Assembly: GCF_002487355.1 (NCBI RefSeq)
Contig: NZ_NTMG01000023.1
Span: 1-64,000, forward strand
Origin: Candidatus Methanoperedens sp. BLZ2
GTDB lineage: Archaea; Halobacteriota; Methanosarcinia; Methanosarcinales; Methanoperedenaceae
Direction: 5' to 3'
Length of the DNA stretch: 64,000 nucleotides
Within the stretch, counting starts at the first letter, position 1. Each line of letters begins with the position of its first letter. The translations under genes were made by a program, and so were the position numbers. The notes under the pieces are model-generated. The model was not told the origin of the DNA. It saw only the letters and a list, made by a program, of their open reading frames with translations, and made no database searches. Below, piece by piece: positions 1 to 64,000 of the stretch.

Positions 1-2
1 AA

Positions 3-251
3 CGGGCGGCTCAAAATACCTGTTATAATGGGAGAATACCAGCAAACCGGGATACGTTCAGGTGTGTTAAGTGTGATTTCTCTGGTCATGCTGACCACAT
101 TGCAGCTATCAATATTGCTGCAAGGGCTGCTGTCAATCAGCCTGTTATAGCATGTGATGAAGTCAAAGCCAATATTGGAATTGAGATGGAACATAGTTAT
201 AAACCTCTTTCGGGAGCATCAAACATGCCCCCGAATTCTATTCGGGGGTAA
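3..251 (+). CDS. tnpB: TnpB-type transposon nuclease, C-terminal part (5' end outside window)
   Basis: The frame is open from the window edge to TAA at 249-251. It reads the end of an IS200/IS605-type TnpB: a zinc-finger half with C-x2-C (CVKC) followed by the RuvC-III block GHADHIAAINIA, whose Asp is the third catalytic residue of the family. TnpB is an RNA-guided DNA endonuclease encoded by transposons. Only about 82 residues are visible, so the other catalytic residues cannot be checked. It differs from the two other TnpB genes in the window, so it represents a separate element. Family call is firm; integrity is unknown. Confidence 0.8.
   Translation, partial: RAAQNTCYNGRIPANRDTFRCVKCDFSGHADHIAAINIAARAAVNQPVIACDEVKANIGIEMEHSYKPLSGASNMPPNSIRG
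228..248 (+). repeat. Perfect hairpin at the 3' end of the TnpB gene
   Basis: A 9-bp perfect stem (CCCCCGAAT / ATTCGGGGG) with a TCT loop overlaps the last codons of the TnpB frame. A stem at this point is typical of the right end of IS200/IS605-type elements, where the guide RNA of TnpB ends. It could also act as a terminator between the convergent TnpB and tupA genes. Confidence 0.6.
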
Positions 252-262
252 TTGACCTCAGT

Positions 263-1198
263 TCAGGGACTTGTTACATTCCCGGCATCTTCCTCAGGTA
301 CGAAAAGCGCTTCCCCGAATTTGTCTTTACCATAATTCCTTATTATATCCTGTCCCTCCGTAGATGTCGCATAGTTAATATATTTCAATGCAAGATCGTA
401 CTTCACATTCGGGAATTTGGCAGGGTTCACAGCCATGACATGGTATGGATTGAAAAGGTATTTCCGGTCAGATTCGAAAAGAATTTTCAATTTTATTTTA
501 TCCTTCATTGCAAGATATGTTCCCCTGTCTGAGAGTGTATAACCATTCTTGATGTCAGCGGTTGTGATCGTGTCTCCCATGCCTTTGCCCACTGATTGGT
601 ACCATGTCCCTGCAGGTGTGATATTGGCGGCTTTCCAGATCGATTTTTCCATTACGTGAGTGCCTGACTCATCACCGCGGGAAATAAAGGGAGCCTGTTT
701 TGATGCGATTTTGCGGAAGGCGTCTGTAGCATTGCTGGCATTTTTTATCCCGGCCGGGTCGTTCTCTGGTCCGATTATCACGAAATAATTGTACATCATA
801 TAAGTGCGGTTGATAAAACTGCCGTTAGCGACAGCTTTTAATTCAGACTGGACTGCATGGACCATCAGAACGTCTGCTGCTCCGAGTTCGCCTGTAGCTA
901 TTGCTTTACCTGTTCCCTCGCATATCGTTGACATTTCTACGTTATTTTCTTCTTCGAACTTTTTGTTAAACACATCGAGCAATCCTGTATCACAGGTTGA
1001 AGTTGTGGTAGCCAGACGCAGCTTCTGCGGGGCAGAGGTAGATATTGTTGAGACTGGAGTTGTTGTAGAAGCTGTTGAAGTTATTGTAGAAGTTATTGCA
1101 GGGGTTTTAATATTTTCGGTGGGTGCCTGCTGGGTACAGCCGGTTATAAGTGAACTCAGGATAAGTACTAAAATTATTTTTGTGAACAGGATTTTCAT
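263..1198 (-). CDS. tupA: Tungstate/molybdate ABC transporter substrate-binding lipoprotein (TupA-like)
   Basis: A 311-residue protein with a lipoprotein signal: hydrophobic residues 5-20 end in a lipobox with Cys21. A Ser/Thr-rich linker (about 22-58) precedes the ligand-binding fold. ATTTST near residue 63 and SRGDESGTH in the middle are the oxyanion-binding signatures of TupA-type tungstate receptors. It should capture tungstate (or molybdate) outside the membrane for a TupBC importer. Neither the permease nor the ATPase is in the window; a TnpB element lies directly downstream. Upstream on the same strand is a ModE-like regulator, which supports the metal assignment. Tungstate rather than molybdate is inferred from family resemblance. 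Confidence 0.85.
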   Translation of the reverse strand: MKILFTKIILVLILSSLITGCTQQAPTENIKTPAITSTITSTASTTTPVSTISTSAPQKLRLATTTSTCDTGLLDVFNKKFEEENNVEMSTICEGTGKAIATGELGAADVLMVHAVQSELKAVANGSFINRTYMMYNYFVIIGPENDPAGIKNASNATDAFRKIASKQAPFISRGDESGTHVMEKSIWKAANITPAGTWYQSVGKGMGDTITTADIKNGYTLSDRGTYLAMKDKIKLKILFESDRKYLFNPYHVMAVNPAKFPNVKYDLALKYINYATSTEGQDIIRNYGKDKFGEALFVPEEDAGNVTSP

Positions 1199-1232
1199 AT
1201 CATAATCACCTTATGTTCACTCAAACATAACG

Positions 1233-1263
1233 CTTATTAATAAAAGTTTCGAAAATATTTCGA
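1233..1263 (-). promoter_or_regulatory. Candidate promoter and operator of tupA
   Basis: Reading leftward, a perfect palindrome TCGAAA-ATA-TTTCGA (1249-1263) lies directly upstream of an A/T-rich TATA-like stretch (about 1233-1244), itself about 35-45 nt before the tupA start. The palindrome falls in the BRE/TATA zone, so a bound protein would interfere with initiation. The adjacent ModE-like protein is the obvious candidate, but that link is inference. Confidence 0.4.
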
Positions 1264-1297
1264 GACTGGTGTTCTATAATCTTAAATTCCAGACATT

Positions 1298-1846
1298 TTA
1301 TTTTTCTTTTCCGATCATTACTTCAGTAGCCTTCACTACCGCTACCACTTCATCGTTTTTCTTGATATCCATGGCATCTGCAGCCTCTTTTGTAATTATT
1401 GCAGTAATTATTGCAGGTTCAATGGAAATCTTGATCTTTGAAATAAGACCTTCTTTCTCAATCTCGATTATCCTGCCTTTCATCTGATTCCTTGCTGATA
1501 TTTTCAATCCGATCGCCTCCCAGAAAGTTTTGTCATAAACCGTCTGGTTAAGTAAATTTTGATATGTATTAAATTCTTCAAGCAGATTCAATGCTTTTTC
1601 AGTCAGGGATGTTCCCTGATCCAGGCCGCCTCGCTGTGTTATTATCAGGGGTTCTCCAATGCTTTCTTCAATTTCTTTTAACAAAAGCCATGCATGCTTG
1701 TAAGACATTTTCACTTTCTTGCATGCCCTGTTCAGGGAACCCTCACTGTTTATGGCTTCAAGAAGAGTTGCTTTACCTTCTCCTATGATTGGCTCTTCGT
1801 TATTATTTATTAACCACAGTTTTGCTCTTGCTTGTGTTCGTTTCAT
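1298..1846 (-). CDS. ModE-like molybdate/tungstate-responsive regulator (winged HTH plus Mop domain)
   Basis: 182 residues. Residues about 15-85 form the LysR-like winged helix-turn-helix of ModE (LLEAINSEGSLNRACKKVKM, then a run ending in LTEKALNLLEEF). Residues about 115-180 are one Mop/TOBE oxyanion-binding domain beginning ISARNQMKGRI. E. coli ModE has two Mop domains; a single one is common in archaea. It likely senses intracellular tungstate or molybdate and represses uptake genes. It sits just upstream of tupA on the same strand with a 99-nt gap that contains its own promoter-like sequence. Domain call is strong; metal and target are inferred. Confidence 0.85.
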   Translation of the reverse strand: MKRTQARAKLWLINNNEEPIIGEGKATLLEAINSEGSLNRACKKVKMSYKHAWLLLKEIEESIGEPLIITQRGGLDQGTSLTEKALNLLEEFNTYQNLLNQTVYDKTFWEAIGLKISARNQMKGRIIEIEKEGLISKIKISIEPAIITAIITKEAADAMDIKKNDEVVAVVKATEVMIGKEK

Positions 1847-1862
1847 GGCAATGTAAAAACTT

Positions 1863-2228
1863 TTATATTCCCTTTATCTTCATGGCAGTATTCCGGGCAT
1901 TCATAAGCACAAGCCCCATCTGGACATTCTTTCCTGTAAGCACTATCAATATTGCATGCTTTCCAGCCCGAACCGTAACAACTATGTGGTTTTCTGACTC
2001 ATATATTAATACATTAATATTCTCACCCGTTAGCTCTTCCATGGTTTCACCAGCACGTTTGAATGCAGCCGCTCCATAAGCCGCAAATGTTTCCCTGTGC
2101 ATGGTATCCGATCTGGTGCTTGCCATAATAAGCCCATCATATGTTACGATAGCTGTAGATATGATATCCCCGGTGGAATTTTCCAATTCCGAAAGTGCAA
2201 GTAAATATAATTCCGCTTTAGTAGTCAT
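1863..2228 (-). CDS. Roadblock/LC7 domain protein
   Basis: 121 residues covering one Roadblock/LC7 (MglB-like) fold: an N-terminal helix, then AIVTYDGLIMASTRSD and a final strand pair with VILIVLTGKNVQMG. Archaeal members usually dimerise and regulate small Ras-like GTPases or sense state at membranes. No GTPase gene lies beside it. It is 16 nt upstream of the ModE-like gene and 8 nt downstream of a multi-pass membrane protein on the same strand, so it may be co-transcribed with the latter. The cellular role cannot be read from the sequence. Confidence 0.75.
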   Translation of the reverse strand: MTTKAELYLLALSELENSTGDIISTAIVTYDGLIMASTRSDTMHRETFAAYGAAAFKRAGETMEELTGENINVLIYESENHIVVTVRAGKHAILIVLTGKNVQMGLVLMNARNTAMKIKGI

Positions 2229-2236
2229 TTTTATCG

Positions 2237-3010
2237 TTATGAAATGTGTCTGGATAATTTTCTCAACATTTTTTCAAGGATATACATGGAGATTATTGCA
2301 CTTACTCCAAATAATGTCTCCATGAGTTCGCGGATAGAATAAGGAATGGGGCAGCTGATTGTACCTATTAAACCAAGGAATTTCCATAAAATAGCAAAAA
2401 TAGCAGCGAATTGGAAAAACATAAAAACGTGGACAAAATCTCCCGTTGATTTCATTCCAAGCATATAAGTTGTATATACTGTTATTGAGCCTCCTGTTAT
2501 CCACATAATATTTTCAAGGTTAAAAAAAATATTTTTTATAGTTTCATTTTCCATTCCGGAAAAATACAGGTAAATAAAAAGGATCGGAAATACAAGAGCA
2601 AATATGAACGGAATAAAACTCATAGGTTTTGAGATAATTTTTCTTTTGTATAATTTCATATAAATAAGTATTAATGCGGCTGTCATGAATATCGCAGAGC
2701 CTATGCCAAAAATGTGTCTTATTGAATCTAAAACAGGTAATTTGGAAAAATGTCCCAATTCACGGATCCCGAAAAATAAAAATGTCAGGAACAGGTATGT
2801 CCATGGCATCTCACCCACATTCCAGTTACGCCTGTACTTGTAGGCTGTAATGACCAGAATTAACGATGTCCACCAGAAGAGATTTGAAAGAATTACATGA
2901 ATTCCGATAGTTTCTTCAATTCCATGCGAAAATAAACTGTAAATATCAAACATTATGGCAATAATTATCCTAACAATTATATTAGCCTTTAGATTAAGCG
3001 ATGCCATCAT
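2237..3010 (-). CDS. Multi-pass membrane protein of unknown function
   Basis: 257 residues with about seven hydrophobic segments (roughly residues 10-25, 38-58, 70-85, 102-120, 131-151, 165-185, 195-215) separated by short charged loops and a basic tail. I recognise no enzymatic motif. The seven-segment layout without a soluble domain resembles sensor input modules, but no kinase or cyclase is fused to it. The gene ends 8 nt before the roadblock gene, so the two probably form an operon and the roadblock protein could be its cytoplasmic partner. Function unknown. Confidence 0.6.
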   Translation of the reverse strand: MMASLNLKANIIVRIIIAIMFDIYSLFSHGIEETIGIHVILSNLFWWTSLILVITAYKYRRNWNVGEMPWTYLFLTFLFFGIRELGHFSKLPVLDSIRHIFGIGSAIFMTAALILIYMKLYKRKIISKPMSFIPFIFALVFPILFIYLYFSGMENETIKNIFFNLENIMWITGGSITVYTTYMLGMKSTGDFVHVFMFFQFAAIFAILWKFLGLIGTISCPIPYSIRELMETLFGVSAIISMYILEKMLRKLSRHIS

Positions 3011-3175
3011 TTTTGTTATTGGTGATAGATTGTTTTTCTTATATGCTCATTTCAGTATACATAATTGGAAAAACCTTCCTGTGAATGCCTTTTTGATGAT
3101 ATATTACCTGAAATGAATTATACTGCCATACTAAAATTTATTATTAGAACGATCAATTCAACAAAAGAATAACAC

Positions 3176-4603
3176 ATGAGCAAACTTGGAAAAATATTAA
3201 AAGAAAAAGGCCCGATCCGCAAAGTTGGCGTGGTCGGAATGGGCTATGTGGGGATCCCGTCAGCGGTTTTATTTGCAGAAAAGTTTGATTTTGTATGGGG
3301 CTTCCAGAGAGCATCCCAGAGTTCAGGTTATAAAATCGAAATGTTAAATAATGGAATAAGCCCGCTTAAAGGAGAAGAACCAGGACTTGAAGACCTGATC
3401 AAAAAAGTCCGTTCACAGGGTAAATTTGAAAGCACATCTGATTTTTCAAAAATTAGAGACTTGGATGCAGTCACACTTGCCATCCAGACGCCATTTAAGG
3501 ATAAGGGGGAGCTTGAGCCTGATTTTGGCGCTCTGGAAGAAGGAATCCGCCAGATCGGAAAGTACCTCAAAGAGGGAATTCTTGTAGTTCTTGAGTCAAC
3601 GATAACACCCGGAACTACAAAAAATTTTGCAGCAGATATCCTGAAGGAAGAATCCGGCCTTATACCAGGTGAAGATTTCGCGCTTGCCCATGCTCCTGAA
3701 AGAGTGATGGTTGGAAGACTGATACGCAATATCCGGGAACACGACAGGATAGTTGGCGGAATAAATATGGAAAGTACCGGCCGCGCAGTTGAACTCTATA
3801 CCCCTGTCCTCACCATAGGCAAAATAATACCCATGGATTCAACAGCAGCCGAGGTTACAAAGACTGCTGAGAATACATTCAGGGATTTACAAATTGCTGC
3901 TATCAATGAATTAGCCCTTTATTGCGAAGCTATGAGAATAAATGTCTATGATGTAAGAACAGGCATTGACAGCTTAAAAGGAGAAGGAATAACAAGAGCC
4001 ATCCTCTACCCCGGAGCAGGCGTCGGAGGGCATTGTTTAACAAAAGATACTTATCATCTTGAAAGAGGAGTCAAAATTTCCGGTTCAAAACTGGATTATC
4101 CCGCGGAATCTGCGTCCCTTTATGTCCTTGCCCGGAAAATAAATGATTTCATGCCCCAGCATATGTATAATCTTACAAATGAGGGATTAACAAGTATAGG
4201 GAAGAAATTCAACGGTTCAAAAATAGCATTACTTGGCTGGGCTTTTATCAATAATTCTGATGATACGAGAAATACGCCTTCTGAACCTTATCTGGATATG
4301 GTGGAAAAAGATGGCGCCAGAGTTACGATACACGATCCTTATGTATCCCAGGATGGCAGCCTTAAAATTTCCCAGGATCTTGAAGAGAGCATTAAAGGAG
4401 CAGATGCGATAGTTATTTTTACAGGGCATAAACAATATTTAAATATTAAAGCCAGTGCCATAAAGAAATTATCAGGGCATAAGCATCCTGTCATAATCGA
4501 TGGAAGGAATGTGATCGACCCTGATGCTTTTATCAAGGAAGGATTTGTGTATAAAGGGATTGGCAGGGGAGATAAGAACTACCACGAAATCTGCAATAAA
4601 TAA
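3176..4603 (+). CDS. wecC: Nucleotide-sugar (UDP-N-acetylmannosamine type) dehydrogenase
   Basis: 475 residues of the UDP-glucose/UDP-ManNAc dehydrogenase family. An N-terminal Rossmann fold has the NAD motif VGVVGMGYVGIP (about 17-28). The active-site loop GAGVGGHCLTKDTYHL carries the catalytic Cys287, and the C-terminal UDP-binding domain includes LLGWAFINNSDDTRNTPS. It oxidises the sugar C6 alcohol to a uronic acid, making precursors for surface glycans or N-glycans. The convergent neighbour is a Gfo/Idh/MocA dehydrogenase of the sugar-nucleotide type, consistent with a glycan role. The exact sugar is inferred from the family; wecC is the closest label. Confidence 0.85.
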   Translation: MSKLGKILKEKGPIRKVGVVGMGYVGIPSAVLFAEKFDFVWGFQRASQSSGYKIEMLNNGISPLKGEEPGLEDLIKKVRSQGKFESTSDFSKIRDLDAVTLAIQTPFKDKGELEPDFGALEEGIRQIGKYLKEGILVVLESTITPGTTKNFAADILKEESGLIPGEDFALAHAPERVMVGRLIRNIREHDRIVGGINMESTGRAVELYTPVLTIGKIIPMDSTAAEVTKTAENTFRDLQIAAINELALYCEAMRINVYDVRTGIDSLKGEGITRAILYPGAGVGGHCLTKDTYHLERGVKISGSKLDYPAESASLYVLARKINDFMPQHMYNLTNEGLTSIGKKFNGSKIALLGWAFINNSDDTRNTPSEPYLDMVEKDGARVTIHDPYVSQDGSLKISQDLEESIKGADAIVIFTGHKQYLNIKASAIKKLSGHKHPVIIDGRNVIDPDAFIKEGFVYKGIGRGDKNYHEICNK

Positions 4604-4630
4604 ATTTTTATATAGTTTATAGATAAAATT

Positions 4631-5569
4631 TTATTTTTCAGCAATTCCTATTGCTTTCTTTTGTTCATATGATTCAATTGCAGCCATTGCTACCTCAAGG
4701 GCATGCCTGCTTGTTTCCCCATTGGAAATTACGGCTGTGTTATCCCTTACGGATTTAATGAAATGCTCCAGTTCATTCTTTAAAGGCTCTTTTGGTTCAA
4801 CCTTGGCTGTGCGTACCCATGCTTCATCATGCAATTCCACTGCCTGTTTAATATAATCAAGATATGCAACACCCTTTAACCCTATTGCAGTAAGATTCCG
4901 TATTTTATGCGGTGTCAGCCAGTTTGTTTCTACCATTCCTGAAAGATTCGTATCGCATCTTAAAAGGATTGATGCATGGTCTTCGAATGAATGAATATCT
5001 TTGCCTGCTATCGTATAAACTTCATTGATCTTGCGGCCGTAAAGATATGAAATTACATCAATATCATGCACGCCAAGATCCATTATTATCCCGACATCAC
5101 GTATTCGGGGATTGAATGGCCCGACCCGTCTTGAAGAAATGGACACTATCTTACCGAGCATGCCGGAATCTACAATCTCTTTTAGTTTTGAGACCGCAGG
5201 ATTAAATCGTTCGATGTGTCCTACCATCAGCTTTACCTTTGCATCATGTGCTGCATTTATCATTGTATCAGCGTTCTTAAGGGTATCAGCTATTGGTTTT
5301 TCGACCAGCAAATGAGTTCCCGAATTGATAACATCAAGGGCAACTCTTGAATGAAAAGTCGTTGGCACTACCACGCTTACTGCATCAAGATCCTGTTTTA
5401 GTAATTCATTGTGGTCAAAATATGGTGTTGTATTATTTGTCTTAGCAAGCGAAATAGCCCTGTCCCTGTCCGTATCACATATCCCCACAAGTTCTACGTC
5501 TTTCATTTCTCTGTATATTCTTATATGGTGCTGCCCCATGGCGCCACCACCTATTACAGCAACTTTCAT
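4631..5569 (-). CDS. Gfo/Idh/MocA-family oxidoreductase, probably a UDP-GlcNAc 3-dehydrogenase type
   Basis: 312 residues. The Rossmann domain opens with VAVIGGGAMGQHHIRIY, and the EKP motif (LLVEKPIADT, about residue 94) holds the catalytic lysine of the family. GHIERFNPAV and the C-terminal sheet domain follow. Members with this GHIERFNP segment act on nucleotide sugars. It converges with the sugar-nucleotide dehydrogenase gene only 27 nt away, so the pair may serve surface-sugar synthesis. Substrate is inferred, not shown. Confidence 0.8.
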   Translation of the reverse strand: MKVAVIGGGAMGQHHIRIYREMKDVELVGICDTDRDRAISLAKTNNTTPYFDHNELLKQDLDAVSVVVPTTFHSRVALDVINSGTHLLVEKPIADTLKNADTMINAAHDAKVKLMVGHIERFNPAVSKLKEIVDSGMLGKIVSISSRRVGPFNPRIRDVGIIMDLGVHDIDVISYLYGRKINEVYTIAGKDIHSFEDHASILLRCDTNLSGMVETNWLTPHKIRNLTAIGLKGVAYLDYIKQAVELHDEAWVRTAKVEPKEPLKNELEHFIKSVRDNTAVISNGETSRHALEVAMAAIESYEQKKAIGIAEK

Positions 5570-5886
5570 TTTAAATCACCCCGGTTAAGTATTGTTTATT
5601 TAATTGGTTAATTACGTTTGTTAAATAATTTTTTGTTTATCCATAATCCTTTTCAGGGATTACCTATCAAGATTTCAAGTTATTTAAATCTATACGGGAT
5701 TAAAATATTATAATGTATATAAACATGATCATAATCATTGAATATATAATTATACTTTGCGCGGGGTCAAGGGATAGAGATCGCCCAATGCTTTAGGCTT
5801 GAGCTGAATCGTTCCCCTTGGAATAGATTACTTTCACCCCACTCTATCATAAGCGATATATAATCTAAAAATAATGTCGATGCTGC
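5570..5886. other. Intergenic stretch holding the left end of a TnpB element
   Basis: The first ~190 nt are A/T-rich with no gene. From about 5758 (start of a GC-rich GCGCGGGGTCAAGGG segment) to the TnpB start the sequence looks like the left end of an IS200/IS605-type element. GATATATAATC at about 5851-5861 is a good archaeal TATA box 26-36 nt before the TnpB ATG, suggesting a short-leader or leaderless transcript. The exact element end is not determinable here. Confidence 0.45.
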
Positions 5887-7050
5887 ATGAAAAAGACGTA
5901 TCAATTCAGAATATACCCTGACAAAAATCATGAGGTTATTTTGAATAGAACGCTTGGAACTTGCAGGTATCTCTATAATAATGCTCTTGCAGAACGAAAG
6001 AAGCAAGCAGAGCTTAATCGGCTTAGAAAATCATTTGATGTATTCCCGTGGGGAAAACATGAATGGATCAGCAAATACGATCAAATGCTTGATTTAACAG
6101 CTACAAAAACAGAATATCAAAAAGAAGTATATGGTCAAGTGCTTCAAGATGTTTTAAAAAGAGTGGATCGCAGTTTCAAGAATTTCTTTAATGGGTTCGG
6201 CTATCCACGGTTTCAAGGAAGAAATAGATACAATAGTTTCACGTATCCCCAATCAGGTTTTTCAATCAAAGACGGAAAGCTTAACCTTTCAAAAATTGGA
6301 GCTATCAAGATCATCCTGCATAGACCGATTGAAGGCATAATCAAGACCTGTACCATCAAAAAGAATATTGATCAATGGTATGTTTCCTTTTCATGTGAAA
6401 TCGAAGAGCCTATCCCGGTTGAAGTCAAAACCAAAACAGGAATAGACGTTGGATTAATCGACCTGATAACCCTGAGTAACGGGGAACAGATCAAACCTCC
6501 GAAGTTCCTGCGGGAATCAGAGGATAAGCTGAAACAGGAACAGAAGCGGTTAAGCCGGAAAAAACTCAGGTCAAAGAACAGGAATAAGCAGCGGGTGATA
6601 GTATCAAAAGTACATCGAAAGATCGGGAATCAAAGAAAAGATTTTGCTCATAAGACCAGCAAGGTTCTTGTGGATTCCTATGACCGTATCGTGTTTGAAG
6701 ATTTGCAGATAAAAAACATGGTGCAAAACCCTCGTCTTGCTAAATCCATCTCCGATGCTGGCTGGTATCAATTAATGCAATTCACAAAATCCAAGGCAGA
6801 ATGTGCCGGGAAAATAGTTGAATTCGTTAATCCCGCAGGAACATCCCAGACCTGTATTTGCGGTTTCCGTGTCCCAAAAGACCTTTCAGTGAGGGTACAT
6901 AGTTGTCCTTCCTGTGGTCTTGTCATGGGAAGAGATCAGGTGTCTGCAATATTAATCGAGAATAGATGTACGGTAGGAACTACCGGAATTAACGCCCGTC
7001 AAGGATATCTCAGCGGAGTATCAATGCAGCGGGACGCTCCGTGGCTTTAG
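5887..7050 (+). CDS. tnpB: TnpB RNA-guided nuclease of an IS200/IS605-type element
   Basis: 387 residues, full-length. The N-terminal wedge/helical part starts KKTYQFRIYPDKN. RuvC motifs are intact: D187 in GIDVGLIDL, E271 in RIVFEDLQIK, and D350 in MGRDQVSAILI. A zinc-finger region has C323/C325 and C340/C343 (CIC... CPSC). TnpB cuts DNA guided by an RNA made from the 3' end of its own gene. No TnpA transposase gene is present beside it, so this is a TnpB-only (IS1341-like) copy that would need TnpA in trans. It inserted between sugar-nucleotide and acetyltransferase genes. Codons look normal and no frameshift is seen. Confidence 0.92.
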   Translation: MKKTYQFRIYPDKNHEVILNRTLGTCRYLYNNALAERKKQAELNRLRKSFDVFPWGKHEWISKYDQMLDLTATKTEYQKEVYGQVLQDVLKRVDRSFKNFFNGFGYPRFQGRNRYNSFTYPQSGFSIKDGKLNLSKIGAIKIILHRPIEGIIKTCTIKKNIDQWYVSFSCEIEEPIPVEVKTKTGIDVGLIDLITLSNGEQIKPPKFLRESEDKLKQEQKRLSRKKLRSKNRNKQRVIVSKVHRKIGNQRKDFAHKTSKVLVDSYDRIVFEDLQIKNMVQNPRLAKSISDAGWYQLMQFTKSKAECAGKIVEFVNPAGTSQTCICGFRVPKDLSVRVHSCPSCGLVMGRDQVSAILIENRCTVGTTGINARQGYLSGVSMQRDAPWL

Positions 7051-7057
7051 CCGGAGC
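7036..7057 (+). ncRNA. Candidate right end / guide-RNA scaffold hairpin of the TnpB element
   Basis: GCTCCG (7036-7041) pairs with CGGAGC (7052-7057); an alternative inner stem is GGCT-TT-AGCC. It overlaps the last TnpB codons, as in IS200/IS605 elements where the omega RNA ends at the right terminus and the next bases are the guide. Only the hairpin is visible; RNA extent and guide are inferred. Confidence 0.45.
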
Positions 7058-7143
7058 AGTTCACTTTCCATCCATAGTAATACTTTTATACATCATGGTT
7101 TAACAGGCAGACCAATACCAGGTCATATATTATTGGAGAAAAA

Positions 7144-7578
7144 TTGATAATTATACGAAAATTCCAGCCTTCTGATTTCCAGTGGGTCATCGACATCGAA
7201 AGGAAGGTTTTTAATGAGCATGACCCTTATCTTTACATGCAGTTCTATGAGACATATCCCGATACTTTTATTGTAGCTGACATTAACGGTTTTGTTATAG
7301 GCTATGTGGCAGGATTTCTGGCACAAGTTGGAGTAGGACGCATATTTTCACTTGCAGTAGACCCTAAATATCAAAACAGGAGTGTTGGTAGCAACCTGTT
7401 AAAAGAAATAATTAACATTTTCCGAAAGGAGGGAGTCACTGAGATAATTCTTGAGGTCAGGATGGATAATATTAAAGCGAAAAGATTCTATGAGAGACTT
7501 GGATTTTCCCAGTTCGGGATAGCTGAAAAATACTATAATGACGGCCAGAACGCCCGTTTAATGAAGCTTAAATTATAG
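7144..7578 (+). CDS. rimI: GNAT N-acetyltransferase, RimI-like
   Basis: 144 residues, a single GNAT domain: IRKFQPSDFQWVIDIE at the start, FSLAVDPKYQNRSVGSNLL (the V-x4-R/Q-x-x-G/S-x-G/S acetyl-CoA loop) and the C-terminal EVRMDNIKAKRFYERLGF typical of RimI/Ard1 N-alpha-acetyltransferases. It should acetylate protein N-termini. The start is TTG at 7144, supported by GGAG at 7135-7138; no ATG precedes the conserved N-terminus. It begins right after the TnpB element, so its original upstream region may have been displaced. Confidence 0.85.
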   Translation: MIIIRKFQPSDFQWVIDIERKVFNEHDPYLYMQFYETYPDTFIVADINGFVIGYVAGFLAQVGVGRIFSLAVDPKYQNRSVGSNLLKEIINIFRKEGVTEIILEVRMDNIKAKRFYERLGFSQFGIAEKYYNDGQNARLMKLKL

Positions 7579-7582
7579 TTAA

Positions 7583-8047
7583 TCATAGGAGGCTTTTCTT
7601 ACCCACATTTTTCAAAAACCCTATCCATCGCCGTGCATCATCGACTTTTTGTTTGATATCATCACTTGGATCTTTTAACTTGATCTTACCTGCTTCACAT
7701 TCCTTTAGATCCATAATTGCGCGTATGAAACTTGCGATCTCATTATATAATTTTTTTGCCTCTTCTTTCGTGATATCTTCTCTTAAAAGGATCTCCTCAT
7801 CATACTTCGCTTTAGTTTCAAGAAAAGTCACAAGTTCCAGTAAACGGTCTTTTTCCTGTTCCGAAAGCTCCTTATTATGTATGCAACGCCATATTAATTC
7901 ATGGAGTTTAATGTTTTCCCCATTAATCTCTACTTCCTCTGGTACTTTTTCTCCCACCCATATAAGATATCTGTGTAACCCGTTGAGTAAATGCTCCCTT
8001 TCTTCCAGGGATATGCAATCATCCGGATTTAATTCTTTTTGGTTCAC
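7583..8047 (-). CDS. Conserved archaeal protein, probably DUF5788 family
   Basis: 154 residues, almost all alpha-helical and strongly charged, with no membrane segment and no signal. Recognisable stretches are LNGLHRYLIWVGEKVPEEV near the N-terminus and a C-terminal ARRWIGFLKNVGKK. I associate this pattern with the methanogen-specific DUF5788 family, from memory. It converges with the acetyltransferase gene (4-nt gap) and lies 50 nt downstream of trxB on the same strand. No function is known to me. Confidence 0.6.
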   Translation of the reverse strand: MNQKELNPDDCISLEEREHLLNGLHRYLIWVGEKVPEEVEINGENIKLHELIWRCIHNKELSEQEKDRLLELVTFLETKAKYDEEILLREDITKEEAKKLYNEIASFIRAIMDLKECEAGKIKLKDPSDDIKQKVDDARRWIGFLKNVGKKSLL

Positions 8048-8097
8048 ACTTCCCTGCTTCCCATTTTGATTAACTTGGTCAATTTTGATTAATTCGA

Positions 8098-9006
8098 TTA
8101 TAATTCTTCGAGATACCTTTCTGCGGATACCGCAGCGATCGCCCCATCACCTACCGCTGTTGTTATCTGGCGAAGTGGTGTGACCCTGCAATCTCCTGCA
8201 ACAAATATGCCTTTAACAGAAGTTTCCATTTTAGCATTTGCGATTATAAATCCCCGTTCATCCTTTTTTACATCTGCAAATTTTGTATTTGGGATCAAAC
8301 CCACATATATGAAGACGCCATCTGTTTTTACCTCCGAGGTCACATTCGTTTTCAGGTTCTTTAAAACGACCTTCTCAACGACGTTTTTCCCCACAATTTC
8401 TTCGAGTACCGAATCCCAGATAAAACTTATTTTCGGATTTGAAAAAGCATGTTCCTGGTTGATCTTTTCAGCACGCAGCTCATTGCGCCTGTGGACTACA
8501 GTTACTTTTTTTGCCATCTTTGTAAGATAAATGGCTTCAGTGATCGCGGAATCTCCTCCGCCTATAACTACAACCTCTTTTTCTTTAAAGAAAAAACCGT
8601 CACATGTAGCGCAATATGAAACACCCCTGCCTGTTAATTCAACCTCCCCTTTTGCACCCAGCCTTTTTGGCGTTGTGCCGGATGCTATTATGACCGACTT
8701 AGTTTCTATGTCGCCTTCTGTTGTTTTAATGATCTTGATATTTCCTTTATCCTCGATCGAATCAACTTCTGCCATTCCTTTCATTTCAAGCCCGAATTTG
8801 CGTGCCTGTTCTTCGAATTTCGCTGCAAGGTCAGCGCCTGATATCTCAAGGAAACCCGGGAAGTTCTCGACCTTGTCAGTGACTATTATCTGTCCTCCGA
8901 TCCCCATTTTTTCAAGAAGGACAGCATTCAGCATAGCGCGCTTTACATAAATTCCCGCAGTGAGACCCGCAGGCCCGCCGCCGATAATGACGATATCATA
9001 AACCAT
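8098..9006 (-). CDS. trxB: Thioredoxin-disulfide reductase
   Basis: 302 residues. FAD-binding GGGPAG at residues 9-14, the redox-active pair C132/C135 in YCATCDG, an NAD(P)H-binding VVVIGGGDSAITEA about residue 147, and the terminal FAD motif GIFVAGDCRVTPLRQITTA. Length matches bacterial and archaeal TrxB. It transfers electrons to thioredoxin for cytoplasmic disulfide reduction. In methanogens some family members use F420H2 or other donors, and the donor cannot be told here. It starts 54 nt from a decayed gene fragment upstream and may be followed in the same transcript by the DUF5788-like gene. Confidence 0.92.
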   Translation of the reverse strand: MVYDIVIIGGGPAGLTAGIYVKRAMLNAVLLEKMGIGGQIIVTDKVENFPGFLEISGADLAAKFEEQARKFGLEMKGMAEVDSIEDKGNIKIIKTTEGDIETKSVIIASGTTPKRLGAKGEVELTGRGVSYCATCDGFFFKEKEVVVIGGGDSAITEAIYLTKMAKKVTVVHRRNELRAEKINQEHAFSNPKISFIWDSVLEEIVGKNVVEKVVLKNLKTNVTSEVKTDGVFIYVGLIPNTKFADVKKDERGFIIANAKMETSVKGIFVAGDCRVTPLRQITTAVGDGAIAAVSAERYLEEL

Positions 9007-9059
9007 AATTCTTCAGTCCTTGTATGGTGATTATGGTATATAAATTTATGAAAATGTAA

Positions 9060-9254
9060 CTTATTTTTCAAATGGATTTTAAGACATCTACTTAGATTTC
9101 CATAATTCTCCTCTAAAAATTCCTGCATCAATTGAACGAGTGAGCGGCAGGTTGCCCGAGGGAATCCATATTCTGTTTCGAGTTCATAGAAAAGCTGCTG
9201 TTCTGCGGTCTTTATCCAGACGCTCCGTACCTTAGAGCATAAGCGCTGAAGCAT
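9060..9254 (-). pseudogene. N-terminal fragment of a mobile-element-associated gene (DUF1670-like)
   Basis: From ATG at 9254 about 65 residues look like real protein (FYELETEYGFPRATCRSLVQ, then LMQEFLEENYG). After about 9060 the frame reads nonsense and runs into trxB on an incompatible frame. The segment reminds me of the N-terminus of DUF1670 proteins carried by archaeal mobile elements, from memory only. It is at best a truncated remnant. Confidence 0.35.
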
Positions 9255-9440
9255 TAAAACTGCATCAAAAAAATATCATGATTTAATTATAAAAATCAAG
9301 TGCTTCTAGTAATCCCAACTTCCCCCATTCCTGCTGCCTCCTCGCCTCTCCCCTTCATGCGAATCCCGGTGCCGACGAGAGCAAGATGTTGGGGCTGCTT
9401 CTGATTACTTTCCTCCCACGTCTCAAATTTTACAAAATTT

Positions 9441-10070
9441 TTACCTGTACCCATACTCCCTCTTTGCTTTCATCAAATCCCCTATCTTGGTTGAAGTCAG
9501 GAGTTCAAAAACAATTAGCAATAAGAAAAAATACATAAGATTCATTGCGACACCCAAAGCTCCTTTATCCAGGGCTATCAATGCCGCGACCAAAGGTGCC
9601 GCAATGGTTCCGATGACACCTGAAGCATGCATAAGCGCCCTTTTCACGCCTTCTGCCTTAAGGTATGAAAAATAATTGATCCTGAGAGTAGGCTCGATGC
9701 GTGCAGGGCCATTTAGATAATAATGTGTGAATCCGATCCCGAAAAGCCTGCCTGTCAAATAATGTGAAAGCGGATGCAGTGTGGCCATAAGAATGAGGGC
9801 ACATAGATATAGCACCCAGTCTGTATTTACCCGAAAAGCAAGAACTATAGCAGCAATTGTGGCAGTAATTTCCAATAAGTTCCCGGTAAATAATCCAGGG
9901 GTCAAAGACACTTTTCCCTCAAATCTTTTTCGACTTAAATTTTCAATTTGCATGAGAAGTTCATCATCATTAATCTTATCTTTCTTGATCTCATTCACGA
10001 TAGATAGGAACTCTTTCCCATTGTAATTGTTTTCAAGCTTTTTCACGCGTTCTTTCAAATCATTGTGCAT
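9441..10070 (-). CDS. Membrane protein with a site-2-protease-like HPxxH segment
   Basis: 209 residues: a charged helical N-terminus (1-50) and about four membrane segments (66-84, 88-103, 148-168, 173-193). In the second, ATLHPLSHYLTGRLFGIGF resembles the HExxH helix of M50 site-2 proteases with the catalytic Glu replaced by Pro. Later there is PLVAALIALDKG in place of the usual second metal motif. It may therefore be a non-catalytic relative or an unrelated membrane protein. It lies 31 nt downstream of birA on the same strand. Confidence 0.55.
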   Translation of the reverse strand: MHNDLKERVKKLENNYNGKEFLSIVNEIKKDKINDDELLMQIENLSRKRFEGKVSLTPGLFTGNLLEITATIAAIVLAFRVNTDWVLYLCALILMATLHPLSHYLTGRLFGIGFTHYYLNGPARIEPTLRINYFSYLKAEGVKRALMHASGVIGTIAAPLVAALIALDKGALGVAMNLMYFFLLLIVFELLTSTKIGDLMKAKREYGYR

Positions 10071-10101
10071 AGTCTTTGTTATCCTTCCATATTGAAGTGT
10101 T

Positions 10102-11076
10102 TCAGGTGCGTCTTAAATGTTCGCAACTCCCGGATACGATCTTTTCAAGATGTCCATCACTTGTTTCAAGAATGAGTGCTCCTTCATTGTCCACACCTAT
10201 CGCTTCACCATATATTGAATGCGCCTGTGTGGTTATCTTTACCCATTCACCTATTGTAGCCGACATGTTTCTCCATTCTTCCAGTATGGATTTGAATCCC
10301 TCATCCTGGAATTTCAGATACAATTCATCAAACTCTTCAAGTAATTTCCTGACAAAGCCAGCACGATTTATTTTAGCTCTTTTTTCTTTTTTAAGTGATG
10401 TTGAACTATCCCTGATATCATCGGGGAATGATTCTGTATCTACATTTGCATCTATTCCTATCCCGACAATAAGATAATCAATGAGGTCAGCTTCAGCCCG
10501 GATCTCTGTGAGGATGCCGCATACTTTTTTCCCGTTAATAAGAATGTCATTCGGCCATTTTATTTTTGCAGGAAGACCCAGACTCCGTATTGTCCTGGCA
10601 ACACAAACACCTGCAAGAAGCGTAATCCTGGGGGCATGTGAAGGTTGTATCTTTGGCTTAAGTATGATGGAAAGCCATATTCCTCCTTCAGGAGAGATCC
10701 ATTTGCGCCCGAGACGGCCGCGTCCTGCTGTCTGGGCTTCAGCTATTACAATAGTGCCCTCATCTACTGATCCAGCTATCTCATGGGCTACAATATTTGT
10801 ACTTTCTGTCTCTTTAAAATATTTTATCTCTTTTCCTATAACCTTTGTTTTAAGCCCGGCTTTTATTTCACCCGGGGTCAGCCTGTCAGGTGTTTCGATA
10901 AGTGAATACCCGAGATTTGTTGACGAATCGATCATATATCCCTCATCCCTTAAGACCTTGATATGTTTCCAGATGGCAGTCCTTGAAACGCAAAGTTCGC
11001 TTGCGAGCTGTTCTCCGGAAATCCGCATGCCTTTATTATTAATTAGTCTTTCAAGTATCTTATCTTTAATGTTCAT
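10102..11076 (-). CDS. birA: Bifunctional biotin-protein ligase / biotin-operon-type repressor
   Basis: 324 residues. An N-terminal winged HTH (about 1-65; [20 protein letters not shown]) precedes the ligase domain with the biotinyl-AMP loop GRGRLGRKW (about 119-127), [17 protein letters not shown] and a C-terminal SH3-like domain. It charges biotin onto carrier domains and may also repress transcription. Its start overlaps the 3' end of pycA by 11 nt, so the two are co-transcribed, as in methanogens where BirA biotinylates PycB. No intact pycB is in the window; see the remnant near 16 kb. Confidence 0.93.
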
Positions 11077-12556
11077 TTAGCTCACCCAGCTTTGCATTCC
11101 GGATATATGTACCAACAGCCGCTGTTATTGCTGCCACCTTTTTATCCTCTGCTCCCAGGGCAGATGCAAGCGTGGCACCCTTCTCCTTTTCAGCTTCTAT
11201 GATCTTCTCCACTTCTTTTATGATATTGTGATCTTCAATGAAATGAGTAGTCAACTCCCCGCGCCTGAAATATTCGTTATTCATAACGGCTTTATGAAAA
11301 GGTATGTTGGTGGTTACACCGACGATTATATATTCATATAATGCGCGCTTCATCCTGGCGATAGCTTCGTTCCTGTCCCTGCCCCATACAGTAAGTTTCG
11401 AGATCAGAGAATCGTAGTACGGTGTAATGGTAAATCCTGTGTGTACGCCGCTGTCCACACGTACGCCTGGACCGCCGGAAGAGCGGTATCTCCTGAGTTT
11501 ACCGGGCGCAGGTGTAAAGTTATTAAGCGGATCTTCCGCATTCAACCTGCACTCAATAGCCCAGCCTCTTTGCTGGATATCCGACTGTTTATATGTCAGC
11601 GCCTCGCCCGAGGCGATCCTCAATTGCTCTTTTGCCAGGTCAACTCCTGTTACAATTTCAGTTATCGGATGCTCAACCTGGAGCCTTGTATTCATTTCAA
11701 GGAAATAATAATCTCCTTTTGAATAAAGGAACTCGATCGTTCCCGCATTAGTATAATTTATAGCAGCAGCCGCTTTCACTGCATCAGAACCCATCTTTTC
11801 CCTTAATTCAGGTGTCATTATGGGAGACGGCGATTCTTCAATAAGTTTCTGGTGCCTGCGCTGGATAGAACATTCACGGTCACCAACATGGATAATATTC
11901 CCGTAGGAATCTGCAAGTATCTGGAATTCGATATGGCGCGGTTCTTCCAGGTATTTTTCTATAAAAACTGTTGCATCCCCGAAGGAGGATTTTGCCACCC
12001 TGCGGGTGGATTCGATGGTTTCACGCAGTTCTTCGGTCTTCCTGACCACTTTCATGCCTATGCCGCCGCCGCCTGCCGAGGCTTTAACGATCACAGGATA
12101 ACCGATAGATTCTGCCACATCAACAGCAGAATCCAGATCATCAATACCGTTCTTGCTGCCAGGTATGACCGGGATCCCCGCAGCTTTCATGGTCTTTTTT
12201 GCCGCGATTTTACTGCCAACACTTTCTATGGTTTTGCCTGAAGGGCCGATAAAAACTATCCCTTCTTTTTTGCACCTGTCTGCGAAAATCTCGTTTTCAG
12301 ACAGAAAACCGTAACCAGGATGTATAGCTTCTGCGCCTGTTTTATGCGCCACTTCAAGAATGTTGTCCATGTTCAGGTAGCTCTGTGAGGCAGGCGCAGG
12401 GCCTATGGGACGTGCTTCATCTGCGTATTTTGCAAATAGCGCATTTTTATCTACATCGGAATAAACCGCCACTGTCTTTACATCAAGCTCCCTGCATGCA
12501 CGCATGACGCGGATCGCGATTTCACCGCGGTTGGCTATCAGGACTTTTTTAAACAT
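11066..12556 (-). CDS. pycA: Pyruvate carboxylase subunit A (biotin carboxylase)
   Basis: 496 residues, the length of archaeal PycA. ATP-grasp biotin carboxylase: N-terminal [20 protein letters not shown], the Gly-rich ATP loop [18 protein letters not shown]-like [13 protein letters not shown], and the active-site [13 protein letters not shown]. It uses ATP and bicarbonate to carboxylate biotin carried by PycB; together they make oxaloacetate from pyruvate for anabolism. The C-terminal tail (about 465-496) is the archaeal-type extension. It is the first gene of a pycA-birA unit. An acetyl-CoA carboxylase role is possible but the birA coupling favours PycA. Confidence 0.9.
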
Positions 12557-13033
12557 GAATTTTATTACTCCTTCATCTGATTACAATAAGAGCCTTTCAT
12601 ATTAATTCAGATGCTTATTGTTCTGGGGGCTTAAATAATTCATCATACGTTATTTTGACATTAATAATATGTTCGTTGTCATGTTCCCGGATAAGTCTCC
12701 ACAAATAACTACCAGAATACAAGGAGTCGGCGCCGGAATAAATAATGAATAACAAAAATTAATATAGAAGACATTCATATTATCTTAAGAGGATATGAAT
12801 CACATTTTGTATAGTCCAATTAACGAATCATAATATATAATAATATAATCAAACAGTATCACTAACAATATGAAATCCAAAGAAGTGTTAAACTTATTAA
12901 GAATTTCCAGACAAACACTCACAAGAATGCTTCAAATGGAACAATAAGGGTTGAAGTCCAACCAAATAAATAGTATCTTTACTTCATTGTTCTTCAATGA
13001 AACTCTATAGCAAACGTAAAAATAATAAACACA
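12557..13033. other. Intergenic stretch with the left part of a decayed IS607-type element
   Basis: 12557-12869 is A/T-rich and holds no clear gene. A 12-codon ORF preceded by GAGG (about 12796-12834, start MNHILYS) could be what is left of the 5' end of the methyltransferase now at 14270, but that is a guess. A resolvase-type TnpA remnant follows, then a short non-coding part before TnpB. Confidence 0.4.
12870..12947 (+). pseudogene. TnpA (IS607 serine-recombinase) N-terminal remnant
   Basis: A 25-residue frame, MKSKEVLNLLRISRQTLTRM then LQMEQ and a stop, matches the MerR-like helix-turn-helix that opens IS607 TnpA serine recombinases. The catalytic resolvase domain is missing. Sequence then continues to the TnpB gene, so TnpA was lost by internal deletion and the element can no longer move on its own. 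Confidence 0.65.
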
Positions 13034-13048
13034 TTGAGGTTTCCACAG

Positions 13049-14269
13049 ATGAACTTGATTAGAACAGAACAGATTCAAATAGAAGGCACTGATGAACTTA
13101 GTTCATTGTGTCATTTATCAAAGAATTTGTGGAACGAGGCTAATTATTTAATAAGACAAGAATTTTTCATGAACGGTAATTGGATAAGGTCCAATACGCT
13201 TGCAGCAACATTAAAAACATCTGAAAATTATAAAAACTTAAATGCTCAAACAGCCCAACAAATACTTAAGGTTCTTGATAGAAGCTGGAATTCATTTTTC
13301 AAAGCAATAAAAGAATGGTCAAAAAATCCTGATAAATTCATAGGAAGACCAAAAATACCTAATTATAAACCAAGAGATGGTGAAGCATTGTTGATATTTA
13401 CAAATCAACAGGTCACAATTAAAGATCATATTTTATCCTTCACAAAAAAATTACCTTTAAAAATCAAAACAAGACTACTTGATAACACAAATTTACGTGA
13501 AGTCCGATTAATCCCAAAAGGTTTAAATTACATTTGTGAAATAATTTATAAAAAACAATCAGAAGTAGGTGAAATAAACAAACGATGGTATGCAAAAATA
13601 CATAACGGAAATAGGGTTATAGGAATTGATTTAGGATTAAGAAATGTCGTAACTATTGCAAATAACATTGGTGAAATACCAATTGTTATTAAAGGCGGTA
13701 TTTTAAAGAGCATGAATCAATATTATAATAAAGAAAAAGCACAACTTCAATCAATTTATGATAAACAAGGCATTAAATTTGGAACAAGAATGTCTCAACT
13801 TAATTCTAAAAGAAATCATAAGATAAAAGACACAATGCATAAGATTTCAAGATACACCATTGATTATTGTCTTGAAAACAACATTGGAACGATTGTGATT
13901 GGTAAGAATGATAATTGGAAACAAGAAGCCAATATGGGAAAGAAGAACAACCAGAATTTCGTTCAAATTCCACACTTTAAGTTAATTCAAATGCTTCAAT
14001 ATAAAGCAGAAACAGAAGGAATAACAGTTAAACTGCAACAAGAATCACATACTTCAAAGTGTTCATTCCTTGATTCAGAACCAATCTGTCATCAAGAAAC
14101 TTACAAAGGTGTAAGGTTTACAAGAGGTCTTTTCAGATCAGAAAATGGTACAATCTTAAATTCAGATGTAAACGGTGCTTACAACATTATAAGAAAAGCA
14201 ATTCCTGATGCATTCGCAAAAGGAATAGAGGGTGTAGGGCTACACCCAATAAGGAGTAATGCCTTATGA
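13049..14269 (+). CDS. tnpB: TnpB of an IS607-type element with a rearranged RuvC-II site
   Basis: 406 residues from ATG 13049, chosen because GAGGT lies 8 nt upstream; an upstream TTG (13034) is less likely. RuvC-I D194 is in VIGIDLGLRN and RuvC-III D373 in LNSDVNGAYNI. Where RuvC-II normally reads (V/I)xxEDL, this protein has TIVIGKNDNW with Gly at 285. A conserved-looking QESHTSKCSFLD places E332 before the zinc-finger position, and the usual two C-x2-C pairs are absent. This matches, from memory, a described TnpB branch whose RuvC-II glutamate moved. The reading frame is intact. Base composition is more A/T-rich than neighbouring housekeeping genes. Confidence 0.88.
   Translation: MNLIRTEQIQIEGTDELSSLCHLSKNLWNEANYLIRQEFFMNGNWIRSNTLAATLKTSENYKNLNAQTAQQILKVLDRSWNSFFKAIKEWSKNPDKFIGRPKIPNYKPRDGEALLIFTNQQVTIKDHILSFTKKLPLKIKTRLLDNTNLREVRLIPKGLNYICEIIYKKQSEVGEINKRWYAKIHNGNRVIGIDLGLRNVVTIANNIGEIPIVIKGGILKSMNQYYNKEKAQLQSIYDKQGIKFGTRMSQLNSKRNHKIKDTMHKISRYTIDYCLENNIGTIVIGKNDNWKQEANMGKKNNQNFVQIPHFKLIQMLQYKAETEGITVKLQQESHTSKCSFLDSEPICHQETYKGVRFTRGLFRSENGTILNSDVNGAYNIIRKAIPDAFAKGIEGVGLHPIRSNAL
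14230..14247 (+). ncRNA. Hairpin at the 3' end of the IS607-type TnpB (candidate guide-RNA scaffold)
   Basis: GGGTGTA (14230-14236) pairs with TACACCC (14241-14247) around a GGGC loop, inside the last TnpB codons. TnpB guide RNAs derive from this part of the gene and the right end. Only the stem is seen; RNA limits are unknown. Confidence 0.4.
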
Positions 14270-14680
14270 ATGGGAACTTTAATACTGTTAATAGTTTTCA
14301 TAGCCTTACCTATTAAAAGAATAGTTCACGCCCCATATACTTATTCTGGGATTGTTCTGATTATCTTTGGGCTCATAATGGCTATTTGGGCTTTTTCTTT
14401 ATTCAAAAAGAACGGAACAACAATAAAATCGGATGGAATTCCTACATCACTGATGATTACAGGTCCTTTTTGCATTAGCCGCCAACCAATATATTTAGGA
14501 ATGACCACAATATTATTAGGCGAGGCTATTCTTTTAGGTACATTTATTACATTCATTTTTCCGGTCATTTTTGTAATTTTAATGGAATTAATTTTTATCC
14601 CTGTTGAAGAAAAGAACCTTGAGATGATTTTTGGAGAAAAATACCTGGATTACAAAAAGAAAGTCCGGCGCTGGATATGA
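14270..14680 (+). CDS. Isoprenylcysteine/phospholipid methyltransferase-like membrane protein, probably 5'-truncated
   Basis: 136 residues with about four membrane segments. The family core is present: GPFCISRQPIYLG (the G-P-x6-R-x-P-x-Y AdoMet-binding motif, about 64-76), then a C-terminal EEKNLEMIFGEKYLDYKKKVRR. Proteins of this ICMT/PEMT-like family methylate lipids or prenylated substrates at the membrane. The ATG lies immediately after the TnpB stop (…TATGAATGGG), and usual members have a longer N-terminus, so the IS607-type element probably cut off the start. Whether the remaining part is expressed is unknown. Confidence 0.7.
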   Translation: MGTLILLIVFIALPIKRIVHAPYTYSGIVLIIFGLIMAIWAFSLFKKNGTTIKSDGIPTSLMITGPFCISRQPIYLGMTTILLGEAILLGTFITFIFPVIFVILMELIFIPVEEKNLEMIFGEKYLDYKKKVRRWI

Positions 14681-14816
14681 CCGTTCAAGTTTATCCTTAT
14701 ATGATTTTTGAGGAGCTAATGGCCTCCCGATGCCTTTTGGGTTTAAATCCGAGGTCAGTGACGTCTAAGAATTATTATACATAAATTATTTATAACTGAG
14801 AGTATAACAAGTGATT

Positions 14817-15851
14817 ATGGGCTGGTATGGTTTAGAAGCATTCAATTCGGCGATCAAACGGACAAAGAAATCTCTTGCCGAGCCTTTCGATTTCTGGAAA
14901 TGGATAAGGCTCGGGATCATTATATTCTTTATCGGCGGAGGTGGTATGGGAATACCGAACTTCAACTTCCCGGCAAGCTGGCAGACTGATGACCGGAACA
15001 TGGAAGCACCATCAACACAAGAGATCATCGGTAAAATAACACAGTTCTGGTATCAGTACCAAACATATATCCTGATCGGTCTTGCTCTTATCATTTTCAT
15101 AATACTGCTATTCACTCTATTATCCAGCATCCTGGAGTTCGTATTTGTAGAATCCCTGGTTACGAATAAAGTTGCCATCAGAGCATACTTCCGGAAATAC
15201 ATGCATCCCGGGTTCAATCTGTTTATAATAAAGATAACTCTGAGTGTAGTTTTTTTATCATTATTTATTCTGGCAATGTTACCGGTGTTCCGGCAACTCC
15301 CATCAGGCACTATTACTCCTGGATTGATCTTCAGCAGTATTCTGTGGTTTTTTGGCATAGCGCTTATATTCGCCGTGCTCAGCGGCATCATAAGTTCGTT
15401 CATAAGTCTTGCGATACCTGTAGTGATGTATCAGAGAGTGGGCATAATAATGGCCATAAAGAAGGTCGTGCGGAGATTCAAAGAAGACTGGAGACAGATC
15501 GTGGTCTACTGGGTGGCCAGATTTTTCGCCTGGATAGCCGGGTCAATCGTGGTAGGTATAATGGCACTGATGCTTTTTATGGTAATATTATTTATCCTTC
15601 TCATACCAGCTTTGATATTATATTTTATATTATCAGCGCTGGGACAGGGCTCAGGGAGTTTCTTATTATGGGCAGTAATGATACCCTACGGGCTTATCGC
15701 AGCAGTGGTATTGATATTATTCCTGTTGATAGTATCCGTACCTTTGCCTGTTCTCATGAAATATCATCTGCTGACGTTCATGCAGATGTGGTATCCTGAT
15801 GTGAAGGTTCCTTTCGTTGAACCAGGTGCGGGCTCTCAATCTTCGACTTAG
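14817..15851 (+). CDS. Multi-pass membrane protein of unknown function (archaeal)
   Basis: 344 residues from ATG 14817 (GTG at 14811 is an alternative). A short cytoplasmic N-terminus with AIKRTKKSLAEPFDFWKW leads to a first membrane segment, an extracytoplasmic loop with FNFPASWQTDD, and about six more hydrophobic segments to residue 330, ending in a short polar tail. The pattern of paired long hydrophobic stretches and a KKVVRRFKEDWRQ loop recalls the glycerophosphodiesterase-type membrane domain family, but no catalytic site is seen. TATA-like TATTATACATAAATT lies at about 14772-14786. No assigned role. Confidence 0.6.
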   Translation: MGWYGLEAFNSAIKRTKKSLAEPFDFWKWIRLGIIIFFIGGGGMGIPNFNFPASWQTDDRNMEAPSTQEIIGKITQFWYQYQTYILIGLALIIFIILLFTLLSSILEFVFVESLVTNKVAIRAYFRKYMHPGFNLFIIKITLSVVFLSLFILAMLPVFRQLPSGTITPGLIFSSILWFFGIALIFAVLSGIISSFISLAIPVVMYQRVGIIMAIKKVVRRFKEDWRQIVVYWVARFFAWIAGSIVVGIMALMLFMVILFILLIPALILYFILSALGQGSGSFLLWAVMIPYGLIAAVVLILFLLIVSVPLPVLMKYHLLTFMQMWYPDVKVPFVEPGAGSQSST

Positions 15852-15856
15852 TATCT

Positions 15857-16080
15857 GCGTGATCTTCTGCTCTTCAAGGATCATCGCCACATTGCCTTTT
15901 GAAAACTTGTCGCCTTTTCTTGACCTTTATTTTAAGGATCATGCCCTGCATGCTTGCGGTTATGGCTCTATCCATCACTTTCGGGCGCTCTGTTTCTGCC
16001 GGGTGGACAGACCATTCCTCCACCTATCATCTTGACATTGGATAGATAGCCATCAAATTCAACTTTGAACTCCGTATGTG
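15857..16080 (-). pseudogene. Decayed biotinyl (lipoyl-like) domain of pyruvate carboxylase subunit B
   Basis: Read leftward with frameshifts, the strand gives EFKVEFDGYLSNVKMIGGG, then after one shift KVMDRAITASMQGMILKIKV, then after another GDKFSKGNVAMILEEQKI. This matches the C-terminal biotin carrier domain of PycB-type proteins (T-A-x-M-Q-G-M-I-L... KxGDxVxKGDV... LEAMKM), with the biotin-site motif decayed to EEQKI around the lysine. No start and no intact frame exist. It abuts a truncated CRISPR repeat at 16076. PycB would be the partner of the pycA 3 kb upstream. Confidence 0.5.
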
Positions 16081-16090
16081 CCTCTTGAAT
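16076..16090. repeat. Truncated CRISPR repeat at the trailer end
   Basis: ATGTGCCTCTTGAAT equals the last 15 nt (plus-strand sense) of the type-A repeats. The remaining 22 nt are missing and replaced by the PycB remnant. A 35-nt spacer (16091-16125) separates it from the first full repeat, so a 83rd repeat existed and was cut. Confidence 0.75.
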
Positions 16091-16125
16091 TACCCACTCA
16101 GTGATCACTATTGTCCTGTTCACGA

Positions 16126-19100
16126 GTTTCAATCCTTGTTTTAGTGGATGTGCCTCTTGAATTCGATGCGATCTGATGAGGGTTCAGATTGTAGCCATGG
16201 TTTCAATCCTTGTTTTAGTGGATGTGCCTCTTGAATAGTCATTTTCAGGTTCGGCTTTTATTACTTCCTGAAGTTTCAATCCTTGTTTTAGTGGATGTGC
16301 CTCTTGAATAATAGAGGATAAACTATGGCAACATGCATAATACGTTTCAATCCTTGTTTTAGTGGATGTGCCTCTTGAATTCACCTCCTCTTACTTTAGA
16401 ACTTTAGAAGTAAGTAGTTTCAATCCTTGTTTTAGTGGATGTGCCTCTTGAATTCTATAGTATTTCTTTTTGGCCGTTCAATTATACGAGTTTCAATCCT
16501 TGTTTTAGTGGATGTGCCTCTTGAATGAGAACAGCAGCGATCCGTCGAACGAATAGATCCGTTTCAATCCTTGTTTTAGTGGATGTGCCTCTTGAATAAA
16601 AAGAGTAGGCTTAGCCTACTCGTATAGGACGCCGTTTCAATCCTTGTTTTAGTGGATGTGCCTCTTGAATGAATTCACAGTCATTTACTGGAGCAGTTGC
16701 ACCAGGTTTCAATCCTTGTTTTAGTGGATGTGCCTCTTGAATACAGTAACTTTTACCTGAACCGGTCTTTCAACAAGAGTTTCAATCCTTGTTTTAATGG
16801 ATGTGCCTCTCGAATGGAAAACCCCCGTATCATGGAAAACATATAAATTAGTTTCAATCCTTGTTTTAATGGATGTGCCTCTCGAATGTACTCTTCTTGC
16901 CGTGAGGGAGTTGAGTTATGTAGTTTCAATCCTTGTTTTAATGGATGTGCCTCTCGAATGTGCATGTACAGTATCCATCTGCGCCCTGTCTGAAGTTTCA
17001 ATCCTTGTTTTAATGGATGTGCCTCTCGAATAATAGCTTTTACTGCTGCGCCAAGAGCTGTTACTAGTTTCAATCCTTGTTTTAATGGATGTGCCTCTCG
17101 AATCAAACGCCCACCAGTCATCATCAGATATTCTTTTTAGTTTCAATCCTTGTTTTAATGGATGTGCCTCTCGAATCTGAGAAAGAATATGATAGAGTTC
17201 TCGAAGCTGTATTGTTTCAATCCTTGTTTTAATGGATGTGCCTCTCGAATTCTATAACAGTATGTCTTGCTGAATCAATAATAGAGTTTCAATCCTTGTT
17301 TTAATGGATGTGCCTCTCGAATAGCAATAACCTTTAATAGTACAACACAAAGTACCACCGTTTCAATCCTTGTTTTAATGGATGTGCCTCTCGAATAATG
17401 TTTATCCGGTTTTGGTATTAGCCAAAAAACATGTTTCAATCCTTGTTTTAATGGATGTGCCTCTCGAATAGCATTTACTGCGTCAGCTATATATCCGTCC
17501 GCTATGGTTTCAATCCTTGTTTTAATGGATGTGCCTCTCGAATAAAGATATATCTCTACCAACAGTATCAACTAAAGTGTTTCAATCCTTGTTTTAATGG
17601 ATGTGCCTCTCGAATTATATGCTTGTTGGTTCGACTGCTTTGTCGGATGATAGTTTCAATCCTTGTTTTAATGGATGTGCCTCTCGAATGAGAGAGAGAG
17701 AGAGAAAGAGATAGTTTCTTTATAGTTTCAATCCTTGTTTTAATGGATGTGCCTCTCGAATACTATAATAGCTATTCTTTAGCGAAAAGAAGGCTTAAGT
17801 TTCAATCCTTGTTTTAATGGATGTGCCTCTCGAATCCACTACTTCCGCCCTGCCATGCTCCGGACCGAATGTTTCAATCCTTGTTTTAATGGATGTGCCT
17901 CTCGAATCCGAACACTCTATCCTTAAGGACTTATTCGCTCCAGTTTCAATCCTTGTTTTAATGGATGTGCCTCTCGAATCTAAGTTCAACTCTCTTTTTA
18001 CCTTTGGTGTATGGTTTCAATCCTTGTTTTAATGGATGTGCCTCTCGAATTCAACTCATTCTAACGACATACTCAGAGCAAACAAGTTTCAATCCTTGTT
18101 TTAATGGATGTGCCTCTCGAATAAGATGAATTTGTTGATTCTGAGCAAGCGTTATTTGGGTTTCAATCCTTGTTTTAATGGATGTGCCTCTCGAATAGTA
18201 TTATCTCAGTTGTACCAGCAGTATTTAATTAGTTTCAATCCTTGTTTTAATGGATGTGCCTCTCGAATTATTGTTAGTGGAAGTGTGGGCATATTAATCT
18301 CCTAGTTTCAATCCTTGTTTTAATGGATGTGCCTCTCGAATTGTGTTCACTGAACATAGTCCATAGGACTTAAAGCAAGTTTCAATCCTTGTTTTAATGG
18401 ATGTGCCTCTCGAATGAAAAGTATCGGAAGGAGATAGACCTCAAAGTCAGTTTCAATCCTTGTTTTAATGGATGTGCCTCTCGAATTTTCCTCGCAGCGA
18501 GCATCCCTTCCCGAATATTATCGTTTCAATCCTTGTTTTAATGGATGTGCCTCTCGAATAATTGACCGTTACAAATGTTGCAGCCTTTGCTGGTGGTTTC
18601 AATCCTTGTTTTAATGGATGTGCCTCTCGAATACATGACGACACAGGCGCACGCAGCAATCAATTATCTGTTTCAATCCTTGTTTTAATGGATGTGCCTC
18701 TCGAATCGTCTGGACAGGCTTGGACGGGATCCTGTAGAATGTTTCAATCCTTGTTTTAATGGATGTGCCTCTCGAATATAGATTGCCATCTACGCCCACT
18801 CCTCGATCACTGGTTTCAATCCTTGTTTTAATGGATGTGCCTCTCGAATACTCTCTGGCTCATCGACACCAAAAAAGCCCTTGGTTTCAATCCTTGTTTT
18901 AATGGATGTGCCTCTCGAATCTTTTCTCCTGTATTTGATGACGATGATGAGATGAGTTTCAATCCTTGTTTTAATGGATGTGCCTCTCGAATTCGTCTGG
19001 ACAGGCTTGGACGGGATCCTGTAGAATGTTTCAATCCTTGTTTTAATGGATGTGCCTCTCGAATATTTGGAGAGTTATAACCTCATTTTTCAGGAGAAGT

Positions 19101-22037
19101 GTTTCAATCCTTGTTTTAATGGATGTGCCTCTCGAATTTGCCTTCGATGTGGTGAGCATTTTGTCACTATCTGTTTCAATCCTTGTTTTAATGGATGTGC
19201 CTCTCGAATGCAATTGCGATCATCATTGCTGCTGTGCTTGGAAAGTTTCAATCCTTGTTTTAATGGATGTGCCTCTCGAATTATCAACATATTATTCAGC
19301 CATACATGGTATGAGTTGTTTCAATCCTTGTTTTAATGGATGTGCCTCTCGAATTTGCCTTCGATGTGGTGAGCATTTTGTCACTATCTGTTTCAATCCT
19401 TGTTTTAATGGATGTGCCTCTCGAATTTTATTATTGTTCTGTTATTCGGAGCCATATTAAGTTTCAATCCTTGTTTTAATGGATGTGCCTCTCGAATCAA
19501 AAAAAGCCTTTGGAGACATTTTTAATGGCACAGTTTCAATCCTTGTTTTAATGGATGTGCCTCTCGAATTTCGTTCCTGGAGCTGCAAGATTGAAGGGAT
19601 TTCCGTTTCAATCCTTGTTTTAATGGATGTGCCTCTCGAATCCCAGGTAGCAGTCGCGTCTGTGAATTCATGAAAAGTTTCAATCCTTGTTTTAATGGAT
19701 GTGCCTCTCGAATTATATTAACTTAAATAATAGATTAAGAAAAACAAGTTTCAATCCTTGTTTTAATGGATGTGCCTCTCGAATCTGAGATACTTGCAGC
19801 AGGGCGAACATATCTTCAGTTTCAATCCTTGTTTTAATGGATGTGCCTCTCGAATTACAAAATTACGCGTTCGCAGGGTGAATTAAGACAGTTTCAATCC
19901 TTGTTTTAATGGATGTGCCTCTCGAATGATTACACCTTCATATCTCTGCTGAAAAGTTGTGAGTTTCAATCCTTGTTTTAATGGATGTGCCTCTCGAATA
20001 TTTTTGGTGGTGTCGCGGGGCTTAGCAGCGTCGGATGTTTCAATCCTTGTTTTAATGGATGTGCCTCTCGAATTAACGATTGATGTCAACCAGTCTTGAC
20101 TGTGGCGGGTTTCAATCCTTGTTTTAATGGATGTGCCTCTCGAATAGAGATCACCGTAACGGTTATTACGAAAATTAATTTTGTTTCAATCCTTGTTTTA
20201 ATGGATGTGCCTCTCGAATCCTTTAGCCATTTTAATCATCTCTATTTTTCTTTGGGTTTCAATCCTTGTTTTAATGGATGTGCCTCTCGAATTAGATTGA
20301 AGATTCAACAACGGAAGCACTGTTTGCAGTTTCAATCCTTGTTTTAATGGATGTGCCTCTCGAATTGGATAGCCAGATCCAAAAAATAATTTCTATTGTG
20401 TTTCAATCCTTGTTTTAATGGATGTGCCTCTCGAATTTTGTTATGGCTGCATTAGAATTATACAATATCCTGTTTCAATCCTTGTTTTAATGGATGTGCC
20501 TCTCGAATCTTCCGGGATAGAGGTACGGAAAATAACCAGCTTGGGTTTCAATCCTTGTTTTAATGGATGTGCCTCTCGAATTATATCTGCAACATTCCCC
20601 GCAGCGCTTACACCTGGTTTCAATCCTTGTTTTAATGGATGTGCCTCTCGAATCTACAATTCACGCATGCTCTAACATCGCCATGTAGTTTCAATCCTTG
20701 TTTTAATGGATGTGCCTCTCGAATAAGGGTTCATGATGTGCATGAAGGATGAAGAGTTGTTTCAATCCTTGTTTTAATGGATGTGCCTCTCGAATAATTT
20801 GAAACAGTCATTACAGCGAATACGGCAGCTTTGTTTCAATCCTTGTTTTAATGGATGTGCCTCTCGAATTGAATAATGAAAAAGAGACTATCCCGGAAGA
20901 TCAGTTTCAATCCTTGTTTTAATGGATGTGCCTCTCGAATTGACTTCTATCACAGCATCAGCGGTATCTGAAAGCGGTTTCAATCCTTGTTTTAATGGAT
21001 GTGCCTCTCGAATTCTTGTTTTCCAGATAGTACAAGCAGTATTTAGTCCGTTTCAATCCTTGTTTTAATGGATGTGCCTCTCGAATATGCTTCCGCTTCT
21101 TGTTTTCATCCCCAGAAATATGTTTCAATCCTTGTTTTAATGGATGTGCCTCTCGAATAGGTTTGATTCCCATAAAAAATAAATAAGATAGTTGTTTCAA
21201 TCCTTGTTTTAATGGATGTGCCTCTCGAATCTGACAAGATGGCAAACAACTATAAGGCTTATGTTGGGTTTCAATCCTTGTTTTAATGGATGTGCCTCTC
21301 GAATCTTATACAATTAGGGCATCTATGAATGATGCTTTGTTTCAATCCTTGTTTTAATGGATGTGCCTCTCGAATACTATAGGGAACTTCTCATTTATGC
21401 AGTTGAATATTAGTTTCAATCCTTGTTTTAATGGATGTGCCTCTCGAATTATAGGGAACTTCTCATTTATGCAGTTGAATATTAGTTTCAATCCTTGTTT
21501 TAATGGATGTGCCTCTCGAATTTCAATTCGGAAGATTCGCAACACGTAGAAAAGAGTTTCAATCCTTGTTTTAATGGATGTGCCTCTCGAATCTTATACT
21601 GTAGGGAAATCTATTTTGATCGTTGGAGGTTTCAATCCTTGTTTTAATGGATGTGCCTCTCGAATGGTATTATCCCCATTTTTCATTATTTTTTCATTAG
21701 TTTCAATCCTTGTTTTAATGGATGTGCCTCTCGAATATTTCACCTCATAATTTTAAAGCGGAAAGGTAGGAGAGTTTCAATCCTTGTTTTAATGGATGTG
21801 CCTCTCGAATATTAGATTCAAAATTATATTATCCAGAAAATATTAAGTTTCAATCCTTGTTTTAATGGATGTGCCTCTCGAATTACGTTTCTGCTTCCAG
21901 TATATCCAAAAAATAGGGCATCATCGTGTTTCAATCCTTGTTTTAATGGATGTGCCTCTCGAATCATCTATTTTTGAGATACTACAATCTGGAAAAGGAT
22001 GTTTCAATCCTTGTTTTAATGGATGTGCCTCTCGAAT
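16126..22037 (-). CRISPR. Type I-B CRISPR array, 82 full 37-nt repeats, transcribed leftward
   Basis: I counted 82 full repeats with starts from 16126 to 22001, mean period about 72.5 nt, and 81 spacers of about 34-37 nt. On the plus strand each repeat begins GTTTCAATCCTTGTTTTA, so in crRNA sense it ends in ATTGAAAC, the classic archaeal type I 5' handle; this and the cas genes on the right set the transcription as leftward. The first nine repeats from the left (16126-16742) have AGTGG and CTCTTGAAT; the other 73 (from 16779) have AATGG and CTCTCGAAT. Three spacers occur twice. Long ORFs inside are artefacts of the repeat. Confidence 0.98.
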
Positions 22038-22145
22038 ACCACAGATTTTCACCTGTTTAAGGCAAAATAAGGGTTAATATGGCTTAGATTTTGCGGTTGG
22101 ATTTCTTGCTGCAAAATTATGGATTGGTATATAAAGACAAGAAAA
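22038..22145 (-). promoter_or_regulatory. CRISPR leader and promoter
   Basis: This 108-nt gap lies between the newest repeat and the cas4 stop. Read leftward it has TTTATATA (22135-22128), a good archaeal TATA box, about 90 nt before the first repeat, so the transcript would begin near 22105 with about 70 nt before the array. It is A/T-rich as leaders are. The repeats on this side are uniform, as expected at the growing end. Confidence 0.7.
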
Positions 22146-23062
<917 letters not shown>

Positions 23063-23087
23063 TTATTTTATTTGTTTCATCAAGTCT

Positions 23088-24056
23088 TTATTTTATCAGG
23101 CTATTCGCTATGCTGTGGCATTCCATCTGTATAGTGTTCCTTATCTTGACATTGCGCCCGTTATAGTCAATATCCTTATCAAGCATTTCATTGATCGCTG
23201 TTATTAAAACCGCTTTACCCCCCTTATTCATGTACAAGCCTCCGGGAATCTTATCAAAAAGCCCTTCATGCACCTGTTTTTTTGAGAAAAGGTTCATAAC
23301 CGTTCTATCAACATGTATCCTGAAGATCTCAATAAGGTCAAAAACAAAGCTTTTCTTATTGTAATTATCCGTATGCAAAAAGCCCATATAGGGATCAAGT
23401 CCTGCTATTATGCATCCTTTCTCGACCTGCGAATACAGGACACCGTAGCCGTAATTAAGAAGGCAGTTAAAAGCATCTTGCGCGGGATCGCGGCTTCTGC
23501 CGTTGAATTTCCAGGCATCCGGCATGATATTGCTAAGGGCATTGAAATAATTGAGTGATGCCATACCTTCAGTCCCCATGATAGAGCCGCGCTTTTCATC
23601 AAGTGATCCTTTCATGCCAGCAAGATTTTCTCTAAGTTCTGCAATTTTCGCAATGTTTGGCTCGATCAGCTCTTTATCATCCGGCCTATTCTTTTTCAGG
23701 TCTTTCAGGAAATCAAGCTGGCTATCGATCTTGCGCACTATCCAGCCGCGCGCAAGATTAAATCCCAGGACGGACGCTTCGGCTTCAAGCTGACGGCGTC
23801 GGATAAGGGTCGTGCTGCCAAGTTTTGAGTGCCATACTCTTCCGAAAGGATTTCCATGGAAATCCAGGAAAACAATATCAATATTGTTCTCGACAGCGAA
23901 CTCGATCGCATCCGTGCTTATGGTCGCTGATGTGGTTATGAGGATGCTGTCAACCTTATCTGCCGAGACTTCAAAGCTCTTGTCATCGTTCTTTATGAGA
24001 AAGCAGTTCTTTTCCTTTTTGAGATACGCACCGCGCGTGTTTATTACGAGCTGCAT
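23088..24056 (-). CDS. cas1: CRISPR integrase Cas1
   Basis: 322 residues, normal length. The N-terminal beta domain (1-80) has the Cas1b-like IVFLDFHGNPFGR; the helical domain holds the metal ligands E163 (GTEGMASLNYF), H228 (GFLHTDNYNKKS) and D240 (FDLIEIFR). It inserts new spacers at the leader end of the array. It follows a small nucleotidyltransferase gene by 6 nt and precedes cas2 on the same strand. All catalytic residues are present, so adaptation is probably functional. Confidence 0.96.
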   Translation of the reverse strand: MQLVINTRGAYLKKEKNCFLIKNDDKSFEVSADKVDSILITTSATISTDAIEFAVENNIDIVFLDFHGNPFGRVWHSKLGSTTLIRRRQLEAEASVLGFNLARGWIVRKIDSQLDFLKDLKKNRPDDKELIEPNIAKIAELRENLAGMKGSLDEKRGSIMGTEGMASLNYFNALSNIMPDAWKFNGRSRDPAQDAFNCLLNYGYGVLYSQVEKGCIIAGLDPYMGFLHTDNYNKKSFVFDLIEIFRIHVDRTVMNLFSKKQVHEGLFDKIPGGLYMNKGGKAVLITAINEMLDKDIDYNGRNVKIRNTIQMECHSIANSLIK

Positions 24057-24062
24057 TAATAA

Positions 24063-24563
24063 TCAGCCACTTTTAAGATGATCATTTTGAGGTTTGTAAG
24101 ATACCTGTCTTCTTGTTTCAAGCCATTTCCTCCTTGTTGTGGTCATATCCGTTGCTGTTTTGAATCTGTTGCCGGTTATCCTGTGCAACATATCTTCCCA
24201 ATTTTTCCTGAAATGATAAAGATAATAAGAAATAGAGGGCTCATTGCCATATATCACCCTGTAATTTTCTATAACATCCATTTTAACATACAGGGGCAGA
24301 TCTTCAAAGACCTTTATATCATATCTGCCGCCGACTTTTTGAAAGATGCTTTTCAAAATTCCGGTCGTTCGAGGTTTGATGAGGCAGATATCGATATCTG
24401 AACGTTCATTTGCAGTATTCATAGCATAGGAACCGTAAAGTAAGATGCCTTGCGCTTCGTCTTTTATGAATTCGAATTCTTTCTTCAGCCTTATTATAAG
24501 TTCTTCAGCATCCATATTGGTTGACTTTTGATAATTTTGTTTCATTATATCATGAGTTATCAT
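24063..24563 (-). CDS. Stand-alone minimal nucleotidyltransferase within the cas operon
   Basis: 166 residues. Pol-beta-type nucleotidyltransferase core: GILLYGSYAMNTANERSDID, with G44-S45 and the metal-binding D56/D58. The C-terminal third is helical and basic (RRKWLETRRQ). It resembles MntA-type antitoxins, which AMPylate HEPN toxins, but no HEPN gene is directly beside it; the hepT gene is on the other side of cas6. It lies 6 nt from cas1 and 5 nt from cas6, so it is fully embedded in the operon. Initiation may be at M7 or M17. Link to CRISPR function is inference. Confidence 0.8.
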   Translation of the reverse strand: MITHDIMKQNYQKSTNMDAEELIIRLKKEFEFIKDEAQGILLYGSYAMNTANERSDIDICLIKPRTTGILKSIFQKVGGRYDIKVFEDLPLYVKMDVIENYRVIYGNEPSISYYLYHFRKNWEDMLHRITGNRFKTATDMTTTRRKWLETRRQVSYKPQNDHLKSG

Positions 24564-24568
24564 ATTTG

Positions 24569-25261
24569 TCAGCTTTGGTATATATTATTAAAGTTCATTT
24601 CAGGATCATTTTTCATGACAACTGAGCCAAAACCCCTTGAAACTGATTTTCCCAGACCGAGATGATCGGGTATGATGAAGTTTGCATGGAAACCTCCGAT
24701 AAAGGTCATTACATTCACGTCTTTCAACCTGCGTTTCCTGATATTTACCTGGACATCACATTTTATTTTATCAGGAACCTGGTAATTCAGCGATTTCGAC
24801 ATGGACAGCAGGTTTCCAGTGAGTGTTTTTCTCAAGAAATCAAACCTTTCCCCGCCATCCTTCAAACCGTAATATCTCATATAATTCTCCTGGTTAAGAG
24901 CAAGCCACGGTGTTGCGAACTCGTAAGAATGTATCTTCTCTGAAAGCCCGAATTCCTGGTTCTTTACGCAGATGCCCCTTTCAACGATCTCATAAACCTC
25001 ATCCCCAAGTTTTATCTCATCGTATTTATCATAGACTTGTTTTAAAACTTCGGCGCCGTCATTGATGCCGATGACCATGGGCGCGCCGTTTATCATTTTG
25101 TATTGTACCAGTGGATAGCTGTAAATGAATTTATCGGCTTTGTGCTGATGGAGAAGGGCGTATTCGTTGAATTTAGTGGCAAAGAAACCGCGAAGCTGTG
25201 TTGATGTGCCTTCTATGTGGCGGTTGGATGCAAGGGTGAGTGTGAAGGTTTTGAGGTTCAT
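24569..25261 (-). CDS. cas6: CRISPR repeat endoribonuclease Cas6
   Basis: 230 residues, two RAMP ferredoxin-like halves, with the C-terminal glycine-rich loop LGLGKSVSRGFGSV that identifies Cas6. It cuts the array transcript 8 nt upstream of each spacer, which agrees with the ATTGAAAC handle in the repeats. A likely catalytic His is in SNRHIEG near residue 15, though the site is not certain. It lies between hepT (40 nt away) and the nucleotidyltransferase gene rather than next to cas8b, as in many I-B loci. Confidence 0.88.
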   Translation of the reverse strand: MNLKTFTLTLASNRHIEGTSTQLRGFFATKFNEYALLHQHKADKFIYSYPLVQYKMINGAPMVIGINDGAEVLKQVYDKYDEIKLGDEVYEIVERGICVKNQEFGLSEKIHSYEFATPWLALNQENYMRYYGLKDGGERFDFLRKTLTGNLLSMSKSLNYQVPDKIKCDVQVNIRKRRLKDVNVMTFIGGFHANFIIPDHLGLGKSVSRGFGSVVMKNDPEMNFNNIYQS

Positions 25262-25301
25262 ATCTGTTTAGATTTTGATGCGATATGTTTCATATTTTTT
25301 A

Positions 25302-25733
25302 TCAGGTTTCATTTTCTATATACCTGTCAATGATTTCTATAAACTCATAAAAATCCTTCAATTCCAGGTTTAGATAAGAATATGACCTCGAATCATCCAC
25401 ACGACCATATTGATGTACAAGCAGGTTTCGAAATCCTACAAGTTCTTCAAGCCTGGTGGAAAGTGACACTGGTAATACTTGATTTTCTGCAAGCTTCCTT
25501 ATGCTGTCTTTACTATCCGACGGTATTCCAAATCCTTTCTCAGATATGATCAAATTGCAGATATCAAGCAAATTCTCACTTGCCAGCTGGAAAGCACGTT
25601 CACATGCTCGTTTCCTGAGACCATTATTCAGGTAATCCTCTTCTTGTTCCGGGAGATATTCCTCAAGTTCCCTCAGATAGTTCTCCATTTCATCTATCTT
25701 CTCAAATAATCTATCTTTATCCACGATCATCAT
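25302..25733 (-). CDS. hepT: HepT-like HEPN toxin (RNase)
   Basis: 143 residues, all-helical HEPN/DUF86 domain. The active-site motif R102-x4-H107-x-Y109 (FRNLLVHQYG) matches HepT toxins, where the tyrosine is the residue AMPylated by the partner antitoxin. The start overlaps the end of the upstream nucleotidyltransferase gene by 4 nt. Free HepT cleaves RNA (tRNA in studied cases). It is embedded in the CRISPR-Cas locus, upstream of cas6 on the same strand. Confidence 0.88.
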   Translation of the reverse strand: MMIVDKDRLFEKIDEMENYLRELEEYLPEQEEDYLNNGLRKRACERAFQLASENLLDICNLIISEKGFGIPSDSKDSIRKLAENQVLPVSLSTRLEELVGFRNLLVHQYGRVDDSRSYSYLNLELKDFYEFIEIIDRYIENET

Positions 25734-26176
25734 CCCAATCTGGCTCTAACGCGTTCCATTACGCGCTTATGGTATTCCCCGGTGAGCCTTTTGTATCGTT
25801 CATATTCCATATCATTGATCTTTGAAAGTGTTAATAGGTGATACATGTCCTGCGTGTATAGCACCTTCCCTTCAAGAAAAATCCTTTTACGAATATAAAC
25901 TGGCAATTCATCTATGAATGAAATATCGATATTGTCCGGGACAGAATTGTTAAGTGATATTCTCTCTTTAAGTGTAATCTTAACTTCCGGTTTTGGAATG
26001 ACACAGATATCTATATCGCTATTTTCTTTTTCAGTTCCTCTTGCCTTTGATCCAAAAAGAATGATCGAGTGAACAAGTCCTGAACTCCTGAGCTTAATGA
26101 TCAACTCGTCGAGGTCTATGTTCGATTTTTTTTGATCGTTTACTTTTGGCACATGAACAATTTGATTTTTCATCAT
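25730..26176 (-). CDS. mntA: MntA-like nucleotidyltransferase antitoxin
   Basis: 148 residues with the minimal nucleotidyltransferase core LFGSKARGTEKENSDIDICV: G42-S43, D54 and D56. Members paired with HepT silence it by AMPylation (type VII toxin-antitoxin). It overlaps hepT by 4 nt and comes first in the pair. GAGG stands just before the start and an A/T-rich TATA-like stretch at 26190-26203, so this gene may supply the promoter for mntA-hepT-cas6-NTase-cas1-cas2-cas4. Confidence 0.88.
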   Translation of the reverse strand: MMKNQIVHVPKVNDQKKSNIDLDELIIKLRSSGLVHSIILFGSKARGTEKENSDIDICVIPKPEVKITLKERISLNNSVPDNIDISFIDELPVYIRKRIFLEGKVLYTQDMYHLLTLSKINDMEYERYKRLTGEYHKRVMERVRARLG

Positions 26177-26434
26177 TATTTCCTCTGCTTTATAATTATT
26201 TAAACACTGGCTCTTTTATTCTGTTCTACTAATTATTCACTCTCGATCTGTTTCAGTAACGGCGCTGGGGGTTGTGACCCCCAGACCCCGGGGATGCGCC
26301 GCCGTTGGCGGGGTTTTCTGGTGATCGATGGTTGTTTGGAAATCTGTCCTGGTATTTCTTGTTTATTTTTTGATGCACCATAGTTATCAGTTTTGTTAAC
26401 TTTGGTGTATATGATCAGGTGAAAAATCGAACGA

Positions 26435-26512
26435 TAGAACACGGATTGCGCGGATGACGCGGATGCACACGGATTTGTGATAATCCGCGAGATCTGTGTC
26501 ATCCGTGTTCTA
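26435..26512. repeat. Inverted repeat with internal CGCGGAT units
   Basis: TAGAACACGGAT (26435-26446) pairs perfectly with ATCCGTGTTCTA (26501-26512). Inside, CGCGGAT occurs at 26449 and 26458 and its complement ATCCGCG at 26483-26489, so a long cruciform or RNA hairpin can form. Similar ACACGGAT/GCGGATG intergenic sequences are, from memory, widespread in archaeal and bacterial genomes. Confidence 0.7.
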
Positions 26513-26666
26513 TTGGAACTACGGAGGTTAGTATTAATGTTCACATCTCCTCGCATAGTTTATTTTAAAAAATATATCATTTAATTGTGTTAAAAATCCG
26601 GCGCTATCGCTTGCAGGCGCAGGTTTCATAGAGAAATAAGGCAGCAACAAATAGTCTAAAACAAAC

Positions 26667-26692
26667 CGCAGATGAACGCAGATGAACGCAGA
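26667..26692. repeat. Short tandem repeat of CGCAGATGAA
   Basis: Two exact 10-nt units CGCAGATGAA and a partial third lie in the intergenic gap upstream of mntA. Non-coding. Confidence 0.7.
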
Positions 26693-26820
26693 TTTGTTAA
26701 ATTGCTGGTAGGTTTGCCTGATCATATGGTTTCTCCGTATGCTCTTTGCGCTGCCTGTCCGCATGTACCGCGCCTGGGGGATGCGAGGAGAGGGGGGCGG
26801 GATGAAGTGAAAGATCATAA

Positions 26821-29256
26821 TTAAAACAGTAAAGTTCCTCCTGAACCTGGTATAAATCCAGTTTCTAAATCATACCTATCTTTTAATTCTTCTATTGAAA
26901 CATAGGCTATCCCAGTTTCATTTTCAGGCTTAGGTGCCTTATTCTTGGGGATTGAAATTACATATTCATAGAAATCTTTTTTTATTTTTAAGAATTCATT
27001 TTTTCTTTCAATTGGATTTTTTAGTTCTTTTATCACCTTATATTGATTCCATACAGCTTTAGCAAAATAATCCAATTCGATAAATACATCGATTTTATAG
27101 TAGTCCTCTTGAATAAGTTTAAAGTTTTTATATAACTGTTCAAATTCTAATTTTTGGACAAATGAAAGAATCTTATTAGATACATCATCACTTCCACTGT
27201 CTTTGATTTTTTTAAAATAATTATTGCTTAAGGTTAAAAAGTAATTTTCATTTATTCTTTCAGGAGCTTCTTTGAGGACTTCTTTAGTTTTATCGATCAG
27301 AAAAGGTGAATAGATATATCTATAATATTCTTTATTCTCATCTTTCAGAATAAATAATTTTACCAGCCCTTTCTTCCCCTCTGAATAATTTCGATTGCAT
27401 CTTCCAGAAACTTGGTTTATTGAATCCATTGTTGAAAAATCACGATAAACAGTATCAACGTCAATATCCACACCAGCTTCAATAAGTTGAGTGCTGACAA
27501 TTATTTTTCGTGCTTTATTATTTCTTATATCGTTTATTCTATCAATACGTTGGCAAGGAGTAATGTTTGTGGAAAGATAATACAATTTTATGCCTGTAAT
27601 TTTTAATGATTCCAAATATTGATAAACACTTTTTGAAGAATTTATTGTATTAAGTACAATAAGAAAATTATTATCTTTATTTTCTTCAACATCACTTCTT
27701 ATGATTTCTTTAAAATTATTGAGAAGCAAAGGTTGAAGGTTTGGTATTAATTCAATTCTATCAAATTTATTAAAATAATATTTTTTATTTGTTACAAGTT
27801 CAACAATTTCTTTCTTGCTTTCATCAAAAATCAATGGCTGCGTCGCAGTCACAAAAATAAAATAAGTGTTGAAGCATTTTGAAAATAATGAGATAACTTC
27901 TTTGAATAAAAGCCAATATTCATGAGGAATTGATTGAACCTCATCAAGAATAACTATTGAATTTATAATGTTATGAAATTTTCTTAATGACCTATTTTTA
28001 TTTGAAATTAAAGAGTGAAAGAGTTGTATAAAAGTAGTTACAATTATTTCAGAGTTCCAGCCCTCAATTAGTAACAAACTTTCAGAAGTATCGTAATCAA
28101 CATTTTCATTGGTTTCATAAAAAATATCAGATAAATGGTGATGCTTCAATAAAATATCGGTTGTTGGAGTATAGCCCTGAACTTTTTTAAATACATCTTC
28201 AAAAACCTCGAAATTCTGATCTATAATACTTAAAAAAGGAAGTGAATATATAATTTTAGGCATGAAATTTCTTTCATTTATAATCTTATCCCTCAGTTTT
28301 AAAGAAAAAGATAATACAGTAAGTGTTTTTCCTGTTCCAGTCGGAACATTCAATGAATAAATATTATTATCTAAACTTAAGGTTTTTAATTCTCCTATAA
28401 CATCTGAATAAATCTCATTTCTGATAATATCCATTTTATTTTTTGGTTTATCATAGCCTTTGATTATCCGATAATTATCAACCAAATCTAAAGGAATCGC
28501 ATTGTTACGGTCAATTTCTTGAATACCCGATGCATCTAATTTGTCGGAATTTAAAAGAATAGAATAAAAAAGTTGAGTCAAAAGATAATATTGTAATCCA
28601 GGCGCATCCCCTTGGATGGATTTCTCATTTTGCAGATGATCAGAAAAAGTTCTTCTATTGCTTTTGATTTCTTTGATAATGCTTTTATAAGTACTAATAA
28701 ATTTAATTATATCAATATTTGGTAATAATTCCAAATAAATCAGTTTGAGCTCTTCTAAACACAGAGAATTAATTTGCCTGTTTAAGATTTCTACATTTTT
28801 ATCATCTAAGTCTAAGATTTCATTTGTTACATCTCCTAAATTTCCATGATGTTTTTTTACTGCAAAATAACCTAACATCGGTAAAAATTCAAATTTTAAA
28901 TCTTTAAGATATTCTTTTATAACAAAGTAAGTAAATAACGAAGAAAGTAGTCCATGTCTTGTTTCAGGATTATTTTTAAGCGAACTTTTTCGTTTTTCGT
29001 CTTTTTCATTTATATAATTTTGAAAATTAATTGTTCCTTTTCCAAAATCATGTGAAACCCCTGTTATAAATGAAAAGTTGGCCAAGATTTCATCATTTAA
29101 ATTGAAAATATTCGAGTTGATTTTCTTGGATTGTATAGTATTTTTACAAAATAATCCCACATTTCTAAGGTGATCAATTAAAAATTTATCCGGATGGGAT
29201 TTTAGATTAAAGAAAGATGATTGATTCATTAGTTTCCAATTCCCAATATCTATCAA
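26821..29256 (-). CDS. cas3: CRISPR effector helicase-nuclease Cas3
   Basis: 811 residues, fused HD nuclease and SF2 helicase. The HD domain (about 20-245) has an upstream His (DHLRNVG, H29), H69-D70 in SHDFGKG and H101. Walker A is PTGTGKT at 305-311, the DExH box is VILDEVQSIP, motif III FVTATQP and motif VI QVSGRCNR. Cas3 unwinds and degrades DNA marked by Cascade. Its start overlaps cas5 by 50 nt; M10 (29229) is an alternative start. All motifs look intact. It is notably A/T-rich like the neighbouring Cascade genes. Confidence 0.96.
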   Translation of the reverse strand: MIDIGNWKLMNQSSFFNLKSHPDKFLIDHLRNVGLFCKNTIQSKKINSNIFNLNDEILANFSFITGVSHDFGKGTINFQNYINEKDEKRKSSLKNNPETRHGLLSSLFTYFVIKEYLKDLKFEFLPMLGYFAVKKHHGNLGDVTNEILDLDDKNVEILNRQINSLCLEELKLIYLELLPNIDIIKFISTYKSIIKEIKSNRRTFSDHLQNEKSIQGDAPGLQYYLLTQLFYSILLNSDKLDASGIQEIDRNNAIPLDLVDNYRIIKGYDKPKNKMDIIRNEIYSDVIGELKTLSLDNNIYSLNVPTGTGKTLTVLSFSLKLRDKIINERNFMPKIIYSLPFLSIIDQNFEVFEDVFKKVQGYTPTTDILLKHHHLSDIFYETNENVDYDTSESLLLIEGWNSEIIVTTFIQLFHSLISNKNRSLRKFHNIINSIVILDEVQSIPHEYWLLFKEVISLFSKCFNTYFIFVTATQPLIFDESKKEIVELVTNKKYYFNKFDRIELIPNLQPLLLNNFKEIIRSDVEENKDNNFLIVLNTINSSKSVYQYLESLKITGIKLYYLSTNITPCQRIDRINDIRNNKARKIIVSTQLIEAGVDIDVDTVYRDFSTMDSINQVSGRCNRNYSEGKKGLVKLFILKDENKEYYRYIYSPFLIDKTKEVLKEAPERINENYFLTLSNNYFKKIKDSGSDDVSNKILSFVQKLEFEQLYKNFKLIQEDYYKIDVFIELDYFAKAVWNQYKVIKELKNPIERKNEFLKIKKDFYEYVISIPKNKAPKPENETGIAYVSIEELKDRYDLETGFIPGSGGTLLF

Positions 29257-29929
29257 CTTTTGCTGTTATTCCTTTTCCTTGAACACCGTTTCTTTCAAAC
29301 ATAACTTTTCTGTACTCCTTTAATGATCTATCCAGTTCCATTTCCGTTGGAATGGTTTCAGAAAAATATTCTCCATCTTCCAATTTGATTTCTTTGATCG
29401 AGTCAGTAGGGAGAGCAGAATCTAATTTTATAAACTCAGTGGATGATTTTTCTCTTATCGCTTTTTCTCCAATGAATTCAAAATTAGCAATATGTTCGGT
29501 GATTCCTAGACAGGGGGTATAGACGCATTTATGGTGCAAAAGCATAGAATTTACTTTGTTAAATATAATTGGATCTATATGATAGAAATATATTCTATAT
29601 TTTGCATCTTTCACAAATTCGAACCTTATTTGTGTTCGAGGGCTGTGGGCGCCTTTTTTGATTGGAATGAAATAATCATCCTTTGTGTTAATCAGATTTT
29701 CAGCTAATCTGACCTTTTTAATCGGATTCAGAATTCTAACTGCAATCTGCGCCTGTTGTTTTGAGAAATATTTCAAATATTCATCTTTTGGAAGACCTAA
29801 GATAGCCCCTATAAGCCCACTAATTGCTGTTCTTGGTGGAATTGAAAAAGAAAGAGGCGATGTTGTAGTATAGTATTTTCTAAAATGTGCATACTCACCC
29901 CAAACATCGAATACCAATATTTTATCCAT
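29207..29929 (-). CDS. cas5: Cascade subunit Cas5 (type I-B)
   Basis: 240 residues. N-terminal RAMP fold KILVFDVWGEYAHFRKYY followed by the Cas5 signature PPRTAISGLIGAILGLP. It binds the crRNA 5' handle and contacts Cas7.1 in Cascade. The gene lies 5 nt after cas7 and overlaps cas3. Length is typical for the Cas5h/5b branch. Confidence 0.95.
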   Translation of the reverse strand: MDKILVFDVWGEYAHFRKYYTTTSPLSFSIPPRTAISGLIGAILGLPKDEYLKYFSKQQAQIAVRILNPIKKVRLAENLINTKDDYFIPIKKGAHSPRTQIRFEFVKDAKYRIYFYHIDPIIFNKVNSMLLHHKCVYTPCLGITEHIANFEFIGEKAIREKSSTEFIKLDSALPTDSIKEIKLEDGEYFSETIPTEMELDRSLKEYRKVMFERNGVQGKGITAKVDRYWELETNESIIFL

Positions 29930-29934
29930 ATACC

Positions 29935-30978
29935 CTACGATGATAACTGCAGCGCTGGAATTCCAGTGGTTTTCAAGGCTTCATTAATCGTGATTTCTTT
30001 ACCTTCTAATTCAAATCTTGCTCTGTCATCAATTTGATATTCAACATTTTGAATTAAATCCTTTTTGTTTTTTAGGACATCGATTATTTTTGTAAGATTT
30101 ATCTTAACTTGAGATATGTCTCTCAACTCTTCATCAGGAACTTCTTTTACCAATGAAATCATACTATTGAGGTCCCCAATGTGGTAATTATTCTCTTTGT
30201 AATTCACTTTTATAAGCAGCCTCGGAACTTGACCCACTTTTGATCTGGATATCAAATTTTTTGTACCATTCCATATACCATCCAGAAGAAACTTTACATC
30301 ATCATCGGTAAGTTTTGTGTCTTTTGCAGCATTTTCATTTATGATTCCATAGAAGTTGATTAATGAGTAAAACAGAAAATCTTCTTCACGAAATGTTTTT
30401 TGCTCAGCACCCTTTTTTGAAGCGAATGCTCCAGTACCTCTGAAGTGTTTTATATATACTTTATGTAACGATCTACCTATCTTAAATTGAACTGGTCCAG
30501 TAAAAGTTAATGAGCTTGTTTGTTCCTTGCTTTCAGTTTGCTCCTTAATATCTTCTTTAGGTTTTTCGGTCTTTTTTCCTTTTTTAACCTTCAATTCCAA
30601 TGGAATTGTTGCTCCGAATAATCTAACGTCTATGCACTTCTTCAAGATTTCAGCGGTAGCTATTTCTTTTTGTTGCTGAAGTGTTTTGCCTTCTAATTCC
30701 GCAGAGGGAATATGTTTTAAGAAGTCCGATGCCCTCAACTTTGCGTCCTGAATATGTCCTTCTTCATCAGAGATCTCCCTCACAAAAATATCTTGTTTCT
30801 TAAAATTATATAAATAATCTCGGATAGTTCTCTTAAGCCTGACATCTGTTATAAGGTTGAGTCCAGTTTCTTCGTCAATTCTTGGTTTATTTTCATCCAA
30901 AGGATCTCCGTTTGGATTTGCATCTTTCACATCGTACAAAAATACGAGTTCTGACCTATTTGTAATTATATTGCTCAT
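29935..30978 (-). CDS. cas7: Cascade backbone subunit Cas7 (Csh2-like)
   Basis: 347 residues. Opens with SELVFLYDVKDANPNGDPL, the Csh2/Cas7 hallmark, and has TDVRLKRTIRDYL. A Lys/Glu-rich insert (about 125-150: VKKGKKTEKPKEDIKEQTE) is a loop outside the core. Several copies coat the crRNA spacer. It overlaps the end of cas8b by 23 nt and is followed by cas5. Confidence 0.95.
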   Translation of the reverse strand: MSNIITNRSELVFLYDVKDANPNGDPLDENKPRIDEETGLNLITDVRLKRTIRDYLYNFKKQDIFVREISDEEGHIQDAKLRASDFLKHIPSAELEGKTLQQQKEIATAEILKKCIDVRLFGATIPLELKVKKGKKTEKPKEDIKEQTESKEQTSSLTFTGPVQFKIGRSLHKVYIKHFRGTGAFASKKGAEQKTFREEDFLFYSLINFYGIINENAAKDTKLTDDDVKFLLDGIWNGTKNLISRSKVGQVPRLLIKVNYKENNYHIGDLNSMISLVKEVPDEELRDISQVKINLTKIIDVLKNKKDLIQNVEYQIDDRARFELEGKEITINEALKTTGIPALQLSS

Positions 30979-32899
30979 GTGTCTCCTCCGTTGTTGATCT
31001 AAATAGATTTGAGAGATTCATACCTAATACAAAATAAAAACTTATTTCATCATTTGACATTTTCCACCCTTCTCCAGATTGAACCATATATTTCCCAATT
31101 AAAAATTCCAGATTTTTATAATAATTTTTTCCATATTCTTCAAGCTTGTTTTGAATTTCGGGCAACAATTTCTTCACATGTTTTTCATCTAATTTCAATC
31201 CCTGAAGTTTTATTCTAAATGGCGTAGCTTTTCGATCATTGTATTGAATATTTAATAAATATTGCGTCAATACACCTTCTAAGAATATTGCTTTTTTCGA
31301 ATCTTTATTAAAGAAATCTGAAAATTCTTTAAACAAGGTATTTACTTTCTCCTCTAACTGTAAATTTGTTCCTTGCAGTAGGTTTGTGATGCTCTTTTCA
31401 TTCATATTTTTACCTCCGTTAAAATTGTCAAGAAGTTCTAACTCATTTAAATAAATAAGAAGTTGAAAACCTTTTAAGGTGAGATATTTTGTTGATTTTG
31501 TTTCATCTTGAAAATCTCTTCGAATTTTCTTAATTATTCCCCACATTAAAAATGAATAATCAATTTTCTTATTTGTAAAAATTTTATTTGTTATTTCAAG
31601 AAAATAAGTGCTTAAATCCTGTTCTATATTGCCCTTACCCTTAGAAGGATATTTTACAGCTTGAACGGTATTATCGATTGAACTCAAATCTGATTCCATT
31701 TTCCCCTTTCCTTTAGGATTGGGAAAAAATGAAAAAATGTTTCCAAAGTTGAATTCCAATGATTTACCTTCTTTCAATATGTATTCACTAAAAATGCCAA
31801 TTTTATCAACTTTTTCTTTGGCTTGGAAAAGTTTCTTTAATCGAGAAGGTAAAATATCTTCGATATATAGTAAAATCCTGAATGCAGAGTTATCTTTTTC
31901 ATAAATTAATAGATTATTATTAAAAAAATTTTCTTGTTCTGCAAGAATACTTAATATATCATCTTCATTAGCATCTAAAAGTCGAATATATTTCTTTTCA
32001 AACTTTGGATCTTTTCCTTTAAAATCCTCTAAAATTCTAAAAATGTCAACTCTTTTATTTTGATTTAAAAGTTTTGGAATGACAAAATAATCGAACCCAT
32101 AAAATCTGAATTTTGAATTTTCAAAGATGTATTTTTTCCCTCCTTCCAATGTTAAGGCACAATTCAAACATACAGGGTAATTTTTCCATGCCAATGATTG
32201 ATCGAATCCACCGCTAATAAATCCAGGCTTATCAACGGTATAGAATTCATAGGTTCCGACAAAACCAAATACCTCTTCGGACTTTTTTCTACAAACTGAA
32301 CAAACTTTATTAGTGGATTTGGATTCCTTTCCATATTTTTGATAATAACCTTTCGAAGTCTTTTCAAGTAAAATTCTTCTGAAAACTGGGAAGTCTCCGA
32401 TATACTGTTTTTCGGGAGAATAAATGAACACAGTTATTATGCTTGGATCCTTTTTATCAAGAGTATTATATTTAATTGTTAAATCCGATAAAATTGCATC
32501 TGTATTTGATTTTAAACAGTCGTTTAATCTCTTAAGAAATTCAATTTCCTCACCTATAAAGATGATTTGATTTTCTTTGGTAATATTCGTAAACCATTTA
32601 ATGGTCTTATTAGAAAAGGTCTTTTCAATATCTGTAATCCTGCTTGTGGGTGTTAAATCAGTTCCATTAGGAGCCCCTTGCTTATACAGATATTGCTTTA
32701 TCTTGCTTTTGCTGTATTCTTCTAATTCGATACCAACATATCCAAAACCATTTTCATTTTTATTAACTCTAATACCAAGAATATGTTTATAAGTGCCATT
32801 ACTATCTGGATCTTCAATTACGATATCCGTAGGGTCTTCTAATCGTCTTCCAGCCTTTTCAAGCGAGTATTCTCCGATCTCTTTTACAGCCTCAATCAA
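30956..32899 (-). CDS. cas8b: Cascade large subunit Cas8b (Csh1/TM1802 type)
   Basis: 647 residues. The zinc finger of the Csh1 family is visible as C200/C203 (VCSVCRKK) and C244/C247 (YPVCLNCALTLEGG). The rest is helical, as expected for the subunit that reads the PAM and recruits Cas3. It is the first gene of the cas8b-cas7-cas5-cas3 block. Its presence with cas7, cas5, cas3 and cas6 sets the subtype as I-B. A/T-rich TTATATATC at about 33065-33073, on the complementary strand, could be its promoter. Confidence 0.93.
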   Translation of the reverse strand: MIEAVKEIGEYSLEKAGRRLEDPTDIVIEDPDSNGTYKHILGIRVNKNENGFGYVGIELEEYSKSKIKQYLYKQGAPNGTDLTPTSRITDIEKTFSNKTIKWFTNITKENQIIFIGEEIEFLKRLNDCLKSNTDAILSDLTIKYNTLDKKDPSIITVFIYSPEKQYIGDFPVFRRILLEKTSKGYYQKYGKESKSTNKVCSVCRKKSEEVFGFVGTYEFYTVDKPGFISGGFDQSLAWKNYPVCLNCALTLEGGKKYIFENSKFRFYGFDYFVIPKLLNQNKRVDIFRILEDFKGKDPKFEKKYIRLLDANEDDILSILAEQENFFNNNLLIYEKDNSAFRILLYIEDILPSRLKKLFQAKEKVDKIGIFSEYILKEGKSLEFNFGNIFSFFPNPKGKGKMESDLSSIDNTVQAVKYPSKGKGNIEQDLSTYFLEITNKIFTNKKIDYSFLMWGIIKKIRRDFQDETKSTKYLTLKGFQLLIYLNELELLDNFNGGKNMNEKSITNLLQGTNLQLEEKVNTLFKEFSDFFNKDSKKAIFLEGVLTQYLLNIQYNDRKATPFRIKLQGLKLDEKHVKKLLPEIQNKLEEYGKNYYKNLEFLIGKYMVQSGEGWKMSNDEISFYFVLGMNLSNLFRSTTEETHEQYNYK

Positions 32900-33181
32900 T
32901 TCAAATCCTCCTCTTTCATAGGTACTCGCCCGCCCTCTTCCGCGCCCTCATTTCCATAATCCCGTCTCATCTTCACCCTTCCATCTTCCGACCGCGCATT
33001 CCACGAACGCCTTGCACCCTTTCGCAGCGTTCGCAGCCTGATACTATCCAAACGCCCCATCTCCTTATATATCTTTGGAAAGCGATGTGAAAGTGTTCTT
33101 GTGACTTTTGTGGTTATTAATTTCCAGAAAATGATTCAAAACATACTGTTTTACAGATTTAAATTCGTAAAAATAGTTGCA

Positions 33182-33427
33182 TTACCTGTAAACTTTCTTC
33201 CTGTTTTCAAACTTATGCAGGATCATAATATCGCCGTTTAGCTCATATAAAATCCGAAATGGTGGTATTCTAACACTACGAAGGGGAAAAAGCTCATATT
33301 TTAGTGGTTTTCCGATTTCCGGATTATCGATAATCTTCTGGATTAGCTTTTTTATCCTTTTTTGGATTTTCTTATCTCTTATCTTCCTTATATCTCCCTT
33401 AAACTCCTCTGTATAAATTAATTTCAT
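33182..33427 (-). CDS. RelE/ParE-type toxin
   Basis: 81 residues: LIYTEEFKGDIRKI, a basic helix pair KKIQKRIKKLIQKI, then NPEIGKPLKYELFPLRSVRIPPFRILYEL, the strand core of the RelE superfamily, ending in HKFENRKKVYR. Such toxins cut mRNA on the ribosome or poison gyrase. It overlaps its antitoxin by 4 nt. The pair lies just upstream of the cas8b promoter region. Confidence 0.85.
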   Translation of the reverse strand: MKLIYTEEFKGDIRKIRDKKIQKRIKKLIQKIIDNPEIGKPLKYELFPLRSVRIPPFRILYELNGDIMILHKFENRKKVYR

Positions 33428-33642
33428 ACCCAGACTTCATCAAGTTCATCAATAGTTTTCAGCTCATGTATTCTGCCTGCTTTTACATCATTTCTGGAGC
33501 TTTTTATCCCTTTCATTAGCTTTTCATCATTCAATATTTCGATCGTTTCTATCAAAGCTTCCAGTTCGTCTTTTAATTTCTTAAGATTATTAAAAGCATC
33601 AAAGCTTATTACCATCTTGTTTTGTGTAATGGTCTCTGGCAT
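33424..33642 (-). CDS. RelB-like antitoxin
   Basis: 72 residues, helical and acidic, with a C-terminal DVKAGRIHELKTIDELDEVW that matches the toxin-wrapping tail of archaeal RelB-type antitoxins. It is the first gene of the pair, overlapping the toxin gene by 4 nt. Identification rests mostly on position and the tail. Confidence 0.7.
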   Translation of the reverse strand: MPETITQNKMVISFDAFNNLKKLKDELEALIETIEILNDEKLMKGIKSSRNDVKAGRIHELKTIDELDEVWV

Positions 33643-33781
33643 AAATATCGACTATCTTCAATCTGTCTGTTGATATATATAGACTAATGGTTCTTCAAGC
33701 GATGAAGTCAAGAGAATATCTCGGAGTATATTAAAAAATATGTGCAGGGTCGGGATTTACCCGATCCCTCAAAAAAAATCT

Positions 33782-34777
33782 CTACTCTGGATTCAACCAC
33801 TTCATCATAGAACGAAGCTCTTTTCCGACCTTCTCAACCTGGTGCTCGTTCTCCTGTCTCTCAAGAGCATTGAGGACCGGCCTGTTGGCTCTGCTTTCAA
33901 GAACGAATTCTTTTGCAAATTCCCCGCTCTGGATCCTGCGAAGCGCCTCTTTCATGGCCTGTTTAGACAGTTCATTGATGATCTTTGGCCCGACGGTAAG
34001 GCCGCCGTACTCGGCAGTATTTGACACATAGTACCACATCTTGCTCAATCCGCCTTCATGAATGAGGTCAACTATGAGTTTCATTTCATGGAATGTTTCA
34101 AAATAAGCGATCTCAGGCTGGTATCCTGCTGCAACAAGTGTCTCGAATGCGGCTTTCATCAGACACGTCACTCCGCCGCAAAGATCAACCTGCTCACCGA
34201 AAAGATCGGTCTCTGTTTCTTCCTTGAATGTTGTTTCAAGCACGCCTGCTCTTGTTGCCCCAATTCCTTTTGCATAAGCCATGCCTATGTCCCTTGCTTT
34301 TCCCGTTGCATCCTGGTATATCGCAATGAGTGCGGGAACACCGTTGCCTTCTGTATATGTCCTGCGCACAAGGAAACCCGGACCTTTTGGTGCGACCATT
34401 ATTACATCAACGTCCTTTGGCGGAACGATCTGGTTATAATGGATATTAAATCCGTGCGAGAAACATAATGCTTTGCCCTTCTTCATATTCGGGGCGATCT
34501 CAGAAGCATAAATGGCACCCTGTATTTCATCGGGTACGAGCATCTGGATGACATCAGCTTTTTTTGCTGCTTCAGACATTGTCATGACCGTCAGGCCATC
34601 GGCTTTTGCCTGGGCCCATGATTCCCCATCTTGCCTGACACCGACAATTACATTCAGTCCTGAATCCTTCAGGTTCTGCGCCTGCCCTGCTCCCTGGCTG
34701 CCATAACCAATAACTGCAATCGTTTTCTTTTTCAATATTTTTGAATCTGCATCCTTGTCATAGTATATTTTAACCAT
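33782..34777 (-). CDS. ilvC: Ketol-acid reductoisomerase (class I)
   Basis: 331 residues. NADPH-binding [20 protein letters not shown], then the all-helical knotted domain with metal ligands in [12 protein letters not shown] and the [17 protein letters not shown] segment. It converts acetolactate to dihydroxyisovalerate in valine, leucine and isoleucine synthesis. Other ilv genes are not in the window, so it is a solitary gene here, transcribed away from ribH. Length and motifs are normal. Confidence 0.96.
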
Positions 34778-34882
34778 AATAGATACCTTCTTTGGCTTTC
34801 ATTACATTAATAAGGGATATAAATGTTTCACAATCCCTTTTTGTTCACAACACAAAATGAACTCTTACAAAACTGTAACGAA

Positions 34883-34922
34883 AAATATATAGATGTTCCA
34901 AATAATATAACCAATCAGGTGC
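34883..34922 (+). promoter_or_regulatory. Promoter and RBS of ribH
   Basis: AAATATATAG at about 34883-34892 is a good TATA box, and CAGGTG (34917-34922) precedes the ATG at 34927 by 4 nt. The spacing of about 35 nt leaves a very short leader. Confidence 0.5.
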
Positions 34923-34926
34923 CAAA

Positions 34927-35337
34927 ATGAGTATTAAATTAGGATTTGTTGTTTCAGAATTCAACCGTGATCTTACTATCCAGATGGAGACGCTCGGAAA
35001 AGAACATGCGGCGTTCCTTGGCGCCACAGTTGAAAAAATATATTATGTGCCTGGAGTTTTTGACATGCCCCTGGCCGTAAAAAAAATGGCGCAGGACAAA
35101 ACAATAGACGCAGTAGTAACCATTGGCTGCGTTATACAGGGGGCAACAAAACACGATGAAATCGTGATCCAGCATGCTTCAAGGAAAATCGCTGATCTTG
35201 CGCTTGAATTTTCAAAACCCATAACCCTGGGGATATCCGGTCCTGGGATGAGCAGGCTTGATGCCCATGAACGAGTGGAATATGGCAAAAGGGCGGTTGA
35301 AGCTGCTATTAAAATGGTAAAGATGCTACAACAGTAA
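34927..35337 (+). CDS. ribH: 6,7-dimethyl-8-ribityllumazine synthase
   Basis: 136 residues of the lumazine synthase fold: LGFVVSEFNRDLTIQME, VPGVFDMPLAVKKMA, and the phosphate/catalytic segment TIGCVIQGATKHDEIVIQH with the catalytic His. It joins ribulose-derived dihydroxybutanone phosphate to the ribitylamino pyrimidine in riboflavin and F420-related flavin supply. It is transcribed alone from a clear promoter. Confidence 0.95.
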   Translation: MSIKLGFVVSEFNRDLTIQMETLGKEHAAFLGATVEKIYYVPGVFDMPLAVKKMAQDKTIDAVVTIGCVIQGATKHDEIVIQHASRKIADLALEFSKPITLGISGPGMSRLDAHERVEYGKRAVEAAIKMVKMLQQ

Positions 35338-35424
35338 AACAACAGTAAAGCACAATACATTAAATTTGATAATAGTTCAATTTGAGTCATTGGAATTATG
35401 ATTCATTTATAGTTACCCAGCATA

Positions 35425-35465
35425 ACATATAAACACTCCAAAAACATAGTTATACATTAGGGAGG
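35425..35465 (+). promoter_or_regulatory. Promoter and RBS of the CBS-protein operon
   Basis: ACATATAAA at about 35425-35433 is a TATA candidate; GGAGG at 35461-35465 stands 9 nt before the ATG at 35475 and is the strongest Shine-Dalgarno in this part of the window. Confidence 0.55.
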
Positions 35466-35474
35466 ACTGAAAAC

Positions 35475-36023
35475 ATGGAAGTTAAAATGCCGGTGAAAGA
35501 AATAATGACCAGGAACGTTGTAACCATAGACATTAAATGTGATGTCCAGCAATTAGCAAAGAAAATGCTTACATACAAGGTTGGAAGCGTCATTATCACA
35601 GACAGGAAACAGCCAGTCGGTATAGTTACAGAGCGTGATATTGTCAAAAAGATCGTTTCAAAGAATTTAAGACCGGATGATATTTCCATTAAAGAATTAA
35701 TGACCACACCTCTTATTTCAATATCTTCGACAGATGACGTCACCGAAACGATGCATAAGATGGTGAAATTGGAGATACGGCGGTTGCCTGTAGTGGAAAA
35801 CGGGAGACTGATTGGTATTATTACGGATACTGATCTTCTTGCTGTTTCCGCTGAAATGGGCAGCATATTCTCAGATCTGATCAAGATGCACAGGGAAAAA
35901 ATATTTTCCATGGAGACAGAAGGACGGGTTTTTAAAGGTATCTGTGAGGATTGCGGATACATTTCAGATAACTTGTTAGAAGTAGAAGGAAAACTTCTCT
36001 GTGAGAGCTGCAGGGAAACCTAG
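35475..36023 (+). CDS. CBS-domain protein with a C-terminal zinc ribbon
   Basis: 182 residues. Two CBS motifs (about 7-60 and 70-125: VKEIMTRNVVTIDIK... GIVTERDIVKKIV; IKELMTTPLISIS... GIITDTDLLAVS) form one adenosyl-ligand-binding Bateman module. The tail (about 155-180) has C-x2-C ... C-x2-C (ICEDCGY, LLCESCRE), a zinc ribbon. CBS pairs usually bind AMP, ATP, SAM or similar and report energy or methyl status. First of five CBS genes leading to an RNA ligase. Ligand and target are unknown. Confidence 0.85.
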   Translation: MEVKMPVKEIMTRNVVTIDIKCDVQQLAKKMLTYKVGSVIITDRKQPVGIVTERDIVKKIVSKNLRPDDISIKELMTTPLISISSTDDVTETMHKMVKLEIRRLPVVENGRLIGIITDTDLLAVSAEMGSIFSDLIKMHREKIFSMETEGRVFKGICEDCGYISDNLLEVEGKLLCESCRET

Positions 36024-36100
36024 GACAGCAATTCGCAAAGGATTTTGAATAATTATTTATTAACATATAACATAATTATACATGATAAAAGGAGTATGTT

Positions 36101-36874
36101 ATGAAAGTTGAAGACGTAATGACCAAAAATCCTGTTTTTATACGGGATACGGATTTTATGACGCATGCGCGCCAGGTGATGCGGGACAGACATTACAGGA
36201 CCCTGCCAGTGGTCAATGCAAAAAAGAGGGTAATAGGGATACTGACAGAAAAAGAATTGTTGAATATATATTCCACCAAATCGAATGTAACTGTTGAAGG
36301 TTTCACATCAGAGTTCCCATACATATATCCGGAGATGGACATGATGGAAGCTGCTAAATTAATGATGGATGCAGGGATGGGACGTGTTCCTGTCCTGAAA
36401 TCGGGACAGGATATGACACTTGCAGGGATACTAAGTGTTGTTGACATTTTCAGGAACCTTAAGGTTGATAAAATACCTCACAAAAAGATCCATGAAATAA
36501 TGACCACAGATGTAATAACCAGTTCCAACAAAGACCACATATCCAAAGTCTGGCTGAACATGAAAGAAACAGGTCTGTCAGGATTTCCTGTGTTGAAAAA
36601 TGGAGAACTTGTGGGCATGGTAACACGGCGCAATATAATCAATGCCGGGTATGCCAGGATTGAAAGAGAAGACGAACAGGGAACAAAATCCACGATGTCG
36701 CCACCTGTTGAGAAGGTAATGAGCACTCCGGCATATACATTATCCCCTGAAGCAACGCTTGCGGAAGCAATACAGGCATTCATGAAACTTGACGTGGGGA
36801 GGATCTCAATAACAAATGACGGAAAACTTGTTGGCATAGTTGACAGGAACGATATAATTAAAGCATTCATCTAA
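36101..36874 (+). CDS. CBS-domain protein (four CBS motifs)
   Basis: 257 residues consisting only of CBS repeats: starts KVEDVMTKNPVFIRD, HKKIHEIMTTDVITSS and PPVEKVMSTPAYTLS mark successive units, each ending in a GI(L/V)x(E/R)... segment. Two Bateman modules result. No catalytic domain is fused. GGAG stands upstream of the ATG. Second gene of the operon; probably a cytoplasmic nucleotide-sensing protein. Confidence 0.85.
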   Translation: MKVEDVMTKNPVFIRDTDFMTHARQVMRDRHYRTLPVVNAKKRVIGILTEKELLNIYSTKSNVTVEGFTSEFPYIYPEMDMMEAAKLMMDAGMGRVPVLKSGQDMTLAGILSVVDIFRNLKVDKIPHKKIHEIMTTDVITSSNKDHISKVWLNMKETGLSGFPVLKNGELVGMVTRRNIINAGYARIEREDEQGTKSTMSPPVEKVMSTPAYTLSPEATLAEAIQAFMKLDVGRISITNDGKLVGIVDRNDIIKAFI

Positions 36875-36883
36875 AGGTGTTTT

Positions 36884-37834
36884 ATGAATAAATCTGGGAA
36901 TAATGTAATTATAAATAATGTAATTATAGCAAAGCAGGGTAGAAAGGGATATATGCGGAATATGGCACCCATCGATTTCAAATCAAGGATATCAGAAAAA
37001 ACAGGGGACATAATGAGTATAGCATCAAACGAGGTCATCACTATTCCCCCTACAATGTCTGTGATCGGGGCAGTAAAGACGATGCTGAATCACGGATTCC
37101 GAAGAATTCCCGTAGCGGATGCAGGGACAAATCACCTGAAAGGGATCATTACATCACAGGATATAGTGGATTTCCTTGGCGGCGGACAAAGGAATTTGAT
37201 AGTTAAAAACAAATTCAAAGGCAATCTGCTTGCAGCTGTCAATGGCAGCATCAGTGAAATCATGGAAACAAATGTCATCTCCCTTAATGTAAAAGATTCA
37301 TTGAAAGATGCATTGGATACCATGATAAAAGAGAATATCGGAGGGATCCCTGTAACGGATGGAGATGGCACAGTGAAAGCCATCGTTTCCGAGAGGGATT
37401 TTGTTTTCCTATTATCCGGTATAATTACAGGTAAAACAGTTGAAGGATACATGAGCAAGAAAGTAGTCACAGCACCTTCTGATATGTCAGTAGGGGCAGC
37501 AGCCAGGTCCATGATCAATAATGGTTTCAGGAGACTTCCGGTTCTTCGGGATAATGTACTTATCGGTATTATTACAGCATCGGATATTATGCGTTTCCTG
37601 GGAAGCGGTGATATATTTGACAGGCTTGTTACCGGTAACGCCAGGGAAGTTTTCCAGGTTCCGGTCAGCACTCTTGTAAAAAGGGACATAATCTTTACGA
37701 AATCGGATATTGACCTTGGAGAGGCTGCAAATGTGATGCTTGATAAGAATGTTGGCTCACTACCTGTCCTGGAAGATGGTGAATTGAAAGGAATTATAAC
37801 CGAACGTGATTTTGTCCGTGCAATGGCTGATTAA
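36884..37834 (+). CDS. CBS-domain protein (four CBS motifs)
   Basis: 316 residues as given; an internal start at M22 or M25 (about 36947-36956) would remove an Asn/Ile-rich leader of low complexity (NVIINNVIIAKQG) that looks unlike the family. Four CBS units follow: GDIMSIASNEVITIPP, ISEIMETNVISLN, VEGYMSKKVVTAP and STLVKRDIIFTKS, each with a GI(I/V) segment. The true start is uncertain. Third CBS gene in the operon, 9 nt after the second. Confidence 0.82.
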   Translation: MNKSGNNVIINNVIIAKQGRKGYMRNMAPIDFKSRISEKTGDIMSIASNEVITIPPTMSVIGAVKTMLNHGFRRIPVADAGTNHLKGIITSQDIVDFLGGGQRNLIVKNKFKGNLLAAVNGSISEIMETNVISLNVKDSLKDALDTMIKENIGGIPVTDGDGTVKAIVSERDFVFLLSGIITGKTVEGYMSKKVVTAPSDMSVGAAARSMINNGFRRLPVLRDNVLIGIITASDIMRFLGSGDIFDRLVTGNAREVFQVPVSTLVKRDIIFTKSDIDLGEAANVMLDKNVGSLPVLEDGELKGIITERDFVRAMAD

Positions 37835-37849
37835 GATTAAGAGGTTGTT

Positions 37850-38698
37850 ATGAAAATAAAAGATATAATGAGCGCTCCTGTTTTTGTTGTATCGCCTGAT
37901 GAAAATGTAGCGCGTGCAAGGAACCTGATGCTTCGTCATAAGATCGGAAGACTTGTAATTGTTGAAAATAACAAGCCAATAGGAATGGTGACAAAGAAAG
38001 ATATCGTAAAGAGGCTCAACCAGGCCGAACCACAGTGGCGCAGGCGCCCGATCGATGATATACCTGTAAGAAAGGTAATGACCGAGAGCCTCATAACGAT
38101 ATTTCCGGATGCGACACCAAGGCAACTGGCCGAACTTATGACTGAGAATAATATCGGCGGGTTACCTGTAGTGAATAATAAAGATGAAGTCATAGGAATA
38201 GCCACAAAATGGGATCTTATCAGGTATTTCTCAAAATTGGATCTTGATATGAAAGTCAAGGATCTGCAAATTGATCCAGCACTAACTGTCCACAGGCATC
38301 ATACGATAAGCCATATAATACATGAACTTCAGGCAAATTCAGCAGACAGGGCAATTGTTCTTGAAGATAACGATATGCCTGTGGGTATAATAACCAATTC
38401 AAATCTAACCTTCACGGAAATGAGGGACAAAACAGGCGGCCTCCCGCAGAAAGAAATAAAAATGACACGAAAAGAGAGCGCTGCGGGGCGAAAACAGAAC
38501 AGGTATATAAGCGAAGTACCCCTTGTCGCAGAAGATATAATGTCAAGCCCGATCATCAATGTGAATTATGATGACCTTGCGACCTATGCCGCTGGCCTGA
38601 TGATTAAAAAAAGGATTAACGGGCTCTCAGTACTGGGAAATGGAGTCAAGGGGATATTGACAGGGGAGAACATAATAAAGACTATATTGACAATGTGA
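37850..38698 (+). CDS. CBS-domain protein (four CBS motifs)
   Basis: 282 residues: IKDIMSAPVFVVSP, VRKVMTESLITIFP, VKDLQIDPALTVHR (a degenerate third motif) and AEDIMSSPIINVNY. A polar linker of about 30 residues rich in Lys and Arg (KEIKMTRKESAAGRKQ) separates units 3 and 4. Fourth CBS gene, 15 nt after the third. Confidence 0.85.
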   Translation: MKIKDIMSAPVFVVSPDENVARARNLMLRHKIGRLVIVENNKPIGMVTKKDIVKRLNQAEPQWRRRPIDDIPVRKVMTESLITIFPDATPRQLAELMTENNIGGLPVVNNKDEVIGIATKWDLIRYFSKLDLDMKVKDLQIDPALTVHRHHTISHIIHELQANSADRAIVLEDNDMPVGIITNSNLTFTEMRDKTGGLPQKEIKMTRKESAAGRKQNRYISEVPLVAEDIMSSPIINVNYDDLATYAAGLMIKKRINGLSVLGNGVKGILTGENIIKTILTM

Positions 38699-38707
38699 GG
38701 TGATACT

Positions 38708-39490
38708 ATGAAAGTAAAAAACATAATGAGTGAACCAATCACTGTGCATAAATCAGATAAGATATCACATGCAATGGACCTGATGGATAAATATGATACA
38801 CGAAGACTGCTGGTCCTCAATGGAAGTGAGCCTACGGGTGTAATCACGATGAGAAGCATTGCCAGCAAACTCGGGACATGGAAGACTTCAAATCTTCCGG
38901 CGTCATCGCTGCATGTTGCAGCTGCGACAACGGATACCTTCACCGGGGTACTCCCTGATATGGGTATAGAAGATGCGATCGCATTGATGGACAGGAAAAA
39001 TGGCATCCTGATCGTTACGGATAATAGTAACATCCTGGGCTGGGTAACTCCTCATGAGATCCTGAAAAATGCAAAGGGTATAAAGGGATATGCTGCTGAG
39101 GTCATGAAAGAGCCGATTACCATAAGCCCGGGCGACAGGGTTTCCCATGCAAGGCGTATCATGCTTGATAACGACATTGGGAGACTGCCTATCCTCGAAA
39201 ATGGCGATATAGTAGGAATTATTACTGAGAGAGATGTCGCAAAAGCGATGATGAATTTCAGGGATCTTGTACCTGACAATCAGCAGGATGTAAGAATCCG
39301 GAATCTGATCGTGGGTGATATTATGACCCGCAATGTAAAATCAGTCCGGACAAATACTCCTATAACTGAAGTAATATCGACTCTCCTTAATGAAAACATT
39401 GGCGGAGTGCCTGTACTGAACCTGAGGGATGAAATGGTTGGCGTTATCAGCAGGCGAGAGATCATAAAATATATGGCGGCAAAAGGATGA
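38708..39490 (+). CDS. CBS-domain protein (four CBS motifs)
   Basis: 260 residues: VKNIMSEPITVHKS, a divergent second unit, AAEVMKEPITISPG and VGDIMTRNVKSVRT. Its TGA overlaps the ATG of the RNA ligase by 4 nt, so the ligase is translationally coupled to this CBS protein. That makes an adenylate-sensing role connected to RNA ligation a reasonable guess, nothing more. Confidence 0.85.
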   Translation: MKVKNIMSEPITVHKSDKISHAMDLMDKYDTRRLLVLNGSEPTGVITMRSIASKLGTWKTSNLPASSLHVAAATTDTFTGVLPDMGIEDAIALMDRKNGILIVTDNSNILGWVTPHEILKNAKGIKGYAAEVMKEPITISPGDRVSHARRIMLDNDIGRLPILENGDIVGIITERDVAKAMMNFRDLVPDNQQDVRIRNLIVGDIMTRNVKSVRTNTPITEVISTLLNENIGGVPVLNLRDEMVGVISRREIIKYMAAKG

Positions 39491-40653
39491 GACGGGATGT
39501 CTCAGAATTAACGAATAAACTTGATATTGAAAAAATATCCAGCCTGCTGGATATTCCCGAACATAGCATTACAGGGGCGCTGAAAAGAAAGACTATACAG
39601 TATGTATATGGGAAACATGAATTATTCAGGTTCGATAAGCCTGTTTCCTCTGTTGAAGGAGGAACTGCGGTATTTCTTGAACCATTTGAGATCGTGCGGG
39701 GCTTTCCTAAGATATCACGCACCTTGATGCTATATCCTGCGCTCATTAAACATTTTTCTTCATGCGATAAAGTGGCGGTTGAAGAGAAAATGAACGGTTA
39801 CAATGTCAGGGTAGCGCTGATCGGCGATAAACTTGTAGCGCTTACGCGTGGCGGTTTTATATGTCCTTATACAACGCAGAAGGTAAATGACCTGATAGGG
39901 CCGGATTTTTTTCACGACCATCCGGAACTTGTGCTGTGCGGTGAAATGGTAGGACCGGACAGCCCTTATGTACCTAAAATATTTTATAATATAGAGTCCC
40001 TGGATTTTTTTGTATTTGATATAAGGGAGAAGAATTCCGGAAATCCTGTGCCTGTAATGGAAAGGCGAAAACTTATGGATGAATTCAGGATCAAGTCAGT
40101 GCATCTTTTCGGTGAATTCGAGGTTGAGAAAGCTCATGATGCAATTACGGATATAATAAAAGGTTTTGGTGATACATTGCGCGAAGGCGTTGTCATCAAA
40201 GATCCCAAAATGATCCTGCCTCCTGTAAAATATACAAGCTCGCTCAGTAATTGCGCTGATCTCAGATATGCTTTTGAATTCTACAATGATTTCGGGCGGG
40301 ATTTTTTCTTTGGAAGGGTATGCAGGGAAGCATTCCAGTCAGTAGAATGGGATGAGGATGAGGAAAGTGCGAGGAAAAGATGCCAGGAACTTGGGGAAAG
40401 TATCCTTTTGCCAATGATTTCCACAATTAAAAAGAAGAAAAATGGGGAACGGATCGCTGAAAATGTGCAACTGAGGGTGAAAAGCCTCAAAACCATTACG
40501 GAATTTGAAGAGTTCCTTAAATTACTGGGAATAGATGCTGTTTTTGAGCAGCCTGAAATGATCGGGAATGAATTTCTTGTCAGGATCAAAAAAATTCACC
40601 AGAGCACCAACGACAAGACAGAAATGATACTTGGCGGCCATATGTGGAGTTAG
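39487..40653 (+). CDS. ATP-dependent RNA ligase (Rnl3 / Pab1020 type)
   Basis: 388 residues. The adenylation motif is VEEKMNGYNVRV with K101 as the AMP-accepting lysine; motif IIIa-IV FVFDIRE and motif V GVVIKDPK (about 235) follow. The C-terminal ~120 residues form the dimerisation domain of archaeal homodimeric RNA ligases. These enzymes circularise or seal RNA ends in vitro; the cellular substrate is unclear. From memory, the M. thermautotrophicus homologue (MTH1221) also sits next to a run of CBS genes. Confidence 0.9.
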   Translation: MRRDVSELTNKLDIEKISSLLDIPEHSITGALKRKTIQYVYGKHELFRFDKPVSSVEGGTAVFLEPFEIVRGFPKISRTLMLYPALIKHFSSCDKVAVEEKMNGYNVRVALIGDKLVALTRGGFICPYTTQKVNDLIGPDFFHDHPELVLCGEMVGPDSPYVPKIFYNIESLDFFVFDIREKNSGNPVPVMERRKLMDEFRIKSVHLFGEFEVEKAHDAITDIIKGFGDTLREGVVIKDPKMILPPVKYTSSLSNCADLRYAFEFYNDFGRDFFFGRVCREAFQSVEWDEDEESARKRCQELGESILLPMISTIKKKKNGERIAENVQLRVKSLKTITEFEEFLKLLGIDAVFEQPEMIGNEFLVRIKKIHQSTNDKTEMILGGHMWS

Positions 40654-40671
40654 TCGTTTGACTATCTTTCG

Positions 40672-41370
40672 CTAACTGAAAACTTCAGCCTCAGAGTGGA
40701 CAACTATTCCGTTTTTTGTTATGGAATAAGGTTTGATATCCCTTGAATGTTCAATACGTCTCATTTTTGAGACTTCGATCACTGTTGCCACTGACTGGAG
40801 GTCGTTATGCCTCACCTGCCTTAATAAAACAACACCATCCGCAATATACTCGATAACCCCGTATTTTGAATTATACGGATTGATATTGTTAGTTTCAGAA
40901 GTCATGATCACAGTTATTCCGTGTTCCCTGATTTTTTCCGCAAAATTAAAAAGATGTTCGCGGCGCAAAGTTTCAGACTCATACAACATTTCATACAATG
41001 TTATCGGGTCAATAACGAGTCTTTTAACATTAAATGACTTAAAGAGTCTTGGAAGGTCATTTTCGACCCAGGCGGCTGCTGCTTTGATATTCATCGTGCT
41101 TAAGCGTATCAGAACCAATTTTTTATTCGTAATGTAGGGTTTCAGGTCCCAGCCGAAAATTGAAGCGGTCTTGACGATAGTGTCTTCGCTTTCCTCAAGT
41201 GAAAGGTAAACGCAGTTCTCACCTTTCAGGAGACCTGCGTATATGAATTGCAGCGCAAAAGTGGATTTACCTGTACCGGGTGAACCGAGAACTGCAACAA
41301 TATGTTCTTTCGGGATACCCCCTTTTAGCATTTCATCAAATCCAATTACTCCTGTATTCAGTGGTTCCAT
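40672..41370 (-). CDS. KaiC-like RecA-superfamily ATPase
   Basis: 232 residues, one KaiC domain: GFDEMLKGGIPKEHIVAVLG, Walker A GSPGTGKST (about 29-37), catalytic Glu pair in LSLEESEDTI, and Walker B RLVIDPITLY. Archaeal single-domain KaiC proteins are linked to signalling, motility or DNA repair; no role can be assigned here. It converges with the RNA ligase gene. Confidence 0.88.
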   Translation of the reverse strand: MEPLNTGVIGFDEMLKGGIPKEHIVAVLGSPGTGKSTFALQFIYAGLLKGENCVYLSLEESEDTIVKTASIFGWDLKPYITNKKLVLIRLSTMNIKAAAAWVENDLPRLFKSFNVKRLVIDPITLYEMLYESETLRREHLFNFAEKIREHGITVIMTSETNNINPYNSKYGVIEYIADGVVLLRQVRHNDLQSVATVIEVSKMRRIEHSRDIKPYSITKNGIVVHSEAEVFS

Positions 41371-41550
41371 TTTCTTCCTTAAAGAATATTATAAATGTAT
41401 ATTATTGATAAAGCGAAAAGTATATGAAATTATCGATATAATAATGATAATAATGATTATTAAATGGTTGATAACTGTATGTTATCAACTAAGTTTTCAA
41501 AGGACAATATTTAAGGGTTGTATTGTTCATGTTGGAGCATTGGAGCATTC

Positions 41551-42234
41551 ATGAAATTAATTATTGGTCTGATCATATTTTCTGTTCTGGTGGCCGGATG
41601 CATTTCCCCTGATGTTAAAACTGGCGACCCTATGCAGTATGAACTCCCAGGCATGGAAAATACTACTATTTTTTATCTGAATCTCTCTTCCACCCAGGTA
41701 ATAGACAGTGTCATTAACCAGACATCCGTTGATTACAGGATAGAAGATAGCATCCAGACTTTCAGGAATCCTGTAGCAGTAGATTATCAAGGAAATAATG
41801 CCAGCGTAAATGTGACGATAAAGACAATTATGGGCAGAAATTATGCCCATTTTAACTTCAGTACCAATTTTACAGGATTTGTGGCATATACCATACCAGG
41901 AGGGCAGGATTTTAACTATATTCCTGAAAGCAACAGGACAATACGTGTGGTTTTACCTGAAAATTTCACGGCCGGGACCATGTTTCTGGGATATATCCAG
42001 CCAGATCCGGATAATATTACACATGACGCATTGGGAAGAGAAGTCTTCATCTGGAATAATCCAACAGGACAAAAGATCAGGGTAAGATATCACTACAAAG
42101 ATACACCAGAACTTTTGTTATATATGTTTGGATTCCTTTTGATTTGCGCTGTTATTGTATGGTTATATTATTATTTTAGTATCTCGGCCCTAAGGAGAAA
42201 ACGCAAAATGCTGGAAAGAAATATTCGGAAATAA
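41551..42234 (+). CDS. Membrane-anchored lipoprotein of unknown function (possibly DUF5803)
   Basis: 227 residues from ATG 41551; GGAG at 41542-41545 supports this start over an upstream one. Residues 1-16 are a signal with lipobox VAGC (Cys17). The exterior domain is beta-rich with several N-x-S/T sites (NTT, NLS, NQT, NAS, NVT, NFS, NFT, NIT) that could be glycosylated. A C-terminal membrane helix (about 192-212) is followed by a basic tail RRKRKMLERN. Lipid anchor plus C-terminal helix is unusual. The DUF number is from memory. Confidence 0.7.
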   Translation: MKLIIGLIIFSVLVAGCISPDVKTGDPMQYELPGMENTTIFYLNLSSTQVIDSVINQTSVDYRIEDSIQTFRNPVAVDYQGNNASVNVTIKTIMGRNYAHFNFSTNFTGFVAYTIPGGQDFNYIPESNRTIRVVLPENFTAGTMFLGYIQPDPDNITHDALGREVFIWNNPTGQKIRVRYHYKDTPELLLYMFGFLLICAVIVWLYYYFSISALRRKRKMLERNIRK

Positions 42235-42261
42235 TATTTTTATGCATTACATTAAATTATT

Positions 42262-42834
42262 TCATTCTTTACAAAGTTCTCTAAATTTATTAAGAACAAC
42301 TTCATCCCTGGCTTTCTTTTCCAGATATTCAAAATCTACGCGATCCCGGTAATATCTGATCATATACTGTGCCTGGTCACAATCTCTTTGGGACTTCCAA
42401 TGAACACAGGCGTTAAGACGATCAATTATTAAATCTTCAATTCCAATTACATAGACCTTCAGGTTCTCAATTTTTATTGTCATTACTTTATCTTTATCTC
42501 CAGCCAGATGACTGCCGGGAACCTCTACATAAAGACCTATTTGTTCATTTATCCAATTCTTTCCACTTTGTTTGAAGTCGAATACATGTTCCAATATTTC
42601 CCCGATCACTTTTCTATCGCTCACAAGGTCTATATCATAACTCGGATAAATTCCTTCAGTATAGAAATCCACAGCCGAACCGCCCACAACAATAGGCTGC
42701 ACATGTCTTTTTTCAGCTTCCCGGGTCAACAATCCCATGAAATATATTTTTCTATCAACTAAATTTTCGATAGATGATATTTTTTTTAATTCTGTGGTTA
42801 TAATTTTCGCTCCATTTCCCTGTTTCCGATCCAC
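42262..42834 (-). CDS. Nucleotidyltransferase-fold protein (TA-type) downstream of an AbrB antitoxin
   Basis: 190 residues. VVGGSAVDFYTEGIYPSYDI then DLVSD is the GG-S/A ... D-x-D active site of DUF6036/AbiEii-like nucleotidyltransferases. A C-terminal helical part with LIIDRLNACVHWKS follows, as in that family. It overlaps the AbrB-type gene upstream by 37 nt, or begins later at M33 (42738). Such NTases act as toxins by modifying tRNA or proteins. Pairing with AbrB rather than AbiEi-type antitoxin is notable. Functional role inferred from context. Confidence 0.7.
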   Translation of the reverse strand: MDRKQGNGAKIITTELKKISSIENLVDRKIYFMGLLTREAEKRHVQPIVVGGSAVDFYTEGIYPSYDIDLVSDRKVIGEILEHVFDFKQSGKNWINEQIGLYVEVPGSHLAGDKDKVMTIKIENLKVYVIGIEDLIIDRLNACVHWKSQRDCDQAQYMIRYYRDRVDFEYLEKKARDEVVLNKFRELCKE

Positions 42835-43073
42835 CGCGTCTTTCCAGTACTGATATTCCTTTCAATTTTTGATCTCATTAAATCGTATAATCCATCAATT
42901 TCATCCTTATTCCTTGGCTTACGCCTGATGGTTTTACCACCTATTGGCCTTATGAATATACCGTCTTTGGTGGGGATTATTTCCACTGTCCCGGGATAAC
43001 CCATTCCTTGCAGGATGTCTCCCGGGATTATGATTCCCTGGCTGTTTCCTATTTTTATGATATTTCTTAGCAT
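42798..43073 (-). CDS. AbrB/MazE-type antitoxin-like transcription factor
   Basis: 91 residues. The N-terminal swapped-hairpin DNA-binding domain is clear: NIIKIGNSQGIIIPGDIL, then GTVEIIPTKDGIFIRP. The C-terminal half is basic and helical, suited to bind a partner. It precedes the nucleotidyltransferase gene and overlaps it. Two near-identical palindromes cover its start and upstream region, indicating self-repression, as in toxin-antitoxin operons. Confidence 0.82.
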   Translation of the reverse strand: MLRNIIKIGNSQGIIIPGDILQGMGYPGTVEIIPTKDGIFIRPIGGKTIRRKPRNKDEIDGLYDLMRSKIERNISTGKTRWIGNREMERKL

Positions 43074-43109
43074 GTTGTAACAATGTTATAACATCGATAG
43101 TATATAAGA
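43073..43109 (-). promoter_or_regulatory. Promoter with tandem TGTTRTAACA operators for the AbrB/NTase operon
   Basis: TGTTGTAACA (43073-43082) and TGTTATAACA (43084-43093, a perfect palindrome) lie side by side at the start codon. TTATATA (43107-43101 reading leftward) is a TATA box about 30 nt upstream, so initiation would fall inside the operators. A dimeric AbrB-type protein bound there would block transcription. Confidence 0.6.
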
Positions 43110-43152
43110 TTTAAGTTTATTATTTAAGCTATTGTCACATTGATGAAATTTT

Positions 43153-45456
43153 TCAATCCTCTTGCTCTTCCGGTTTTTCCCCTTTCTCCTTCCTCCCCCT
43201 CTTTTCGGCCTTTGCCCCGGCCTGCGAAGCGAACACATTCAAAAGGTCGGTCAATTTTTCATACTGTGCTGTCTCGATATGCGAATACCTCAAAGGCTTC
43301 TTGTGCTTTCGTGTATCTTTCTTGAGCTTCTTATACAGGTCGTCAGAGCGCGATGTGAGTTTCTCATCCGTCGTCCCTTCAATGAGCATAACGCCAGTTG
43401 CGCCGTATTCAAAAGCGGCATTGACCACATCGGCGTCGAGAATGTGGATGGAAGGAACGCTCACGAACCTGATAAGAGAGGAGTATTGTTTCCGGTTAAC
43501 TCCTGCAATATCGGCAGCAGCATATGCATACGGGTCGATGAACACTAATACACCCGGTGCTTCACTCAGGATTCCCTGAAGCTGCGCCTTTAACTGGCCG
43601 CGTGTGAAATTTCTTATCTCAATGCCTTTTATCGGGCACGCGGGCACGCATATTCCGCAGCCTGTACAGGCAAGAGGCGAAAGAACCGCTTTTCCTCCAT
43701 CAAGAGCAAGTGCATTATACGGACAGGCTTTCACGCATTCCCCGCACCCGTTGCACTCAAATATCTGCGGCTTCTCAGGAGGGATAAGTATCATGCCTTT
43801 ACCGAGGAACTGCGAGACCTTGTGGGCGGCGCTTATTCCTTCAGTAACTGAATCATGGATATCCTTGGGGCCAAGCACGCATCCTGCCGCAAATACAGAC
43901 TGGTTAAGCGTATTCACAGGTTCAAGCTTCACATGCTTTTCCTCAATAAAACCGTCATCGCCAAGAGATACGCCAAGCTTATCCGCGATTTCTTTTGTCC
44001 CTTTTGAGGGGATAAGAGCAGGGCACAGCACGACCATATCAAAAATTTCGCGCCCTTTCCTGCCAAGATTGGTATCCTCGTACTGTATCATGAGAGTGCC
44101 ATCTGTTTTGGGAATTATTTCCGCGACTTTCCCGCGCACGTAATTAACGCCTTTTTCCTGCGTGTGATGATAAAATTCCTCAAACCTCCTTCCGGCGGAA
44201 CGCATGTCGATGTAGAATATCCAGGCCTCTGCGTCCTCTTTCATCTTTTTCACAAGCTGCGCCTGCTTCTGCGAATAGATGCAGCAGACTTTGGAACAAT
44301 GTTTTCTTCCTTTGCCTGTGAAATCCCTGCTCCCTGCGCATAGTACGAAAGCGACCCTGTTCGGGAATGTCCCGTCAGCTTTCTGTAATCTCATTCCGGT
44401 TTTGCTCTTTGCAGATAACATTTCTTCAAAATCAATAGCTGTGAGGATGTTTGGAGATGGATAATTATATTCTTCTATAAAGGATGGGTCAATAGGTTCA
44501 AATCCTGTAGCGATCGCAACTGCGCCCACGGAAATCGTACTTGTTTCTTCTTTTGCTTCAAGATTAATCGCATCGCGTGGGCATACTTTTACACATACGC
44601 CGCAATTCTTGCATTTTGACATATCGATCATGTACGCCTGCGGGACAGCCTGGGCAAATGGAAGAAATATTGCGCCAGCCGTGCATTTCCTTGCACATGC
44701 GCCGCAGTTTATGCATTTCTTGATATCCACATACCGCGGGCTGTGTTTCAGGGTAATGGAATAATCCCCTGGGCTTCCCTGAACATCTGCTACCTCAGTC
44801 TGCGTGAACATTGTGATCCGGGGATTATTGTGAACCGCAACCATCTTTGGCGTAAGAATGCACTGGGAGCAGTCAAGAGTGGGGAACGTTTTGGAAAGGC
44901 CTATCATGTGGCCTCCAAGATATGGCAGCTTTTCTATCAATATCACTTCATGGGAGTCAGCAAGTTCAAGCGCTGTTGTTATTCCGGCTATCCCTGCGCC
45001 CACAACAAGCGTCCTGTCCACAAGTTCCTTTGTAAGTGGTGTTAACGGCTCTATTGAACCCATTCTGGCCGCAGCGCCTTTTATCAGGCCCAGAACTTTT
45101 GAGTTCACACTTTCCTTACTGTCCCTGTCATGAACCCAGCTTGCCTGTTCCCGGATATTTGTTATTTCAAGAAGATTCGGATTAAGTCCTGCTGTTTTTG
45201 CCATCCCCCTGAAAGTTTCAAGATGCAGCTTTGGAGAGCATGAACCTATGACAACACGGTCAATTTTTCCCTTTTCGATATCGTTTTTTATCTTATCCTG
45301 CCCAGCGCTGCTGCAAAGGTAATCCTGGATATTTACAGTAATGTTTTTATCTTCTTTGAGTTTATCCGCAACTGCCTGGAGGTCAACCACATCACCGATA
45401 TTGCCTCCACACCTGCAAAGGTACACGCCGATCCTGGGGGATTCATTTTCTGTCAT
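43153..45456 (-). CDS. hdrA: CoB-CoM heterodisulfide reductase subunit A with a C-terminal MvhD-like domain
   Basis: 767 residues. N-terminal HdrA Cys pair C14/C16, FAD motif VVGAGIAGITTALEL (about 151), cluster-binding CSQCILTPKM, KHCSKVCCIYS, and four ferredoxin-type C-x2-C-x2-C-x3-C motifs (CINCGACARKC, CKNCGVCVKVC, CNGCGECVKAC, CTGCGICVPAC). HdrA bifurcates electrons between heterodisulfide and ferredoxin. Residues 636-700 align with MvhD, the hydrogenase-to-Hdr [2Fe-2S] carrier, but every MvhD cysteine is replaced (FIDPYAYAAADIAG in place of the FCCNWCSYGGAD pattern). A Lys/Glu-rich tail ends the protein. Overlaps hdrB by 4 nt. Confidence 0.93.
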   Translation of the reverse strand: MTENESPRIGVYLCRCGGNIGDVVDLQAVADKLKEDKNITVNIQDYLCSSAGQDKIKNDIEKGKIDRVVIGSCSPKLHLETFRGMAKTAGLNPNLLEITNIREQASWVHDRDSKESVNSKVLGLIKGAAARMGSIEPLTPLTKELVDRTLVVGAGIAGITTALELADSHEVILIEKLPYLGGHMIGLSKTFPTLDCSQCILTPKMVAVHNNPRITMFTQTEVADVQGSPGDYSITLKHSPRYVDIKKCINCGACARKCTAGAIFLPFAQAVPQAYMIDMSKCKNCGVCVKVCPRDAINLEAKEETSTISVGAVAIATGFEPIDPSFIEEYNYPSPNILTAIDFEEMLSAKSKTGMRLQKADGTFPNRVAFVLCAGSRDFTGKGRKHCSKVCCIYSQKQAQLVKKMKEDAEAWIFYIDMRSAGRRFEEFYHHTQEKGVNYVRGKVAEIIPKTDGTLMIQYEDTNLGRKGREIFDMVVLCPALIPSKGTKEIADKLGVSLGDDGFIEEKHVKLEPVNTLNQSVFAAGCVLGPKDIHDSVTEGISAAHKVSQFLGKGMILIPPEKPQIFECNGCGECVKACPYNALALDGGKAVLSPLACTGCGICVPACPIKGIEIRNFTRGQLKAQLQGILSEAPGVLVFIDPYAYAAADIAGVNRKQYSSLIRFVSVPSIHILDADVVNAAFEYGATGVMLIEGTTDEKLTSRSDDLYKKLKKDTRKHKKPLRYSHIETAQYEKLTDLLNVFASQAGAKAEKRGRKEKGEKPEEQED

Positions 45457-46301
45457 TGCTTGCCTCCGATTTTTGCGATCAATTTATCAGTTGGAACAAG
45501 ATGCCGGGAAAGCCCCAGTTCCTTCGGGTCAAAACCCATGGCAAGTCCCATAAGCTGCGTGAAATAAATAATTGGCAGGTCGATCTTGATATTAAATTTT
45601 GATTCCACTGCTTTTTGTTTTGCATCAAGCTGCAGATGGCACATGGGGCATGTGACAACTACGCAATCAGCGCCGGATTCTTTTGCCATTACCAGTAATT
45701 CCTTTGAAAGATTGAGGGCCAGGTCTTCATTCGTTATCAGGATCGGGCCTCCACAGCATTTGGTCTTGTAATAATATTTTACGGGTTCGGCTCCAAGGCT
45801 TACAATAAGATCATCGAGGGATTTCGGGTTCTCAGGGCTGTCAAAATTGTTTTCTGGCCGTGTCAGGAGACAGCCATAATAAGGAACAGCTTTGATCTTA
45901 AGAGGTTTTTTAACCTGTTCTGCAAGCTTTGGCAATCCAAGATCTTTGACGATCACTTCAAGAAGATGTTTTGGTTTTGTGTTACCATCATATTTTTCGG
46001 TGAGAGCCTCATTGACCCTGGTTCTAAGGGTGCTGTCCTGGAGTGCGGTTTGGGCACGCATGAGGTTTGAATAGCACAGGTTGCATGGAGTTGCCATATC
46101 AAGCCCTTTAGCGGATGCAAGTGTTCTTGCAGACAGCCCTGTCTTTACAGTTCTATCCGGCACATGCAAAGCACCGCAGCAGTTCCAGTTCTTTACTTCT
46201 TCAAGCTCAATGCCAAGGCGGCCAAATACAGCTTCCACAGAAATGCGGTAGTCCACCGCAGTTCCATGCTGAGCACAGCCAGGATAATAGGAATATTTCA
46301 T
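45453..46301 (-). CDS. hdrB: CoB-CoM heterodisulfide reductase subunit B
   Basis: 282 residues with two CCG domains: NWNCCGALH and CNLCYSNL in the first, KCCGGPILI and CPMCHLQLD in the second, plus YYPGCAQHG at the N-terminus. These bind the two non-cubane [4Fe-4S] clusters where CoM-S-S-CoB is cleaved. It overlaps both hdrA and hdrC by 4 nt, a tight three-gene operon. Confidence 0.95.
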   Translation of the reverse strand: MKYSYYPGCAQHGTAVDYRISVEAVFGRLGIELEEVKNWNCCGALHVPDRTVKTGLSARTLASAKGLDMATPCNLCYSNLMRAQTALQDSTLRTRVNEALTEKYDGNTKPKHLLEVIVKDLGLPKLAEQVKKPLKIKAVPYYGCLLTRPENNFDSPENPKSLDDLIVSLGAEPVKYYYKTKCCGGPILITNEDLALNLSKELLVMAKESGADCVVVTCPMCHLQLDAKQKAVESKFNIKIDLPIIYFTQLMGLAMGFDPKELGLSRHLVPTDKLIAKIGGKQ

Positions 46302-46978
46302 TTTTTAGCCTCAACTTTCTCATTCTCATTTTCTTGCATTTTAGTTTCCTGAGGCTCTTTTTCTTTTTCTTTATCGCTATCTTTTTCCCTATCTTTTTCT
46401 TTGATCTCTTTGTTCTCTATTTTCGATTCCCCTTTTTCTCCAAGTTTAAAAATAGCCTCCAGTTCCCTGGTATTTTCCATCCTGTCGATAGATAATGGCA
46501 ATTTTCCTTTTGCCATCATTTCCAGTCCAAAAGGGAGCTGTTTTATCATTCGAGGCTCAGTCATGCTGTATCTGGAGATGAGCAGGAATTCAGAAGCCCT
46601 GCCGTTATTCTTAATTACACTTGAAAAAACGTTATCGAACTTTGCATTTTTGTTTATTATTCCTTCAGCTATCGCTATTGGTTTTAACGTTTCCATAAGC
46701 TCAGTCGGATGAATTCCCCTCGGACACCTGACAGAGCATGAGAAGCACGTCGTGCATATCCATATCGTGTTGCTTGAAAGCACTTCTTTTTTAAGGCCAA
46801 GCTGCACCATGCGCACAAGCTCGCGCGGGGAATAGTCCATTTCGTGGCTGACAGGACAGGAACCCGCGCATATTCCACATTGTATGCAGGTCGGGATTTT
46901 TTCTCCGACGTGGGTTTTTAAGACCTGATCCCTGAAAGTAGTGTCTCTTGATTCCGGAAGTATTGGTTCCTTTTTCAT
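46298..46978 (-). CDS. hdrC: CoB-CoM heterodisulfide reductase subunit C with a charged tail
   Basis: 226 residues. Two [4Fe-4S] motifs CIQCGICAGSCPVS and CTTCFSCSVRCPRG in the first 90 residues carry electrons from HdrA to HdrB. The core ends near residue 175. The last ~45 residues are almost only Lys, Glu and Asp (KEKDREKDSDKEKEKEPQ), unusual for HdrC, which normally stops near 185. The tail mirrors the shorter charged tail on HdrA. First gene of hdrC-hdrB-hdrA. Confidence 0.94.
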   Translation of the reverse strand: MKKEPILPESRDTTFRDQVLKTHVGEKIPTCIQCGICAGSCPVSHEMDYSPRELVRMVQLGLKKEVLSSNTIWICTTCFSCSVRCPRGIHPTELMETLKPIAIAEGIINKNAKFDNVFSSVIKNNGRASEFLLISRYSMTEPRMIKQLPFGLEMMAKGKLPLSIDRMENTRELEAIFKLGEKGESKIENKEIKEKDREKDSDKEKEKEPQETKMQENENEKVEAKK

Positions 46979-47181
46979 ATATTGCTCCCTTAGGGGAAGT
47001 TAGATGAAGAGCTGATGATATTTAAATATTATCCGAGATGGATTCTGTCAAGTATGCGTTTGCTAATATAATATAATTTATTAAATCAGTATCGGTTGAT
47101 CCAGGAAAGATAGCATTGTACTTATAACTGACGAAGACTTGACAGTACCTCGGGGCAGCAATATTCAAATAATTCGAAGCT

Positions 47182-47239
47182 TTCAGGCGCCGCCGGGACG
47201 ATGCGCATGGGGGGCATGTGACTATGAAATGGGGGCGCT
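47182..47239 (+). repeat. Dispersed GC-rich intergenic repeat, copy A
   Basis: Begins TTCAGGCGCCGCCGGGACGA and reaches a GGGGGCGCT block. Same core as copies B-D but lacks the TGGTTAGCGTT end. Lies between the hdr operon and the zinc-finger antitoxin-like gene. Confidence 0.75.
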
Positions 47240-47304
47240 TTTTTCTGGCCTGATGTTTCAGGTTGTGTACTCCGTAATTGAAAAGGTAGCAACAGCAGAA
47301 ACAA

Positions 47305-47377
47305 AACAACGAACTAACACGAACTGAACGAACTCCGGTAGGATGAGTTCGTTTCAGTTCGTCCGAGTTAGTTGTTC
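47305..47377. repeat. Large inverted repeat (hairpin)
   Basis: ACGAACTGAACGAACTC (47319-47335) pairs with GAGTTCGTTTCAGTTCGT (47345-47362) with one bulge, and flanking bases extend the stem imperfectly to about 30 bp around a CGGTAGGAT loop. Non-coding; function unknown. Confidence 0.7.
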
Positions 47378-47439
47378 TTTTTGTCTGTTTTTTTGATAAG
47401 GCGAAAAGATGTATGCAGCACTCTATTTTCATAAAAGAA

Positions 47440-47599
47440 GGCGCCGGGAGCAGGATGTGATGAGGCAGCCGGATGACTATGCTTTGATCGGCGCTGGGAT
47501 TTAAGGGTAGGGGTGGCGCGCCAGTTTTATTTTAGGGACGGCGCAGGGGGCATGATAGGGTTAGGGCAACCGGATGACTGTGCTTTGACTGGCGCTGGG
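47440..47599 (+). repeat. Two ~59-nt direct repeats
   Basis: 47440-47498 and 47540-47599 share GGCGC(C/A)GGG... and the nearly identical 34-nt core at 47465 and 47566 (CCGGATGACT then GCTTTGA). Five differences in the core. They share GGCGCTGGG with the dispersed repeat and may be relatives of it. Confidence 0.65.
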
Positions 47600-47720
47600 T
47601 TCAGGTTGAGAGTTTCAGACTAAGCTGTCACAACAGGAATGCGATTCAAAGGTAGAAAAATTTGCAGATTGTTCTTCGAAACGTTTATCTAATCATACGA
47701 AAATCATACGTATGATATGA

Positions 47721-47865
47721 ATGCTTATACAGAAAATACTTATTTCACCCAAAGTTTCGGAGAAAATCAAATTTTTTTGTATATGAAGCAGGAATTGCTG
47801 AGATTAAAACTGCATACAAGGCATCAGATTGGCAGATTGATCTTTATAAGAGAAAGAGAGGATGA
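47721..47865 (+). pseudogene. Frameshifted small toxin-like gene (DUF4258-like)
   Basis: ATG at 47721 opens MLIQKILISPKVSEKIK and stops early. Removing one T from the T7 run near 47773 joins it to VYEAGIAEIKTAYKASDW and IDLYKRKRG, a tail like that of DUF4258-type toxins (AxIxTAYxxDxxxWxxxxxR). The remnant ends where the zinc-finger antitoxin-like gene starts, in the position expected for the toxin. Family link is tentative. Confidence 0.3.
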
Positions 47866-47867
47866 TT

Positions 47868-48293
47868 ATGAAATCCAAGAAGAAAGAAATTGATTATGAA
47901 AATATTCAGCCTGATGAGCTAACAGGTGAGGAAGCAGATTTTGAAGTTCAACTCGATAACAAAATTCCGGCATATTGCATTGATTGCCATATAAAAATGA
48001 AACCTGCAAAAATCGATATCAAGAGAGGCAATATCATGATAATGAATGTGAGTGCATACAAATGTCCGAAATGCGGTAAAGAGCTTTTAGACGTTGAAAC
48101 TTCCAGTAGAATAGAGCGAGAGTTTGCACTCAGGCACACTGAGGAGATCAAGGGCTATGAAGTCAAAATATCTTCGGATGGGAGGAACTACCTGATACGA
48201 TTCCCGAAAGAGCTTTCCAAGATGCTTGCAACCAAGAAATTCGCAAAAATACTGCCTGTGGATGCTGATGAGTTTGTGGTGAAAGTTGTGTGA
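47868..48293 (+). CDS. YgiT-type zinc-finger / AbrB-like antitoxin-like protein
   Basis: 141 residues from ATG 47868, chosen because GAGAGG lies 6 nt upstream (ATG 47862 would sit on it). Two C-x2-C knuckles, CIDC and CPKCG (about 37 and 64), form the YgiT/MqsA-type zinc finger. The C-terminal 45 residues (NYLIRFPKELSKML ... ILPVDADEFVVKV) look like an AbrB-type strand-helix unit. Such proteins are antitoxins that bind both toxin and operator. Its toxin appears decayed just upstream. Confidence 0.65.
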   Translation: MKSKKKEIDYENIQPDELTGEEADFEVQLDNKIPAYCIDCHIKMKPAKIDIKRGNIMIMNVSAYKCPKCGKELLDVETSSRIEREFALRHTEEIKGYEVKISSDGRNYLIRFPKELSKMLATKKFAKILPVDADEFVVKVV

Positions 48294-48377
48294 AATATCA
48301 CTTTCATTTTCAGCTGCTTAGACCCGCCCCTGGCAGCGGGCGGAGATTGGTGCACCTCTATGCAATAATAATTCCAT

Positions 48378-48450
48378 CTGTCAGGCGCCGCCGGAACGAT
48401 GCGCGGGGGGCATATGCCTGTGCGATGAGGGCGCTGGTTAGCGTTGCTTG
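48378..48450 (+). repeat. Dispersed GC-rich intergenic repeat, copy B
   Basis: CTGTCAGGCGCCGCCGGAAC... to GGGCGCTGGTTAGCGTTGCTTG. Between the zinc-finger gene and the HEPN/nucleotidyltransferase pair. Confidence 0.8.
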
Positions 48451-48493
48451 TTGTTTTATCGGTGTTTGATGACTCAAAGTAAATATCCTATAT

Positions 48494-48700
48494 CTATTTG
48501 ATCAGTACATCTACCGCTTTCATAAATTCTCTACAAACCACGATTCCAGCATGCAAATCCATCTCTATTTCCGCAAAACCAAGCGAATATTGAGTCTCAT
48601 GCCTGGCATCGCGAAGGGTATCGAGGTAATCGAGAAAATCTCTGTTTAGCAACTTTGTATTAACGTATTTTTCTTCAACGTAATCAGATAGCTCAGTCAA
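48494..48700 (-). CDS. Short HEPN-like toxin candidate
   Basis: 68 residues, all helical: NRDFLDYLDTLRDARHETQY then SLGFAEIEMDLHAGIVVCREF resembles the last two-thirds of a HEPN domain, with R-x2-R-H in place of the usual R-x4-H. It is half the normal HEPN length, so it may be a truncated or minimal form. It overlaps by 8 nt the HTH-nucleotidyltransferase gene, the usual antitoxin arrangement. Confidence 0.5.
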   Translation of the reverse strand: MTELSDYVEEKYVNTKLLNRDFLDYLDTLRDARHETQYSLGFAEIEMDLHAGIVVCREFMKAVDVLIK

Positions 48701-49244
48701 ATATATCTTCTCCTGCAGATGTCAGTTTCAACCTGAAATAAAATTCAGGGTCGTTTTCTTTTAAGTCTTTTATTTTTTTATCGGTCAGGAGCAGTAATTT
48801 TACCTCTTTCCTGAAATCTGTTTCTATTTTGCGCGTTATGTTTTTTAGCTTTATGGCATCTGAATGATTTTTTGTATAAATCCACATATCGATATCGCTT
48901 TGCAGCGTATCTTTTCCTGCGGCAAAACTGCCGTATATGCCGACAATCCCGTGCTTATTCAGTTCTTTGAAAGAACTGTGGTTGAGCATATCATTAATAT
49001 TGATAAGCTGCCTGATTTTGCTGAGAAGCAAGTTATTTGGATATAGGGAAAGGATTTTTTTATTTTTGAGCTTTTTTTCCCTGATGAAGCCTAATTTTTT
49101 AAATATTTTTATTGCCTGATGAACTTGCGCCGGAGATACGCCTGTGTTTTCAGAAATTTCTCTTATGTATGTTTCATTTTTACTTGATAGATCTTTCAGG
49201 ATTACCAGATTCTTTTTTGTAAACAATCTTTGTAAATCGTTCAT
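48693..49244 (-). CDS. Winged HTH fused to a minimal nucleotidyltransferase (antitoxin-like)
   Basis: 183 residues from the internal ATG 49244 (upstream starts add CLVM residues). Residues about 1-70 form a MarR/ArsR-like winged HTH (EISENTGVSPAQVHQAIKIF); 90-183 the nucleotidyltransferase with IYGSFAAGKDTLQSDIDMW (GS and D-x-D present). The fusion lets one protein repress the operon and neutralise a HEPN toxin by nucleotide transfer. Palindromes upstream support self-regulation. It is followed by a short HEPN-like gene with overlap. Confidence 0.75.
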   Translation of the reverse strand: MNDLQRLFTKKNLVILKDLSSKNETYIREISENTGVSPAQVHQAIKIFKKLGFIREKKLKNKKILSLYPNNLLLSKIRQLININDMLNHSSFKELNKHGIVGIYGSFAAGKDTLQSDIDMWIYTKNHSDAIKLKNITRKIETDFRKEVKLLLLTDKKIKDLKENDPEFYFRLKLTSAGEDIFD

Positions 49245-49260
49245 CATTACTAAACACATT

Positions 49261-49300
49261 GTTTATTTATAATAAACATTTTGTTCATTTTTTGTGAACA
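49261..49300 (-). promoter_or_regulatory. Palindromic operators upstream of the HTH-nucleotidyltransferase gene
   Basis: GTTTATT-TAT-AATAAAC (49261-49277) is a perfect 7+7 palindrome that also contains a TATA-like core, and TGTTCA-TTTTTTG-TGAACA (49282-49300) is a second palindrome. They lie just before the start codons and suit an HTH dimer regulating its own operon. Confidence 0.55.
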
Positions 49301-49368
49301 AGTATATAGGTTGCTGGACACCGGGTATGGGCAGGGTCTGCATTGCTTTTATACAAACATAATTCAGA

Positions 49369-49440
49369 CTGTCAGGTGCCGCCGGGACGATGTGCTTGGG
49401 GATATGCGAGGAGGGCGCTGGTTAGCGTTATTTGATCACT
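49369..49440 (+). repeat. Dispersed GC-rich intergenic repeat, copy C
   Basis: CTGTCAGGTGCCGCCGGGAC... to GGGCGCTGGTTAGCGTTATTTG. Between the HEPN/nucleotidyltransferase pair and the VapBC pair. Confidence 0.8.
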
Positions 49441-49495
49441 TTGGGGCGCGTGATTTAATGCACCAAGGTTTCAGGGGGTGGCGCAGTCGCTTTAA

Positions 49496-49921
49496 TTAAA
49501 AATCCAACTCTTCTGGAGTGACAGCTTTTAAGTCTTTGATTTTATTGAAATGATCTATATTTCTGGTCACCACCTTTTTGATTCCATATGAAACCGCAGT
49601 TGCAGCAATAAGACAATCATTTAACTCTATTTCTTTTCCTTCTCGGATGAGATTTGAGTAAATTTTGCCTCCAAGTATCGCTATTTCTTTATCGAGATCA
49701 ATTACAGATGTTGTTGAGATTATCTTAAGGGTCTTTTCCAAAGCATCTGTCTTTTTTGAAAGGTATGCTCCGACACTTAATTCCGCTACAACAATAGAGG
49801 ATGTAAAACCATTGTTCGAACCTTCCAAAGTCTCCAGGAAGTCTTTCGATGAGGTAACCGAATTTGTCCTCAGACAATCAACAAATATTGATGTATCGAT
49901 AAAAACTTTCATTTTATCCAA
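49496..49921 (-). CDS. vapC: VapC-type PIN-domain toxin
   Basis: 141 residues. PIN-domain acidic residues: D9 in VFIDTSIFVD, E47 in VVAELSVG, D102 in ELNDCLIAATA and D121-D123 region (TRNIDHF). These coordinate metal for RNA cleavage. It overlaps its antitoxin by 13 nt. Length and motifs are complete. Confidence 0.9.
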   Translation of the reverse strand: MDKMKVFIDTSIFVDCLRTNSVTSSKDFLETLEGSNNGFTSSIVVAELSVGAYLSKKTDALEKTLKIISTTSVIDLDKEIAILGGKIYSNLIREGKEIELNDCLIAATAVSYGIKKVVTRNIDHFNKIKDLKAVTPEELDF

Positions 49922-50124
49922 TCTAATCTCTTTGACCTGCGCAGATTATCAACGAATTTTTTACTGTCAATATCATAGCCCCATGCGCCAAGAGAATCCT
50001 CTACAGCACTTGTTTTTTTCCCGGATGTTTTCTGCTTTCGTACCATGTTTAAAATGGCATGGAGTTCTTTATCAAGGGCTATGAGCCGCTTTTCGAGATT
50101 TATCGAGGATTCCATAAATGTCAC
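49909..50124 (-). CDS. vapB: VapB-type antitoxin
   Basis: 71 residues, helical; the C-terminal SLGAWGYDIDSKKFVDNLRR then SKRLDWI matches the toxin-blocking tail of archaeal VapB (GxWxxxxDSxxFVxxLRxSRxxDW). First gene of the pair. M4 is a possible start. Confidence 0.8.
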   Translation of the reverse strand: MTFMESSINLEKRLIALDKELHAILNMVRKQKTSGKKTSAVEDSLGAWGYDIDSKKFVDNLRRSKRLDWIK

Positions 50125-50320
50125 AGCTAAATTAGTATGCTATTATTAATATTGTTATCCCTTTGCTTACTCTCTTAAGACGACACCGGGAGGCGCGGGG
50201 TTTTAAAGAGCGGCAGCCTGAGGGGAAGCGTTAGGAAATCTTGTTCGAGTTTATTCGACTAGCGCCGGGTATCTTGTGATGGGTGGGCGCAGGTTTGTGG
50301 TGCCTCTATAGGAATTCGGG

Positions 50321-50400
50321 CTGTCAGGCGCCGCCGGGATGATGCGCATGGGGGCATGGGAAAGGCGATGGGGGCGCTGGTTAGCGTTATTTGTGGTTTT
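50321..50400 (+). repeat. Dispersed GC-rich intergenic repeat, copy D
   Basis: CTGTCAGGCGCCGCCGGGAT... to GGGCGCTGGTTAGCGTTATTTG. Between VapBC and the TPR protein gene. Confidence 0.8.
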
Positions 50401-50414
50401 ATCTAAGCTTTTCA

Positions 50415-50440
50415 CCGCAAAGTACGCAAAGAGCGCAAAG
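50415..50440. repeat. Short tandem of CGCAAAG
   Basis: CCGCAAAGTACGCAAAG then AGCGCAAAG: three CGCAAAG units spaced by 2-3 nt. From memory such sequences recur in many prokaryotic intergenic regions. Confidence 0.65.
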
Positions 50441-50513
50441 ATTTGAGGGATGCGCCGGTCTCATTTTAGGCGGCGCAAGGGGCAGCGGATTGGTATAACT
50501 AAATATTGGAGAT

Positions 50514-53500
50514 TCACTCAACCAATTTTTTAAATTCATTATCAGCCCATAACTTTTCAAAATCTTTATCGGTCTTTGCATTTCCTTTATAATACCCATC
50601 AAGTTCAATTGCACGTTTTAAATTAAATAGAGCCTCCTCTTTTTTATCAATTAAGCAATAATTACAGCTACTATCGTACCATGCTACAGCCAAATTCGGA
50701 TCAATATCCAGTGCTTTATTGTAAGATCCTAATGCTTCATAATATCTTTTTAATCTAGAGAGAATAATACCTTTAAAATTCCACATAATAGCAACATTAG
50801 GTTCTAGCTCCAGTGCCTTAATGATAGTTTCTAATGATTCATTGTCTCGATTGAGTTTAAAAAGAATACTACTTTTGCTAAACCATGAATCAGCAAAATC
50901 AGGTTCAATATTTATCACTTTTTCAATGGCTTCTAATGCTTCGTTATATCTACTAAGCCTAAATAGAATACCGCTTTTGTTAAACAAAATTTCAGGAATA
51001 TCTGGTTTTATATCGGCAGCTTTATCATAAGCTTCTAAAGCTTCATCGTATCTATTCAGGCAATAAAGTACATTACCTCTAAAATTCCACACTTCAGATG
51101 AATCTGGATTTATATTCAATAGTTTATCAATGGCTTTAAGGGCTTCATCATTTCTATTTAATTTAGATAGAATATTACCTTTATTGGACAATGCTTCAGC
51201 AAAATCTGGATCAATATCCAGTGCTTTTTCAATGGCCTCTAATGCTTCATTATATTTCTGCAATCCAAAAAGAATATTGCCTTTGTTAGACCACGATCCA
51301 GCAAGGGTTGGATTAATTTCCAGTGCTTTATCAATTGCCTCAAGAGCTTCTTCATATCGATTTAATTTAGAAAGAACATTAGTCTTATTAGACCATGCAC
51401 CAATAGAACCGGAATCAATCAGCAGTGCTTTATTAAAAGCTTCCAACGATTCGGTATCTCTATTTAGGTTAGATAAAATAGTACCTTTGAAATCCCATAT
51501 AAGAGCAACATTGGGTTCTATCTCAATTGCTTTATCAATTGTTTTTAATGCTTCTTCATATCGATTTAATTCAAACAGAAATTTAACTTTGTTTAACCAA
51601 GCCCAAAGTAAAGTCGGTTCTATCTTAATTACTTTATCAATCGCTTTTAGTGCTTCATCGTATCTATTTAGTTCATAAAGTATAGTACTTTTGATTCTCC
51701 AGGCAACATCAAGATTTGGTTCGTTCTTAAGTGCTTTATTTATGGCTTCAAGTGCGTCATCATTTCTTTTTAATTTAGAAAGAATATTACCTTTATTGGA
51801 CCACGCTCCAGAAAAATCTGGATCAATATTCAATGCCTTGTCAATAGCCTCTAATGCTTCATTATATTTTTTCAATCCAAAAAGAGCATTACTTTTGTTA
51901 GACCACGACTCAGCAAGGGTCGAGTTAATTTCAAGTGCTTTATCAATTGATTCAAGAGCTTCTTCATATCGATTTAATTTAAAAAGAATATTACTTTTGT
52001 TTGACCACGCTTCCTCAAAATCTGGATCGATCACTAATGCTTTTCCAATGGCTTTTAACGCATCGTCATATTTATTTAATTTTAAAAGAATATTACTTTT
52101 ATGAATCCATGCTAAATCAAAATCTGGTTCAATAACAAGTGCTTTATCATAAGATTCTAATGCTTCATCATATCTGCTTAGTTCAGAAAGAATATTACCT
52201 TTGTTAAACCATAGTTTCTCATCGTCTGGATTAATCTTTAGTGTTTTCTCAATGATTTTTAATTCTTCATCATATTTGTCAAGTTTTGAGATGGGAGAGG
52301 ATTTGTAAGACTCCGATTTATCTAAAATTTGTTTTACAATTCTTTCTTGTTTAAGAGTCAATCTATTATCATCATCTAGATAGTCAAACATAGAATTATA
52401 GAATCTTTTTTCCCAATCATTTAATTTTTCAGGATTTATCCTCAGCAACTGTCTATGCAAAACTTCTTGAGATGTTTTAGAATAAGCATCTCCTAAATAT
52501 AGATTTTTAATCTCTTCAACACACCTTTCAAGATTATTATGTATTTCTGAGCCAGTAAATCTTAAAACTTTAAAACCCAAGATTGTAAGTCGTCTATCTA
52601 TATTTTTATCCCTAAATGCTTGATCTGGGGTCTTTTCATGATAATCGTGTCCATCGCAATAAATTGCAATCGGAAATTCATCATTCCATAAAAGTATATC
52701 CGGCTTTGTGAAGAATTTCTCACCATCTTTTTTTTCTGGAAAGCTTTTAGTAATCTCTTTCTGTTGAATAAAAGCAATGTTATTTATTGCTAGCCCTTTT
52801 GCTAGAGAATATTCTATAGGACTGTCACATTTATCCTCAATCTCTTTTAATAAGGTAGACATATAAAGCAATTTTTGACTTGCCCTACAGTCAATAATGA
52901 AGTCTTTTTCAAATTCCTGCATTAACTCTTCCTTCTCTGCATTCAAATCTTCAATCATTCGTGGATATGAGGAAGTATAACCTTTTTTAATTAAAAAATC
53001 ATGAATCATTTTTCCAACATAATTTAGTAAAGCACGTTGAAGAAACATCATGTCAATTACAGTATCATTTGTTTCTTTCATCACTTTCAAAATGAAATCT
53101 TTCTGATATCCCATGAATATCAGTTCAATTTCGTGAATTTTATCTGAATCTAAGTCAACAATTTTATTACTTCGCCAGGTAAAGAATTTATCCTCTTCCA
53201 GAAATTCTCTTATTTCTTCAAAAAGGGTCTCAAAATCAGGATCGCTTAATTTAATCTTATTTCTCGAAAAATATAATGCAAATTCTTTAAATGTGTATGG
53301 TCCATAACTAGTACTTATGCATAATTCATCTTTTTCTAACTGAAGTATAAGATAAGAATTTTGTGGATATCGTTCAACTTTTTCTATTATATTTTGCTTT
53401 AGATCATGATTCTCAAAGAATTTTTTATTTATTTCATTAAAATCTTTACCTAAACAGCATTTTTTATATTTTTTTCCACTTCCACAAGGGCACGGGTAGT

Positions 53501-53579
53501 TTCTGCCAATTTTCTTTTTTTTGGGGAGTGATTTTGTGATATCTTTTAAATATTCCGGTAACTCCTCTTCATCGTCCAT
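50514..53579 (-). CDS. SEC-C zinc motif / PD-(D/E)XK nuclease-like domain / 16 TPR protein
   Basis: 1021 residues. Residues 24-44 are a SEC-C zinc motif ([20 protein letters not shown]; C30, C32, C41, C42). Residues about 250-360 resemble the DUF559/Vsr restriction-endonuclease fold: E256 in [11 protein letters not shown], D294 in [19 protein letters not shown] with D309, then [18 protein letters not shown]. From about 433 to 1000 I count 16 TPR units of 34 residues, such as [20 protein letters not shown]. A nuclease-like core with a protein-binding array suggests a defence or regulatory effector. It sits in a TA-rich island. I know no characterised protein of this architecture; function is inference. 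Confidence 0.75.
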   Translation of the reverse strand: [1021 protein letters not shown]

Positions 53580-53768
53580 ATTTTCTAATAAAGGTTGGAT
53601 AATTTATAAATGTATTTATAAACTGAGTTATCTTTTGTGATGTTGAAACTATTTTTCTAAAGGCAGGCCAACCTTCTCGAACTCATTCTACAATTTGTTT
53701 ACAAATTCTGTATTTTGATATATTTTTCTATCAGTCATAATTTTTATTCATTTTATGCTTTCGATTTA
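53580..53768. other. A/T-rich upstream region of the TPR protein gene
   Basis: No gene seen. The promoter of the large SEC-C/TPR gene should be here (A/T-rich, e.g. GGATAATTTATAAATG on the complementary side near 53595-53610). Confidence 0.35.
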
Positions 53769-53883
53769 TTAAATCACTCCCATCTCCGTCAACCTCTCCG
53801 GCAAATACTTATCCGTCACATAATCCGGACCCTTCCTCGCAAAAGCCTGCTGTTCAGCCTTCTTCCCGATCTTTAGCATCAGG
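53769..53883 (-). pseudogene. Duplicated 3' end of top6A (direct repeat flanking a cassette)
   Basis: 53772-53883 matches the real top6A 3' end at 54789-54900 over 112 nt with 8 mismatches (about 93%). It still reads [19 protein letters not shown] and the same C-terminus, with an in-frame TAA. It begins abruptly after CATCAGG, where the copies diverge. Only two of the mismatches change an amino acid, so the copy was under selection or acquired from a related gene. Confidence 0.9.
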
Positions 53884-53897
53884 GGGATTGCCATGAA

Positions 53898-54389
53898 TTA
53901 CACTCCCAGACTTCTTTTCATTTCCTCACAGCTCCCGTGGTCAGCAAAAAAACAAACAATGATCATTCCCATAAATTCATTGAATTTTATTTCCGGAGCT
54001 TTAAAGTGTGGGCCTTTATGTTCTTTTAACTCTTCAGGAAGTAAATCCAATAGATTTCCATTGGCATACTTTTTCAATATCCCGACATGTAAATGGTTAA
54101 GCGGTTTTCTAATTCCATTCTCAATGCCCTCATTTTGATAGTGAAAGAAAAAGCCGGTATCAGGTCGGATATATTCATAACCATATCTTTCAATATTCCC
54201 CTCCTTTATTTCTTCAAGAAAATTTAAAAAAGAGCCATCTATGAATCTTATTCCTTCTTCAAAAATGGTTCCATAGTCGGCATATTTAATATCCGGGATG
54301 ATCTCAAATGACGGAGGTTCATCTATTATATCCTTACAAGATGAATAAAAAATCCCTTTTATTTCAGTCGCCCGTTCCCTCAAATTCAC
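53898..54389 (-). CDS. TumE-like (DUF6516) toxin candidate
   Basis: 163 residues. EGIRFIDGSFLNFLEEI, then RYGYEYIRP, GFFFHYQNEG and LNHLHVGILKK follow the TumE order (strand with I-x-DGS-x-L, RYxYxY, F-x-YxN, H-x-HVG). TumE is the toxin of a poorly studied TA pair. It overlaps the preceding small gene by 4 nt and ends 15 nt before the duplicated top6A end. Family call from memory; activity unproven. Confidence 0.6.
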   Translation of the reverse strand: MNLRERATEIKGIFYSSCKDIIDEPPSFEIIPDIKYADYGTIFEEGIRFIDGSFLNFLEEIKEGNIERYGYEYIRPDTGFFFHYQNEGIENGIRKPLNHLHVGILKKYANGNLLDLLPEELKEHKGPHFKAPEIKFNEFMGMIIVCFFADHGSCEEMKRSLGV

Positions 54390-54778
54390 GCATATTCATT
54401 CCTGTAGTATTCATACAAACACCCGAATTTCAATGCGTGAAAACCATGAACCTTATCTTCTTTCCATGCTTGATAAAACTCATCTGGTGTCATATTGAAC
54501 ATCTCTTTTATCCGAGAAAGTTCTTTTTCGATGTCTTCTTTATCCATAATATGAAACGGCGCTCCTATTTCTTGAATGGATTTAACAGGTTTGCCTGTGG
54601 CGCTGGATCTAAGTGTTACAGATGGCTTTTTTTTTATTGATGAAACTGATGCTTTGGTATTTTTTCCTCTAAATATGGATTTTTCAATAGTTCTTGGTTT
54701 CTGAGTCATTGTTACTGCGTGTTTTGTTTGTAATTTGTAGTACTTATAATCTTGTAATGAAATAAACTGAGTGATCAC
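54386..54778 (-). CDS. Antitoxin-like partner of the TumE-like gene
   Basis: 130 residues. The first ~75 are basic, Thr/Ser/Lys-rich and probably disordered, unlike the family; the last 55 carry IEKELSRIKEMFNMTPDEFY then QAWKEDKV, close to the short antitoxins paired with TumE (MxxEEFxxxWxxG). The real start may be M24 or M78. It begins only 7 nt after the top6A stop, so it is probably transcribed from the top6 promoter. Confidence 0.6.
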   Translation of the reverse strand: MITQFISLQDYKYYKLQTKHAVTMTQKPRTIEKSIFRGKNTKASVSSIKKKPSVTLRSSATGKPVKSIQEIGAPFHIMDKEDIEKELSRIKEMFNMTPDEFYQAWKEDKVHGFHALKFGCLYEYYRNEYA

Positions 54779-54785
54779 ATTTCGA

Positions 54786-55895
54786 TCAAATCACTCCCAT
54801 CTCCGTCAACCTCTCCGGCAGATACTTATCCGTAACATAATCCAGCCCCTTACCCGCAAAAGCCTGCTGCTCAGCCTTCTTCCCGATCTTCAGCATCAGG
54901 TTTATCTGCTCCTTCCAGTATGGCGTATCAAATCTCGGATCAGTAAGCTCGCTCTCAAGCGCCTTGATGTCCTGGTCATTGAGCTTGTCAGTTGAAAGCT
55001 GGTACTCCACGATATCCGATGCCTGCACACCGATAAATTTCGCCGCAGGCGTTGCCATGAACTCGGATAGATGCGCGCTCTTGATGGCGCCGTAGGCTAC
55101 GCTTGCGTATATGCGAAAGCTCCAGGGATCACCGTCAGTGAATACAACGACAGGCAGCTTGAGTTCCTCGTTCATGCGCTTTATGATGCGCCGGGTGCTT
55201 CGCGCTGGCTGGCCTTTCAGGTGCACAAGGATGGCGTCGAATTTCTCATCAAACCCGTTCTCGATAAGCCTGTCCTGCATACCGCCTGTCTCGATGGCTA
55301 TAATGAACTTGGCATCATGCTCCACGAACTTTATGGTCTCCACATTGTAAGGTATCTGGTATCCCGCCTCGCCAACCTCGTCCTGGCAGTGCATGGTGCG
55401 GTCGCCGCGTTTTGTTAGTTCCTTGATCTTAATGGGGCCGTACAATGTCGCGCCGTTCTCCTCAGGGCGCACATGGAAATCCTCACGTTGCAAGCCTGTA
55501 ATTATCTCAAGGTCTTCGATCAGGCGGTCGCTTTCAGACTGTTCGTTGAATTTTGCGATATCCCAGTTTTCGCTGATGTAATACAATTCTCTCAATGTTG
55601 AGCTTTTGTTCTGGTCAAGATGCCCTTTCATCAAAAGTTCCACCACATGCGATGTTTTAAGAAGCTGCGTTGCGCCCTTTACGGTTTTCGCGCTTCGCAT
55701 GCTCTCGCTGTCACCATATACCCACACATCGCTGTCTGTGTTCAATTCGATGTTCTTCTTGGTGCGTGAGGGCAGCGTGATGTGAGGAATAGTCTCGCTC
55801 TCGAATTGTTCATAGAAATCCTGAATGAGTTTCTTTAAAGTCGTCTTTGAGAGGGAATCTCGTATCTGTTTGTTGCTTTTTTCAGTTTCATTCAT
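54786..55895 (-). CDS. top6A: DNA topoisomerase VI subunit A
   Basis: 369 residues. The catalytic Tyr lies in [12 protein letters not shown] (about 105), and the Toprim domain has IIAIETGGM (Glu) and [14 protein letters not shown] (DxD). It cuts and rejoins DNA as an A2B2 type II topoisomerase. Its start overlaps top6B by 4 nt. The 3' 112 nt are duplicated 1 kb downstream; this copy is the complete one. Confidence 0.95.
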
Positions 55896-57742
55896 ACGTT
55901 GACCGCCTTTGCGCCTGTAACAAGTTCGCTCTCAATGCCCTCAACCACAAGCTGTGGCAGGTTTGCAGCTTCTTCGAGAGCTATATCCAGCCTGTAAATG
56001 ATGGCTTTTTGCTCACCCGGTTTAAGCGAGACTTTCCACACATAATCGATCTGTTTTCCCATAGGGATCTTTTTGGGTTCAGGACTTGGCGATTGGATAG
56101 AATATGGAAGCGTCTCATGAAGATTGAAATGATGCACCGAATCCCCGTGATTCTTAAAATGTATCTCTACTTCGCATCCCTTGCCGTTTTGCTTCACCAC
56201 GCGCTGGCAAAATACATTTCTCATTATTTTTGCAATGATCGGGGTAATATCAGGTGTGGGGCGCTCAAGTATCTCACCCACTTTCTTTGCTATGCGCGGC
56301 AGGATCGAATAGATTATTTCTTCTTTTTCACGCCTTTTTTCAAGATTATCCTGCCTTGACAGATAATTCTTGAGCCTTCGCGCCACATCCTTGAGGGCAA
56401 GTTCCACCTCACTTATGATCTCAGGTACATCTGCTATCGCTTCTTTTGATTCAGAGGTAAAAGGGATATGCGTTGATGCCACATGCACAAGAATTATTGC
56501 AGGACCGATAGGCAGTGAGCCACCCGGCTGGTTTAAAGAATAGCTTCTCCAGTTAAGATTCTCAATTGCATGCGTTATGGCGCATGCTCCCTGCTGGTAT
56601 AGAAGAGGTACGCGATTTGCGAACCTGAGAATCTCTACCTTTTCCTCCTTTGGGAGATTGCCGCCATAAGCAATACCAGCTTCCACCTGGAACGGATGAC
56701 CGTTATGCACAGATGCGGAACGTGTTGTGGTTTCAATGAAATCCACTATATGTTCTTTCCCCACGCCTTTCCTGATAAGTTCCTCAGTTATGGGAGATAA
56801 GCAATCAGTGGATGGCGCCAGGATCTTGACGATCTTGAATGCCCCGTGAAGCCTTTTTGCTTCATCAAGTGCGATCGCTTTTGGGTCGGTTTCAGGACCC
56901 AGGCTTGCTTTCATGCAGATCTCATCAGCGGTCTTTGGTCCCATTCTTGAAAATGAGCTTCGCAAAAACGAATCAAGCCTGTCTGTTTCGCAATACCGGA
57001 GCATCTTCATTAACGTACCAAGTTCAATACCATGAGGATGCGGCAGTATTTCCTTAGCCTGCAAAGGCAGTTTGTCAGTCGCCCTTTCAAATATTACCTG
57101 GTTATTATCAGGCTCAATAAGAGTAACGCGGGCATGCGGATTTACGATCGCCGTATCCTTCAGGTATTCATAAACAGATTGTCTTCGTCCCTTGACATAA
57201 GAGGCTTCCATCTCAAGTTCAAGACGAGTTCCTCGCATCCTGTCCCAGTCCACGATCTTATCAACGAGTATCTCAGGCTCGTTGGTATGGGTGTTTATAA
57301 GCAGTTCAAAATAATGAGCCGGAGCATCGCGGTCTATTTTGGAAACAATTTTTACGGGCCTGCCTGAAGTTAACTGGGAATAAAGCACGGTCGCCGAGAT
57401 GCCGATTCCCTGCTGGCCGCGGCTTTGTTTGACCGCATGGAAACGCGACCCATAGAGTAATTTTGCAAAAACCCTGGGGATCTGTTCTTTTACAATCCCG
57501 GGCCCGTTATCTTCAACTATCAGGGTTAAATTCGTCCTTGATGTATTTTCAAGTTTAATAAAAATATCAGGTAATATGCCTGACTCTTCACAGGCATCAA
57601 GAGAATTATCTACAGCTTCTTTTACGGATGTTAACAGGGATCTTGTGCCTGAGTCAAAACCCAGTATCTGCCTGTTCTTTTCAAAAAATTCGGCGATACT
57701 AATGGCCTTTTGCTTTTTTGCCAGTTCCTCTGCAATGACCAT
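55892..57742 (-). CDS. top6B: DNA topoisomerase VI subunit B
   Basis: 616 residues. GHKL ATPase motifs: [17 protein letters not shown] (N-box), IVEDNGPGI and [16 protein letters not shown], then the H2TH and transducer domains ([20 protein letters not shown]), and a C-terminal Ig-like domain. ATP binding closes the gate and drives strand passage by Top6A. First gene of top6B-top6A. Confidence 0.95.
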
Positions 57743-57753
57743 TAAGCATCCCT

Positions 57754-57984
57754 TTAGAGTTCAGCACCCACTATTGTTTGAGTGGCCGTGATATTTTCAC
57801 TTTCTCTTATCGTATCAACAAGTTTGTTTAATGCGCTCAATCCCTCAACATTGCTAATCACAACAAAATCATATTCCCCGAACACATGATATACATCTTT
57901 GATTCCTTTTACTTTTACAAGCTCGTTATAAGCTGCTTTTTCCTGCCCTGGTACTACATTTACAAGTGTTACTCCAATTACCAA
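57754..57984 (-). CDS. Stand-alone Lrp/AsnC ligand-binding (RAM) domain protein
   Basis: 76 residues covering one AsnC-type alpha-beta domain: [55 protein letters not shown]. There is no DNA-binding HTH. Archaeal stand-alone RAM proteins bind amino acids or pair with other regulators. It ends 11 nt before top6B on the same strand, so it may be the first gene of that transcript. Confidence 0.85.
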
Positions 57985-58174
57985 CTCTTATCACTGGTCC
58001 TTTGATTTTTAATTCTAATTATCAACAATGATAACCTTAAGTACTAAAAAGGTTTTGTATATAATAGGAGTTGGGTTTTCAGGTTAAGTTAAGTCAATAT
58101 ACTATCAATCAAGGAAAACCTCATATATAATAAATAACATTATCCTTATTAAAGAATCTAGGGTGTGTGTGTCT

Positions 58175-59662
58175 ATGAGATCAACAAAATCGTTGTGCCC
58201 TGAATGTCTTTCAGTTATAGATGCTTCGATAATTGAAGAGAATGGAAAAATGATTCTTGAAAAAACATGCACAAAGCACGGTCATTTCAAGGATATCTAC
58301 TGGTCTGACCCGAAGCAGTTCAGGCGTTTTGAACGTTACTGGCATGATGGCAGAGGTGTAATGAATCCAAGCGGACCTGATGGGAATTGCCCACAGTCAT
58401 GCGGGATATGCACGTCTCATAAGACAACTACAATTCTTGCCAATATTGATGTCACGAACCGCTGCAACCAGACATGCCCGGTATGTTTTGCCAATGCTTC
58501 AGCATCAGGTTATCTTTATGAACCAACACTATCCCAGATCAGGGCAATGATGCAGATGCTTCGAAATGAAAAGCCAGTACCCTGCCCTGCCATTCAGTTT
58601 TCAGGGGGTGAGCCCACGATGCGCGGGGATATCGTAGAGATCGTAAAGATGGCCCGTGAATTTAATTTCACACAGGTCCAGATGGCAACCAACGGGATCA
58701 AACTTTCAAGGAGCCTGGAATTATGCAGGCAATTAAATGATGCAGGTCTTCATACCGTTTATCTGCAATTTGACGGGGTGACCGAAGAACCCTATATCAA
58801 GAACCGGGGCTTCAATGCGCTCCCGATCAAACTCAAAGCGATCGATAATTGCAGAACAGGGGGGCTTACCAGCGTTTCTCTTGTTCCCACACTTGCAAAA
58901 GGCGTAAACGATATGCAGGTAGGCGATATTATCCGCTTTGCCATAAAGAATATGGATACTGTAAAAGGGATCAATTTCCAGCCAATTTCATTCGCAGGAA
59001 GGATTAATAAAGAAGAGAGGATGGAGAAAAGAATTACTATTTCAGACTTATTCAGATTGATTGATGAACAGACAGAAGGGGCGATTACCGCGGATGATTT
59101 CTACCCTGTACCTTTCGTCGTGCCCATCTCTCATTTTGTTACTGCCGAGGAAGGTATCCCCAATATTGAATTCACTGTGCATCCGCATTGCGGAACTGGC
59201 ACATATCTTTATATTGAAAATGGAAAAATTATTCCCATAACCCGCTTTATCGATGTGGAAGGGCTTCTTGAATACATTGATGACCTGGCTTTGAATGGAG
59301 ACAAATGGATTGGCAAGTCCCTTGGAAAAATAAAAAGGATAGGAAGTCTTATATCAGCATTACCCAGGTACATTGATACCTCAAAGGCGCCAAAATCGAT
59401 CGATGTGAAAAAATTATTTATCGATGTTCTAAAGGAAGGAACAGGGGAAGCTACCAAGGAATTCCACAGGCATACTCTCTTTATCGGCTCCATGCATTTC
59501 ATGGATCTGTATAATATGGACCTTGAAAGGATCAGGAGATGCGGGGTTCATTATGCAACACCCGACGGAAAGATCATTCCTTTCTGTACTTATAATACGA
59601 TCCACAGGGCGCAGGTGGAGAAAAAATTCTCAACACCATTATTAAAGGTAAGAGCATCATGA
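58175..59662 (+). CDS. tes: Radical SAM protein of the tetraether lipid synthase (Tes) type
   Basis: 495 residues from ATG 58175 (GTG 58163 also possible). The radical SAM motif is RCNQTCPVC (C101, C105, C108 in the longer numbering). Extra cysteines lie before it: SLCPECL, KTCTKHGHF and NCPQSCGIC. From memory, Tes/MJ0619 has several extra Fe-S clusters and a rubredoxin-like site. SGGEPTMRGDI binds SAM. Tes joins the tails of archaeol lipids into tetraethers. Extent of match is from recall; a related C-C bond-forming enzyme is possible. Next gene follows after 10 nt. Confidence 0.7.
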   Translation: MRSTKSLCPECLSVIDASIIEENGKMILEKTCTKHGHFKDIYWSDPKQFRRFERYWHDGRGVMNPSGPDGNCPQSCGICTSHKTTTILANIDVTNRCNQTCPVCFANASASGYLYEPTLSQIRAMMQMLRNEKPVPCPAIQFSGGEPTMRGDIVEIVKMAREFNFTQVQMATNGIKLSRSLELCRQLNDAGLHTVYLQFDGVTEEPYIKNRGFNALPIKLKAIDNCRTGGLTSVSLVPTLAKGVNDMQVGDIIRFAIKNMDTVKGINFQPISFAGRINKEERMEKRITISDLFRLIDEQTEGAITADDFYPVPFVVPISHFVTAEEGIPNIEFTVHPHCGTGTYLYIENGKIIPITRFIDVEGLLEYIDDLALNGDKWIGKSLGKIKRIGSLISALPRYIDTSKAPKSIDVKKLFIDVLKEGTGEATKEFHRHTLFIGSMHFMDLYNMDLERIRRCGVHYATPDGKIIPFCTYNTIHRAQVEKKFSTPLLKVRAS

Positions 59663-59678
59663 TTCATGAGATTTGAAA

Positions 59679-60749
59679 ATGCCCATTTCTGATTCCGCTT
59701 CTGGTTCCATCTCTGATTCCACTTCTGATCCCATTTATCTTCACAGGTACCTGAAAGTAATGAGAAGTAAACTTCCATCCCAGTTCCTTATTTCCCAATC
59801 CATACATGCTGATTTCAGTCGGGATTCGGATATTCATGACCTCTGGAAAGTACATGAGGAGGCCATGAAATCATTCCGGGAAAAATTTGAAAATATAAAC
59901 TCTGCTGAAGAACTTCTTCCGCGCGCAGCACCTTCTCTTCTTGACCTGAAAGTTGCTATTGCCGATAAAATTCTCCAGGATTGCCATTTCTGTGAACACA
60001 GATGCGGAATAAATCGCAAAAAGAAGGAAACAGGATATTGCGGGATGGATGCTGTCTCCCGATATTCTGCCGAGTTCCTGCATCATGGTGAAGAACCTGA
60101 ACTTGTACCCTCACATACGATATTTTTCACGGGCTGCAATTTTTCCTGCGTCTATTGCCAGAACTGGCAGATATCGACTGCGCCAAAAAGAGGTATTCCA
60201 ATATTGCCAGAGGAACTTGCACGTAAGATAACATTGCAGCGGGCATACGGTTCAAGAAATGTGAATTTCGTGACGCCCACGCCGCATACTCACACCATCC
60301 TGAAAATCCTGAACGCGCTAAAGGTCAATGTCCCTGTTGTGTGGAATTCCAACATGTATTATTCCAGCGAGGTCGCAAAGCTCCTTGAGGGTGTAGTGGA
60401 TGTGTATCTTGGGGATTTTCGATATGGGAATGATGAATGCGCCCAAAAATATTCAAATGCTGCGGATTACTGGTCTACTGTCACACGAAATTTCAAGACC
60501 GCATACACCATGGGTGAAATACTGGTGCGCTATCTTGTCATTCCAAACCATATCGAGTGCTGCACAAAACCTGTCATTGAATGGATAAAAGAGAATATCC
60601 CGAAGGTGAGGTTTAACCTGATGTTCCAGTATTATGCGCATTACAGGGCAAATGAATTTCCCCGGATCAACAGGGCGCTGACAGGTGAGGAATGCCAGAA
60701 AGCGGTTGATATTTTGAAAAAGTCCGGGCTTGTGGATGTAATGGTTTAG
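59679..60749 (+). CDS. Radical SAM protein, PflA-like (COG1313 type)
   Basis: 356 residues from ATG 59679 (TTG 59673 upstream). FFTGCNFSCVYCQNWQIST holds the cluster cysteines C155/C159/C162 (longer numbering), and an N-terminal CHFCEHRCG with C123 gives a second metal site. The first ~20 residues are Ser/Asp-rich, encoded by a short CTGATTCC-type tandem, so the real start may be later (M30). Such proteins resemble pyruvate formate-lyase activase and are often of unknown use. It follows the Tes-like gene by about 10-16 nt, suggesting an operon. Confidence 0.75.
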   Translation: MPISDSASGSISDSTSDPIYLHRYLKVMRSKLPSQFLISQSIHADFSRDSDIHDLWKVHEEAMKSFREKFENINSAEELLPRAAPSLLDLKVAIADKILQDCHFCEHRCGINRKKKETGYCGMDAVSRYSAEFLHHGEEPELVPSHTIFFTGCNFSCVYCQNWQISTAPKRGIPILPEELARKITLQRAYGSRNVNFVTPTPHTHTILKILNALKVNVPVVWNSNMYYSSEVAKLLEGVVDVYLGDFRYGNDECAQKYSNAADYWSTVTRNFKTAYTMGEILVRYLVIPNHIECCTKPVIEWIKENIPKVRFNLMFQYYAHYRANEFPRINRALTGEECQKAVDILKKSGLVDVMV

Positions 60750-60874
60750 GTTTAAGTTTAGATTTAATTTTAATTTTAACATCCGGACATATTTCCAGAT
60801 GTGTAGTTATGAAGAGATAATCTATTTAAGCCAGAATTACCATCATATTAAATGATACGGGGAGTTTAATACTT

Positions 60875-62128
60875 ATGGTAAATATTGCTATAGCATGTCA
60901 GGGAGGAGGTAGTCATACAGCTTTTACCGCAGGCGTGCTGAAAAGAATCCTAAAAGAAAATGAGAAAAAGTATGATATTATAGCTCTTAGCGGAACATCA
61001 GGTGGTGCCATATGTGCTTTATTGACATGGTATGGCCTATTAACAGAGGACAGCGATAAAGCAATCAAGCTGCTTGACTCTTTCTGGAGAGATATTTCCG
61101 CGAATACTTTTGGAGATATGCTCCTGAATGAATGGATCGTTGAAACATCTTATATTCAGGATAAAATTTTAGTCCCACAGATCAGTCCATATGATTTCCT
61201 GCCTTTTTATCAGGAATATCTGAAGAGCCTTGTTGAAAAGCAAGTGGATTTTAAAAAAATTAATGAATTCGAGAATCCAGAACCTGAATTGATTATTGGG
61301 GCGGTTGATGTTTTGTCAGGTAATTTCAGCGTTTTTAAAAATTCCATGGTCAGTTCTGATGTGATCATGGCTTCAGCTGCAATACCAACTTTCTTTCGGG
61401 CAGTGCCTGTTGATACATATTTGTTCAGCTGGGATGAAATTCCAGGAAACGATAGCGTCAGACTTATTGACTTTCTAAAAAAGAATTATAATATTGATTG
61501 GTTAAAAACAGCAAAAATTGAAAAAATCGATGATAATAAGACCATCAGGGCATCTGTTGAAGGAAATTATCTATCTCTAAGTCTTAACAATGAAAAAAAT
61601 AAGGCAAACCTAAAAATTGATGATGTTAGAACTGATGAATTCATTGCGAAGAAAGAAGATGATGGTACGTTAAATATAATTAAGAAAAGTCAATACTGGG
61701 ACGGTTTGTTTTCACAGAATCCTCCTTTACGGGATTTGGTTGATGGAGTTAATGTAAAACCTGATGAGATATGGGTGATACAGGTCAATCCAGAAAAAAT
61801 TCCAAAATTACCAGAATCAGTAGGAGCTATCCGGGATCGGCGAAATGAGCTTGCAGGAAACCTTTCATTATACCAGGAGTTATATTTTATTGAAAAAGTA
61901 AATGAATGGATAGAAAAGGGATTATTAAAAAAAGGAAAATATAAACATATTAATGTTAGATTCATTAAAATGCTCCGGGAACTGGATGTTGGAACAAAGC
62001 TGGATAGAAATCCGAAATTCATACAGGATATGATGATCTATGGTGAAGAACAGGCCGGAGAATTCATAAAACAGCTGCCATCAGAACCTGTCAAAAAAGA
62101 AGAATTCGGCAATGTTGTATATAAATAA
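60875..62128 (+). CDS. Patatin-like phospholipase
   Basis: 417 residues. Oxyanion loop QGGGSHTAFTAGVL (about 9-22), nucleophile Ser in LSGTSGGAICAL (G-x-S-x-G, about 43), and the catalytic-dyad Asp in YWDGLFSQNPP (about 272; D-G-L in place of D-G-G/A). A central insert of ~90 residues with repeated Asp/Lys and no clear fold lies between. Likely hydrolyses ester lipids or acts in defence or signalling. No TM or signal. Function inferred. Confidence 0.85.
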   Translation: MVNIAIACQGGGSHTAFTAGVLKRILKENEKKYDIIALSGTSGGAICALLTWYGLLTEDSDKAIKLLDSFWRDISANTFGDMLLNEWIVETSYIQDKILVPQISPYDFLPFYQEYLKSLVEKQVDFKKINEFENPEPELIIGAVDVLSGNFSVFKNSMVSSDVIMASAAIPTFFRAVPVDTYLFSWDEIPGNDSVRLIDFLKKNYNIDWLKTAKIEKIDDNKTIRASVEGNYLSLSLNNEKNKANLKIDDVRTDEFIAKKEDDGTLNIIKKSQYWDGLFSQNPPLRDLVDGVNVKPDEIWVIQVNPEKIPKLPESVGAIRDRRNELAGNLSLYQELYFIEKVNEWIEKGLLKKGKYKHINVRFIKMLRELDVGTKLDRNPKFIQDMMIYGEEQAGEFIKQLPSEPVKKEEFGNVVYK

Positions 62129-62230
62129 TCCTTGAGGCATATTATTCACTCCTTTGCGGTGATCAAATCAGACTGCAAAGCGTGCCAAGGATATTTATAG
62201 TAATGTTACTTTATTAATATCATTATTGCT

Positions 62231-64000
62231 ATGAGTGAACTTGGTTTCTTAAGAGATTTTGTCATTATTTTTAGTGCTGCGATAGCTATTAATTTCTTGT
62301 TCTATCGCCTTCGCATTGCCCCGATTGTAGGTTATTTGATCGCGGGAGTGCTGCTTGGTCCTTCGATGCTTGGAGTCATATATGATGTGGGCCTGATCGA
62401 GGTGCTGGCTGAAGTCGGTGTAATTTTATTATTGTTCTTGATCGGGATTGAATTCTCGATCGAAGAACTTGTCAGGATCAACCGTTCGGTGTTTATTGGC
62501 GGATTTATTCAAGTCTTTTTAGTTACTGTAGTGGTTCTGTTAATTTCTCTTTCCTTCGGTGTTTCCATTGAAAAAGGTATTTTTATGGGTCTTCTGGTTG
62601 CAATGAGCAGCACAGCTATTGTATTTAAAGTGCTCTCGGATCGTGGTGAAATGGACTCTCCGCAGGGCCGGATATCGGCCGGGATCCTGATCTTCCAGGA
62701 CCTCAGCGTTGTAGTATTGGTTTTAGTTTTGCCAATGCTTGCAGGAAGATCAGGTTTTTCTGCTTTTAATGTTTTATCGAGTCTTTTCTGGGCATTTGCT
62801 GTCATGGGCCTTGTTATCTTAGTAGCCAGGTTCGTTGTTCCACTAATACTGAACAATGTAGTACAAACACACAGCCGTGAGTTGTTTTTGATCAGCATTG
62901 TTCTTATCTGCATAGGAACTGCATGGCTAACATCGCTTGTGGGTTTATCGCTGGCACTTGGGGCTTTTCTTGCAGGTCTTGTGATCTCTGAATCGCATTA
63001 CGGGCACCAGGCATTCAGTGAGATACTTCCTCTTAAGGATATTTTCGTTATTCTTTTCTTTGTTTCAATTGGTATGCTGCTGGATATAAATTCTGTAATT
63101 CGCAATCCGTTTTATGTACTTCTGGGGGTGCTTGCAATTCTTGTGATCAAATTTACTGTTGGAATGCTTGTACCTGTTGTGCTGGGTTACCCTCTCAGGA
63201 TAGGGGTACTTGTTGGAGTAACCCTTTCCCAGATCGGTGAATTCTCGTTTGTACTTTCAAAGGAAGGAATAAATCTTGGTTTGCTATCAGGTGATGATTA
63301 CCAGGTTTTTCTGGCATCTGCGATCATTACAATGGTGTTCACCCCGTTTATGATACAGGGAAGCGGCAGGTTTTCAGAGTATTTTGAACGTCTGCCAATA
63401 TCCAGTACCCTGAAATTCGGGCGCTTTCACGAAAATGTCTTTAAGAAACAAAAGCTAAATAAACATGTGATCGTTGTGGGTTTTGGCTTAAATGGCAGGA
63501 ATGTTTCAAGAGTTTTATCGGCATCTGGCATTCCTTTTGTTGTTCTTGAGATGAATCCTGAAACTGTGCGAATTGAGAAAAAACGAGGTGTTCCTATAAT
63601 TTATGGTGATGCTTCCAAAGAGGCGGTGCTTGAGCATGTTAATTTAATGGGGGCGCTGTCTATTGTAATTGCTATTTCTGATGCCTCTGCCACGCGAAGG
63701 ATCGTAGAAATGGCCAGAAGGCTTAACCCCTCGGTGTACATAATTGCACGAACCCGTTATACGAAAGAAGTAAATCCGTTGTACTCTCTTGGTGCAAATG
63801 ATGTCATACCTGAAGAGTTTGAAACCTCAATTGAGATAATTTCAAGGGTGCTGCATCGGTATTTTATTCCTGTGAACGAGATAGACAAGCATATCAGTGA
63901 AATCCGCAAAGATGGTTATGGGATATTTCGCAATGTAGAGCAAAAGTATACTGTATTTCCGGAATTAAAACAACATTTACCGGATATTGATATCGAAACG
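62231..64000 (+). CDS. Kef-type cation:proton antiporter with TrkA-N domain (3' end outside window)
   Basis: Open from ATG 62231 to the window edge, 590 codons. About 12 membrane segments: GYLIAGVLLGPSMLG, FLIGIEFSIEELVR, SSTAIVFKVLSD, ILIFQDLSVVVLVL and LSQIGEFSFVLS match CPA2 antiporters. From about residue 415, HVIVVGFGLNGRNVSRVLSA is a TrkA-N (RCK) Rossmann domain that binds NAD(H) or nucleotide and gates transport. A C-terminal TrkA-C-like part begins at the edge. It exchanges K+ or Na+ for H+; substrate unknown. Confidence 0.93.
   Translation, partial: MSELGFLRDFVIIFSAAIAINFLFYRLRIAPIVGYLIAGVLLGPSMLGVIYDVGLIEVLAEVGVILLLFLIGIEFSIEELVRINRSVFIGGFIQVFLVTVVVLLISLSFGVSIEKGIFMGLLVAMSSTAIVFKVLSDRGEMDSPQGRISAGILIFQDLSVVVLVLVLPMLAGRSGFSAFNVLSSLFWAFAVMGLVILVARFVVPLILNNVVQTHSRELFLISIVLICIGTAWLTSLVGLSLALGAFLAGLVISESHYGHQAFSEILPLKDIFVILFFVSIGMLLDINSVIRNPFYVLLGVLAILVIKFTVGMLVPVVLGYPLRIGVLVGVTLSQIGEFSFVLSKEGINLGLLSGDDYQVFLASAIITMVFTPFMIQGSGRFSEYFERLPISSTLKFGRFHENVFKKQKLNKHVIVVGFGLNGRNVSRVLSASGIPFVVLEMNPETVRIEKKRGVPIIYGDASKEAVLEHVNLMGALSIVIAISDASATRRIVEMARRLNPSVYIIARTRYTKEVNPLYSLGANDVIPEEFETSIEIISRVLHRYFIPVNEIDKHISEIRKDGYGIFRNVEQKYTVFPELKQHLPDIDIET

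Follow-up and report, generated by a model that had tools for sequence, protein, structure and literature searches.

Two near-identical spacers in the type I-B CRISPR array of a Candidatus Methanoperedens genome were very probably acquired separately, by the Cas1-Cas2-Cas4 proteins of the locus itself, from one protospacer or from the corresponding site in near-identical viruses. The pair lies in the 64,000-nucleotide stretch of DNA that we analysed (the window), which belongs to a draft genome (3.7 Mb, 85 contigs). A preliminary description of this DNA, made from its letters alone, had proposed two acquisitions rather than array duplication; that proposal is supported, and the comparative pattern in 64 related loci carries the case.

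The array (Table 1) is transcribed from the minus strand, with its leader at the high-coordinate end, and contains spacers of 34-37 nt plus one of 44 nt. The minus-strand repeats terminate in ATTGAAAC, with the leader and cas4 at the high end and variant or truncated repeats at the low-coordinate end. The crRNA 3' (PAM-distal) end of every spacer is therefore its plus-strand 5' side, which bears out the side to which the preliminary description had assigned the extra base of the focal pair. In type I systems the PAM lies 5' of the protospacer on the crRNA-matching strand, and in this locus it would presumably sit at the crRNA 5' side. The 44-nt spacer, at 21884-21927, falls well beyond the length range of the remainder. 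The nine oldest repeats (16126-16742) differ from all of the newer ones (16779-22037) at two positions that switch together, and the old form is the repeat of L046, another Methanoperedens-like locus; repeat replacement or array joining are possible origins of this switch.

A complete type I-B operon on the minus strand runs into the array in the order cas8b, cas7, cas5, cas3, cas6b, cas1, cas2, cas4, and encodes the components that place it in this subtype, namely Cas8b, Cas7 and Cas5 of Cascade, the Cas3 helicase-nuclease, Cas6b and the Cas1-Cas2-Cas4 adaptation module. In Pfam searches the helicase domains of Cas3 were matched and the HD domain match was weak. Relatives of the cas1 gene at 83-98% identity come for the most part from Methanoperedens. 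Since the type I-B system here is complete and includes Cas4, the premise of the preliminary description that the PAM-proximal end of a type I spacer is fixed applies to it. Within the operon, from cas3 to cas1, there are also HepT-like and MNT-type nucleotidyltransferase genes (24063-24563, 25302-25733 and 25730-26176, minus strand), which form a toxin-antitoxin-like pair and one lone nucleotidyltransferase, and a ParE-like toxin gene (33182-33427, minus strand) adjoins cas8b.

Table 1. Positions in the window of the CRISPR array, its cas genes and the three pairs of duplicate spacers
Feature	Positions	Strand	Basis or description
Type I-B CRISPR array	16126..22037	-	82 repeats of 37 nt, 81 spacers
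Focal spacer, older copy	18707..18740	-	34 nt, CGTCTGGACAGGCTTGGACGGGATCCTGTAGAAT, 46th from leader
Focal spacer, newer copy	18993..19027	-	35 nt, 42nd from leader
Third pair, older copy	19138..19172	-	35 nt
Third pair, newer copy, nearer leader	19355..19389	-	35 nt, identical to older, three repeats apart
Second unequal pair, older copy	21376..21412	-	37 nt
Second unequal pair, newer copy	21450..21484	-	35 nt, adjacent to older; 2 nt shorter at crRNA 3' end
Leader region, between array and cas4	22038..22145	-	inferred from polarity
cas4	22146..22745	-	Cas4b profile, E 6.6e-82
cas2	22742..23035	-	profile search
cas1	23088..24056	-	Cas1b profile, E 1e-139
cas6b	24569..25261	-	profile search
cas3 (HD + helicase)	26821..29256	-	PADLOC Cas3b, E 8.4e-242
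cas5b	29207..29929	-	profile search
cas7b	29935..30978	-	profile search
cas8b (TM1802 family)	30956..32899	-	TM1802/Cas8b, E 2.9e-161 (Pfam)

The newer, leader-proximal copy of the focal spacer is the longer of the two and equals the older copy plus one leading T on the plus strand, that is, at the crRNA 3' end. The positions and lengths of the copies, their identity except for one base and their separation by four repeats had all been given in the preliminary description, and the array parse reproduced them exactly. The 37-nt repeats flanking the copies are identical and the spacers between them are all unique. Array duplication, recognized by equal length and/or by neighbors duplicated in order, does not describe this pair, in which the lengths are unequal and the neighbors unique. 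The different spacers between the copies exclude a block duplication, and no duplicated block surrounds them in the window array; strains with a whole duplicated block of spacers had been named in the preliminary description as evidence that would count against two acquisitions. The next best same-array similarity scored 13.5 compared with 34-35 for the focal pair, making chance identity over 34 nt negligible, and no further copy of the spacer was found in the 3.7-Mb genome at up to three mismatches.

Two more duplicate pairs, beyond the one described earlier, occur in the window array. The second pair carries an extra AC on the plus strand, on the same side as the focal difference; these bases correspond to GT on the minus strand, where the repeat would give AT. 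Because its extra bases are not repeat-derived, the second pair argues more strongly for separate captures than does the focal pair, whose extra base is the end base of the repeat and which, taken alone, is compatible with a 1-nt slip after duplication. The third pair is identical in sequence and length.

In this reading, the PAM-side cut sets the crRNA 5' end and the PAM-distal cut wanders over 34-38 nt, so that two captures of one site have the 5' end in common and are usually unequal at the 3' end. We compared all same-array spacer pairs (~80,000), at offsets from -14 to +14 and on both strands, in arrays adjoining related cas1 genes (78-80 arrays after deduplication, 64 loci, ~2,814 spacers). 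With their crRNA 5' ends aligned at offset 0 there were 51 same-strand pairs, and the only other same-strand pairs were three with many mismatches at offsets -9, 6 and 10, as expected for neighboring PAMs. Twelve of the 51 pairs lie in duplicated blocks, a further 14 are identical but single (nine adjacent) and 25 are non-identical, the latter comprising 10 pairs that differ in length only, 7 with one or two mismatches and 8 with more. The L049 array stayed split in this sample, and its length-only pair of spacers 17/38 (37/35 nt) was counted separately. Lengths were unequal in 21 of the 25 non-identical pairs, and in the L049 pair as well, always at the crRNA 3' end. When the main set and the check set described below were combined (~3,250 spacers), 19 of 19 near-identical, non-identical same-array pairs had the crRNA 5' end in common. 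Thus, the PAM end is common to the copies and the PAM-distal end is free to differ, the arrangement by which we recognize re-acquisition. Mismatches were also present in fifteen pairs, which are therefore not simple copies; equal length was seen in 4 of these 15, compared with 22% expected for independent draws, and spacer lengths behave like independent draws.

Alternatively, the focal pair could have arisen by array duplication: repeats would have recombined unequally, the three duplicated spacers in between would then have been lost, and a 1-nt slip (T to TT) would have occurred where spacer and repeat meet. These arrays do undergo duplication, as evidenced by identical-length duplicates that include blocks (spacers 15,16=17,18 of L058, 19-21=50-52 of L064, and others in L137, L150 and L167) and by the nine adjacent identical pairs, and the match of the focal extra base to the end base of the repeat would suit a slip. 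This route, however, needs three steps, and the clear array duplications have equal lengths throughout, often in blocks. No duplicate in a 12-mer scan of ~2,800 spacers had an indel at its 5' end or internally, and the unequal pairs all differ at one end only, many of them by 2-3 non-repeat bases. We consider this route improbable for the focal pair.

If the spacer had been taken up again from the DNA of the array instead of from a virus, its sequence would have stayed identical, and the newer copy is indeed the shorter in about half of the unequal pairs. Such a process cannot yield a longer newer copy with non-repeat bases, as found in L049 11/16 (TCC versus CTT), L055 14/19 (C versus A) and L086 31/32 (A versus G), and the newer focal copy is likewise the longer; in addition, the end of a repeat would need to act as a PAM. 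The extra bases equal the first bases of the repeat in only a minority of the unequal pairs. Non-repeat extra bases, together with newer copies that are longer, rule out both extension into the repeat and re-copying from the array as explanations of the class. Self-array re-capture is already contradicted for the class of unequal pairs, and for the focal pair it is highly unlikely.

An assembly or sequencing error in the draft contig is about equally hard to credit: although the draft genome comprises 85 contigs, the second window pair shows a 2-nt difference, and named isolate genomes, such as that of Methanohalophilus euhalobius WG-1MB (L086), have the same pattern.

The check set, for which predictions were fixed beforehand, consisted of twelve further arrays with 432 spacers, partly from new genera. 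It contained a length-only pair (36/35 nt) whose members are four apart and differ at the 3' end, an identical pair, and a diverged pair (L225 16/31, 30/35) that is shifted by 1 nt at the 5' end and counts against the pattern; the single available case agrees with both the 3'-end prediction and the close-spacing prediction. If the eleven length-only pairs are re-acquisitions, approximately three equal-length re-acquisitions would be expected (11 x 0.22/0.78), compared with four non-adjacent, non-block identical events that were seen (window 37/40, L047, L150 46/48 and L160). The third pair of the window is therefore plausibly a re-acquisition as well, whereas true duplications account for most of the adjacent identical pairs and blocks; this split is an estimate and not a measurement.

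The only protospacer homologue found for the focal spacer lies in a sister genome, G070, where 31 of 35 bases match and all four mismatches fall at third codon positions within the codons for RLDRLGRDPVE; the gene encodes a serine recombinase of the DNA invertase family (Resolvase domain, E 3.2e-24). In this homologue, which is not the exact protospacer, CGTCTTG is preceded by T, the extra base of the 35-nt spacer. A match of the extra base to the protospacer had been put forward in the preliminary description as a check on separate acquisition; the T does match the aligned base, and the match on its own is weak evidence because T is also the terminal base of the repeat and the aligned position is a third codon position, at which more distant recombinases sharing the Tyr-Arg motif have T or C. 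Such agreement is expected about half the time and shifts the odds by hardly more than a factor of two. Pair L144 34/60 is a second such case, its extra 3' T being matched by a protospacer homologue located in G162. Candidate PAM flanks, each from a single case, are TCA (G070) and TGA (G162), and PAM inference from overlapping spacers yielded too few cases. Spacers 64 and 97 of L049 correspond to opposite strands of one 33-bp site, which must therefore have a usable PAM at each side.

The G070 homologue belongs to an element of ~10 kb (L106 9055-19347, G070:C1) that carries a tyrosine integrase and a packaging-type ATPase in addition to the serine recombinase, and that is bounded by 30-nt repeats resembling a tRNA 3' end, with no tRNA gene called there. 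The integrase, the packaging ATPase and the tRNA-end-like flanking repeats suggest that this is probably an integrated virus-like element, and the target of the focal spacer would then be a serine recombinase/invertase gene on such an element of Methanoperedens. Both copies were presumably supplied by the same episode or by repeated infections by one virus, and candidate reasons why a cell already holding the spacer would capture it again are weak interference, priming and simultaneous captures. Window spacers gave only chance-level matches elsewhere in their own genome and no match to phage records, and the spacers of the second and third pairs, searched alone, gave only chance-level matches outside the window. 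The three duplicated spacers had no match in viral contigs, either as exact cores or as codon-degenerate patterns; the exact protospacer was not found in viral contigs searched with the recombinase protein, and the relatives searched have no spacer in common with the window array.

Length-only pairs are separated by 1-5 spacers, except for L049 17/38 at 21, and diverged pairs by 4-42 spacers. This difference (Mann-Whitney p = 0.006, L049 17/38 included) and the correlation of mismatches with separation (Spearman 0.59, p = 0.0015) carry optimistic p-values, as the pairs come from one clade, sometimes from one genome, and are not fully independent. The pattern fits exact pairs as captures within one episode and the rest as later captures from drifted viruses. 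Mismatches are confined to the first five crRNA nucleotides in L087 1/4, L091 11/13, L040 34/36 and L046 7/18, so that four of the seven near-exact pairs have changes at positions 1, 2, 1-2 and 5. Among pairs with one or two mismatches, 6 of 10 mismatches fall in the first 8 nt (p = 0.012, for an enrichment noticed before testing); over all mismatch pairs seed enrichment was not significant (p = 0.20), and the 432 spacers of the check set contained no pairs with one or two mismatches. There is a hint, no more than suggestive, that seed-escape variants are recorded in some re-acquisitions. Natural I-B arrays could conceivably form a dated record of repeat captures, with exact pairs close together, diverged pairs farther apart and some pairs seed-changed after viral escape, the memory then being updated, although we hold this wider reading only tentatively.

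Variant-length spacers arising from a correct PAM-side cut and an inaccurate distal cut have been described for the type I-F system of P. atrosepticum (PMC5059440). Those were measured in new acquisitions in culture, whereas ours are old duplicate spacers in natural I-B arrays, in which the length spread is much wider. The type I-B system of C. difficile, which like the window locus has cas4, acquires new spacers of 34-40 bp (PMC8406132); that study used experimental overexpression, did not set out to address duplicate spacers, and excluded over-represented protospacers prior to analysis. The mechanism of a PAM-fixed cut with a loose distal cut is thus already known, and what is less expected is the frequency of re-acquisition beside duplication in this clade. 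SpacerPlacer sorts repeated spacers into duplications, re-acquisitions and independent insertions, and assigned 86% of candidates to duplications and ~1% to re-acquisitions (PMC11472070). It merges spacers one edit apart, which hides 1-nt length differences, whereas here the length difference is what separates the classes. By this length tag, re-acquisition looks about as common as array duplication in our clade, which suggests a share much larger than the ~1% of SpacerPlacer for datasets that differ.

Duplicate spacers are usually ascribed to recombination, and merging near-identical spacers conceals the distinction. In systems with a loose distal cut, spacer length is a built-in tag that tells a second capture from a copied spacer. 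If re-acquisition is about as common as duplication, repeat exposure would be measurable from single genomes of uncultured archaea, and the same tag would perhaps also make viral escape and memory updating readable from them.

Elsewhere in the genome, a solitary I-B repeat with 3 mismatches was observed directly before an ATG in L108 (5625-5661; G000:C5:119624-119660). It sits in a 212-aa open frame, of which other Methanoperedens have only the repeat part.

Follow-up and report, generated by a model that had tools for sequence, protein, structure and literature searches.

The 64,000-nucleotide stretch of the methane-oxidizing archaeon Candidatus Methanoperedens sp. BLZ2 analyzed here (the window) carries a type I-B CRISPR-Cas locus with nucleotidyltransferase and HEPN genes at the junction between its effector and adaptation genes. 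On the minus strand, cas8b-cas7-cas5-cas3 is followed by mntA-hepT-cas6-NTase-cas1-cas2-cas4 and then by the CRISPR array (Table 1). The subtype is indicated by Cas8b/Csh1, Cas5h and Csh2, all above the NCBIfam cut-offs, and Cas3, Cas6b and Cas1-2-4 are also present. The gene positions given in the first-pass annotation were reproduced, all on the minus strand, and so were the gaps of 5 nt (cas6 to NTase), 6 nt (NTase to cas1) and 644 nt (cas3 to mntA). A further 40 nt separate hepT from cas6, and the reading frames of MntA and HepT overlap by 4 nt. The two repeat variants of the array differ at two positions, the nine-copy variant forming the end distal to cas4. Past the array, at a distance of about 1.8 kb, lies a TnpB-like IS605 OrfB transposase (13034-14269). 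The window also holds another HTH-nucleotidyltransferase gene (48693-49259), and a tandem of 102-nt direct repeats (50672-52339, at least 14 copies of 34 codons each), which probably encodes a repeat protein.

Table 1. Features of the CRISPR-Cas locus and of comparable loci; positions refer to the window unless another contig or locus is named.
Feature	Position	Strand	Evidence or remark
ParE/RelE-like toxin (33182-33427) and partner ORF (33424-33642)	33182..33642	-	PF05016 5.2e-11 (toxin)
cas8b	30956-32899	-	
cas3	26821-29256	-	
Replaced effector cassette cas8b-cas7-cas5-cas3	26821..32899	-	93% DNA identity to L192, 80-86% to G009
644-nt gap	26177..26820	.	old intergenic DNA with multicopy dispersed repeats
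TATA element TTTAAATA	26197..26204	-	20-28 nt upstream of the mntA start codon
mntA (module 1 antitoxin), minimal nucleotidyltransferase	25730..26176	-	PF18765 2.8e-14; GSKARGTEKENSDID plus third Asp
hepT (module 1 toxin), HEPN RNase	25302..25733	-	PF01934 1.8e-28; RNLLVHQY
cas6 (Cas6b)	24569..25261	-	PF17262/PF17955
NT2, orphan MNT antitoxin of module 2	24063..24563	-	PF01909/PF18765, about 1e-7; active site intact
hepT2 scar	24057..24121	-	alignment against hepT2-keeping G019, G004, G002
cas1	23088..24056	-	PF01867 2.5e-80
cas2	22742..23035	-	PF09827
cas4	22146..22745	-	PF01930
CRISPR array	16053..22037	not assigned	at least 82 exact 37-nt repeats, two variants (73 + 9)
Type III locus of the same genome	L254:7310-12304 = contig C51:107309-112303; array from 12414		MNT-MNT-HEPN between csm6 and cas1
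HTH-MNT + HEPN loci of G010 and G007	L276:1636-2645 and L274:7397-8247		

The mntA-hepT pair (module 1) is a genuine MNT/HEPN module, type VII-like and with both active sites intact. MntA exceeds its Pfam cut-off and has the complete GSx10DxD signature and the third Asp, and the R-x4-H-x-Y motif of HepT is unbroken, as first reported. The gene arrangement also fits type VII, in that the antitoxin is upstream of the toxin and the frames overlap. HepT scored 111.9 bits against the NCBIfam HepT model (cut-off 60), whereas MntA, with 56.1 bits, fell narrowly below the 60-bit equivalog cut-off of its model, and we therefore name the module type VII-like and do not treat MntA as a certified equivalog. 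The closest solved structures are those of the Shewanella oneidensis pair (HepT to 5YEP_B, 1.8e-11; MntA to 5YEP_A, 1.5e-4). Among the PADLOC models, none matched the HepT of the window and its MntA was matched weakly. No viral carriers of HepT1 or HepT2 were found in IMG/VR with single-protein queries, which reach close relatives only. Most comparisons of MntA1, HepT1 and the nucleotidyltransferase NT2 gave dN/dS values of about 0.1-0.2 (0.11-0.17 for HepT1 in comparisons involving the window), indicating purifying selection.

NT2, the nucleotidyltransferase between cas6 and cas1, had been described as a lone gene, but it is in fact the leftover antitoxin of a second pair (module 2). The closest relatives of this NT2, found in G019, G004, G002, G014, G022, G015 and G030, are each followed by HepT2, a second and distinct HepT (PF01934; RNFVVHRY or RNFIVHRY), which overlaps NT2 and abuts cas1. 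The HEPN partner is not intact in the window. What remains of hepT2 is roughly its first 10-12 codons, which lie within the end of NT2, and about its last nine, before cas1. DNA alignment of the cas6-cas1 interval shows that some 0.3 kb between them has been deleted, with a breakpoint near 24084-24090. The window NT2 is about 80% identical to the NT2 genes still paired with HepT2. Because hepT2 is gutted here and intact in relatives, NT2 is an orphan antitoxin, and we rejected the idea of a free-standing new cas gene on the same grounds. In pairwise comparisons its dN/dS is 0.16-0.25, similar to the 0.11-0.21 of paired NT2 genes, and relaxed selection was undetectable in these values. NT2 is thus either still in use or was orphaned only recently.

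Similar genes recur at this position. Of 42 Methanoperedens cas1 loci, 17 have MNT/HEPN genes on the same strand and no more than 3 kb upstream of cas1; these loci are not independent, but at least five pair lineages are involved. The genome of the window has 33 Polbeta matches in 3.74 Mb, a density that predicts about 0.013 same-strand MNT genes for each 3-kb stretch upstream of a cas1, and yet both of its intact cas1 genes have an MNT gene upstream. Across the loci, the junction holds 44 MNT/HEPN ORFs in 121 kb and the rest of the same loci 2 in 478 kb, a ratio inflated by the use of junction genes as search seeds. The co-location seen in the first-pass annotation is therefore real and far above the Polbeta-density expectation (~1.3% against 17/42). 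A chance neighborhood, which had been left open there, is excluded by recurrence and position; MNT/HEPN pairs keep returning to the same seam.

Gene order proved conserved when compared across related genomes, and the type I-B loci of the genus form a graded series. Both modules are found in G019, G004 and G030, as well as in the window with hepT2 reduced to its ends, and as remnants in G003 and G020. Module 1 alone occurs in G012, G029, G001 and on the mis-binned contig L186, and module 2 alone in G002, G014, G022 and G015. Seven of the 20 loci have no pair (G005, two in G009, G016, G017, G025 and L192). In Methanosarcina, Methanolobus, Methanoregula and others, cas3, cas6 and cas1 overlap or nearly do so, without a pair. 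Ca. Argoarchaeum and two further Methanosarcinales assemblies have a different MntA-HepT, placed between cas3 and cas6; the start of the Argoarchaeum mntA overlaps the cas3 stop codon.

Nor is the position restricted to type I-B. In the second CRISPR locus of the window's genome, which is of type III (RAMP protein, Csm6), an MNT-MNT-HEPN (PF05168) set ends 9 nt before cas1. The same arrangement is present in G021 (L257) without the first MNT, and absent in G008 (L258). In G010 and G007, cas4-cas1-cas2 is directly preceded by an HTH-MNT and a PF05168 HEPN. The HEPN of G007 is broken, and the G010 HTH-MNT matches PADLOC PDC-M05A at 6e-28. Together with module 1, module 2 and the Argoarchaeum-type pair, these make at least five MNT/HEPN lineages, in three kinds of CRISPR locus and at the effector/adaptation junction, which we read as independent captures.

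Module 1 has, on the simplest reading, spread between cas loci into one and the same slot. Its antitoxins form a single clade (support 97/94), whereas neither cas1 nor cas6 of the host loci is a clade (AU p 1e-42 and 4e-5). Across cas lineages, synonymous divergence is 0.31-0.53 for MntA1/HepT1 versus 0.54-0.84 for cas1/cas6 in nearly all locus pairs, although the lower GC3 of the module 1 genes could lower their figure somewhat. NT2 has nearly the same GC3, and its synonymous divergence between distant loci is not lowered. Together, the conflicting phylogenies and the lower divergence suggest transfer of the pair.

Where the modules decay, the toxin goes first. In G029, HepT1 is disarmed by an in-frame deletion of 21 residues, which removes R-x4-H-x-Y beyond its first residue. 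It is truncated in G020 (79 residues) and in G030 (92 residues), the latter a genome with several broken genes, where the break may be a MAG or assembly error. MntA is intact in all three. HepT2 was gutted by different deletions in the window, G003 and G020. G003 has its own internal hepT2 deletion plus frameshifts in NT2, and in G020 nearly all of NT2-HepT2 is gone. Among the loci compared, there was no case of an intact toxin beside a broken antitoxin. Loss of the toxin with retention of the antitoxin is the pattern expected if HepT really is toxic.

The effector genes have a history of their own. G020 has its locus at the same chromosomal place as the window, marked upstream by a KARI gene and by a ParE-like toxin and its small partner ORF. 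The two share about 90-93% identity on either flank, upstream at 32932-35385 and downstream over the stretch running from the 644-nt gap, via mntA, up to the array, disregarding G020's own insertions and deletions in the downstream part. Despite these matching flanks, the window's effector genes show no comparable similarity to G020. Their cassette relatives are instead L192 and G009, both of which are loci without any pair. A clean replacement of the effector cassette has thus taken place, with its limits just before cas8b and at the cas3 stop, and mntA-hepT remained beside cas6-cas1. It follows that the pair does not stabilize the effector.

The 644-nt gap was considered as a scar of this swap and rejected as such. 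Most of it is shared, as 26521-26801 and the stretch adjoining mntA are common to the window, G020 and G019, which puts the replacement breakpoint at the cas3 stop. Several short dispersed intergenic repeat families occupy 26260-26801; elsewhere in the genome they have 41 partial matches. One of these repeat types is also found between hepT and cas6 in G019, G004 and G029, and might have a role in recombination. On the other side of the cassette, the ParE/RelE-like pair lies about 280 nt upstream of cas8b on the same strand, so that TA-like pairs flank both sides. It is 94-98% identical in G020 and 69-74% in G009, and its partner ORF has no Pfam match. Six other loci (L072, L074, L075, L140, L143 and L173) have a decayed or duplicate cas6 behind cas3; these extra copies were apparently left behind by effector cassettes that arrived with a cas6 of their own.

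The TATA element noted earlier at mntA is conserved across loci, being kept in seven module 1 loci and missing in G004 and G030. From its spacing, transcription likely starts at or very near the mntA ATG. All genes from mntA to cas4 are co-directional, with gaps of at most 52 nt. The conserved TATA and this tight packing in one direction support, short of proof, the shared transcript from mntA through cas4 proposed in the first-pass annotation, which is plausible.

The explanation that we rank first, and favor tentatively, is that the two modules, of which mntA-hepT is the intact one, act as addiction (stabilization) cassettes for the half of the locus made up of cas6, the adaptation genes and the array. 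In the family, the MNT AMPylates a tyrosine of HepT and thereby silences the RNase (Songailiene 2020 via PMC11676413; PMC11586414). MntA, produced from the same compact block as cas6-cas1-cas2-cas4, would do the same here and keep the RNase silent. Once the block is lost or silenced, antitoxin production would stop, and HepT that is freshly synthesized or has lost its modification would then cleave RNA and halt growth. Losing the crRNA-processing, adaptation and array half would thereby become costly, while the effector half would be unprotected and free to be exchanged. The first-pass annotation had proposed a guard over the CRISPR system. For the whole operon this does not hold, since the pair remained in place when cas8b-cas3 was exchanged and since toxins were repeatedly disarmed in loci that survive; for the cas6/adaptation/array half such a guard may exist. 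The repeated disarming without loss of the locus also implies that the addiction can be escaped. Furthermore, the modification silences a type VII HepT covalently, and losing the locus would therefore not necessarily free the toxin unless the AMP is removed or unmodified toxin is left. About one third of the I-B loci of the genus (7/20) seem to persist without a pair, which speaks against addiction. As for control of mntA by Cas-guided RNA in the manner of CreTA/CrePA, no repeat-like copy was found near the TA genes at up to 15 substitutions, and none of the 72 main-variant spacers scanned against the cas region stood clearly above shuffled controls.

The main rival, which we consider less likely, is that the pairs are selfish passengers at a recombination seam and do nothing for CRISPR. 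On this view the boundary between the effector cassette and the adaptation genes is often broken and rejoined, and MNT/HEPN pairs, which are abundant in these genomes, settle at it because insertion between genes does no harm. The precise swapping of effector cassettes up to the seam would fit, as would the decayed cas6 copies there in several loci, the dispersed repeats that flank the pair on either side in different genomes, the 33 MNT and 8 HepT matches in the genome, and the movement of module 1 between loci. Passengers would be less expected to sit where module 2 and the type III pair do, tight against cas1 on the adaptation side, away from the swap breakpoint. They would also not readily account for the co-direction of the MNT/HEPN genes with cas1 in the 17 loci, for the purifying selection on the pair genes, or for the fact that other TA types were not seen at the seam in this non-systematic survey.

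Two further readings rank below these. Back-up abortive infection, in which HepT is released upon infection, ATP depletion or viral shut-off and cuts tRNA or other RNA when CRISPR fails, has precedents: the HEPN-MNT pair beside the I-D locus of Aphanizomenon reportedly cleaves tRNA ends and is a proposed ATP sensor (Songailiene 2020 via PMC11676413), and MNT-HEPN is a predicted archaeal defense candidate, PDC-M05 (PMC12988326), with PADLOC matches in related loci. It leaves unexplained, however, both the fixed seam position and the repeated loss of toxins with the antitoxin kept, and the window HepT matches no PADLOC model; we consider it improbable. Least probable of all is regulatory domestication, in which an autoregulated promoter, or modification of, e.g., Cas6 by the NTases, tunes expression of cas6 and the adaptation genes and toxicity is secondary. 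It would make sense of the conserved TATA before mntA, at a place where other Methanosarcinales have cas3-cas6-cas1 overlaps, and of the toxinless persistence of the orphan NT2 with its active site intact and the low dN/dS given above. Yet the TATA was lost in G004 and G030 with the genes retained, NT2 itself was lost in G003 and G020, and the orphan may be too young for visible decay.

CRISPR loci are costly and built of modules, which raises the question of what keeps the part with the adaptation genes and the array in place during effector exchange. The natural series described here (both pairs, one, disarmed, none) offers a test bed for whether addiction stabilizes immune memory. If the addiction reading is true, CRISPR-associated addiction extends beyond the RNA-based CreTA. 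A broader version, possible though doubtful at present, would see MNT/HEPN pairs as a lineage-wide, protein-based lock that secures the memory half of CRISPR loci. At least five independent captures, at the effector/adaptation junction of at least three kinds of locus, would then leave effectors exchangeable but penalize the loss of cas6, adaptation genes and array, as a protein counterpart of CreTA.

To our knowledge, the HepT-MntA pair of Shewanella oneidensis has no link to CRISPR. It provides the structures nearest to module 1 (PDB 5YEP; PMC4621449), and both family motifs are present in the window genes. The phage-defense candidates PDC-M05/PDC-S09 (PADLOC; PMC12988326) likewise combine an NTase with a HEPN protein, but their match to the window MntA is weak and they do not match its HepT. 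Surveys have associated TA modules with cas loci in general and suggested safeguarding (PMC3936711; PMC10910872); the families named in their searchable text are Fic, PIN, MazE and others, and MNT/HEPN seam pairs are not mentioned in it. In the searchable literature, which included few subscription papers and is thus weak evidence of absence, we came across neither MNT/HEPN pairs positioned at effector/adaptation seams nor a tandem pair surrounding cas6, and no description of decay at such seams in which the toxin goes first. A CRISPR-adjacent HEPN-MNT pair (Aphanizomenon) and TA systems that safeguard CRISPR (CreTA) or lie within cas loci are already known. CreTA (type VIII; PMC12737573) is likewise a TA inside a type I cas operon and follows an addiction logic. 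It consists, however, of two RNAs, with a crRNA-like antitoxin that requires Cas6 and Cascade, whereas the window pair is made of two proteins, with no repeat-like guide found. The type VII pair of Aphanizomenon flos-aquae (Songailiene 2020 via PMC11676413) belongs to the same two families and lies near a I-D CRISPR locus. It is described as a single cyanobacterial case next to the locus, whereas the Methanoperedens pairs recur many times and lie within the operon, with effector genes on one side and adaptation genes on the other, and the window in addition retains a second pair reduced to its antitoxin.
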